Source: a virus. Taken from it: DNA of 35,585 nt. Shown piece by piece: positions 1 to 35,585 of this stretch. The stretch lies in IMG/VR virus record IMGVR_UViG_3300018428_000082, positions 1-35,585 of that record; one strand, 5' to 3'. Position 1 is the stretch's first letter. Each line of letters starts with the position of its first letter. The notes under the pieces are model-generated. The model was not told the DNA's origin and did not search any database. It saw only the letters and a list, made by a program, of their open reading frames with translations. The position numbers and the translations under genes were made by a program.

Positions 1-84
1 CAACGCTACATAGTTCTCGATGAAGCAGGCCGCGTTGTTATAATAACCACAAACAAGACCCTAGCACAGAGCTATAGGTCATGA
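1..84 (+). CDS. C-terminal fragment of an unknown protein (5' end outside window)
   Basis: An open frame runs from base 1 to a TGA at 82-84 and encodes 27 residues (beginning QRYIVLDEAG). The stop overlaps the ATG of the next gene as ATGA, the junction type seen throughout this genome, which supports it as the end of a real gene. It is too short to assign to a family. Confidence 0.55.
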   Translation, partial: QRYIVLDEAGRVVIITTNKTLAQSYRS

Positions 85-299
85 ATCACTACTGTGTGCT
101 AACCCGAGATCTACAGGGCGGTGCACTTTTCCGTGATCTAAACAGCCTACAGTGCGAAATAGAAATACACCTTAATAGAACACGCTTTTGGCTGGACCCC
201 AGTCTACCCAACCATACTCAATTCTATCTTAAATGGAGTCACGTTATACATGACGTGCATCCTAGGGAAAACCTGTCAAGTGGACTAGTAGATGTATAG
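81..299 (+). CDS. Small protein of unknown function (72 aa)
   Basis: I do not recognise this 72-residue protein. It begins in an ATGA overlap with the preceding gene end and overlaps the next ATG by 8 bases, so it sits inside a tight + strand gene train. It has no signal peptide or membrane segment and no motif I know. Its codons are less AT-rich than those of the - strand genes further right. The call rests on tiling and an intact frame rather than homology. Confidence 0.5.
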   Translation: MNHYCVLTRDLQGGALFRDLNSLQCEIEIHLNRTRFWLDPSLPNHTQFYLKWSHVIHDVHPRENLSSGLVDV

Positions 300-534
300 T
301 CTAACACTAGAATATCCACGCAGCAAAGACACCATGTATTGTGACATGATCACACACGCTGCTAACGTAGAACTGCTGGTGCATGGCATATATGCACTAC
401 AAAACACACACAAAACACTGTTATTTGATCACAGTAGAGATCTTACACTAGCACTACTGCTGCTGTCAAACTCACCGCTGTATCGTGCTAAAATAACGTC
501 TAATACGCCTATTTCAGGGCATTTATTCTCATAG
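292..534 (+). CDS. Small protein of unknown function (80 aa)
   Basis: An 80-residue protein whose ATG overlaps the end of the preceding gene, suggesting translational coupling. A leucine-rich stretch near residues 55-65 (LTLALLLLSNSP) is too short and isolated to call a membrane helix with confidence. There is no recognisable family. It is the last gene of this small + strand train; the next gene follows 149 bases later behind its own promoter-like sequences. Confidence 0.5.
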   Translation: MYSLTLEYPRSKDTMYCDMITHAANVELLVHGIYALQNTHKTLLFDHSRDLTLALLLLSNSPLYRAKITSNTPISGHLFS

Positions 535-592
535 CCAGTAAATACTTATAGAACTTACGTGATTTGGATCACTCACAATCAAGTAAGGTAGA

Positions 593-622
593 TTGCACCA
601 GCGTTAGAGCGTGCTATATAAT
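593..622 (+). promoter_or_regulatory. Putative sigma-70-type promoter
   Basis: A perfect -10 TATAAT lies at 617-622, with a weak -35 (TTGCAC, 593-598) 18 bases upstream. It reads toward the gene at 684, giving a leader of roughly 55 bases. The -35 is poor, so confidence is modest. With the late-type motif at 672 this gene would have tandem promoters. The rest of the 535-683 gap holds no gene that I can see. Confidence 0.4.
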
Positions 623-671
623 AGTCAAGTGTGCAGTTGGACATCGCGTAGTTCTTTTTATGCATGCAGAG

Positions 672-679
672 GATAAATA
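672..679 (+). promoter_or_regulatory. T4-type late promoter motif (GATAAATA)
   Basis: GATAAATA matches the T4 late promoter core TATAAATA at 7 of 8 positions. Only 4 bases separate it from the ATG at 684, so by T4 spacing transcription would start within about a base of the start codon. The same arrangement, GATAAATAC-NNN-ATG, occurs before the gene starting at 3832 on the other strand. Confidence 0.55.
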
Positions 680-683
680 CAGC

Positions 684-896
684 ATGACGAGAAAATATCT
701 TATAGCAAAAGCCCACAACACAGTTACTGGTCAAAACATCATGATGCGTGATCTCAATGGCGCTAAAATTGATGTGCTACAGCGTAAACTAGCAGAAGAA
801 TTTGCACAGAAATACGCTGACAAACTCACTAACCGCACAGGCGATCTATGGACTGCTTCAGTGGTTGAATACACACCTGGCACTGTAACTGCTTAA
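684..896 (+). CDS. Conserved-looking small phage protein (70 aa), unknown
   Basis: The open frame extends upstream to 564, but I chose the ATG at 684 (MTRKYLIAKA...) because the upstream part is low-complexity translation across promoter-like DNA and a late promoter motif ends 4 bases before this ATG. The 70-residue product is hydrophilic, with a central probable helix (residues about 27-50). I do not recognise the family. The predicted transcript from the late motif would be leaderless; the upstream TATAAT would give a leadered alternative. Confidence 0.6.
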   Translation: MTRKYLIAKAHNTVTGQNIMMRDLNGAKIDVLQRKLAEEFAQKYADKLTNRTGDLWTASVVEYTPGTVTA

Positions 897-979
897 ACCA
901 CCTTTCACACTGTAGAGCACGGTCGACGAAGTCTTGCCGGCCAGAGACAAAATTCTGCGACAAATCTGCTGCGCTACCG

Positions 980-1053
980 CTTGCTGCTTCGCAGCGTTCT
1001 AAATCGCTTACCGCTTCGCGGCTGTAAAATCGCGGACGGCTTCGCCGCTTTTT
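980..1053 (+). repeat. Tandem array of three GC-rich hairpins with TTC loops
   Basis: Three consecutive units of about 25-27 bases each contain a short perfect stem closed by a TTC loop: GCTGC-TTC-GCAGC (983-995), CCGC-TTC-GCGG (1011-1021) and CGGC-TTC-GCCG (1037-1047). The first two units share the downstream spacer ending AAATCG. Stem bases differ between units but pairing is kept. It lies in the 277-base gap between the genes ending at 896 and starting at 1174, in which I see no gene. The array is conspicuously GC-rich. Confidence 0.7.
1033..1053 (+). terminator. Putative rho-independent terminator (third hairpin of the array)
   Basis: CGGC-TTC-GCCG (1037-1047) is followed by C and then five T residues (1049-1053), the layout of an intrinsic terminator for the + strand gene ending at 896. 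The stem is only four pairs and the T tract is short, so it may be weak on its own; the two upstream hairpins could add to it. Confidence 0.45.
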
Positions 1054-1134
1054 CAGGCAGTATAGCACCAGTGCGTAGAAAATGCTGTGTCAGTGGATTA
1101 CGAGGATAGTAGGTCTTTTCAGCCATTTGGTTTT

Positions 1135-1166
1135 ACTTATCTTAAATCCGTGTAAAAGAGATAAGT
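1135..1166 (+). other. Inverted repeat just upstream of the lipoprotein gene
   Basis: ACTTATC (1135-1141) and GATAAGT (1160-1166) form a 7-base inverted repeat with an 18-base loop, ending 7 bases before the ATG at 1174. It could fold in the mRNA next to the start codon or be an operator-like palindrome. No evidence distinguishes these. Confidence 0.3.
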
Positions 1167-1173
1167 AGTTGCC

Positions 1174-1407
1174 ATGAATCATCATTGGGAAATACGAGCT
1201 GCTCTTATACTCATACTGCTACTTGTGGTTTTGGGTCTGCAGGCCTGTGGTCAAGCACCTGTTATTGATCGTGTGTTGGATCCTGAACCTAAACAGCACG
1301 CACAAGACACAGAACTAGAAAGTCAAGGAGTTTCTAACTTCCAAAGCATAGCAGATGCACTAGGCTGTGTATTTGCCCCTCAAACCTGTGAAAACACTTC
1401 AAAATAG
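1174..1407 (+). CDS. Small lipoprotein (77 aa)
   Basis: The N-terminus has a charged start, a hydrophobic run at residues 10-22 and a lipobox-like LQAC with Cys25, so the protein is predicted to be exported, lipid-modified and anchored in the inner or outer membrane. The mature part of about 52 residues is acidic and hydrophilic, with two further cysteines near residues 65 and 72 that could form a disulfide. The function is not recognisable; small phage lipoproteins include Rz1-type spanins and superinfection-exclusion proteins, but no Rz partner is seen here. Another lipoprotein is encoded at 2406-2645. Confidence 0.6.
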   Translation: MNHHWEIRAALILILLLVVLGLQACGQAPVIDRVLDPEPKQHAQDTELESQGVSNFQSIADALGCVFAPQTCENTSK

Positions 1408-1451
1408 ATAACTAGTCATATAATCAATTTCAACCCTAACCCGGGAGAGTT

Positions 1452-1598
1452 ATGGCTAAACTAGCAAAGACGTATGTTGCACATATACCTACGCCTAAGA
1501 AAACTTCTCAAAGCAGCCGTAAGCGCAGTTGTAAAAGTAGCTCGATGAACAAGCACAAAAAGAGAAGTCATAAATTTAACAGAGGACAAGGAAGATAA
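1452..1598 (+). CDS. Small, highly basic protein (48 aa)
   Basis: An ATG at 1452 follows a purine-rich GGGAGAG site and opens a 48-residue frame (MAKLAKTYVAHIPTPKK...) ending at a TAA that overlaps the next ATG (TAATG). From residue 16 on it is extremely rich in Lys, Arg and Ser, so it probably binds nucleic acid or another polyanion. The good ribosome site and coupled downstream start support translation. No family is recognised. Confidence 0.6.
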   Translation: MAKLAKTYVAHIPTPKKTSQSSRKRSCKSSSMNKHKKRSHKFNRGQGR

Positions 1599-1786
1599 TG
1601 GCCGTTAAGAAACACAAAGGAATTATCACACAACACATTCAAAGACAGCACGATGGAAGAGATATTGTGCCAACTAGATACATCGCCAAAGGTGCAGGCA
1701 GAGGCATTATGTGTGCTGCCTATAAAGACACTAGAGATCTTGTTTTGGACGGTAGTGGTAATCCAATTCCATGGAATAGAGCATAA
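1598..1786 (+). CDS. Small basic protein of unknown function (62 aa)
   Basis: Translation is coupled to the preceding basic peptide by a TAATG junction, with a purine-rich AGGAAG upstream. The 62-residue product has a basic N-terminal half (MAVKKHKGIITQH...) and ends in a hydrophobic, proline-containing tail. It is not recognised. It is the last + strand gene of this block and is followed by a large inverted repeat. Confidence 0.6.
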   Translation: MAVKKHKGIITQHIQRQHDGRDIVPTRYIAKGAGRGIMCAAYKDTRDLVLDGSGNPIPWNRA

Positions 1787-1857
1787 CACTTTTTATAAGC
1801 ATAATGTAAATTAACGCCTTTATATGCGTATATTATTGTTATATAGTGTTTGTGGTG

Positions 1858-1920
1858 CATGCAGCACTAAACACCGCTGTATGACGCTTAAAATGCGTTT
1901 AAGGCGGTGTTTACTGCATG
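1858..1920. terminator. Large inverted repeat, probable bidirectional terminator
   Basis: AAACACCGC (1869-1877) pairs perfectly with GCGGTGTTT (1904-1912). The outer arms CATGCAG (1858-1864) and CTGCATG (1914-1920) also pair, and ACGC/GCGT may pair in the centre. It lies between the convergent genes ending at 1786 and 1935, and AAA/TTT at the stem borders would give U residues on either strand. This is the natural place for a two-way terminator. The rest of the 1787-1934 gap is AT-rich with no gene. Confidence 0.65.
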
Positions 1921-1934
1921 TTTAGATATGTAGA

Positions 1935-2264
1935 TTATCTATTTTCTGTATTAGTGCTTTCATTTGATTTTGGAGCGTAGTGGCCTATCGCTTCTGCTAG
2001 TGTGTCAAAAAACCCACTAATCTGTTGTTTGTTTCTTGCAAGTTGTTGCTTGCCTTGTTCCCAACTGTCTTTTTGATATTGAACTATTTCGTTCTTTTCA
2101 TTTATAATAAATTGGGTTACTGGATTATTGATTGCCTTTTCTTTTACAGTATCTACTGTATCTACAATCGGATTGGTGTTTTCTGCGTGAGCTCTATTGA
2201 TCCACGCTAGTGTTGCAAATGCAACCAAAAGTGTTATTATTATACCTGTTACTACGTTTTTCAT
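1935..2264 (-). CDS. Small exported protein (109 aa), unknown
   Basis: I start it at the ATG at 2264, preceded by AGAAGAGG, not at the upstream ATG at 2336, because the longer frame would run through the tRNA gene. The product begins with a typical signal sequence: MKN, a hydrophobic core at residues 5-20, and an AHA cleavage motif near residue 27. The mature part is predicted helical and rich in Lys, Gln and Glu. It is probably periplasmic. The family is not recognised. Confidence 0.6.
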   Translation of the reverse strand: MKNVVTGIIITLLVAFATLAWINRAHAENTNPIVDTVDTVKEKAINNPVTQFIINEKNEIVQYQKDSWEQGKQQLARNKQQISGFFDTLAEAIGHYAPKSNESTNTENR

Positions 2265-2291
2265 TTTTGCCTCTTCTTGTTGTTGTTTTTT

Positions 2292-2368
2292 TGGCCTGCT
2301 TGGAAGGATTCGAACCTCCGACCTTAAGTTCCGCAAACTTACGCTCTATCCATCTGAGCTACAAGCAG
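2292..2368 (-). tRNA. tRNA-Arg (anticodon GCG)
   Basis: The - strand folds as a full 77-base cloverleaf: acceptor CTGCTTG/CAAGCAG, discriminator G and an encoded CCA; D stem GCTC/GAGC; anticodon stem TAAGT/ACTTA with loop TTGCGGA; T arm GGAGG-TTCGAAT-CCTTC. Anticodon positions 34-36 read GCG, which decodes CGC and CGU (Arg). The GGATAGAGC D-loop region resembles bacterial tRNA-Arg. GCG is unusual, since bacteria normally read these codons with an A34 (inosine) tRNA-Arg. Its own promoter lies directly upstream. Confidence 0.9.
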
Positions 2369-2376
2369 ATACTTAT

Positions 2377-2405
2377 AATATATAGGATAGTGTGTTGAAA
2401 GTCAA
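2377..2405 (-). promoter_or_regulatory. Sigma-70 promoter for the tRNA gene
   Basis: On the - strand, TTGACT (2400-2405) and TATATT (2377-2382) are separated by exactly 17 bases. Each hexamer differs from consensus at one position. Eight bases lie between the -10 and the mature tRNA 5' end at 2368, so the primary transcript should begin about 2 bases before the tRNA. The -35 starts immediately after the stop codon of the upstream lipoprotein gene. Confidence 0.75.
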
Positions 2406-2645
2406 CTAAAAACTACAGGTAACTTCGCCTTTTGGCGATACTTTTACAGGCAGATCGGATTCAAGTTTGGAAGGTTTCTTTCCGCTCTTTCTCTCCGCTT
2501 CAGATATTTTTTCTTTTTGGGTTATATCTACACCCGGATTGAATTCACAGTCTTTTATAGTGCTAGGGTTACATGCACTTAGGCTCAACAGAATCATGAT
2601 CATGGCAAGCATAAGCAGAACAGTTGCTATATTTGTGTGGTTCAT
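2406..2645 (-). CDS. Small lipoprotein (79 aa)
   Basis: The first 25 residues form a signal sequence with a long hydrophobic run and a lipobox LSAC (Cys25), so lipidation and membrane anchoring are expected. The mature part is charged and rich in Lys and Glu, with Cys33 and Cys77 that may pair. Its ATG overlaps the stop of the acetyltransferase gene (TAATG), indicating coupled translation. The function is unknown. It shares size and architecture with the lipoprotein at 1174-1407, but no clear sequence similarity is visible. Confidence 0.65.
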   Translation of the reverse strand: MNHTNIATVLLMLAMIMILLSLSACNPSTIKDCEFNPGVDITQKEKISEAERKSGKKPSKLESDLPVKVSPKGEVTCSF

Positions 2646-3088
2646 TATTTTTCTAATTGGTAAGCGTAGTTTATAGACTGTTGATTTTCTCTATATTTCC
2701 ATGCACCATTACGTATGTGAAACTTTCTAGCCATTTCAGTTTTTGGACTTAGAGTGACTACGTTTTTTATAGTTGGTATATAGTTTTTGATTGCTTCCGT
2801 GGCTTTGATTATTAGATCTCTACCACAGCCTTTTTCATAACTCCAAATGGTATAAAATACCACTGTGTCTGCAAAGTCTGATCTAGTCATTTGCATTTCA
2901 GTTACATTAGCAGGTATACCTTGGCAGTAATTTACACAGGTAACTGCTCCTAGACTTTTATCTGACCATAATGCGTAAATTTCAGAATGTTGATTTATTC
3001 TTTCTTCAATTGGAATTTCTTTTCTTACCGGATCGTCTTTGATGATCTCTTTGATCCAATCATCTATGGTGCTAATTTTTTGCAACAT
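2645..3088 (-). CDS. GNAT-family acetyltransferase-like protein (147 aa)
   Basis: Length and layout fit the GCN5-related N-acetyltransferase fold. A central strand and loop (VVFYTIWSYEKGCGRDL, about residues 80-96) resembles motif A, where the GxGR-like GCGR turn contacts acetyl-CoA pyrophosphate, followed by a helix and a C-terminal KFHIRNGA segment resembling motif B. The acceptor is unknown. An AGAGGAG ribosome site precedes the ATG, and a late promoter motif lies about 25 bases upstream, so this appears to be a late gene coupled to the downstream lipoprotein. Confidence 0.6.
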   Translation of the reverse strand: MLQKISTIDDWIKEIIKDDPVRKEIPIEERINQHSEIYALWSDKSLGAVTCVNYCQGIPANVTEMQMTRSDFADTVVFYTIWSYEKGCGRDLIIKATEAIKNYIPTIKNVVTLSPKTEMARKFHIRNGAWKYRENQQSINYAYQLEK

Positions 3089-3112
3089 TTATAGGCAATC
3101 TCCTCTGTATTG

Positions 3113-3119
3113 TATTTAT
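3113..3119 (-). promoter_or_regulatory. T4-type late promoter motif (ATAAATA)
   Basis: The - strand reads TAATAAATAC about 25 bases before the acetyltransferase ATG at 3088, leaving room for a short leader that contains AGAGGAG. It overlaps the stop codon of the preceding nucleotidyltransferase gene. It matches 7 of 8 positions of the T4 late core. Confidence 0.55.
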
Positions 3120-3832
3120 TAGTAGAGAATTTCTGCCTGCTCTAGGCTGAGTTCTTCATCTTCAAGATCTCTTATCTCTTGATTAAGTTTATCTATCATA
3201 CCTAGATTTCTTAGAATTTTGAAAACTAAATTTTCTGTTGACCATTCACCTGCTTTTTCTAGGCCTGCTTTGCGCATCTTTGTAATCTTTGTTTTCACTG
3301 CTCTTAATTTCGTTGTGTCTTTGCTTAGAAGTGCTGTTTCAATATCATGGTGTAAACTGTCTTTCTTTAATTTAACAGCCGCATCGTCAACTTTTGGTTT
3401 TACTTTTTTTGGTTTTTCTAACCATTGATCTGCAAGTATGCTGTATACACCTGTTGAGTGATGTGGTTCTGCTTCACCTTGCACATAACATTCTACCGGC
3501 AGTGCTTTAATTGTAATGTTATGTTCTTCTGCCCATAAACTCTTTTTAGCATTGTAAAGTTCACGCTCTGTTTCATCAGGCATGCATTTCCCTATAATAT
3601 GTAGTTCTAGATCTGAATATGCAGTCCATGTGTAGTTTGCATTTGATCCTGTCAGAGTATAATCTATTACATCTAGATCTATTCCAACAAACTCTTGGAA
3701 CTTTTCTGCAATCTTGATTAATTGTTTTTTAATCTCAGGCTTGAGTGTATCGTTCTTCCACAGTTTAGGGTTCAGTCGTTTGTTAACTGTAACGTATTCT
3801 GCTTGTTCGAATAATAGTTCATTAATGCGCAT
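3119..3832 (-). CDS. Nucleotidyltransferase-fold protein (237 aa)
   Basis: Residues 62-79 (GSNANYTWTAYSDLELHI) match the nucleotidyltransferase active-site pattern GS...(D/E)x(D/E), with Asp74 and Glu76 as candidate metal ligands; a DLE in place of DxD is a small variation. This pattern occurs in a group of predicted phage and bacterial nucleotidyltransferases whose substrate is unknown to me. The C-terminal part (about 150-235) is a charged helical region rich in Lys. The gene has a late promoter motif 4 bases before its ATG and no Shine-Dalgarno sequence, so a leaderless transcript is predicted. Confidence 0.65.
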   Translation of the reverse strand: MRINELLFEQAEYVTVNKRLNPKLWKNDTLKPEIKKQLIKIAEKFQEFVGIDLDVIDYTLTGSNANYTWTAYSDLELHIIGKCMPDETERELYNAKKSLWAEEHNITIKALPVECYVQGEAEPHHSTGVYSILADQWLEKPKKVKPKVDDAAVKLKKDSLHHDIETALLSKDTTKLRAVKTKITKMRKAGLEKAGEWSTENLVFKILRNLGMIDKLNQEIRDLEDEELSLEQAEILY

Positions 3833-3836
3833 ACAG

Positions 3837-3844
3837 TATTTATC
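3837..3844 (-). promoter_or_regulatory. T4-type late promoter motif (GATAAATA)
   Basis: GATAAATAC followed by TGT and then ATG at 3832. The motif and its 4-base distance to the start codon repeat the arrangement at 672-686. By T4 late promoter spacing, transcription would begin at or within one base of the start codon. Confidence 0.55.
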
Positions 3845-3851
3845 TGCATAC

Positions 3852-4382
3852 TTAAAACTTGAATTTTATATCAAATCCTATAATAGTTCTATTTTTATCG
3901 CTGTAGTTAGGTTTCGTGTAGTGCAATACATTGCTAGGAACAATAAGCATTAATCCTTCGAAAGCAGTAGGCTTACTGATCATTGTTTGATCTGAGACAG
4001 GGTCATTAAGTGGATAAACAAAGTGTGTTGGTGTATGTTCTTCTTCATCATAGTTTAGATATAAAATTCCGCTAAACCCAGATCCTGCATGATTATGCGG
4101 ACCGTGCATGTCACCTTTTTTATAGTTAACAGTCCATACACTTGTTAAAGCAAAAGTTTGTAATCTTGCTTCTGCTTTAAACATGTTAAGTTCATTATTA
4201 AACGTTTCACCAAATAATTTTAGATACCCAAGATTGTTTGTGTGTTTATCACTTTCAAACATTTGATTAGGGTTTCTAGTCATATCGTCAAAGTTAATAT
4301 GATCTAAAAGTTTTTGTTTTTTGTTTTGCCAATCTTGAATTGGATATTGATAAAAATCAGTTTGAAATAATGGCGTTTTCAT
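3852..4382 (-). CDS. 2-oxoglutarate/Fe(II) dioxygenase-like protein (176 aa)
   Basis: The core PHNHAGSGFSGILYL (about residues 95-109) provides the HxH-type metal pair (His96/His98), and LHYTKP (His154) followed about 11 residues later by Arg165 supplies the distal His and the 2-oxoglutarate-binding Arg. This fits the putative 2OG-Fe(II) oxygenases common in marine T4-like phages (TIGR02466-type). The substrate is unknown. A GGAGAC ribosome site precedes the ATG. It follows the 86-residue unknown gene in the operon running down from the helicase. Confidence 0.75.
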   Translation of the reverse strand: MKTPLFQTDFYQYPIQDWQNKKQKLLDHINFDDMTRNPNQMFESDKHTNNLGYLKLFGETFNNELNMFKAEARLQTFALTSVWTVNYKKGDMHGPHNHAGSGFSGILYLNYDEEEHTPTHFVYPLNDPVSDQTMISKPTAFEGLMLIVPSNVLHYTKPNYSDKNRTIIGFDIKFKF

Positions 4383-4390
4383 TTTGTCTC

Positions 4391-4651
4391 CTATCTAGCC
4401 CACATCAGTCCGTATGTCTGTGCAGTCTTATTGTTGTAAAATTCAACAATTAATTTTCTGTTGCCTTGATTACCTAGTTCTAACATTAGTTGACAATCTT
4501 CTTTAGGTTGCTCCCATATCCATTTGATATGATCTTCACCAATTTCTTTTTGAACCTTAGGCCAATCAATATCAAAAAAATCTTCTGGAACACTGTTTTT
4601 AATTGTATTTTTATATTTCCATTCATACAAGGTAACTTTAATATTCTTCAT
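4391..4651 (-). CDS. Small protein of unknown function (86 aa)
   Basis: The ATG overlaps the last 14 bases of the helicase gene, so it is probably translationally coupled to gp41. The product is tryptophan-rich, with short strand-like segments and no signal sequence. The position directly after a replicative helicase suggests early expression but says nothing firm about its job. The family is not recognised. Confidence 0.6.
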   Translation of the reverse strand: MKNIKVTLYEWKYKNTIKNSVPEDFFDIDWPKVQKEIGEDHIKWIWEQPKEDCQLMLELGNQGNRKLIVEFYNNKTAQTYGLMWAR

Positions 4652-6074
4652 CTTCGGATCCCATATTATTCAGTATCTGTCTTAACTTAGTTGATTCTAC
4701 CTTACCTTTTATTTTAGATACTGGAGCCCCGTCTGTTGGTTCCGTTCTTTGTTCTTCGTTACTTACTTCTGTCTTACGTTTGATTGAATCTATAATACTG
4801 CTACTACCGCGATTTTGTCCGTTGTAAGATTCTTGTTCGTCTTCTGGTAAATCTGTAATTCTAAGTGTTTCTACATTAAACTCTAAATCAACTTTTTGTC
4901 CTACACCACTAGAACTTCTAGTTTTCATTAACTGTATTTGATAACGTCCACGTTCACGCATAGCACGACTTGTGAAAATACCGAATACATTATCTGCTGT
5001 TTGTATTTTACTTAATCCGCCTGATATATGACTATGATCAAATTCTACTTCTTCAACTGCTCCTCTGTTTAACTGTGCCGCCGTTACAAATACACACTGT
5101 AGTTCCATTGCTAGATTACGCAATTCTTCAGATACATATTTGTCTTTGATAAACAAATCACTTGGGGCAATTCTTCTACTAGTTGGCATAAGCAAATCTA
5201 AATAGTCTACAAGTAAGACATCTACTTTGCGCCCCATTTTAATTTCATATTCTTTTAGATACGCTCTAATATCGTTAGCAGTCTTTCCGCTTGGCATATA
5301 TTTGATCTGGAATGCTCCAGATTTTTTACCAATCATTTTTACTTTCATTTCAACATCATCAATATTTTTAAAAATGTCTCTAGTTGTAACGCCTGTAGTC
5401 ATACTATCAACACGCATACTTACAAGTGCTTCTGAAAGTTCAAGTGTTAAGTAAACTACATTTAATCCTTCTAATGCCCAGTTAACACCTAAGTTAGCAA
5501 GGAACAAAGATTTACCTGCACCAGAACCTCCTGCAAAAATATTAAGTTCGCCTCTATTCATACCACCAAATAATTTTTTATCTAGTGTTGCCCAGCCTGT
5601 GCTGATCTGACCATTGTTATCTTTTAGGCCCATTAATCTTGCACGTGGATCTGCAAAATAATCTGTGCCCATATCTTTTGCCAAACCAATTTGCACTGCT
5701 TCTTTTACAATTGATTCAACCTGTCCATAATCTTTCTTTTCTAGTAAATCTGCACTTTGTATAATTGCTTTTTCTAATGCTTTGTGTCTTGTAAAACTTT
5801 CAAATTCATCGAGTAACCAGTCTAGATGTCCTTCTTTTAATTCACCAGGATGTTTTAAGTCTGTTCTACAATTTGCATTTACAATATCATACTCCGGCAA
5901 TACACTGTATTCTTTTGCATATGTGTTTATAAATTCTGCGGCTTCTTGTAGTTTTCTATCAAACAATGTATGATCAAAAATACCTTGACATCTTACAAAT
6001 GTCTCAGCATCAGAAAGCATTATTTCAAGATAAACTTTCTGCACATCATAATCATAATTTTTAATTAAAGCCAT
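4638..6074 (-). CDS. 41: DnaB-like replicative helicase, T4 gp41 type
   Basis: The protein has 478 residues, near the 475 of T4 gp41. An N-terminal helical domain (about 1-150) precedes a RecA-like motor domain. Walker A is GGSGAGKS at 182-189, and Walker B lies in VDVLLVDYLDLL at about 284-295. Later segments AAQLNRG and MKTRSSSG fit DnaB-family motifs H3/H4. It unwinds DNA 5' to 3' ahead of the fork and works with the gp61 primase encoded at 10305-11342. The charged C-terminal 60 residues are of low complexity. No strong promoter is seen directly upstream, so it is probably read from the upstream operon. Confidence 0.93.
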   Translation of the reverse strand: MALIKNYDYDVQKVYLEIMLSDAETFVRCQGIFDHTLFDRKLQEAAEFINTYAKEYSVLPEYDIVNANCRTDLKHPGELKEGHLDWLLDEFESFTRHKALEKAIIQSADLLEKKDYGQVESIVKEAVQIGLAKDMGTDYFADPRARLMGLKDNNGQISTGWATLDKKLFGGMNRGELNIFAGGSGAGKSLFLANLGVNWALEGLNVVYLTLELSEALVSMRVDSMTTGVTTRDIFKNIDDVEMKVKMIGKKSGAFQIKYMPSGKTANDIRAYLKEYEIKMGRKVDVLLVDYLDLLMPTSRRIAPSDLFIKDKYVSEELRNLAMELQCVFVTAAQLNRGAVEEVEFDHSHISGGLSKIQTADNVFGIFTSRAMRERGRYQIQLMKTRSSSGVGQKVDLEFNVETLRITDLPEDEQESYNGQNRGSSSIIDSIKRKTEVSNEEQRTEPTDGAPVSKIKGKVESTKLRQILNNMGSEDEEY

Positions 6075-6101
6075 TTATATATTTTTTCCTATTCCGTTAT
6101 T

Positions 6102-6266
6102 TTAGTAGTATTTTAACATATCGAATGTCATTTGTAAAGCAGAATTTTCTTCAACTAGTGCATCTATTGTATCTTTCATTTCAAAATGGAAATAAATTAA
6201 CACACAGATTGCAACAAATTGAATTTGGATTAAAAGGAAAACTAATAATTGTAGTCTTTTATTCAT
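6102..6266 (-). CDS. Small single-span membrane protein (54 aa)
   Basis: An ATG at 6266 directly follows the halogenase stop (TAA|ATG, no gap) and opens a 54-residue frame to a TAA at 6102. Residues 5-27 form one continuous hydrophobic segment, and the rest is a short charged helix, so the product should be a small inner-membrane protein. It fills the gap between the halogenase and helicase genes neatly, which supports it. The + strand frame over the same DNA is judged a shadow. Confidence 0.6.
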   Translation of the reverse strand: MNKRLQLLVFLLIQIQFVAICVLIYFHFEMKDTIDALVEENSALQMTFDMLKYY

Positions 6267-7796
6267 TTATATACCTTGCTTTTTTTGGTAAGTCCAGTGT
6301 GGTTGACCTGTTACAGTTTTAGTTTCTTTTTGTTCTTTAGATGTGTTTCTAATAGCATCTAAAAATTCTTTGTGCGACATATAACGGTTTGGCATTACAA
6401 GACTTTGAATGCTTTCTAGTGCAGTATCTTTTGTCCAACTATTTTGTTGTTCAAATTCTTTCGCAATTTGATCTGTATCAAATAACCCTAAACCGTTTAA
6501 TACATGAATATAATTAAATTCTTTGAATAAAGAATACTTACTGTCATTTTTAAAATCTTCTTCTATAGGAAGATTATTTCTCCACCTTATTAGGTTTTCT
6601 CCTAAACTATCTGGTATACTCATACCTTGTAGATCTTTCCAGAATTGACTTTTTGTATTGTTTGTTATGTAATGTAGAATAATAAAATCTCTAATATTAT
6701 TCATTATACTTGTTACATCTTCGTTATATTTTTTAATTGTAAATTTATTGTAGTTAGGTAGCCTATGCATCAATAAAAACATCTGTTGAATGCTAGTGCC
6801 AATGCTTGTGGCTTCTAGTGGTTCAACAAAGTTAGCACACAGGCCAACTGCACAACAATTATTCAACCAAACATTATCCAATGCACCTGGATCGAAATCT
6901 ATTTTTTTAGCAATAGGAATATCACGACCAAATAGTTTGTCAACTTCTTGTTTTGCTTGATCTTCGTTTATGTAGTCGCTATCATAGATATAGCCATTTC
7001 CATATCTACCGTAAACAGGTATTCTAAACAACCAACCATAGTCCATTGTTTTAGCAAGTGTCCATATTGGATATTCATGTTCTCCTTCTATTGGGAACAC
7101 AATTGCACTTTTCATTTTTAAATATTCTTTATAGGACTTCCACTTTGCACCTAACTTACCTATTAGTAATCTTTTGAAACCAGTAGCATCAATCCAGAAA
7201 TCAGATTCAAAAATTCCTTGCTCTGTATGCAATCTTGTTATGTTACCGTTTTCATTTATTTCTATATCCTTAACTTCATCATCATATAACATAACACCAC
7301 GTGCTTTACATTTAGCAGTTAAAAAGTCGTTAAGTTTATGTGTGTTAAAATGGAATTGTGAATATGGACTATTTGTATTGTTTAAATCTAAATAGTTTGT
7401 AGGTATTCTACCTGCTAGTGTTTGTGGAGGAATAAGTTTATCAGGATCACTGTCTTTACCTATTTGATATCCGTATGCTAAAGGATATTGTCCTGCTAGT
7501 TTATTCATTTCAACACTAGTGCTATGTAAAAAATTTTTCTCGCCCCAGCCTTCAAACATTATACCTGATTTAAAAGTTGCATCACATTCTCGAATAACTT
7601 CCTTCCAATCTATTCCTGTATATTCCATGAATGATGACCAATGTTCTGTGCTGCCTTCTCCTACACCAATGATACCAATTTTAGCACTAGCGACTACATT
7701 AATTTCCTTAGATGGAAATCTAGTTTTCAAAATTAAAGCAGATACAAGTCCTGCTGTGCCGCCACCTACAATTGTAATGCTATCTAATTTGTTCAT
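6267..7796 (-). CDS. Flavin-dependent tryptophan-halogenase-like protein
   Basis: The 509-residue length suits the PrnA/RebH family. The FAD-binding GGGTAG lies at 11-16, the FKSGIMFEGW block carries Lys76 at the place of the catalytic Lys79 of PrnA, and EPLEATSIG (325-333) matches the block holding the catalytic Glu. The diagnostic WxWxIP appears as WLFRIP (255-260), so its second Trp is Phe. Family members use FADH2, O2 and a halide to halogenate tryptophan or indolic and other substrates. No flavin reductase is seen nearby, so the host would have to supply FADH2. The gene overlaps the SGNH gene by 17 bases, which suggests one cassette. Confidence 0.85.
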   Translation of the reverse strand: MNKLDSITIVGGGTAGLVSALILKTRFPSKEINVVASAKIGIIGVGEGSTEHWSSFMEYTGIDWKEVIRECDATFKSGIMFEGWGEKNFLHSTSVEMNKLAGQYPLAYGYQIGKDSDPDKLIPPQTLAGRIPTNYLDLNNTNSPYSQFHFNTHKLNDFLTAKCKARGVMLYDDEVKDIEINENGNITRLHTEQGIFESDFWIDATGFKRLLIGKLGAKWKSYKEYLKMKSAIVFPIEGEHEYPIWTLAKTMDYGWLFRIPVYGRYGNGYIYDSDYINEDQAKQEVDKLFGRDIPIAKKIDFDPGALDNVWLNNCCAVGLCANFVEPLEATSIGTSIQQMFLLMHRLPNYNKFTIKKYNEDVTSIMNNIRDFIILHYITNNTKSQFWKDLQGMSIPDSLGENLIRWRNNLPIEEDFKNDSKYSLFKEFNYIHVLNGLGLFDTDQIAKEFEQQNSWTKDTALESIQSLVMPNRYMSHKEFLDAIRNTSKEQKETKTVTGQPHWTYQKKQGI

Positions 7797-8520
7797 TGTT
7801 TTCCTCGAAATTTTCTTGATTCAAAAATCCTGTATTAAACCCTTTATTAAGATCTACTACGTCATTATTACTATAGTAATTATAAATTTTATCTGCAAGG
7901 ATCTTATGATTAGGCTTACTTAAATGAGACAACCTGAAGTCAGTGAAGCCGCCATCTTTAGTCAAATCATTCCATATTTTTTCATTTTCAAATTCTAAAA
8001 TACTCTTAGCAAATAAGTTGCCTTTGGCTTGAATACAGTTTTCTATTGGTAAGTTTTTGAACTCTTGAAATTCTCTTGTAAACATTATTAATGGCTTGTT
8101 TGTCAGGCGATAACTTAGTTTATCAATCCAAGCACAGTATGAATACATCTTTGCCATTGTTAGATCTTTATTATATAAAAAGTAAAAATAATCTTTGTAT
8201 GCTTGAATTTCACTGTCTGTCTTCTTCATCCATCTTTCATCATCTTCTCTATATTGATACACATGAGTAAAGTCAGGATCTTCTGGCCAAATACATACTC
8301 TATTCCAAAACGGTAAAAGTGCGATTACAACATCATCTTTTTCTATTTTGTCATAAAATTCTATAATTTTTAAAGTAAGCCATTCAGCGGAAGCACCGTT
8401 GTGACTTATATTATACAAATCTAATTTTAATCTTTTAGCAAGATCTATTTGCCATGACCAATTGTATTGTTCTTCTGACAATCCTGCAAAACTATCTCCA
8501 AACACAAATAACTTACTCAT
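7780..8520 (-). CDS. SGNH/GDSL-family hydrolase-like protein (246 aa)
   Basis: Block I is FVFGDSFAG with the nucleophile Ser10. An NGAS segment (41-44) fits the Gly/Asn oxyanion region, and a late DFRLSHLSKPNH segment provides the Asp and His of block V. The family hydrolyses esters, often acetyl groups on glycans or natural products; the substrate here is unknown. There is no signal peptide, so it acts in the cytoplasm. The start codon overlaps the carbamoyltransferase stop (TAATG) and the end overlaps the halogenase start, placing it in the middle of a coupled three-gene cassette. Confidence 0.7.
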   Translation of the reverse strand: MSKLFVFGDSFAGLSEEQYNWSWQIDLAKRLKLDLYNISHNGASAEWLTLKIIEFYDKIEKDDVVIALLPFWNRVCIWPEDPDFTHVYQYREDDERWMKKTDSEIQAYKDYFYFLYNKDLTMAKMYSYCAWIDKLSYRLTNKPLIMFTREFQEFKNLPIENCIQAKGNLFAKSILEFENEKIWNDLTKDGGFTDFRLSHLSKPNHKILADKIYNYYSNNDVVDLNKGFNTGFLNQENFEENNEQIR

Positions 8521-9992
8521 TAGTAAACATTTACTCCATATCTTTTCTCAAATTTTTTTGCATCTTTGGTATTGTTTACCATTGGTTTGCCCTTGATATT
8601 TAAACTTGTGTTTAACAACATTGGACATCCGGTTTTAGCATACCAACGCTCCAATAATTCTCTTAGTGCAGGATGGTCAGATTTAGAAACTGTTTGCACT
8701 CTGCTTGTTCCATCTACATGAACAATTGCAGGAAATAAATCAGGCTTCCTACATTTAGAAGTATATTGCATGTATGGACCTACTTCACCATAAAAATATT
8801 CTTCAGCATGTTCTGCTAAAATCATAGGAGCAAAAGGACGATACCGTTGACGTTTTTTTATTGCGTTAACTTTATCTTTTGTTTCTTTTCCTCTAGGATC
8901 TGCAAGCAGTGATCTATTTCCTAATGCTCTAGGACCAAACTCTGCCTTACCGTTTGCAACACCTACAATGCCTGTTGTTTTTAATTCTTTAAATACATTG
9001 TCAATAGGATAATCGCCTTCAATGTTGTAACCTAAATAAGGTGTTTCCCATTTTATGTGTTTTTGTTTCTTTGCTAATACAGCACCGACACTGCTACCTG
9101 CATCACCTGGATTAGGCATGATCCAAATATTCTTATAGTAAGCAGATGCACTACTATTTGCTTTACAATTTAATGCACACCCGCCCATGACAACTAAATT
9201 TTTACTTTTATAATTGCTTGCGCAGTATTCTACTAGTCCGCTGAATATTTCTTCGTATATACTTTGTGTGGCTGCTGCAAAGTTCAGTTTATCAGTCCAC
9301 TTAGTATATCCTTCTTTATACCATCTACATCCTCTATGCAAATTTGTTTTAAATTTTACATTAGGAAATTGCCAATGATCATGAGGGCCTAGTTCAAAAA
9401 ATGTTTCTTTCATATGATGATAATGTTTTCTAACATCACCATACGCAGCCATGCCCATTAAAATATATTCGTCTTCGTTTGGTTTTAAACCTACCCTTTG
9501 TGTCATTGCACTATACCACAGTCCTACACTGTGCGGATAACTTTGAGAAAAGACTTTTTTAATCTTTTCACCTTTACCTTCCCATATTGTTAAGGTTTCA
9601 AATTCACCAATACTATCTATGCAAAGTATAGTTGCATCGCTAAACTTACTTGTGTAATAACCTGCTGCGGCATGACTTTCGTGATGGTTACTGTAACCTA
9701 TGGGTGCATTTATGCCATATTGTTTAAGATAACTTTTTACATTATTTTCATTCCAGTTATAACCTTGACCTGCAGATAACTGACGAATTGTTTTTTTGAA
9801 AGGTTTTTCATACCAAATAACTTCGTCTGGTTCGCCCCACTGTCTTGCATACTCAAGTAATGGTTTATTGAGATGTGGATCGTTCTTAAGCCCACTAAAC
9901 CTTTCGGTGTGACTTGCAAAAACTAATTTATCGTTGTCAAATACTGCTAACGATCCGTCGTGACTGTTTGCAGATATACCCCAAGTTATCAT
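8520..9992 (-). CDS. Carbamoyltransferase, NodU/CmcH/TobZ family
   Basis: The 490 residues show the family order: N-terminal ISANSHDGSLAVF and TERFS, HHESHAAAGYY (103-113) of the ATP-using Kae1-like domain, GGCALNCKAN near 270, and EFGPRALGNRSLLADPR near 350, followed by the YrdC-like C-terminal lobe. Members transfer a carbamoyl group from carbamoyl phosphate, through carbamoyladenylate, to hydroxyls of sugars, antibiotics or, in some phages, modified DNA bases. The acceptor here is not shown. The gene is coupled by ATGA to the DUF2061 gene upstream and by TAATG to the SGNH gene downstream. Confidence 0.9.
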   Translation of the reverse strand: MITWGISANSHDGSLAVFDNDKLVFASHTERFSGLKNDPHLNKPLLEYARQWGEPDEVIWYEKPFKKTIRQLSAGQGYNWNENNVKSYLKQYGINAPIGYSNHHESHAAAGYYTSKFSDATILCIDSIGEFETLTIWEGKGEKIKKVFSQSYPHSVGLWYSAMTQRVGLKPNEDEYILMGMAAYGDVRKHYHHMKETFFELGPHDHWQFPNVKFKTNLHRGCRWYKEGYTKWTDKLNFAAATQSIYEEIFSGLVEYCASNYKSKNLVVMGGCALNCKANSSASAYYKNIWIMPNPGDAGSSVGAVLAKKQKHIKWETPYLGYNIEGDYPIDNVFKELKTTGIVGVANGKAEFGPRALGNRSLLADPRGKETKDKVNAIKKRQRYRPFAPMILAEHAEEYFYGEVGPYMQYTSKCRKPDLFPAIVHVDGTSRVQTVSKSDHPALRELLERWYAKTGCPMLLNTSLNIKGKPMVNNTKDAKKFEKRYGVNVY

Positions 9993-10228
9993 TTATAACC
10001 TTTATATTTTTTCCAAATACTGTGCAGCACATAAAACCACACACCATTGATTGTAGGTTCTATAAGTGCTACAGCACCTGCTTCCCATAGACTTGCACCT
10101 GTCAAAAGTGTAACCACTGACATTGCAATTAAGATGTGTCCTAGAGTGTATGCTATTGCTAACGTTAAACTATTAGCAGTTAACATTCTTTTTATAACGT
10201 TAAAGATACCGTCGCTAAACTCTGTCAT
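9989..10228 (-). CDS. DUF2061-family small membrane protein (79 aa)
   Basis: Two hydrophobic segments (about residues 20-42 and 48-68) and the pattern TLAIAYTLGHIL...EPTINGVWFYVLHSIWKK match the DUF2061 family of small integral membrane proteins. Its molecular role is not known; in bacteria such genes often sit near sulfate-activation genes. The ATG begins right after the stop of a 33-residue peptide gene, and the stop overlaps the carbamoyltransferase ATG. A second DUF2061 gene occurs at 33659-33868. Confidence 0.75.
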   Translation of the reverse strand: MTEFSDGIFNVIKRMLTANSLTLAIAYTLGHILIAMSVVTLLTGASLWEAGAVALIEPTINGVWFYVLHSIWKKYKGYK

Positions 10229-10330
10229 CTACTTGTAAATAAAAGGGTCCTTTTCCCTTAACTCTTTAATTTTTTTTCTAAGTTTGTATCTTGCATACAA
10301 ATCTTTAAACCATTTCTTTATTTTTTTCAT
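10229..10330 (-). CDS. Very small basic peptide (33 aa)
   Basis: An ATG inside the end of the primase gene opens a 33-codon frame (MKKIKKWFKDLYARYKLRKK...) whose TAG stop abuts the DUF2061 ATG exactly (TAGATG). The product is a lysine/arginine-rich amphipathic helix. Exact tiling between two genes supports translation; the small size keeps confidence moderate. Function unknown. Confidence 0.5.
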   Translation of the reverse strand: MKKIKKWFKDLYARYKLRKKIKELREKDPFIYK

Positions 10331-11342
10331 TTAACTTCTCCAACTTTGCAATAAAGTTTTTCTTGGCAACATTAATTTTTATACTACCGCTTACAGCAGT
10401 TTTTATAATATCTACTGTAACAAATAGTTTGCCATGTTTTTTAACTGCTTGAGCGACATCTTTAACATCGTCATCCCAATTAGGAAATGCAACGCTCCAG
10501 CCATATTCAATTGCCTTATTGATTAAATTTAATCCTGCCTCGTCTTGATCAGGTATTACTATTACTTCATGACCTAATCCTTGTATAATTCTATATTGTT
10601 GTTCTGATATATTATTAGTTAGCAGAGCAACGCCATCAATTGATAATGCATCGAAAGGACCTTCTGCAACAAATATATATTTTTGATTTTCTTCTTGTGT
10701 ATCTACATTAAAAACAAAATGTGAATGTTGATCACTTATATATTTAGGTCTTCCGCTTCTAACTTTACGTGCTGTGCTACCTACAATTTTTCCTCTATAC
10801 CTAAAAGGAACAATAACTCTATCACAATAACTTGGATCTGGAGTCCAATAAAAATTATCACTTGCAGGATGAAATCCTCTATCATAAATGTATTCAACTA
10901 CTTTTGCAAATGTTTCTTCTAATTTTTTATCATGTGAAAAATCAACTTCTAACCATTGAGATATAGGAAGACTGTTCTCCGGAAGTTTCTTTTCTGCGAA
11001 ACTTATTCTGACTTGTGATTCTCTTGGTTTGTAATCCGGAGATTCAGTCTTCAGCGCCTCAAATATCATTTTGTTAATTGTATCTTCAGATGCTCCCATC
11101 CAACGACACAATGATTTAAATTTTTCAGATAATGGTCTACCAGGTTGCCAACTTGCTGTAAATTTGCAATTGAAACAGTTGAATACTACGCCTGTGTCAA
11201 AACGCAAACCACCTCTTTTTCTTTTATCGTGACTATGTCCTCTATGATGACAACACGGAGCATTAAAAGATGTCCAGCCACTAGGATTACTTTTTGCCCG
11301 CGGCGGAATCAAGGATCGGAATGTATCGAGAACCAAAGTCAT
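10305..11342 (-). CDS. 61: DNA primase, T4 gp61 type
   Basis: The N-terminus carries a zinc-binding region with Cys30, Cys31 and neighbouring His residues plus CFNC at 56-59. A Toprim domain follows, with VAEGPFDAL (Glu227 as the conserved acid) and the metal-binding PDQDEAG at 264-270. The 345-residue length is close to T4 gp61 (342). It makes RNA primers on the lagging strand with gp41. A near-perfect sigma-70 promoter lies at its start and predicts transcription from the A of the ATG, with no Shine-Dalgarno sequence. The downstream halogenase cassette probably shares this transcript. Confidence 0.93.
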   Translation of the reverse strand: MTLVLDTFRSLIPPRAKSNPSGWTSFNAPCCHHRGHSHDKRKRGGLRFDTGVVFNCFNCKFTASWQPGRPLSEKFKSLCRWMGASEDTINKMIFEALKTESPDYKPRESQVRISFAEKKLPENSLPISQWLEVDFSHDKKLEETFAKVVEYIYDRGFHPASDNFYWTPDPSYCDRVIVPFRYRGKIVGSTARKVRSGRPKYISDQHSHFVFNVDTQEENQKYIFVAEGPFDALSIDGVALLTNNISEQQYRIIQGLGHEVIVIPDQDEAGLNLINKAIEYGWSVAFPNWDDDVKDVAQAVKKHGKLFVTVDIIKTAVSGSIKINVAKKNFIAKLEKLNEKNKEMV

Positions 11343-11348
11343 ACTCGT

Positions 11349-11377
11349 ATTATACTATCTATATAATACTTTGTCAA
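11349..11377 (-). promoter_or_regulatory. Consensus sigma-70 promoter for the primase operon
   Basis: On the - strand, TTGACA (11372-11377) and TATAAT (11349-11354) are both perfect consensus hexamers, 17 bases apart. Six bases separate the -10 from the primase ATG at 11342, so the expected +1 is the A of the start codon. The -35 and spacer lie within the 3' end of the structural gene 11355-12254. Confidence 0.85.
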
Positions 11378-12254
11378 CTATTCCTGTATTTGATGTATCC
11401 GGTGTATGCTTAATTCGGAAATAATTATATTTGCCTGTAACATTGTGCATCATTTTGGAATCTGATGTTGTAATGTTGAAAGTATCAACATCTGTCCAAG
11501 ATCCTTCAATTGGATCACCACCTTTACCCAAACTACCTTGTAATACTACTTCTCCTAGATAATTGTTAAAGTAAAATTGGAAAGTATGTAAACTACTTGG
11601 TGTAGATAAATTTGGTTGGGCATTTACATGTGAACTGATAAAGTATTCTTCATAGCCACTTGTATTTAGATTTTGTGCAAAGTTAGGTCTTGGCAATTGT
11701 AACTGTGGTGTAGTTGGCGGAGTAGTTCCTAGATCAGCATCAAAATTAATTATTTTTTTGAATGTATCAATTTTGATTGTATCATAAGGTAATCCTTCAA
11801 CATCACCTAAGATTTCTAATGTTCCAATTGCTCCATATTGACTGTCAAAATATGCAGGAGATTTGTTAGTAACTTTATAAGATGTAGAATCTATATTTTG
11901 TCTTGTTTCTTTGATAAAACTATAGTTGTATAATCCTGGTTCTAGATCATAAAGTTCGCTTTCGTTAAGTGTTACAAATACACGACCAACACTAAGATCG
12001 TCTATTTCGCAGTCCTTTTTAAGAACTTGATCGTTGTTCTCTTTGCTCACAATGCTCATTACAAAAGTAGCACCTGTAGCATTGTATTTCTTTTGATCGC
12101 TGTTGCGTATCTGTAAATCTATTCTATTATCTACGCCCCTGTAGATTTTTAGATTGCGGTTGTAGACCATTCTGAACCTCTCTGTTTTCCATGCCGAATC
12201 ACTAATGTAGAGATCCAGCAAATTTGGATATAAATATAATGAGTTAATTTGCAT
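11355..12254 (-). CDS. Probable virion (tail or baseplate) protein, 299 aa
   Basis: The protein is rich in Asn, Thr, Ser and Tyr with predicted beta-strands throughout. Residues 29-150 (MVYNRNLKIYRGVDNRIDLQIRN...) look like an Ig-like, baseplate-type domain, then a Pro/Thr linker (about 178-190, GTTPPTTPQLQLPRP), then a second beta-rich domain to the C-terminus. No enzymatic motif is visible. I infer a structural role from composition and from the late promoter motif upstream; the exact part is unknown. An internal ATG at codon 29 is an alternative start. Confidence 0.5.
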   Translation of the reverse strand: MQINSLYLYPNLLDLYISDSAWKTERFRMVYNRNLKIYRGVDNRIDLQIRNSDQKKYNATGATFVMSIVSKENNDQVLKKDCEIDDLSVGRVFVTLNESELYDLEPGLYNYSFIKETRQNIDSTSYKVTNKSPAYFDSQYGAIGTLEILGDVEGLPYDTIKIDTFKKIINFDADLGTTPPTTPQLQLPRPNFAQNLNTSGYEEYFISSHVNAQPNLSTPSSLHTFQFYFNNYLGEVVLQGSLGKGGDPIEGSWTDVDTFNITTSDSKMMHNVTGKYNYFRIKHTPDTSNTGIVDKVLYR

Positions 12255-12277
12255 AATTTTAACATTAACCTTTATTA

Positions 12278-12284
12278 TATTTAT
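12278..12284 (-). promoter_or_regulatory. T4-type late promoter motif (ATAAATA)
   Basis: The - strand reads CGATAAATATAATAAAGG, ending 23 bases before the ATG at 12254, in the short gap between the divergent genes. Its placement before a probable structural gene fits late expression. An AAAGG follows as a possible weak ribosome site. Confidence 0.5.
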
Positions 12285-12286
12285 CG

Positions 12287-12658
12287 ATGAGAATAACAGA
12301 AAATTTACAAAAAAACTTCCCGTTTATAAGTGTTCTTGTCCACGCGGATAAAGAATACGTAGGTGTTATCATCAACCAAGATGCTAATGTTACAAGTTTT
12401 TATGACTATGAAGCCATAGATACTGAGCAAGAAAAGAAAAGGTTTTTGGAATTAGGTGAAGCATGGTGGTGGGAATCAAATAGGCAAATACCTATTAATA
12501 TTTTCTTGAAAAATGAGATAAAATCATTCGATTATGTCATTAGAAACTTTACTACAAAGGATGTTAAAATTAACCTAGGGCCTATTACAAGCCTTAACAA
12601 TATTATTGTAAAACGTATTAAGCGTAAATCAATTACTCTAGTCCGTAAACCTTCTTAA
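12287..12658 (+). CDS. Unknown protein on the minority strand (123 aa)
   Basis: One of the few + strand genes. It begins 32 bases from the divergent structural gene. The 123 residues contain beta-like segments and an acidic, Trp-rich middle (about residues 45-65, with GEAWWWES), then a basic C-terminus. No family is recognised. Its 3' end overlaps the convergent membrane-protein gene at 12633, so no separate terminator fits between them. Confidence 0.6.
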   Translation: MRITENLQKNFPFISVLVHADKEYVGVIINQDANVTSFYDYEAIDTEQEKKRFLELGEAWWWESNRQIPINIFLKNEIKSFDYVIRNFTTKDVKINLGPITSLNNIIVKRIKRKSITLVRKPS

Positions 12659-12869
12659 TACCAACATAAACTACGTAATCTACAAGTAAAAAATTTACAA
12701 GATATCCTAATGGAGTAAGCATAAAACCAAATAGATAAGGCAGTGCAAACACCAAGAAAATTATTCTAAAGATGTAAGCCCATACATAGAATTCAGGAAC
12801 TACCCACAAAGGCCATGGACCTAGTTTAGGTTTTTTATGATTTCTATAATCTTCAAATTCAAAGTTCAT
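12633..12869 (-). CDS. Small membrane protein (78 aa), unknown
   Basis: Residues about 26-45 and 47-70 are hydrophobic and likely form two membrane helices after a charged N-terminal stretch (MNFEFEDYRNHKK). The gene overlaps the end of the dioxygenase gene upstream by 11 bases, so it is probably coupled to it, and overlaps the end of the convergent + strand gene by 26 bases. Function unknown. Confidence 0.6.
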   Translation of the reverse strand: MNFEFEDYRNHKKPKLGPWPLWVVPEFYVWAYIFRIIFLVFALPYLFGFMLTPLGYLVNFLLVDYVVYVGIKKVYGLE

Positions 12870-13464
12870 TGTCTATATTAAAATTCATAGTTATTGATAT
12901 TCTGTCTTCATTGCTTTTATTTTTTTCTACCATGTGTAGTAGTGTTGATCTAAAAATTAAAAGTTTATTATTCTTAGGAACAAAAGAATACGTTCCAAAT
13001 GAGGCTGCTGTTTCTGCTTTATGTAAAGGTAGAGGGTGCATGTCGGCAATAGAATCTAAACTTTTAAATGTTATGTTACCAGAATCTGGATTTGATTGAA
13101 TATAGTATGCCAAACTAAAATGACTATTAGGATGGTTATGATATTCTTGATAATCGCCAGGATGAGCAATGTTTAACCAGAAATCTACACAACGTATTTT
13201 ATTAGGTTTGATACCCCATTCGCTACTGAAACCTAATACTCTGTTACCGCATTCTTTTATAAGTTCATTCACTACAGTATCATTATCATGTCCAGGCTCA
13301 TAATGATTTAGAGTATTATATGTATCGCATCGCCATTCGTTATCAACGTTAGGAAATTTATTTTTTAAATTATATGCTTTATCAACCAGATGCTGATTGT
13401 ATTTTTCAAGATGTGTAAGATCGTCTTCAAACACTAATGTAGGAAATAAGAGATGTGTTGTCAT
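12859..13464 (-). CDS. 2-oxoglutarate/Fe(II) dioxygenase-like protein (201 aa)
   Basis: I start at the ATG at 13464 because it makes an ATGA junction with the DnaE-like gene; an upstream in-frame start at 13491 would lie inside that gene. YHNHPNSHFSLAYYI contains candidate metal ligands His109 and His111. STLLHMVEKN gives His177, and Arg188 lies 11 residues later for 2-oxoglutarate. This is the TIGR02466-type family, like the gene at 14897-15535. The substrate is unknown; cytoplasmic. Confidence 0.75.
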   Translation of the reverse strand: MTTHLLFPTLVFEDDLTHLEKYNQHLVDKAYNLKNKFPNVDNEWRCDTYNTLNHYEPGHDNDTVVNELIKECGNRVLGFSSEWGIKPNKIRCVDFWLNIAHPGDYQEYHNHPNSHFSLAYYIQSNPDSGNITFKSLDSIADMHPLPLHKAETAASFGTYSFVPKNNKLLIFRSTLLHMVEKNKSNEDRISITMNFNIDNEL

Positions 13465-14039
13465 GGGTGTTGTTGTCCTACCTGTTCGCAAATTAAATTC
13501 ATTTGAACAACCACTGCTACTGCATATGCAGTTGCGTGAGACTTCTTAAAAAAGTATTCATCAGTCGTTGGTTTCCTCCATACTTCGTTCATTATCTCTG
13601 TCCATGTCTTGTCTATTAGGTGTCTTTTTGCTGGACGTATTATTGCTAGAACTGCTGCCAATTGTTCCACACTCGTTGGTTTCAACTTTCGCAGGATTTG
13701 TCCATGTCCGTTGACGTGAAAGAGCAAGTCTGTGAAATCGTCCTGTTCTAGTAGTTCCCATAATGGTTCCCTTTCCATAAGTTGTGTAAGATGTTTTTCA
13801 TTCATTATGCCTTTGTATAAAGACACATTTAAGAAATCAAGTTTAAACAAACCTTGTTCTTCTGCTTCATCATAATTTACAGCACATAAATTGTTTTCAG
13901 GATCAAATGGAACCTCACTCATATAAACACCAGTGTTGTGTTTTAAGATTTTGCCATCTTCTTCACGACGTGCTCTCACATGTTTGAACAGTTTCAGTGC
14001 TTCTTCTCTATCAACAAAATCTATGTCTATATCAGGCAT
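13461..14039 (-). CDS. Miniature DnaE-like protein: DNA polymerase III alpha palm elements (192 aa)
   Basis: The protein opens with MPDIDIDF, the palm motif holding two catalytic aspartates in bacterial DNA polymerase III alpha (here Asp3 and Asp5). Next come HNTGVYMSE, resembling the DnaE HAGVHAAG region, and GLFKLDFLNV, matching the GLVKFDFLGL motif with the third aspartate (Asp68). AAVLAIIRP resembles LxALNALYRPGP, and FFKKSHATAYAV (163-174) resembles FNKSHSAAYAL. So palm motifs survive in order in 192 residues, against about 1,160 in DnaE, with no PHP, beta-binding or OB regions. Polymerase, nuclease-inhibitor or regulatory roles are all open. It is coupled to genes on both sides. Confidence 0.7.
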   Translation of the reverse strand: MPDIDIDFVDREEALKLFKHVRARREEDGKILKHNTGVYMSEVPFDPENNLCAVNYDEAEEQGLFKLDFLNVSLYKGIMNEKHLTQLMEREPLWELLEQDDFTDLLFHVNGHGQILRKLKPTSVEQLAAVLAIIRPAKRHLIDKTWTEIMNEVWRKPTTDEYFFKKSHATAYAVAVVVQMNLICEQVGQQHP

Positions 14040-14214
14040 TTGTTTCTAATTTCCATTGTTTATAAATTTCATAATTACCACTTGCAGTATAACATTGACC
14101 TGTTTCTAAGTCAACGATTTTCCATTTTTCAGGACATTTTGTAAGTATTGTTAAATTGACAGGCTTGTCAAGTTCCTTAACCACTTTACCATCTTTTAGT
14201 GTTCTTGTTTTCAT
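14032..14214 (-). CDS. Small protein of unknown function (60 aa)
   Basis: A 60-residue protein (MKTRTLKDGKVVKEL...) whose TAATG start is coupled to the zinc-finger gene and whose end overlaps the DnaE-like ATG by 8 bases. The middle CPEKWKIVDLETGQCYTAS looks like a small beta-hairpin domain with two cysteines. No family is recognised. Its tight placement supports it as real. Confidence 0.6.
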   Translation of the reverse strand: MKTRTLKDGKVVKELDKPVNLTILTKCPEKWKIVDLETGQCYTASGNYEIYKQWKLETNA

Positions 14215-14900
14215 TAATCTATCTTGCCTTCTGCAATTACTTCTTTTACTAATTCAACATCAGCAGGTAATTTTTTGAATTTGCCTCTCCAAAATATCGG
14301 ATCAATATATTCTCCTACTATTTCAAGTTGTTCATCATTGAATTTTTGCAACATATCTTTTCCAGTCTTGCTATTTAAAATTAACCAAGGACTTATTTTT
14401 CCATCTTTTAAATCATGCGTTGCTCTATTTAAATTGACATACTTAAAATAATGATTCCAATCTGCTTGTTTATCATCTGCCCAATCCATCATGGTCTTTA
14501 TTGTTCTTTGTATTGCACCGTCTGCAGGTTCAATTTTTAGAAGTTCTTTTACATATGTATCGTATAATTCATCTCTGCACCAATGATCTAATTTTATTCC
14601 GCTTTTAATTACAAAGTCGATAAATTTTTCAGGATATATAGGATAGTTATTTGCCATAAAACTACCGAATTTTACAAAAGCATTGTAGTATGCACTCGAT
14701 ACGAAATCATCAAATGTTTTTTTCTTAGATGTATTTTGCGATATTTCATAAAATCTTTGATATGTCATTAATGCGAGTTGAACGTGTTTTTCTCCCTTGC
14801 TAAGATAACGCCTTTTAGGTTCACAAACATGAACAGTCAATGTTTTTTCACGTGCAAAACTTTTTCCGCAGTATCCACATTTGTAATCTTGTGTTGTCAT
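14214..14900 (-). CDS. Zinc-finger protein of unknown function (228 aa)
   Basis: The N-terminus (YKCGYCGKSFAREKTLTVHV followed by C) has CxxC and a His-x-Cys spaced like a C2H2/C2HC finger at about residues 7-26. The remaining 200 residues are mixed helix and strand with several Trp and no enzyme motif that I recognise. A role in binding DNA or a nucleic-acid enzyme is an inference. It lies among replication-linked genes between the gp62 candidate and the DnaE-like protein. The ATG overlaps the upstream dioxygenase stop (ATGA). Confidence 0.6.
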   Translation of the reverse strand: MTTQDYKCGYCGKSFAREKTLTVHVCEPKRRYLSKGEKHVQLALMTYQRFYEISQNTSKKKTFDDFVSSAYYNAFVKFGSFMANNYPIYPEKFIDFVIKSGIKLDHWCRDELYDTYVKELLKIEPADGAIQRTIKTMMDWADDKQADWNHYFKYVNLNRATHDLKDGKISPWLILNSKTGKDMLQKFNDEQLEIVGEYIDPIFWRGKFKKLPADVELVKEVIAEGKID

Positions 14901-15535
14901 CTTATTTTTAGTGTTCCTATATCTTCTTTTGCGTCAAGATGTAGATCGCCTCTAAAAAATACATTAAAGGCAATGCATAATCTTTCTCTATCAGATTCAG
15001 ACGGCTTTACTTCGTGATCTAAATGAGATGGAAATAAAAATAATTCACCTTCTTTAGGAGTAAACCACCATTGCTTACTATTAAATTCGTTAAACCAACT
15101 ATACTTAAAACCAAACACACTAGGAAACATATTTTGATAGTGTCCTGGTTTTTCAAAACCTAAGTCTCCACTTAATTGATCACATTGCAAATAGTAGATT
15201 CCTGATAGTAAACTATTTTCGTGAAAATGTTTGTTAGCATAATCACCTCGATGGTGTTTCATAACCCAACTATTTGTAATGTAAAAGTCTACACTGTCTT
15301 TTATGCCTAGTCTGTCTTTAAGAAAAAAGTTAATATTTGTTAAAATCTTATCATGCAAGTCGTTATACTTTTGATTATCTAGAATCATTTTATCTTCTGT
15401 AATGAAACCATTATTAACAGCAATCCTATCAAAAGATTCATTAAAAACGTTTTGTCTATCTTGTTCATTAACACCTAGTGTAGCCTGATAGATTGGCATA
15501 GCAAACAATGGCATTACATTCCATGCTGTATTCAT
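14897..15535 (-). CDS. 2-oxoglutarate/Fe(II) dioxygenase-like protein (212 aa)
   Basis: NKHFHENSLLSGIYYL contains candidate metal ligands His103 and His105, LFPSHLDHEV gives the distal His174, and Arg183 nine residues later fits 2-oxoglutarate binding. This is the TIGR02466/PF13759-type fold with a double-stranded beta helix. It is coupled by ATGA junctions to the gp62 candidate upstream and the zinc-finger gene downstream. The substrate is unknown. Confidence 0.78.
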   Translation of the reverse strand: MNTAWNVMPLFAMPIYQATLGVNEQDRQNVFNESFDRIAVNNGFITEDKMILDNQKYNDLHDKILTNINFFLKDRLGIKDSVDFYITNSWVMKHHRGDYANKHFHENSLLSGIYYLQCDQLSGDLGFEKPGHYQNMFPSVFGFKYSWFNEFNSKQWWFTPKEGELFLFPSHLDHEVKPSESDRERLCIAFNVFFRGDLHLDAKEDIGTLKIR

Positions 15536-15999
15536 AGTTTTATTGCTCCTATTTGCTTTTTATCCCACCCTAAACTTTCGCAGTATTCTTTTATTTCTTT
15601 TGTTGTTGTTACCTTTGCCATGGTTTCGAGATCTGCTTGTTTCATATTCGGAAACAAATCACCTAAAAAGTCTACTTTTTTATCTTTGCTTTTTGTTAAT
15701 TTAAGCCATTGATGGAAAAATACTTTTTTTGACTCGTGTCCGCAACTACATGCTAATTGCCATAGTAATTTTGGGTGTTTATTTAAAAACAAAAACAAGT
15801 TCTTATTAAACCTTTCATTTGCAAGCAATACAAAGTGCTCTTTTTCTTCTCTCGACCCTTGTATGCTGCTTATATAGCGATTAAGAGTAAAGAAAACAAT
15901 ACTTTTACGTTGTTCTTCAGATAAGTCATCCCAAACTTCTTTGGCATTCATATCAACCGCAGCCAGGATTTCGTTTAGTTTTAGTTTCTGTTCACTCAT
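15532..15999 (-). CDS. 62: Probable clamp-loader small subunit, gp62-like (155 aa)
   Basis: I use the ATG at 15999 (MSEQKLKLNEIL...), which makes an ATGA junction with the methyltransferase gene. The protein is all-helical, with LSEEQRKSIVFFTLNRYISSIQG and a later HPKLLWQLACSCG segment that resemble the gp62-type clamp-loader subunits annotated in marine T4-like phages, as far as I recall them. Gp62 forms the clamp loader with gp44; gp44 and gp45 are not in this window. It has no P-loop, as expected. The assignment is from remembered similarity and should be tested by profile search. Confidence 0.5.
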   Translation of the reverse strand: MSEQKLKLNEILAAVDMNAKEVWDDLSEEQRKSIVFFTLNRYISSIQGSREEKEHFVLLANERFNKNLFLFLNKHPKLLWQLACSCGHESKKVFFHQWLKLTKSKDKKVDFLGDLFPNMKQADLETMAKVTTTKEIKEYCESLGWDKKQIGAIKL

Positions 16000-16553
16000 A
16001 GTTCTAGTATACACTCATATTTCACAATTTTCAATGATTTTTTGTTCTTTTTAGGTTTTGTATATCTAATAACTTTATCAATCACTGTTCTCATTTCCAA
16101 TATTTTTAATTTTTCTTTCCACCATTGAGGGTTTTCAATTATTAAATGTGCATTTCTGCCATCTGGCAAAATTGATACCGCAGGAAAACACGCAATAATG
16201 TGATATTGACAAATTTTTGTTCTATTTTTAAGATCTAATAAAGTATTTTCTAATTCTTGCGGTTCAACATGTTCTAAAACATCAGTAGAAACTACCATAT
16301 CTACTTTTTCTGGTAAAGGTTCGTCAAAAATTGGATCCCAACCTATCACATCTATATCAGGATATTGCAATTTAAGTTTTTTTGTTAAAAAACCCTTGCC
16401 TGTTCCGAAATCTAAAATAGATTTTGGCTTGTATTTGGCAATAGCATTTTGTAACATAGCAGGAATAGGGTCTTTTTTAAATTCTTTACCCCATTTTGGA
16501 TTTGCTTCATGCATTTCTTGCAATAATTTTTTATATTCTGCAGATTGTGTCAA
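15996..16553 (-). CDS. Class I SAM-dependent methyltransferase (185 aa)
   Basis: SILDFGTGKGFL is a clear motif I for S-adenosylmethionine binding. DVIGWDP follows as the acidic motif II region, and MVVSTDVLEHVE matches motif IV/post-II of class I methyltransferases. The substrate is unknown; small molecules or glycans are as likely as nucleic acid. The open frame starts with TTG (16553), 8 bases after the previous stop; the first ATG is codon 14 (16514). The TTG start is my preference because of spacing, but it is uncertain. Confidence 0.75.
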   Translation of the reverse strand: MTQSAEYKKLLQEMHEANPKWGKEFKKDPIPAMLQNAIAKYKPKSILDFGTGKGFLTKKLKLQYPDIDVIGWDPIFDEPLPEKVDMVVSTDVLEHVEPQELENTLLDLKNRTKICQYHIIACFPAVSILPDGRNAHLIIENPQWWKEKLKILEMRTVIDKVIRYTKPKKNKKSLKIVKYECILEL

Positions 16554-16561
16554 ATTTTTCT

Positions 16562-16789
16562 CTACTGTTCGGGATCTTTAGAAAGTGTATATAAAAACTT
16601 TAATTTTTTCAATAATTTTTGTATTGATCTGTTACCGTGATTAGCCATATGCTGAATTTCTGAAAAATCATGGTCATCTAAATACCAATCTGGATACTTT
16701 TTCTTTTCAATTACCACACGTTTACCAGTAATAGTATCTCTTTCAAAAATTGTATCACCACCATCTGGAGATTCATAAATTTTAGTCAT
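16562..16789 (-). CDS. Small protein of unknown function (75 aa)
   Basis: I choose the internal ATG at 16789 (MTKIYESPDGGDT...) because the longer frame to 16852 lies inside the upstream gene and is out of character. The tandem ATG at 16792 is an alternative. The start overlaps the end of the upstream gene. The N-terminal YESPDGGDTIFERD block looks like a short conserved domain; the C-terminal half is basic and helical. No family is recognised. Confidence 0.5.
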   Translation of the reverse strand: MTKIYESPDGGDTIFERDTITGKRVVIEKKKYPDWYLDDHDFSEIQHMANHGNRSIQKLLKKLKFLYTLSKDPEQ

Positions 16790-16979
16790 CATGTTTTTGA
16801 TATTGACCGCGATCGTTTGCAATTTCCCTCGCCAGTTGCTGAATATCGTCAATCAAAAATTGTATTGTGTTTTGATCTTGCTGTTCTTTTGGCAAATCAT
16901 ATTTAAGCCTACGTAGGTTCATTGATTTGTCATACATTACACTTACCTTGTCGCACATTTCGCTAATTTTATGCAGCAT
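16782..16979 (-). CDS. Small helical protein of unknown function (65 aa)
   Basis: First gene behind a recognisable promoter and preceded by a strong AGAGGAGG ribosome site, so it is likely well translated. The 65 residues are charged and helical, possibly a short coiled coil (residues about 10-55), with no catalytic motif. It leads the transcription unit that runs through the methyltransferase and gp62 candidate. Confidence 0.6.
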   Translation of the reverse strand: MLHKISEMCDKVSVMYDKSMNLRRLKYDLPKEQQDQNTIQFLIDDIQQLAREIANDRGQYQKHDD

Positions 16980-17002
16980 TTAAGCCTCCTCTGTTATATA
17001 CT

Positions 17003-17031
17003 AAGTTAGCATGACTTTTGTTTTGTGTCAA
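17003..17031 (-). promoter_or_regulatory. Sigma-70-type promoter with extended -10
   Basis: On the - strand, a perfect -35 TTGACA (17026-17031) is followed after 17 bases by TAACTT (17003-17008), a weak -10 that is preceded by TGC, an extended -10 element. It overlaps the stop codon of galE and would give the gene at 16979 a short leader containing AGAGGAGG. Confidence 0.55.
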
Positions 17032-17864
17032 CTAATTTTTAAGTATTCTTCTAAGGTGTATTTTTCCAACATAAACTTTGAAACATTATCCAAAATTGTT
17101 TTTGCCGGGTCACCTGGACGTTTTGGTGCGTAATTTATTTTAAAATTAAGATTGTTGACATATTTAAATGTTTCTGCAATTTCTTTTACACTATAACCTT
17201 TGCCATGTCCTAAATTTTCAATTGAATTTGTATTGTTGTCTATTGCTGCTTCTAATGCTAAACAAATTTCATTGACATGCACGTAATCTCTTACTGCTGT
17301 GCCATCCTTTGTGTCATAATCATCGCCGTATATATTGAATACACCTGTTTCTATTGCTTCGTTCAACTTATAAAACAATCCGTCTGGATTAGTTGCTTTA
17401 AATCCATCTGTGCCTGTTACATTATAGAATCTAAAGGTAGTAAACGGTATATTGTTATTATTACAGTGTTCTTTGACAATATCTTCTGCTACTATTTTAC
17501 TAAATGCATAAGGACTTGCAGGAGCAGATGCAGCACCAGTAGAACCAAAAATAAATTGCTTAAATTTTAAGTTTTTTAAAATATTAGTAGTCCCATTTAT
17601 ATTAGTATTGTAATAATCGTATGGTCTATCAACAGATTCGCCTACTCTAACCAAAGCAGCAAGATGAATTATTGCATGATACTCGGTCTTTATCGAAGAA
17701 AGATCAGAAGTAATGTTTTTGCTAATGTAATTTTGCAAAAATGTGTGTTTAGGAAAGCCATGCAAATCTAAACCGTCTATATCAAAGTGTTTATGAAGAA
17801 TCTTACAAAGATGCTGCCCAATATACCCGTTTGATCCTGTAATTAAAATTTTTAGTTTGGCCAT
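17028..17864 (-). CDS. galE: NAD-dependent sugar epimerase, GalE-like (278 aa)
   Basis: Extended short-chain dehydrogenase: the NAD-binding TGSNGYIG is at 9-16 and the catalytic YxxxK is Tyr119/Lys123 in SPYAFSK. The later IYGDDYDTKDGTAVRDYVHV segment is characteristic of UDP-glucose 4-epimerases. It would interconvert UDP-glucose and UDP-galactose or their N-acetyl or uronic forms, supplying sugar donors to the transferases nearby. At 278 residues it is shorter than E. coli GalE (338). It is the last gene of the operon and overlaps the upstream glycosyltransferase by 13 bases. Confidence 0.87.
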   Translation of the reverse strand: MAKLKILITGSNGYIGQHLCKILHKHFDIDGLDLHGFPKHTFLQNYISKNITSDLSSIKTEYHAIIHLAALVRVGESVDRPYDYYNTNINGTTNILKNLKFKQFIFGSTGAASAPASPYAFSKIVAEDIVKEHCNNNNIPFTTFRFYNVTGTDGFKATNPDGLFYKLNEAIETGVFNIYGDDYDTKDGTAVRDYVHVNEICLALEAAIDNNTNSIENLGHGKGYSVKEIAETFKYVNNLNFKINYAPKRPGDPAKTILDNVSKFMLEKYTLEEYLKIS

Positions 17865-18481
17865 AGATGTCTCAGTTTACTTTTATAGTGCTTGATTTTT
17901 GCATGCGGCACTGTTTTTTTTGCAAAATAAAAATTATTATAAATTCTACATTCGAAAACTTTTATATTTGTATTATTTCTAGTTACAGTGGTGTTTGTGT
18001 CTTTAGTTGTAACTTGACATAACTTGTTTAACTCCTGTTGATCGCTTACTCCTGTTTCACACAGGGCAATCCATTCTTCTACAAATTTTATTGCCTGGTT
18101 TGTTTTTCTTACGAATACAATTCCAGCATTTATAGGCAAACTATTTTCTTTTTGTTTAGGTTGCCTTACAGTTACACCTATGTCGTAGTCTTGCATTATT
18201 TCATCAAACCTATCTAGCACGATAGCATCGGCGTCTATCCATGCAACATAATCCCCAAACTCAATATCCATAAGTGCATCCATTATCATGCCAGGCTTAG
18301 ATGGAATCTTAGCACCAACTTGTGGACTTACTCTACCTTTGAACGGTTTACCAAATCCTAGCCCACCGAGATCATAAATTACAGGTTCATATCCAACTTT
18401 ACGACAACTTTCTGCTGCTTTTTCTACATATGGAGCAAAAACTTTATCACCTGCAACTACTGTTATTATTTTATTTTTCAT
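17852..18481 (-). CDS. GT-A-fold glycosyltransferase-like protein (209 aa)
   Basis: YVAWIDADAIV (DAD at about 83-85) is a DxD motif for metal and nucleotide-sugar binding, and LPINAGIVFVRKT is the typical post-DxD acceptor-loop block of GT8/nucleotide-diphospho-sugar transferases. The C-terminus is basic. Donor and acceptor are unknown. It is coupled by ATGA to the dioxygenase gene upstream and overlaps galE downstream, which fits a sugar-assembly operon. Confidence 0.72.
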   Translation of the reverse strand: MKNKIITVVAGDKVFAPYVEKAAESCRKVGYEPVIYDLGGLGFGKPFKGRVSPQVGAKIPSKPGMIMDALMDIEFGDYVAWIDADAIVLDRFDEIMQDYDIGVTVRQPKQKENSLPINAGIVFVRKTNQAIKFVEEWIALCETGVSDQQELNKLCQVTTKDTNTTVTRNNTNIKVFECRIYNNFYFAKKTVPHAKIKHYKSKLRHLWPN

Positions 18482-19149
18482 ATTCTTCTCGATGTTGGTA
18501 TAGGATATAACAATTGATCAGTGCTGCTATAAATTTTATCAAAAAACATTATATAAGTATACCTATCTTTTCCAGACATGTTTACCTGTGCAGCATGATA
18601 TTGAAAACTATCAAATGCAACCAGTGAATTATATTCTCCAGTAAATGATGCCACCTTTTTAAATCTAGAATTAAATTCGTCTCTATGATTAATATAATCT
18701 CCTTCGTTGCTTTGTATGTTTGCATTTAAATCCATGCTTGATTTGAAATACTTGTATTTTTCATTTGTTGCAAGATCTGTTTTATCAACTTTTGTTGTAT
18801 TTGGCACCCATACTTCTGTGCCAGCGTTTACATCTTTTGTCAAGTAAATGATCGCAGTCAATTGTGCCATAGTATCGCTATGAACCCAACCGTCTGCTTT
18901 GAGTCCTGACGGCACCCATTGAAAAACTCCCGTGCCTTCATAGTTAATCTGTTTATAATTAGAAGGAAATAATATAGATAAAATTTTTAAATTTAATGTA
19001 TTATATAATTCATAGTTTGCAATATGCAATGGAGTAGATCTCTTGCCAGGTGAATCACCATCGTTAGCATAGTCCAGTGTTTTTGCGTAGTCAGCAATTT
19101 CTTCTACATTATCTAGAAAATTGTTTACAAATATTGTAGGGAATAACAT
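18478..19149 (-). CDS. 2-oxoglutarate/Fe(II) dioxygenase-like protein, DUF6445 type (223 aa)
   Basis: GWVHSDTMAQLTAIIYL supplies His90 and Asp92 (HxD), FDSFQYHAAQ the distal His185, and Arg196 eleven residues later the 2-oxoglutarate contact. The layout resembles DUF6445-type dioxygenases often found near halogenase or glycan genes. It is coupled by TAATG to the asparagine synthase gene and by ATGA to the glycosyltransferase. The substrate is unknown; hydroxylation of a sugar or amino-acid product of this operon is plausible. Confidence 0.7.
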   Translation of the reverse strand: MLFPTIFVNNFLDNVEEIADYAKTLDYANDGDSPGKRSTPLHIANYELYNTLNLKILSILFPSNYKQINYEGTGVFQWVPSGLKADGWVHSDTMAQLTAIIYLTKDVNAGTEVWVPNTTKVDKTDLATNEKYKYFKSSMDLNANIQSNEGDYINHRDEFNSRFKKVASFTGEYNSLVAFDSFQYHAAQVNMSGKDRYTYIMFFDKIYSSTDQLLYPIPTSRRI

Positions 19150-20465
19150 TAATTTTTTCCTTTCGCAGTAACATGAAATCCTCTTTTTTCCTTCGGTTCA
19201 TAAGGAAAATTATTAACAGCAAGATATTCATCTAACGCACTTTTATATTTGCTATTTTTAAGGTCTACACTTAGCCATAAAAATTCTTGAACCAATTGTT
19301 TATCTAAAAAAGGATATCTAGTTTCAATTCCAAAATGTCCCGCTACATATTCCTCTTTGTTTAGGTATTGTATTTGAGTTCCATCATAAAAACTATGCCA
19401 TGGAAAGAATCCGTTCATTTGTGCCGGAAAGAGTCCACCAAATTCACTGTGCTTATATATTTTCTTGCCACCAAACCCATAGTCACTTATAATTTCATCA
19501 GCACCCTGTCCGCTAAAATAAATTCTTCTATTCTCTTTATTTGCTCTTGTGCATATTGCACTTAGACCCATAGATGCTTGATCTTTTTTAATATTGTAAT
19601 TCCTAAATCCATCATTATATTCAAAATTTTCACAATTAGAATTTAGTTCGTTTTTCCATTTCTTAAACTCTTCAGGACTTAGAGTAAAGGCTTCAGGATT
19701 TTTTACTATATTAAATCTTTCATTTAATACTCTTTCATTTTCGTTATTGATTATAGAATATGCTTTAAATTCTTTGTTTTGTTTTGTAAGTTCGCATGCA
19801 ATAGCACCGCTGTCATAACCACTACTCATTCCAATAAACATTCCTTTATCAGTATTTGCAGTTCTCTTTGCAATACTATTTGAAAATGCCTGCATCCAAT
19901 CGTCAAAGTTTGTTTTGTGTTGGAATGTATCGAAAGTATAATTATGATAGCCTTTAATATTTCTTAAACTTTTTAAGTCAAATACCAATGTATTGTTTGA
20001 TTGAAGTTTTTGTGGATTTTGGAATCCTAGGCCTGTCAGTTGGCTTTTATAAGATGCAATACCAAATTTTCCATTTGTAAATTCATACCATAAAGGTTTA
20101 CACGCAAAAGTATCGTTAGCAATTAAAACAACATTGTCTTCAAAGTCAACGATACAGATTGCAAATTCTCCATCTAGTTTGTTTACAAACTCATCACCTT
20201 CTTTGTCATACAGATCAAGAATACATTCACCATCGGATTTGTAATCACCAAAATCCTTGTAGTTGTAAATTTCGCCATTAAATACACAAACAACATCGTC
20301 TTTGACAAACGGTTGGGGTGTCATATCTCCTGTGATATGAAGTAAATTGTGTAAGAACTCAACGCCGTTGATAACCTTGCTATTAGTTAGGTCAGGACCT
20401 CTCTTTTTACAAAATTGATTTGTATTGTTAAGTTGTGTTATGTTTGATACAGCAAAACCGCACAT
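19149..20465 (-). CDS. asnB: Asparagine synthase-type glutamine amidotransferase (438 aa)
   Basis: The protein begins MCGF, so Cys2 becomes the N-terminal nucleophile of a class II glutaminase. RGPD (22-25), NGEIYNY (63-69) and DGEFA (98-102) line that domain. The synthetase domain has a PP-loop MSSGYDSG (213-220) and SGQGADEIISDYG for ATP. It is shorter than E. coli AsnB (554). It would amidate a carboxyl group: asparagine is the default, but homologues in sugar operons can amidate uronic acids. A UDP-sugar dehydrogenase, which makes uronates, is two genes upstream. Confidence 0.85.
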   Translation of the reverse strand: MCGFAVSNITQLNNTNQFCKKRGPDLTNSKVINGVEFLHNLLHITGDMTPQPFVKDDVVCVFNGEIYNYKDFGDYKSDGECILDLYDKEGDEFVNKLDGEFAICIVDFEDNVVLIANDTFACKPLWYEFTNGKFGIASYKSQLTGLGFQNPQKLQSNNTLVFDLKSLRNIKGYHNYTFDTFQHKTNFDDWMQAFSNSIAKRTANTDKGMFIGMSSGYDSGAIACELTKQNKEFKAYSIINNENERVLNERFNIVKNPEAFTLSPEEFKKWKNELNSNCENFEYNDGFRNYNIKKDQASMGLSAICTRANKENRRIYFSGQGADEIISDYGFGGKKIYKHSEFGGLFPAQMNGFFPWHSFYDGTQIQYLNKEEYVAGHFGIETRYPFLDKQLVQEFLWLSVDLKNSKYKSALDEYLAVNNFPYEPKEKRGFHVTAKGKN

Positions 20466-20482
20466 GCATTCTTTGTCCTATA

Positions 20483-21049
20483 TTATTTTTTTACAAAGAA
20501 CATACCTGATTCTCTAATATGTTTTCCTGTTCCAGATAGATCTCTAATTTTTTGACTGTCTTCAGGAACTTGTTCAAAGCCTCTAGCCGCAAAATGATTA
20601 ATCCAATATTCTGGTAATTGATTATTTACGTGATGATGTCCACGCTGTTTAGGCAATCCATGAGTCATAAAAATATATTTGCCGCAACATAATGTGTCTA
20701 AAAGATTGCCAAGATATTTTTCATCTACGTGTTCTACAACTTCGATACAGTTTACCATATCAACATCTGCTGTATGACTTTTTAGTGTTAAGTCTACTTC
20801 TAGTGTTGGGTGAACTGCATTTTGACAGTTTATATCTAATCCGTCAATTGCTATAGATTCCAGTCCTTGATCTGCAAACCATTTTGCAGCATGTCCATAT
20901 CCACTTCCTACATCCATTACTGATTTGATATTATATTTCTTAATAATATAATCCCAACTTTCAGGACAAAATGTATTGTGATTATTTTCCGCATAGTTTC
21001 CACCCAAGTGCGGTTTGTTTGGGTCTAATACTTCAGTATATTTAGGCAT
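20483..21049 (-). CDS. Class I SAM-dependent methyltransferase (188 aa)
   Basis: VMDVGSGYGHAAKWFAD is motif I, AIDGLDI provides the acidic residue after strand 2, and VDMVNCIEVVEHV is the motif IV-type block. The family resembles methyltransferases of sugar or small-molecule clusters. The target is unknown, but position between asparagine synthase and the UDP-sugar dehydrogenase suggests O-methylation of a glycan. The start overlaps the dehydrogenase end by 8 bases. Confidence 0.78.
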   Translation of the reverse strand: MPKYTEVLDPNKPHLGGNYAENNHNTFCPESWDYIIKKYNIKSVMDVGSGYGHAAKWFADQGLESIAIDGLDINCQNAVHPTLEVDLTLKSHTADVDMVNCIEVVEHVDEKYLGNLLDTLCCGKYIFMTHGLPKQRGHHHVNNQLPEYWINHFAARGFEQVPEDSQKIRDLSGTGKHIRESGMFFVKK

Positions 21050-21812
21050 TGTGTTTTCCTTCTATTAAAGTCTTATTGTATTCTAATAAGTTTTTTGTAG
21101 CCATAGGATCTACTCCTACGCTTTCTGCCCATGCACACCAACCGTAAATATCTTTAGGTATGCATTTGCTGTTTGCTCCTCTGCTTTCTGGAAATACAAA
21201 ACTAAACCATAAATTCTGTCTAGGATCATCTCCATACACCGCATCTCTGATAGTGTAATAATCTACGCCAGCAGCCTGACACGCATCATACAATTCTTGG
21301 CATTGCATTACCTTGTAAAAAATTGCACGATTTTCGGAAAATTTAATTATTTCTGCTTCATATCTAGTTACTTGTCTTATTGTAATGTTAGCGTTATATG
21401 CTTTTTGATAACATTCAATTACTGTTCTTCTATCTTCAGGATCACCACCAATTATCATAAATTGTCTAGCATCCATTTGTAAGAAAGGATGATTTGGCGT
21501 TTCGCCTAGGTATTCTGGTTGCACAACAATTCTTTTATTATACTTTTTAGCCATCTCATCTGCAAACCCAGGTTGAGTTGCTGATCTGATAACAATAAAG
21601 TCACAGCCGCAACTTGCAATTGCATCTTCTACAGCAGTGCAGTCTAGGCCGCCTACCTGATCCCATGGCGTTGGCACTGCTAAAAATGCAATATCACAGT
21701 TTTCTAACGGCTTTGTATAACCTTCTATAAACTTATCATATACTTGTGCATCGGGAAATAATTTTTGTGTTGCCTTTCCTATCCAACCATAACCTATAAT
21801 ACCAACTTTCAT
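21042..21812 (-). CDS. Short UDP-glucose/GDP-mannose dehydrogenase-like protein (256 aa)
   Basis: N-terminal Rossmann motif GIIGYGWIG, then EYLGE, the KxxxN pair Lys157/Asn161, and KCIPKD with the presumed catalytic Cys217. These are the active-site blocks of UDP-sugar 6-dehydrogenases, which oxidise C6 to a uronic acid. The protein stops about where the C-terminal UDP-binding domain would start (full enzymes are about 390-450 residues), so it may be an evolved short form or non-functional. It belongs to the sugar operon. Confidence 0.75.
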   Translation of the reverse strand: MKVGIIGYGWIGKATQKLFPDAQVYDKFIEGYTKPLENCDIAFLAVPTPWDQVGGLDCTAVEDAIASCGCDFIVIRSATQPGFADEMAKKYNKRIVVQPEYLGETPNHPFLQMDARQFMIIGGDPEDRRTVIECYQKAYNANITIRQVTRYEAEIIKFSENRAIFYKVMQCQELYDACQAAGVDYYTIRDAVYGDDPRQNLWFSFVFPESRGANSKCIPKDIYGWCAWAESVGVDPMATKNLLEYNKTLIEGKHNA

Positions 21813-21820
21813 ATAATCTC

Positions 21821-22441
21821 CTAAAAATCGTAATTGAATTCTTTAATATCATCTGCATATTTTTTTGCTACAATATCAATTAATTCCTGTGATGTATAAT
21901 ACGATTTATAATCTTTTCTATCTCTTGTTTTATTTAAATGTCCTAATGGTTCAAAACAATTTAATCTTTTTTGAACTTCAGCAAAGCCGTTTTTCATATT
22001 TTCTAATTTAATAATATGATCACAACCTTTTGCCCATCCTATTTGTTGACTACGTCCAGTTTGTTTCAACCATCCATCGAAGCCAAGTTTTTCTAGTCTA
22101 TCAATGTGTTGCTGTTGAATTTCAACATTGTGTTTTTCTTTACGTGAATTTTTATATTTAGGATCACTATTTGCAATTTCTATTCTAACCTTTGCAACGT
22201 CAATCTTAAAAGTATACCAACTTACAACATAGTCCCACGGATTTCTTACAACACAAAATTTCCATCCAAGATCATCTATATTCCAATAAGATTTTGCTTC
22301 GTCAATTGTTGCATGTTGCTGACGCTTTGTAACTTGATGATTTACAAAGTTTGTCTGCATCCAATTAGTAATACTGTTACCACCTGTTTTAGGAATATGT
22401 ATAAACGTGCAATGGTATGGGTCAGTAATCCTTGTTGCCAT
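21821..22441 (-). CDS. Sulfotransferase, family 2-like (206 aa)
   Basis: FIHIPKTGGNSI (13-24) is the 5'-phosphosulfate-binding loop and VVRNPWDYVVSWY (64-76) the 3'-phosphate-binding motif of PAPS-dependent sulfotransferases (Sulfotransfer_2). It would transfer sulfate from PAPS to a hydroxyl or amino group, most likely on a sugar given its operon. An APS-kinase-like gene at 33241-33675 may supply PAPS. The start is coupled to the upstream cupin gene by TAATG. Confidence 0.8.
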   Translation of the reverse strand: MATRITDPYHCTFIHIPKTGGNSITNWMQTNFVNHQVTKRQQHATIDEAKSYWNIDDLGWKFCVVRNPWDYVVSWYTFKIDVAKVRIEIANSDPKYKNSRKEKHNVEIQQQHIDRLEKLGFDGWLKQTGRSQQIGWAKGCDHIIKLENMKNGFAEVQKRLNCFEPLGHLNKTRDRKDYKSYYTSQELIDIVAKKYADDIKEFNYDF

Positions 22442-22797
22442 TATTTCACCTTCGTGCCAACTGTGCGTCTTACAATGTCATCGTGATTAAATTCTGCCCA
22501 ATACAATTCAAACGCAACTCCATCTTCAACGCCTTCAAACTGATGAATTTTGCCAGGCTTAACCTGTGTAAATTCTCCAGGTCCTAGAATAGTTTCATCG
22601 ACTAAGCCTTCTTGATCCTCTTGCCAAACACGAACAATCATTTTGCCTGACTCGACAAAGAATCCATTCCATTTAAATTTGTGTTCGTGTTCGGAACACT
22701 TGTAACCTTTTTTGAATTCAATACGGTGGAATTCCAAAACACCATTGGCGTGGATCAATTCCGTTTGACCCCAAATTTTGCCTGCTTTCATTGTCAT
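22441..22797 (-). CDS. Cupin protein (118 aa)
   Basis: A single cupin beta-barrel: HEHKFKWNGFFVESGKMIV is cupin motif 1 (GX5HXH-like, here reduced to HEH) and PGKIHQFEG is motif 2. It resembles sugar-isomerase-type cupins such as the C-terminal mannose-6-phosphate isomerase module, but function cannot be assigned. A GGAAGG ribosome site precedes the ATG. It heads the sugar operon running down to galE. Confidence 0.72.
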   Translation of the reverse strand: MTMKAGKIWGQTELIHANGVLEFHRIEFKKGYKCSEHEHKFKWNGFFVESGKMIVRVWQEDQEGLVDETILGPGEFTQVKPGKIHQFEGVEDGVAFELYWAEFNHDDIVRRTVGTKVK

Positions 22798-22836
22798 TTT
22801 CCTTCCTTGCCTTTCGGCTTGTAATAGTATTAATTA

Positions 22837-23346
22837 TCAGAGTAGATTACCAATTTCAACCACTTCTGATTGTCTGCTTATATCTTTAACAAAGAAAGCA
22901 CATGGGGGACAATCTTCTTCGTGCAGAGGAATTGATAATAATTGTCCATTTTTCATTTTTGGAAAATACCATCTTACATCCTGATATATGTTTAATATTT
23001 CTATTGGTTGAAAATCTGTTCTATATCCTTTAATTGGATTTATCACAAATGCTTCAAAGCCTCGTTCGTTAATTGAAGTAAGTGGCAATACTTCAGGATC
23101 AGATGCTACATCGCTGTCACCAACGAGTATAGACCAATCCAAAGGCATCTTTACTTCGTGGTCTCCTATTTTCATTAATATTGCAGGACTATTAAATGAT
23201 TCTAAAAAAATAAGTGGCTGAAAGAAGAAGTCAGGGTTTTTTGGATCCGAATTATCCAACACACTGAATCTAGCATCTTCAGATACTTCCTCCGGCAGTT
23301 CATTTAGATCGAACGCCTTGTTGTCTAACGTTAGTATTCTTGTCAT
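22837..23346 (-). CDS. Conserved T4-like phage protein of unknown function (169 aa)
   Basis: I recall closely similar proteins next to uvsW in marine T4-like phages, with the block FFFQPLIFLESFNSPAI and PLDWSILVGD, but no function. The protein is acidic, with beta-strand segments and no membrane or catalytic motif visible. The ATG overlaps the UvsW stop (ATGA), so it is expressed with the helicase. A role in recombination or late regulation would be a guess. Confidence 0.65.
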   Translation of the reverse strand: MTRILTLDNKAFDLNELPEEVSEDARFSVLDNSDPKNPDFFFQPLIFLESFNSPAILMKIGDHEVKMPLDWSILVGDSDVASDPEVLPLTSINERGFEAFVINPIKGYRTDFQPIEILNIYQDVRWYFPKMKNGQLLSIPLHEEDCPPCAFFVKDISRQSEVVEIGNLL

Positions 23347-24794
23347 GTATTAACCTTTGTAACTGTAAAGGGATATTTTGCCTCCCTATAATATTTTTTC
23401 CTTTCAGTAAGATGCCGTTTAGCATACTTACAAGTCGATGTTATGTCCCATATTTGGACAAAATCTTTATCTTCTGCCTTTCTAATGCCTCTGCCTATAC
23501 TTTGAATTACGCGAACAAAAGATTTACCAGGCTCAATAAGAACAAGGTTAAAGATACGAGGAATATTAATACCAACAGCCGCAACCCCGTATGTTGCAAC
23601 AATAATCTTTTGATCTGCTGTTTTAATTTCGTCATACTGTTCTTTTCTTTCATCTAGTTTCACGTCTCCTTTGATAAATGTTGCATCTGATAAATTCTTC
23701 AGCAACTTATTACCAGTATCGATTCTGTTTACTAAAACAAGTGTATTACCATTTTTAGCAACCTTTTGTATATGGTCGCTAATGTAATCTAGTCTATTTT
23801 CATCTGTAACTAACCAAGAATATTCTTCCTGATAATTTCGAAATTCTTCTACATCTTTAGTCTGTAATATTTGGATATCTAATTTTGCCAGCACACCTTT
23901 TTCCTGTAAGTCGTGTGCAGAAACATTGTTAATTACAGGACCAATGCCTGCAAGTATACCTTGAAATTCCCATTGTTGTTTTGGAACCGTTCCTGTTAAT
24001 CCCCAACGTATAGGTGCATTTCTAAAATTTTGTGTCAAAAGTCTTTTAAGCACATCTGCTTTTGCTTGATGCACTTCATCAATAATAATTGCTTTTACAC
24101 CTTCTGTAAATTCTGCAAGTGTTAACGTGTCACTATCATAACTTTTCTTTTCTAAAACATTTAAACTTTGCCAGGTGCAAATTGTGTGTGTATGATTAAG
24201 TTCTTTTCTATCACCAAAATAAACACCTACATCTAAACCGCAGTTTTTATAATCTTCTTCAGTTTGAACAACAAGACTTTTGTTTGGGACAATAACCATT
24301 GTGCGTCCATATGGTTCACATAAATGCGAAAGGGTAGCAGTTGTTATAGTTTTACCTGCACCTGTTGCAACCTCCTGTAATGATTGCGGGTTCTCTAAAA
24401 ATTTATTAATTACGTCATACTGATAATCACGTAATACAATCGGATTACCTGCTTCTGGGTGTCCCTCCGGCCAAACAACGCCTTGATCTGCCCAATAATT
24501 TTCATCAATTTTATTAAACTCAAATTTTGTTGTTGTTCTTTGATCTATAACTTCAATATCATATCCGTCATTTTCAACAATAGGTAATGCTACATCTAAA
24601 TGTGCTAGAAAACCATTGCCCCCAATACCAAAGAAACTAACAGTTCCGTCCCATCTGCCTAATTTAAAAGCAGGCATATGACGTGCATATGGTAAATCGT
24701 ATTTTAATTTATTTACGATTTTCCTTCTTGTTTCTACAGCAAGACCTTCAAACTTTACGTTTACTTCGTCTTTAATTATTAATCTACAGTTCAA
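23343..24794 (-). CDS. uvsW: UvsW-type recombination/repair helicase (483 aa)
   Basis: Superfamily 2 helicase. An N-terminal DNA-binding region (about 1-115, with the LGRWDG block) is followed by Q-type LRDYQYDVI, Walker A ATGAGKT at 143-149, DEVH at 239-242, TGT at 267-269 and SIGRGIRK as motif VI. Length is near T4 UvsW (503). It drives branch migration and fork regression, and in T4 removes R-loops to shut off origin replication. The start is TTG (24794), overlapping the end of the upstream gene; no in-frame ATG occurs before codon 40. Confidence 0.93.
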   Translation of the reverse strand: MNCRLIIKDEVNVKFEGLAVETRRKIVNKLKYDLPYARHMPAFKLGRWDGTVSFFGIGGNGFLAHLDVALPIVENDGYDIEVIDQRTTTKFEFNKIDENYWADQGVVWPEGHPEAGNPIVLRDYQYDVINKFLENPQSLQEVATGAGKTITTATLSHLCEPYGRTMVIVPNKSLVVQTEEDYKNCGLDVGVYFGDRKELNHTHTICTWQSLNVLEKKSYDSDTLTLAEFTEGVKAIIIDEVHQAKADVLKRLLTQNFRNAPIRWGLTGTVPKQQWEFQGILAGIGPVINNVSAHDLQEKGVLAKLDIQILQTKDVEEFRNYQEEYSWLVTDENRLDYISDHIQKVAKNGNTLVLVNRIDTGNKLLKNLSDATFIKGDVKLDERKEQYDEIKTADQKIIVATYGVAAVGINIPRIFNLVLIEPGKSFVRVIQSIGRGIRKAEDKDFVQIWDITSTCKYAKRHLTERKKYYREAKYPFTVTKVNT

Positions 24795-25953
24795 CTATGT
24801 GTTCCTTCATTGTTGGTTTAAAATCACCTACATAAAATACAAACGGACTGTGTGCTAACAGTGCGCCTGTTATTGAGTCAGTAGATGGATATAAACCGTT
24901 ACTTGCATATATTATAACATCATTATTGTCTTTGAACAACCACTTTGCAGGTTTATGGTTAAAAATCAAAAATTTAGCAGTAGAAATTTTGCCACCAAAA
25001 TTATTTTTAGATACCCATTTGTTAAAATCTGGAGAGTCTTTGTTGTCTTTTCTAAAACAAACTCTAAATAATGATTTTTCTATTTGCATTTTGTCCAATA
25101 TGTGAACCAATTTGTTTAGCCATTCTATATCATCGCTTGCTCTATCTAAAATGAAACAAATTTTGTAATCTGTCTCCATTGCGAACTCTAAAAATTCTTC
25201 CAACGATTTAATCCAGAATTGATTGTTATCTAAACTAGATATTTTTTCAGCAATACTAGTTGGGTTGCCTTCATATGAGTATGACATGCTTTTTGCAAGT
25301 AATAAATCTTTTTCTACAACTCCGGTTTTATTTTTTTCAAAATAATCTATAGCATCGTCAGGAGCATTTTTAAGCACAACATTATTTTTGTCTATATAAC
25401 TATATTTCTTAAACTGATCAGCGTTATCAAAAGTTTCTTCTATTATAGAACTAACATATTCATAAGTATTATCTATCTCAAATTTGTGTTTTTTGACCCA
25501 TTGGTCTACCTGTAAAAAATTACAATCAAACAAACTAATTTTACGTAATTTCCTATCAGCATCCCATTTATGCATACCCCTTTGAAAATTTGCAAATTCA
25601 ATTTCATAATCATCTTTAAGATCAAATGGAAACTTTAGTAGTATCCAAGGCTTATTAAGTTCATCGGACTCTACCCAAACTTTTTTAGATTTATCAATAA
25701 CTCTAAATGTTTGCTTCCATGCAGGATTATTAAGTGCTTCTTCATAATCTAATTTTTCTTTTGCTTGATTTCTATACTTGTAAAGAATTTTTACAATGAA
25801 TGCACCTTGCTTTTCGGTAAACTGTTTACCGCTATGTATGTCTTGTGTAAAATTATATACTGCACTTCTGTCATGAGGCTGCATTCTTATCTGTCCTAAA
25901 GAGACAAGGTTAGCAAATGCTACGAAAATATCTTCTACAAACAAACTTTTCAT
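24784..25953 (-). CDS. Unknown 389-aa protein co-transcribed with UvsW
   Basis: No Walker A or known enzyme motif is visible. Residues 95-165 (KFPFDLKDDYEIEFANFQ, then GMHKWDADRKLRKISL) loosely resemble HARP-type or helicase-accessory domains; the C-terminal half alternates strands and helices and ends with a hydrophobic AHSPFVFYVGDF. A link to helicase or recombination functions is inferred only from its coupling to uvsW (11-base overlap). A strong sigma-70 promoter directly precedes it and predicts a leaderless transcript. Confidence 0.6.
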   Translation of the reverse strand: MKSLFVEDIFVAFANLVSLGQIRMQPHDRSAVYNFTQDIHSGKQFTEKQGAFIVKILYKYRNQAKEKLDYEEALNNPAWKQTFRVIDKSKKVWVESDELNKPWILLKFPFDLKDDYEIEFANFQRGMHKWDADRKLRKISLFDCNFLQVDQWVKKHKFEIDNTYEYVSSIIEETFDNADQFKKYSYIDKNNVVLKNAPDDAIDYFEKNKTGVVEKDLLLAKSMSYSYEGNPTSIAEKISSLDNNQFWIKSLEEFLEFAMETDYKICFILDRASDDIEWLNKLVHILDKMQIEKSLFRVCFRKDNKDSPDFNKWVSKNNFGGKISTAKFLIFNHKPAKWLFKDNNDVIIYASNGLYPSTDSITGALLAHSPFVFYVGDFKPTMKEHIVEL

Positions 25954-25959
25954 TTTTAT

Positions 25960-25988
25960 ATTATAATACCAAATTGATAATAAATCAA
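25960..25988 (-). promoter_or_regulatory. Sigma-70 promoter for the uvsW operon
   Basis: On the - strand, TTGATT (25983-25988) and a perfect TATAAT (25960-25965) are 17 bases apart. Six bases separate the -10 from the ATG at 25953, so transcription should start at the A of the start codon. This is the same geometry as the primase promoter. The -35 overlaps the stop codon of the glycosyltransferase-like gene that ends at 25985. Confidence 0.8.
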
Positions 25989-26842
25989 GTGTTTAGTTGA
26001 TGATCTATAGATTCTTCCAACCGTTTTATAGGTATGCCTTTAGATATTTCTTCAACTGTCCACTCCGTATGCGTAAGTTTTGTAAGCCAGTTTTCTCTTT
26101 CAGGTAGGTATGGTTTTTGTATATCATCTAAAGTGCAACTTACTTCATGAGCTAAACTTGATGTATCACATATAACAGGAGTGCCAGCAATTGCTGCATG
26201 AATAGGCACACCACTGTTATGATTAATTACAACATGATAATTATAATCTATATCAAAGTCATCATACGAACCTCTGATCTTGTTTGGTTGCTGCATAAAG
26301 ACATTGTTAAATTCATGTTGTAATCCTGTAAGCGGAGATCTAGGATGCGGCCTAATATAGATAGGAATATCTATTTTACTTTGCAAAGTAGTTACAAGAT
26401 TGCTTACCCATTTATCAATAGGAGGCATGTCTACCCATTGCAGACTCTTACTATGTTGTGTTGCAATTAATATTCTTTTCTTTCTGTTTTCATTATATGG
26501 TTGTAATTTTATTCCTAATTTGTTAGGACGATCTTCATCTAAATTTTTATTATTGCCAAATACACCTAAACCGTTTATGTGATTTAAACATATTCTCCAG
26601 GTATTGTTTCTAATTAAATTACCAACTTCAATAATTATTATAGGCTTGTTTTGTTTTACACAGTTTTTGTAGATAGGATGATTACCTGCCATTCTTCCAT
26701 GCCATAGAACTGACCAAATTACACAAACATCTTCGTCTGATTCTACAATAGTGTGTCCTGCATTTTTTAAACCTGTTTCAAAAGCATTAAAAATTTGTGG
26801 ACTGTTCAATGCACCGTGTTGCCTAAAAAGTTTAAATTTCAT
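25985..26842 (-). CDS. GT-B-like capsule-synthesis-type protein, array member 1 (285 aa)
   Basis: I start at the ATG at 26842, preceded by GAGG, rather than the upstream TTG at 26854. IYIRPHPRSP and NHNSGVPIHAAIAGTPVI are the two blocks typical of the C-terminal Rossmann domain of capsule-polysaccharide-type and CDP-glycerol-transferase-like GT-B enzymes. The C-terminal LTHTEWTVEEISKGIPIK parallels the tails of four other genes between 28118 and 32425. The donor is unknown. It is separated from its paralogues by two + strand genes. Confidence 0.6.
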   Translation of the reverse strand: MKFKLFRQHGALNSPQIFNAFETGLKNAGHTIVESDEDVCVIWSVLWHGRMAGNHPIYKNCVKQNKPIIIIEVGNLIRNNTWRICLNHINGLGVFGNNKNLDEDRPNKLGIKLQPYNENRKKRILIATQHSKSLQWVDMPPIDKWVSNLVTTLQSKIDIPIYIRPHPRSPLTGLQHEFNNVFMQQPNKIRGSYDDFDIDYNYHVVINHNSGVPIHAAIAGTPVICDTSSLAHEVSCTLDDIQKPYLPERENWLTKLTHTEWTVEEISKGIPIKRLEESIDHQLNT

Positions 26843-26853
26843 GTAGATCCTCA

Positions 26854-26860
26854 ATAAATA
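26854..26860 (+). promoter_or_regulatory. T4-type late promoter motif (ATAAATA)
   Basis: AATAAATATAG on the + strand lies 21 bases before the ATG at 26882, in the 39-base gap between divergent genes. It matches 7 of 8 bases of the T4 late core and would serve the + strand pair 26882-28125. On the opposite strand a poorer TTAAATAC faces the gene at 26842. Confidence 0.45.
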
Positions 26861-26881
26861 TAGTAGTATTTAATAAGAATC

Positions 26882-27280
26882 ATGACCAAATTTAAAAAAA
26901 GAATTACCAAAAACATCAGAAAAAATCTCCAAGATGCTATTGTAATAGGAGAGGGTTTCGGTATGCTCGATGAAATATTAGATACGTTTAATAGTGTTTT
27001 TATCCTTAAAGGTCCTAAAGATGTGAAAGCAATAAATTTAATCAATAGGACAGATACGAAAGCCTTATATGGACTATATACAGTAGGCGCATTATTTGTT
27101 GATCTTAAATATATTCACATGCTTGACAAATTAGAAACAGTTTTAAATAACCCTGCACCTGACATTTTTATTGAAGGAAATGATGTGATACAAAGAGAAT
27201 ATTCAAAAACAATTTATAGATTAGGATATGTTGCAGTCAGCCAATTAGGATGGTGTCACCAATGGAGTGTAAAAAGATGA
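26882..27280 (+). CDS. Unknown protein preceding a glycosyltransferase (132 aa)
   Basis: Residues 18-30 (DAIVIGEGFGMLD) suggest a nucleotide- or SAM-binding turn, but motif order is incomplete, so I do not assign a family. The N-terminus is strongly basic (KFKKRITKNIRKN). Translation of the glycosyltransferase is coupled through an ATGA overlap. The pair sits on the + strand inside the - strand glycan array. Confidence 0.55.
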   Translation: MTKFKKRITKNIRKNLQDAIVIGEGFGMLDEILDTFNSVFILKGPKDVKAINLINRTDTKALYGLYTVGALFVDLKYIHMLDKLETVLNNPAPDIFIEGNDVIQREYSKTIYRLGYVAVSQLGWCHQWSVKR

Positions 27281-28125
27281 GTCTGAGTGTTGTAACAACT
27301 TTTCATAAACAAGGCTATGATTTATATGGTAAAAGAATGATACAGTCATTCATAGAAAATTGGCCACAAGAAATAAAATTATATGTGTATGCAGAAGATT
27401 GTGAGGTAACCGAAACTGCTCCTAATCTTATTGTAAAAGATCTACATGCTTCTAGTCAAGACCTAGTCAATTTTAAAAATAGATGGAAAGGTGTGCCAAA
27501 AGCCAACGGTGATGTCAGTGCCGACCCTATTAGAAGTAAAAGAAAAGATGCAGGTAAAGGATTTAAATGGCATGCAATAAGATTTGCACATAAAGTATAC
27601 AGTATCTTTGCTTGTGCAAAAGAATGCAATACTGAATGGTTAATGTGGATGGATGCTGATACCTATTGTCATAGTCCTATGTCATCTAAAAATTTAGGAA
27701 GACTAATACCAGGAAAACAGGATTTATGCTATCTAGGTAGAAAAGGAAAATATTCAGAATGTGGTCTTTATGCAATGAAGTTAAGTTCTGAAAACACCCA
27801 AGCATTTCTAAAAGAATTTCAAAGAGTTTATGATGATCCAGAAAGCCAAGGTGGTATATTTACAATGGCTGAATGGCACGATAGTTTTGTTTTTGACGAG
27901 GTTAGGAAAAAAATACCTAATTTAAATCAACATAGTTGGAGCGCAAGTCTTACAGATTTACGTCCTAGACCGGGAATGAGTATGGGAGAAGGTCATCCTT
28001 TAATTAACTGTGAATGGGGTGCATATCTTGATCATCTAAAAGGTGGAAGAAAACAGTTAGGTAAAAGTAAAAGAGATGATTTAAAAGTTCAAAGAACTGA
28101 ACCTTATTGGCAACAATTTAATTAA
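27277..28125 (+). CDS. GT-A-fold glycosyltransferase-like protein (282 aa)
   Basis: The ATG at 27277 makes an ATGA junction with the preceding gene; the longer frame from 27250 lies inside that gene. LMWMDADTYCHSPM contains the DxD (Asp126-Ala-Asp128), and YSECGLYAMKL looks like the acceptor loop following it. EWHDSFVFD near the C-terminal third is another conserved-looking block. Donor and acceptor are unknown. The stop overlaps that of the convergent gene by 8 bases. Confidence 0.7.
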   Translation: MSLSVVTTFHKQGYDLYGKRMIQSFIENWPQEIKLYVYAEDCEVTETAPNLIVKDLHASSQDLVNFKNRWKGVPKANGDVSADPIRSKRKDAGKGFKWHAIRFAHKVYSIFACAKECNTEWLMWMDADTYCHSPMSSKNLGRLIPGKQDLCYLGRKGKYSECGLYAMKLSSENTQAFLKEFQRVYDDPESQGGIFTMAEWHDSFVFDEVRKKIPNLNQHSWSASLTDLRPRPGMSMGEGHPLINCEWGAYLDHLKGGRKQLGKSKRDDLKVQRTEPYWQQFN

Positions 28126-29053
28126 CATATTGCCTAAAAAACTGCCAGGCTTCGCCAGACTTTAATTCGTCAAAATTCCAATGACACATAGATAATTTTT
28201 CTACCCATCCTTGTCTATCAAACATTTTTGGATCTTCTATTCGCTTGAGAGTTGTATTACAAACACCGTTTGATTGACTTATTTCTGGGTTCGGATCTGT
28301 AACAAACGTTGGAACACCTTCTATTATACTAGCGATACTAGGAGAACTATTATATACAACACTTGCCCAACAGTTTTTCAAATCTTCTAGTATATGACGT
28401 TGACTAAGAGTAACATTAGGATGTTTAGTAATTAATTTTTGATTAAACCATTGCATCCACTTCTTATCTCCTGGATGGATACGGACTACAATAGGTCTAT
28501 CTGTTCTATTTCTTAGTTGTTGCAATGTTTGTTCTAACCAATTGTTTACAGCAATGCCTTGCATACTCCAGCCACCATTACGCTGACAACAAACTAGAAT
28601 ATGATTGCCACTAGTCCTATATGGCTTTAATGTTATTCCTAAATTAGAACTTATCTTTTGCCATCTTGCAGGATCTATATCTTTATCAAAGTAAAATCCT
28701 GTTGTTGGAAATACACCATCAAAACTGTATCTTAAGTAGTGTCTTGTATTACCAGGATCTGCATATAAAAATAAATTACTGTCAACAATTAAAGATTTTT
28801 TACCATTGTTTTTTTGCATGTCAACTGCCCGTTGTCTTAATACTAAGTGGGGTGCAGTTTTTCCGTGTTCGTGAACAAAGCCTTGTATCAATGCGACGTC
28901 ACATTGAATAGGATCCATACCTGTATGTGCAATTGCATTATCACCAGAGGCTTTTACACCTGCTAAAAAATTATTAAGTATTAAAGGTTTTTCAGGATTA
29001 TTATTACGTGGAGGAATACCACCAAAATATGCAACTGCTGTTAAATTAGACAT
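28118..29053 (-). CDS. GT-B-like capsule-synthesis-type protein, array member 2 (311 aa)
   Basis: VVRIHPGDKKW and VVYNSSPSIASIIEGVPTFV are the RxHP-like and S(x)nEGxP blocks of this family. The tail LSMCHWNFDELKSGEAWQFFRQY corresponds to the LxYxQFTxxEIxxGxA ending of its neighbours. It is the most divergent member beside that at 25985, which it resembles more than the other three by eye. It is coupled by an 8-base overlap to the gene upstream. Sugar or polyol-phosphate transfer is inferred. Confidence 0.6.
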   Translation of the reverse strand: MSNLTAVAYFGGIPPRNNNPEKPLILNNFLAGVKASGDNAIAHTGMDPIQCDVALIQGFVHEHGKTAPHLVLRQRAVDMQKNNGKKSLIVDSNLFLYADPGNTRHYLRYSFDGVFPTTGFYFDKDIDPARWQKISSNLGITLKPYRTSGNHILVCCQRNGGWSMQGIAVNNWLEQTLQQLRNRTDRPIVVRIHPGDKKWMQWFNQKLITKHPNVTLSQRHILEDLKNCWASVVYNSSPSIASIIEGVPTFVTDPNPEISQSNGVCNTTLKRIEDPKMFDRQGWVEKLSMCHWNFDELKSGEAWQFFRQYVN

Positions 29054-30176
29054 GATACTTATCTATTATCCTTTTGGCTGTGCCGTTCATTAGTTCTTGT
29101 TTAGTAAATTGACTATAACTTAACATTGCTAACCAACTTGCAATGTTACCATAATACAAATCATTTATATCGCTTAAATTACGTTTTGTAACAGGATTAG
29201 TAATATGCCTGTCTAAAGTAATTGCAGGCACTCCTGCCCATATTGATTCTGTAGCAGCATTTGAATTAATACTTACAACACAATAGTAATCTTCATTTAA
29301 TAATTCTTGAAACAAATTACTTCTTTCTTTTTTAGGTGCTTTTTCTCTAAATCGTATTTCTTTATCAGTATATTTTCTTAATTCTTTTTCTACATCATAT
29401 TTCCATGTTTTAAGATCTACATGAAAAACACTTGCAGCAAAAGGCCCTGGTTCAATTACATATATTATACTACCGTCTTTTCTCCAAGGCACAGGATAAA
29501 CAGGAAAACTGTTTAATCTAGACATAGGTGCTTCAAAAAATTCTCCATAGTGTAAATGGTTTCTTACAAGTCTGTGATAAGTTTTTCTTGGTTCAAGAAA
29601 GTTTGTATATCCACTATCAATAAACCACATAGGATAATTATTATCTATTTTTGTAACAAGTAATTCTTCATTACCAACTGTATTTCTAATTAAACAATCT
29701 GCTTTATAATCATTGAACTCGTGCCTACGCATCATTTGGGCATTTTTATCTAATTTAAATCCTGTGCTTTTTACAAAGTTTTGAAATTTACTTTCTTTGT
29801 ATAATTTAATTACATTTTCTTTGCCTAATGTATTAAGAAATAACTCTAAGTTTTTATGAATTGTATTAAAATCACTATCTCTTTTTTCCTTGAGATAAAT
29901 TCTACATGCAGCGTAGTAATTTTCTACATCCCGTAAAACTGTTTTCCTTATTTTATCAAAAAACTTACGTTTATCATCATCATCAAGATCATTTTTAGGA
30001 TGAACATAAGCATCTTTTCTCTTTTTCTTTTTCTTTGCTTCTTTTGCTAACCAGTCTTCTTGATATTTTTCTGTATGTTCTAAATCTAATTTTACATTAT
30101 TCTTAACTGGCGGATAATGATCAATTAGGCTAAAAAGGAAATGTGCAATTTCTTTATCATTTAAAAGTAATTTCAT
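29046..30176 (-). CDS. GT-B-like capsule-synthesis-type protein, array member 3 (376 aa)
   Basis: The longest member. An extra N-terminal helical, lysine-rich region (about 1-150, including KEAKKKKKRKD) precedes the shared core with FIDSGYTNF, KTYHRLVRNHLHYGE, VVSINSNAATESIWAGVPAI and the ending LSYSQFTKQELMNGTAKRI. The core blocks align block by block with the proteins encoded at 30173 and 31628. The extension may bind another protein or a polyanion. The start is ATG in an overlap with the upstream gene's end (ATGA). Confidence 0.62.
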   Translation of the reverse strand: MKLLLNDKEIAHFLFSLIDHYPPVKNNVKLDLEHTEKYQEDWLAKEAKKKKKRKDAYVHPKNDLDDDDKRKFFDKIRKTVLRDVENYYAACRIYLKEKRDSDFNTIHKNLELFLNTLGKENVIKLYKESKFQNFVKSTGFKLDKNAQMMRRHEFNDYKADCLIRNTVGNEELLVTKIDNNYPMWFIDSGYTNFLEPRKTYHRLVRNHLHYGEFFEAPMSRLNSFPVYPVPWRKDGSIIYVIEPGPFAASVFHVDLKTWKYDVEKELRKYTDKEIRFREKAPKKERSNLFQELLNEDYYCVVSINSNAATESIWAGVPAITLDRHITNPVTKRNLSDINDLYYGNIASWLAMLSYSQFTKQELMNGTAKRIIDKYHV

Positions 30177-30949
30177 GAATATTTTTCCGTAAGTTCATAT
30201 GCAGTGCCATTTTCAATCTCTTCTAAAGTAAATTGTCCATATGCTAAACTTCTGCATTGTTTTTCTATTAATTTTTGTTTTGGTTTGTAAGGATTGTCTA
30301 ACGATGATAGATCAAAAGATGCAAGAGGTCCAGCAGCACACGGAACTGAAACAAATGCTGGAATACCATGGACTATAGATTCCATAGCCGCCATACTATT
30401 CATTGTAACTGTAGCATATGTGCCTGAATCTAAAGCATCGTATATTGTGTATTCTTTTACTCTTGCTGTTCTAGATCCTTTAATTCTTACTTCCACAGGA
30501 AGGTTACTATATTTCTTAATATTTTCTTCAGTTTCTTTTACCCATGTATCGTAATTTATTCCATAATATTTACATGCCTTAGGATTCGGCATTACTAATA
30601 ATATTTTTTTATTGTAATCTTTCCACCCTGACCATTTAAGCCTAGGATCCATTTGAATAAGTTTTTCCCATCTATCACTTGGAACTTCTCTAATTTTAGA
30701 ATGTTGATTTTCGTTTTTAACTACTCTATGATAAATTTTTTTCCCACTTGGATTACCAGGACTAACGAAATTACCTAAGTAACCTGTATCTATATAATAA
30801 AAGTCTCTGCCTGTTTTAACACATTCGTTTACATAATCTTTTTTGATTACACCTCTTACTACTAAAGGTTTAGAGGTATCTTTAGGATCAGTCGTTAATT
30901 TTCCTCCCGAACCATCAACTAAAGATTGTTCTAGGCTTCTATCTTTCAT
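30173..30949 (-). CDS. GT-B-like capsule-synthesis-type protein, array member 4 (258 aa)
   Basis: Shares with its neighbours the block order LVVRGVIKK, FYYIDTGYLGNF, KIYHRVVKNENQH, VTMNSMAAMESIVHGIPAFV and the ending LAYGQFTLEEIENGTAYEL. The pattern of a conserved Ser/Asn and Glu before GIPAF fits the nucleotide-sugar-binding lobe of GT-B enzymes; it is one of the closest pair with 31628-32425. The N-terminal domain is short, so it may be a minimal form. It is coupled to the GT upstream by an 11-base overlap. Confidence 0.62.
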   Translation of the reverse strand: MKDRSLEQSLVDGSGGKLTTDPKDTSKPLVVRGVIKKDYVNECVKTGRDFYYIDTGYLGNFVSPGNPSGKKIYHRVVKNENQHSKIREVPSDRWEKLIQMDPRLKWSGWKDYNKKILLVMPNPKACKYYGINYDTWVKETEENIKKYSNLPVEVRIKGSRTARVKEYTIYDALDSGTYATVTMNSMAAMESIVHGIPAFVSVPCAAGPLASFDLSSLDNPYKPKQKLIEKQCRSLAYGQFTLEEIENGTAYELTEKYS

Positions 30950-31631
30950 AGTCGGTGCTCATCATATGAAATAATTCTTTTTTCCATAAGTCATGATATT
31001 CACAATGTCTATAATTTTCAAACCAAGGGCCGCCTTCTGTGTAGTGAATTGCTTTAGGCTTGCCGTCGGCTGGTTCAGTATACCAACCTGCTAACCAATT
31101 CCATTCATGGCTAAGTTCACCTATTTCTTCATCTTTTAACCAACTAAATCTATGTAAATATTTTCCTGTTGTATTTGGATCATTTACTAAATCACTTGTT
31201 AATGCTTGATTACTAGGGTGACTGCAATTAAATAACATAACACTTGACCAATTCTTTCTTGGATAAACAGTTTGTGTTTGCCCATCCATTTTAACACCTT
31301 CTTTAGGTGTATAGTCGTGTTTAGCACACATAACAGCATATTTGTCATCTGCTTGATCAAAAAGTTCTTTTATATCATTTAAAAATATTATATCACAATC
31401 ACAAAAAACTGCCCATCCGTTAAAATTACATAGTTCTGGAATAAGAAACCTGCTAAATGTAAACTCAGTTGATCCTAGTTTATCTTCTTCTCTTTTATAC
31501 CAACCTTGATCGATTAGTTCTTTTAGTTTTAAAGGTTTTACTTCTACATCCTTGTTTCTTGAGACGATGCTGTGTTTACACACTTGCCATGCAACATCTT
31601 CTCTAGTATCGTATCCTACAAATACTTTCAT
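30939..31631 (-). CDS. Glycosyltransferase-like protein, GT-A/GT8 type (230 aa)
   Basis: MKVFVGYDTREDVAWQV, STEFTFSRFLIPEL, GWAVFCDCDIIF (DxD at 78-80), YPRKNWSSVMLFNC, LHRFSWL and IHYTEGGPWFENY form the block order of a glycosyltransferase group I know from marine bacteria and phages. The DCD motif would bind metal and nucleotide sugar. It sits between two GT-B-like genes with overlapping ends, in a single operon. Donor and acceptor are unknown. Confidence 0.75.
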   Translation of the reverse strand: MKVFVGYDTREDVAWQVCKHSIVSRNKDVEVKPLKLKELIDQGWYKREEDKLGSTEFTFSRFLIPELCNFNGWAVFCDCDIIFLNDIKELFDQADDKYAVMCAKHDYTPKEGVKMDGQTQTVYPRKNWSSVMLFNCSHPSNQALTSDLVNDPNTTGKYLHRFSWLKDEEIGELSHEWNWLAGWYTEPADGKPKAIHYTEGGPWFENYRHCEYHDLWKKELFHMMSTDYER

Positions 31632-32425
31632 TGTTCCTCCAACATCCTTTTGGCTTTGCCTGTTTTTAGTTCGCTAATATGATATTGTCCATACGCTAAA
31701 TGACAACCCCACGCATATAATTTATCTTTATCTGCATAGTAAGGATTTTCTATTTCACTTAAATCTTTTTGTGCAACTGGGTGTGCAGCGTTTGCCGGCG
31801 CAAGTGTAAAAACAGGAATACCTTCAAATATACTTTCAACAGCAGCATTTGAGTTGTAAGTAACCAGTGCAAAAACATCATTGTGTAATGCAGTTGTTAA
31901 TGGATGATCAAATCTCATCTGTCTTAACTTGTCTCTACGTCTTACTTCTATTGGTCTATCTGTGTATTTTTTAATTGTTGCAGTAGTTTCTTCAATCCAA
32001 CTTTCTAAATCAATACCGTAAAATTTGCAGGGTTTTTCATCTGGCGCTGCAATTAAAATTTTCCGCCCATTTTTTTTCCAAGGTTTAAATTGTTTTTTGA
32101 AAGCACTAAATCTATCTCCAGGCCGTTTTATAATTTCGTTGTGTTGTAAATCATTTTTTACAATACGGTGCCAATATTTCCAGCCATTTGGATTACTAGA
32201 AGTTTGTTCGTTTCCAAAGTATCCTGTATCCATGTAGTAAAAGTCTCTTTGGTCTTCCCAACATTTATATATTATTTTCTTTTTTAAAATACCACGTAAT
32301 ACAATTGGATCTTCACTTTGGTCATATACAAATTTATTACTGTCAACAGTATCTGTGCCACACCCTCTAGCAAATTCATTTATATAAGGATCTTGATTTC
32401 CTTTACTTAAAAAAATCCAATTCAT
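31628..32425 (-). CDS. GT-B-like capsule-synthesis-type protein, array member 5 (265 aa)
   Basis: The frame extends up to a TTG at 32452, but the ATG at 32425 (MNWIFLSKG...) makes an ATGA junction with the upstream gene and is preferred. Core blocks IVLRGILKKK, FYYMDTGYFGN, KYWHRIVKNDLQH, VTYNSNAAVESIFEGIPVF and LAYGQYHISELKTGKAKRM match array members 3 and 4. These resemble the substrate lobe of capsule-type GT-B enzymes, with no membrane segment. Confidence 0.62.
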   Translation of the reverse strand: MNWIFLSKGNQDPYINEFARGCGTDTVDSNKFVYDQSEDPIVLRGILKKKIIYKCWEDQRDFYYMDTGYFGNEQTSSNPNGWKYWHRIVKNDLQHNEIIKRPGDRFSAFKKQFKPWKKNGRKILIAAPDEKPCKFYGIDLESWIEETTATIKKYTDRPIEVRRRDKLRQMRFDHPLTTALHNDVFALVTYNSNAAVESIFEGIPVFTLAPANAAHPVAQKDLSEIENPYYADKDKLYAWGCHLAYGQYHISELKTGKAKRMLEEQ

Positions 32426-33183
32426 TTTCTTTCTATATCTTCTTCTATACAATCTTTACCATATTGTATTTCAATTAATTTTAAAGGTTCTTTATGTTCG
32501 TTAGCAAGTTGGTGCCACATGCCAACAGGAATATGTAAACTTTGGTGCTTAGTGTATACACCGTGTAATTCTTGATCACTACTTGCATTTATAGTATAAA
32601 CTGTAGCAATTCCTGTATCCACAAACCAATGTTCGCTTCGTTCTTGATGCCTTTGCATTGATAAAGTTTTACCAGGCTCTACTGTAAGTTCCTTCACTTT
32701 AACTTCCTTTCCTGATTCGTGAAGAACACGATAATAACCCCATACACGTTCTGTTTTAGGTGCTTTCCATTCTTCTAATATCCAACTACTCGAATTTTTT
32801 TTGTTTTCACCACCTTGTCCAAACACAAATCTTAAACGAGGATGGAACATTTCCATTTCAGGAATATTATCTTTAGTTCTATCGCCGCCGTTGGCAAACA
32901 CGTATTCTTCGTTTGGCCATTTTTTTATTGCTTGTTTAATTAGATCGCAAGCAGTATCATCGTTGTCATCAAACAGCATTACTTCGTCAACACATTCTAA
33001 TTCTTGTAGAATTGTCTTACGTTCTTCCTGATTCATAAAGGATCTACCTTTTTTTCTTTGCATCCAAGTATCGCTGTTTACACCAACTATTAAATAGTCT
33101 CCAATACTTGCTGCCGCTTTAAGGTAGTCTATGTGTCCTGAATGTAACGGATCAAACCCGCCTGAAACAATTACTATTTGCAT
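32422..33183 (-). CDS. Fusion: HldE-C-like nucleotidyltransferase plus phosphomannose-isomerase-type cupin (253 aa)
   Basis: Residues 1-135 form a cytidylyltransferase-like domain: VSGGFDPLHSGHIDYL holds the HxGH motif (14-17), as in heptose-1-phosphate adenylyltransferase (HldE C-domain/RfaE2). Residues 143-253 form a type II mannose-6-phosphate-isomerase-like cupin: MQRHQERSEHWFV and IPVGMWHQLANEHKEPLKLIEIQYG, as in the C-terminus of ManC. The order joins sugar activation with a cupin seen in sugar metabolism. It leads the glycan operon and has a late promoter motif 5 bases before its ATG. Confidence 0.75.
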   Translation of the reverse strand: MQIVIVSGGFDPLHSGHIDYLKAAASIGDYLIVGVNSDTWMQRKKGRSFMNQEERKTILQELECVDEVMLFDDNDDTACDLIKQAIKKWPNEEYVFANGGDRTKDNIPEMEMFHPRLRFVFGQGGENKKNSSSWILEEWKAPKTERVWGYYRVLHESGKEVKVKELTVEPGKTLSMQRHQERSEHWFVDTGIATVYTINASSDQELHGVYTKHQSLHIPVGMWHQLANEHKEPLKLIEIQYGKDCIEEDIERK

Positions 33184-33188
33184 GAATA

Positions 33189-33195
33189 TATTTAT
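33189..33195 (-). promoter_or_regulatory. T4-type late promoter motif (ATAAATA)
   Basis: ACATAAATATATTC ends directly at the ATG at 33183, with 5 bases between the motif and the start codon, so a leaderless transcript is predicted for the glycan operon. It lies in the 57-base divergent gap that also serves the + strand trio. Confidence 0.5.
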
Positions 33196-33211
33196 GTGCT
33201 ATGTTAATTGG

Positions 33212-33218
33212 CTAAATA
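33212..33218 (+). promoter_or_regulatory. Possible late-type promoter motif (CTAAATA)
   Basis: GGCTAAATATAG on the + strand lies 22 bases before the ATG at 33241, leaving room for a leader with AAAAGGAAAC as ribosome site. One base poorer than the ATAAATA motifs elsewhere in this window. Confidence 0.35.
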
Positions 33219-33240
33219 TAGAAGTGAAAAAGGAAACAAA

Positions 33241-33675
33241 ATGAAAATTCTTATATGCGGTTTACCCGGAAGTGGGAAAACCACTCTTGCAGAACCTTTC
33301 TCAAAACTAATCAATGCTGTTTGGATAAATGCAGATGCTGTTAGAAAAGAATACGATGACTGGGATTTTTCACCCGAAGGTCGTATAAGACAAGCACAGC
33401 GTATGCGTTATCTTGCCGACGGTATTGTTAAAGCAGGAAAGATCTGTGTCGCAGACTTTGTCGCTCCTACACCACAAGCACGTGATGAATTTGGTGCTGA
33501 TTATGTGGTATGGATGGACACTATCAAAGAAGGTCGCTTTGAAGATACAAATAAAATGTTTGTTCCGTTAGCACCTGGACAATACGATTACCATGTAGCA
33601 CAATGGTTTGATGATACGCATCATCAATTAATGCAAGTAGTTTCAAAGTATTTGACAGATGGTAGCAAGGACTAG
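33241..33675 (+). CDS. Adenylylsulfate-kinase-like P-loop kinase (144 aa)
   Basis: ATG at 33241 follows an AAAAGGAAAC site; an upstream in-frame TTG (33208) is rejected. GLPGSGKT (7-14) is Walker A, and WINADAVRKEYDDWDFSPEGRIRQ and CVADFVAPTPQAR follow in the order of CysC (APS kinase), though the protein is shorter than typical CysC (about 200). Family function: phosphorylation of adenylylsulfate to PAPS. Neighbour DUF2061 genes accompany cysC in bacteria, which supports this. A different small-molecule kinase remains possible. Confidence 0.65.
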   Translation: MKILICGLPGSGKTTLAEPFSKLINAVWINADAVRKEYDDWDFSPEGRIRQAQRMRYLADGIVKAGKICVADFVAPTPQARDEFGADYVVWMDTIKEGRFEDTNKMFVPLAPGQYDYHVAQWFDDTHHQLMQVVSKYLTDGSKD

Positions 33676-33868
33676 GCATTTAGCCAAGGCGGTAACTTGG
33701 CGTATAATTGCTAGTATTGTTACAGCACTTATTGCTTATGCTTTTGGATTGCCGCCAAAAGCAGTAGGTTTAGTTTTCGTTGCAGACCTTGTAATTAAAT
33801 TTGTTCTATATTATATACATGAACGAGTTTGGTATAAACATATAAAATTTGGAGTTAAAGATGTTTGA
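33659..33868 (+). CDS. DUF2061-family small membrane protein (69 aa)
   Basis: RHLAKAVTWRIIASIVTALIAYAFG and the following GLVFVADLVIKFVLYYIHERVWYK make two membrane helices with the conserved TWR and YYxHERxW pattern of DUF2061. The gene overlaps the kinase end by 17 bases and the nucleotidyltransferase start by 8, so all three are coupled. Its biochemical role is unknown; links with sulfate activation are known only from gene neighbourhoods. Confidence 0.8.
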   Translation: MVARTRHLAKAVTWRIIASIVTALIAYAFGLPPKAVGLVFVADLVIKFVLYYIHERVWYKHIKFGVKDV

Positions 33869-34271
33869 TTATAAAAAGCCAACAACACAGATGTTAGGAC
33901 GTTGGCAGCCGTGGCACGATGGACACACGGCATTGTTTAAAAAGGCACTACTAGAAACAGGCCAAGTATGCATTCAAATTAGAGATGTAGGAGGTATTGT
34001 TGGTCAAGATGCAGGAGCAGGCAGAACAACAACACAAGATGATAATCCTTTTGATTTAGAACAAGTAAAAATTAATATTATTGATGCATTATCTAAAGAA
34101 GGATTCAAATACAACTACGAATACATTATTATGCTTGTGCCTAATATAGTTGATATTAGTTATGGTAGAGGAGTTGGTTATACTTTCACTCAACACGATC
34201 TAGGAGAGGACATTCATAATATTAGTGCTACTAAGATACGTGAAAAATTGAGAGAAGAAGGAAAAATTTAA
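33861..34271 (+). CDS. Nucleotidylyltransferase-like protein (136 aa)
   Basis: The true start is the ATG at 33861, with GGAG eight bases upstream (an in-frame TTG at 33849 precedes it). LGRWQPWHDGHTALF contains an HxGH motif (HDGH), and HNISATKIREKLREEGK matches the ISxTxxR block of cytidylyl- or adenylyltransferases and, in form, ATP sulfurylase ends. Beside an APS-kinase-like gene, adenylylation of sulfate is one hypothesis; a cytidylyltransferase for sugar precursors is the alternative. The stop overlaps that of the convergent gene. Confidence 0.65.
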   Translation: MFDYKKPTTQMLGRWQPWHDGHTALFKKALLETGQVCIQIRDVGGIVGQDAGAGRTTTQDDNPFDLEQVKINIIDALSKEGFKYNYEYIIMLVPNIVDISYGRGVGYTFTQHDLGEDIHNISATKIREKLREEGKI

Positions 34272-34726
34272 AGAGTTGCGTCATCTAAACCGGCAGTTCT
34301 AAGTTTTACAATATTAGAAATTTGCCATTGTTTGATGTCAAGTCCTTTAATTATACCAAGCCATTTATTACGTAGTAAAGCAAATTCGTTGATAATTTTT
34401 TCAAAGTCAACAACATCTGCTTCACCGTCTACGAACTTCTCAGCATCTCTAGAACTTAATGAACGTTGATAATTTTCAACATATTTTCTAAAGTGAGTGG
34501 CTCGTAGACGGCGTAGTTCTATGTTTAGATATTCTAGAATGGCTTCAATTTCTTGAAGTTGACTAAATCTAGTTTCTACAACTGCTGGCATAGTCGCTGA
34601 AGCAACTTCTATTCTGCCTTTGATATTAGTTTCAGTTTTGGCTTGCACAAGTTCAGTGTTATAATAGTCTATAGCATCAGGAATTGCACTTATGTCTTTT
34701 GAAACTTTATCATACCAATTAGTCAT
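34268..34726 (-). CDS. UvsY-like recombination mediator candidate (152 aa)
   Basis: An all-helical, charged protein in the operon just after UvsX, a position occupied in related marine phages by a protein with the block VVETRFSQLQEIEAILEYLNIELRRLR (in part). The C-terminal half, with an acidic middle and a final basic helix ending VKLRTAGLDD, loosely parallels T4 UvsY (137 residues), which loads UvsX onto ssDNA covered by gp32. Sequence identity to T4 UvsY is not obvious, so the assignment rests mostly on context. Starts in TAATG with the upstream gene. Confidence 0.45.
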   Translation of the reverse strand: MTNWYDKVSKDISAIPDAIDYYNTELVQAKTETNIKGRIEVASATMPAVVETRFSQLQEIEAILEYLNIELRRLRATHFRKYVENYQRSLSSRDAEKFVDGEADVVDFEKIINEFALLRNKWLGIIKGLDIKQWQISNIVKLRTAGLDDATL

Positions 34727-34953
34727 TAATTATCCCATTCATCATCAGTATCACTATCCACCTGCTCATCTAAAGCATATTCTACAGCACCATCTAAGTA
34801 TGTGTCAATACCAAATAAACCTTCGATAGTGCTTTCGCTTACGCCATAGTCGAGTAGTGTGTTGATATACTCTTGAGCGACATTTTCTTTTTCTTTTTCT
34901 GGAAGATGCTCGCTCATCAAATTCCAAATGTCTGCAAGTAGATCTTGATTCAT
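34726..34953 (-). CDS. Small acidic protein between UvsX and the UvsY candidate (75 aa)
   Basis: 75 residues, predicted helical from 3 to 60, ending in an acidic tail (DEQVDSDTDDEWDN). I recall similar acidic proteins after uvsX in marine T4-like phages, without known function. The tail resembles those that contact ssDNA-binding proteins or mimic DNA, but this is inference. Coupled to the downstream gene by TAATG, 7 bases after the UvsX stop. Confidence 0.6.
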   Translation of the reverse strand: MNQDLLADIWNLMSEHLPEKEKENVAQEYINTLLDYGVSESTIEGLFGIDTYLDGAVEYALDEQVDSDTDDEWDN

Positions 34954-34960
34954 AGTGTTT

Positions 34961-35585
34961 TTATTCTCCGTTGACGGTTTCTAATTCCTCAACAGTTTCC
35001 TCTACATCAGCAATAGCAGGCTTATTAACAATGTCATTAATTATCATGTCTAACTTATCACCAGTCCATGCTTTTCTATATTCAAGATGTGCTTCACCGT
35101 TAAGGTCAGTGTATTTAAGCCTATTACCTTCTTTTTTAAGTAATCCTTTTGCTTCAAACAAGTCAACTAATCCACTGTAGGGATCCATTCCTGTTTCATA
35201 AGGAATTTTTACCTGCACTGCTTCAAACGGTTTAGCATAACGTGTTTTCATAACCTTACATGCTGCACGAATACCTCTGACGTCAGATACTTTGTTTCCA
35301 TCTTCATCTTCTTTTAGTTTAAGTTTTCTCATAGCAACAACAATACTACTTGCATAGATAAATCCTTGTCCGCCTGATATTTTATCATCTGGATCAAACA
35401 TATCTTGCGAAGCATATGTATGGTTAGTTGCTACTAGTCCTACATTATAACTACCAATCATGTTAACTGTGTTACGAACAAGTGAAGTCAATGCCTTAGG
35501 CTTACGACCCATATCACCTTTCATATCACCTTTGTTAAACTGATCAACATCTGTAGGTGTTAGCAACATACCTAAACTATCAATA
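34961..35585 (-). CDS. uvsX: UvsX recombinase (RecA family), C-terminal part; 5' end outside window
   Basis: The frame runs to the right edge. At the edge it reads IDSLGML, the Walker B region of UvsX/RecA proteins; the Walker A part lies outside. Then come GRKPKALTSLVRNTVNMIG, VGLVATNHTYAS, the L2-like region around DPDDKISGGQGFIYASS, and the acidic C-terminus typical of UvsX. It catalyses strand exchange in recombination-dependent replication with UvsY and UvsW. About 208 residues are visible of a protein usually near 390 (T4). Confidence 0.92.
   Translation of the reverse strand, partial: IDSLGMLLTPTDVDQFNKGDMKGDMGRKPKALTSLVRNTVNMIGSYNVGLVATNHTYASQDMFDPDDKISGGQGFIYASSIVVAMRKLKLKEDEDGNKVSDVRGIRAACKVMKTRYAKPFEAVQVKIPYETGMDPYSGLVDLFEAKGLLKKEGNRLKYTDLNGEAHLEYRKAWTGDKLDMIINDIVNKPAIADVEETVEELETVNGE

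Follow-up and report, generated by a model that had tools for sequence, protein, structure and literature searches.

The C-terminal half of a split, minimal DNA polymerase III α-like polymerase in an uncultivated phage genome fragment

We identified, in a 35,585-nucleotide (35.6-kb) stretch of viral DNA (IMG/VR record IMGVR_UViG_3300018428_000082; hereafter the window), a 192-aa protein that corresponds to the C-terminal half of a split, minimal Pol III α-like polymerase. Since relatives encode the missing half as a separate gene, the two small proteins (hereafter the C-half and the N-half) probably join into one active site. Iyer, Anantharaman, Krishnan, Burroughs and Aravind (Iyer et al. 2021, PMC7824862) have already described, from genome comparison, a minimal Pol III that group 2.2 jumbo phages carry in split form, the corresponding PHROGs being phrog_11778 and phrog_11127; the window gene is a further member of that family, as its C-terminal half, and is not new in kind. 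A truncated 172-aa α subunit was also noted in the CBB genome paper (PMC5259590), and Pol III subunits were noted in the Atu_ph07 genome paper (PMC6102473). We found no experimental study or biochemistry of the split minimal Pol III in the open-licence literature that we searched.

The C-half ORF is intact on the minus strand, running from an ATG at position 14039 to a stop at 13461 (Table 1). Its start shares 8 bases (ATGCCTGA) with the upstream frame, and its end shares 4 bases (ATGA) with the downstream oxygenase ORF. All of the motif blocks quoted in the initial annotation of this DNA are present in the intact ORF, and together they make up the palm and fingers motifs of the C-family (DnaE/PolC), arranged as in DnaE; the AAVLAIIRP block holds R135 and P136, and the FFKKSHATAYAV block holds H168. 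D3, D5 and D68, for which the E. coli numbering was assigned by motif alignment, fall at the positions of the catalytic aspartates of Pol III.

Table 1. Positions in the window of the C-half gene, its motifs and the surrounding genes; loci are the 80 related IMG/VR loci.
Feature	Position	Strand	Remarks
C-terminal half of split minimal Pol III α-like polymerase (phrog_11778)	13461-14039	-	192 aa
MPDIDIDF	14016-14039	-	Residues 1-8; catalytic Asp D3 and D5 = E. coli α D401 and D403; D7 likewise invariant
HNTGVYM	13920-13940	-	Residues 34-40; equivalent of DnaE HAGGVVI; invariant H34, G37
FKLDFLN	13827-13847	-	Residues 65-71; K66 and third catalytic Asp D68 (E. coli KFDFLG, D555)
IIRPAK fingers motif	13626-13643	-	Residues 133-138; equivalent of DnaE YRPGP; invariant R135, P136, K138
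FKKSHATAYA fingers helix motif	13521-13550	-	Residues 164-173; equivalent of DnaE FNKSHSAAYA; H168 and Y172 invariant in 43-sequence alignment
C2H2 zinc-finger gene (phrog_11058)	14214-14900	-	Upstream, same strand in 80/80 loci
60-aa ORF	14032-14214	-	Overlaps C-half start by 8 bases; in 34/80 loci
phrog_11637 gene, unknown function	12287-12658	+	Downstream, opposite strand in 79/80 loci
DNA primase (gp61-like)	10305-11342	-	Cluster partner, 73/80 loci
DnaB-like helicase (gp41-like)	4638-6074	-	Cluster partner, 65/80 loci
UvsW-like helicase	23343-24794	-	Cluster partner, 56/80 loci
UvsY-like recombination mediator (phrog_231)	34268-34726	-	
UvsX-like recombinase, C-terminal part	34961-35569	-	Cut by window end
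2OG-Fe(II) oxygenase-like genes (phrog_81)	14897-15535, 12859-13467	- (both)	Either side of the C-half gene

Profile searches bore out the proposal that this is a C-family palm/fingers protein. The best PHROG match was phrog_11778, annotated as 'DNA polymerase' (E = 1.6e-62, well outside what chance would give), with weaker matches to two families of full-length phage DnaE (phrog_405, E = 2.5e-9; phrog_12219, E = 2.3e-5). Searches with the single sequence gave a sub-threshold match to Pfam DNA_pol3_finger (E = 0.006), and PDB matches that were all to Pol III α (E between 0.035 and 0.12). phrog_11778 is a large family in T4-like phages, mostly jumbo phages. Using tblastn, we detected the C-half in 72 phage records, 63 of them at ≥80% of the query. 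Most come from jumbo phages that infect many different hosts; two are from 141-kb Alishewanella phages, and a few are short or partial. At least 552 relatives were found in IMG/VR, the nearest of which share 62-82% identity with the window protein and form a group separate from the isolates.

We aligned 43 representatives with 34-78% identity to the window protein. The invariant positions include D3, D5, I6, D7, H34, G37, P44, K66, D68, R135, P136, K138, H168 and Y172; hence, the homologues retain all three aspartates that had been assigned to the catalytic triad. A 60-sequence alignment made for folding agrees at the catalytic positions, with D3, D5 and D68 again invariant. The polymerase half is under purifying selection: dN/dS is 0.11-0.12 against the nearest relatives, where dS exceeds 1, and the median is 0.086 over 83 less saturated pairs. 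The length of the protein is similarly steady, at 188-216 aa in 93 members.

The AlphaFold2 model of the C-half (pLDDT 91.8) fits the E. coli α palm. In a comparison with the PDB, the first 15 matches were all to Pol III α or PolC, with Z scores of 6.2-9.7, 181-190 residues aligned and an rmsd of 3.1-4.5, and the next match had a Z score of 3.3. Residues 1-189 superpose on E. coli α 400-781, Taq α 461-838 and PolC 971-1299, such that the 192 aa cover E. coli α 400-781 with two large deletions. Palm catalytic motifs, from the alignments, and a Pol-β-type palm fold, from the comparisons of the models with the PDB, are seen in the C-half, as they are in the N-half of relatives. A full C-family polymerase also has the PHP, thumb, complete fingers, clamp-binding and OB regions on the same polypeptide; this 192-aa protein lacks that complete set. 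The top matches in the BFVD library of viral structures were ordinary phage DnaE-type polymerases.

The C-half lacks the NTP-binding GxGRGS helix, and begins at the point that this helix should precede. In 13 of 15 C-half-bearing genomes, Pfam DNA_pol3_alpha (PF07733) matches a separate, unlinked ORF of ~180 aa. This second gene is phrog_11127, it encodes about 160-180 aa, and it is not linked to the C-half gene. The N-half ORFs contain the sequence GxGRGSsvxSYxLyLlGvHkidSxkYxLxxxEFxK and then end, and this terminal sequence is the stretch that precedes PDIDIDF in DnaE. In an alignment of N-halves, G117, G119, R120, G121 and S122 are invariant. We conclude that the protein most probably works as part of a heterodimer, since the helix missing from the C-half is supplied by the second gene in relatives. 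The initial annotation had described a mini-DnaE from which everything else was cut out. Most regions of the enzyme are indeed absent, but the segment upstream of PDIDIDF is a separate gene in relatives, and a protein without the nucleotide-binding helix is not a complete mini-DnaE.

The two halves meet at the same point of the bacterial enzyme. An AlphaFold2 model of the N-half from a related contig (pLDDT 86.7) gave PDB matches with Z scores of 6.8-10.2, the next match having a Z score of 2.4; residues 53-156 superpose on E. coli α 278-398, Mycobacterium tuberculosis (Mtb) α 306-418 and PolC 824-971. The profile search places the end of the N-half at E. coli α 392; the C-half opens at the equivalent of Taq α M461, or E. 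coli residue 399. The structural ranges of the two halves adjoin without overlap at E. coli α 398/400. Sequences of the two halves that we concatenated in silico, purely to build an alignment, match bacterial and phage DnaE at each of the motifs. We found no natural fusion of the halves, and none of the loci analysed contained both. In relatives, the N-half gene adjoins a GroES-like gene (79 of 80 loci), and a clamp-loader gene is often nearby (55 of 80).

Among the 63 named phage records with the C-half at ≥80% of the query, 62 also have the N-half. The sole record with only the C-half, PP728206, is 109 kb long, and the other members of its genus in our set are ~346 kb. We also searched 20 IMG/VR contigs, all classed as lacking end repeats and often fragments. 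Several large contigs (e.g. G003, G004, G012 and G013) carry both halves; the C-half alone was detected in 8 of the 20, and the N-half alone in 6. Two sizeable contigs among those 8, G002 (280 kb) and G001 (199 kb), have the C-half and no detectable N-half; both are fragments. The N-half is absent from the 35.6-kb window, which is itself a fragment. By analogy with the relatives, we infer that the window's own phage carries it.

The C-half gene lies between uvsW and gp61/gp41 in relatives, within a cluster of replication and recombination genes (Table 1). The proposal of a conserved cluster that shows no decay is upheld by the synteny, with the zinc-finger gene present at every one of the 80 loci, and by the low dN/dS. 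The phrog_11637 gene is also kept in most of the jumbo phages that we examined. In contrast to the core cluster, the flanking positions taken by the two oxygenase-like genes vary among relatives (19/80 and 9/80 loci); by eye, the ORF at 3852-4382 (-) resembles these genes. A carbamoyltransferase-like ORF, also recognised by eye, lies at 8520-9992 (-), between the primase and helicase genes; it is on the same strand in 64/80 loci, and we did not see it in the named jumbo phages. Inspection by eye of positions 16000-33200, which separate the replication genes from uvsW/uvsX, indicates ORFs resembling glycosyltransferase, NDP-sugar epimerase, methyltransferase, asparagine synthase and sulfotransferase genes; this region is probably a glycan or metabolite gene island.

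Of 15 related genomes, 14 encode a family-B polymerase, and those of the 11 named phages all do; hence, the split protein is not their only polymerase. No family-B polymerase was seen within the 35.6-kb window. The family-B matches span two open frames in Atu_ph07 (212336-213688), PAC2 (202949-206726) and Slicko01 (3529-5033), and the gp43-type enzyme may be split or interrupted in these phages.

Taken together with the structure models, the sequence comparisons make it likely that the two halves form an active, two-subunit, minimal C-family DNA polymerase with an accessory role in a recombination/replication module. The C-half would supply the two-metal aspartate triad (D3, D5 and D68), K66 and H34, as well as the fingers elements expected to contact the template and dNTP, namely the RP motif and the KSH helix; the distantly encoded phrog_11127 protein would supply the GxGRGS NTP-binding helix. 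Non-covalent pairing would rebuild a Pol-β-type palm that is split at about E. coli α 398/399. The pair may work beside the family-B replicase, in gap filling, recombination-primed synthesis or synthesis of one strand, and the uvsX-uvsY-uvsW/gp61-gp41 module would be its setting. We computed homology, residue invariance, the coincidence of the split points, co-occurrence, synteny and purifying selection; from these we infer that the two proteins associate, that together they synthesise DNA, and that they do so as an accessory to the family-B replicase. What stands of the initial annotation is the C-family palm/fingers assignment, the triad, the cluster and the absence of decay, and what falls is the free-standing mini-polymerase.

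The thumb, most of the fingers, and the PHP, OB and clamp-binding regions are gone; it is therefore doubtful whether the pair binds primed DNA well or is processive, and its activity could be that of a specialised nucleotidyltransferase. Accordingly, the main rival to a polymerase is a two-protein active site that is not template-directed, and that tails a DNA or RNA end or nucleotidylates a protein. Such chemistry is within the range of the Pol-β fold, and neither the triad nor GxGRGS varies, yet most of the thumb and central fingers is absent. On the other hand, the RP motif and KSH helix, which contact the template and incoming dNTP in DnaE, are also invariant, and the gene lies among those for primase, the replicative helicase and recombination. 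We regard this alternative as rather improbable.

It is unlikely, and more so than a nucleotidyltransferase, that the protein is a non-catalytic mimic, i.e. a decoy or regulator that binds the host replicase, the clamp or the phage replisome through a polymerase-like surface. Such a role would fit a small protein that is missing most of the polymerase, in phages that already have a family-B replicase, but a decoy would have no need of catalytic and NTP-site residues that are invariant in both halves across deeply diverged phages. Towards the C-terminus, a conserved QMNLI bears a superficial likeness to a clamp-binding peptide. We rejected this candidate: QMNLI is not an added peptide, because its Q is matched in the alignment by the conserved Q of the DnaE fingers helix (SYQTxYLKA) and the string falls within what is predicted to be a long helix. 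No positive evidence favours the decoy, regulator and clamp-factor readings offered in the initial annotation.

We consider it very unlikely that the C-half alone is a minimal nucleotidyltransferase. It holds all three aspartates, and is the only half seen in some IMG/VR contigs; however, it lacks the GS motif helix that Pol-β-fold enzymes need to bind the NTP triphosphate, all but one of the named phages that have it also have the N-half, and the contigs without an N-half are fragments. Finally, although much of the ancestral enzyme is missing, it is scarcely credible that the gene is a pseudogene or a relic, kept by chance, of a phage or host DnaE that has been lost, since decay is ruled out by the dN/dS values, and the steady length, the synteny and the co-occurrence with the other half also contradict it.

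If the halves reconstitute activity, they would define a minimal catalytic core of the C-family, and would make it possible to study, in a small and tractable form, a replicase whose bacterial version is >1,100 residues long. One would also have to ask why a bacterial-type polymerase is retained in phages that have a family-B replicase of their own. One tentative suggestion is that a two-polymerase system operates in these phages, with the family-B replicase partnered by a ~350-aa, two-piece C-family polymerase for recombination-dependent or single-strand synthesis. This partner would be among the smallest known of the C-family, with its active site split into NTP-binding and metal-binding halves. 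Its layout could go back to an ancestral, modular core of the bacterial replicases instead of having arisen by reduction. In a tree of the joined halves with bacterial DnaE, PolC and phage DnaE, the phage minis form their own clade (support 100/100), set off by a branch of 2.40 substitutions per site. Because PolC falls inside DnaE with low support, the tree does not place the attachment point of this clade, and it neither supports nor rejects an ancestral layout. A scan of bacterial contigs for a cellular origin of the split form gave, among the matches listed, only partial-length matches with 24-33% identity, and those that we inspected were full-length DnaE.

Splitting of DnaE is known elsewhere. 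In cyanobacteria, DnaE is encoded by two unlinked genes, and a split intein ligates the halves into a full-length enzyme; the break point differs from that in the phage minis, whose halves show no intein segment. Closer in position is the full-length-type DnaE of Tenacibaculum phage Larrie (ON950054, 3146-6726), which is encoded by two genes with the same break (...FERFLN / PDID), but there the genes are adjacent, PHP and other domains are kept, and the first gene has a Hint-like tail. This terminal tail, of ~60 aa (YIVTTDTGDELQFPEGTLIRVIRDNEETAIFIENLEEGDTIIKY), is Hint/intein-like in appearance, and the sequence suggests that a split intein at the FERFLN / PDID site could have been a possible route to the split. 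A DnaE-like polymerase in Microbacterium phage Karate (2974-6325) is likewise annotated as adjacent genes, 55 and 56.

Compared with bacterial Pol III α (DnaE1/DnaE3; E. coli and Taq) and PolC, the phage pair has the same palm/fingers fold, with the triad and the GxGRGS, HxxG, KxD, RP and KSH motifs in the same order. In contrast, PHP, OB and the τ- and clamp-binding regions are missing from it, deletions have removed the greater part of the thumb and central fingers, and the palm is split between the GS and DxD motifs, on two unlinked genes. The system of Iyer et al. 2021 is the closest: it shares the C-terminal Mg/DNA-binding piece, the separate N-terminal NTP-binding piece in relatives, a family-B polymerase (here in related genomes) and T4-type replication genes. 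It differs in that the window is a fragment of an uncultivated environmental phage without the N-half, and in that we also find the pair in 141-kb Alishewanella phages, below jumbo size. Our analysis thus adds to the 2021 description quantitative support, from the split point, residue invariance, co-occurrence, selection and structure models, and extends it to many environmental phages and to the 141-kb phages.
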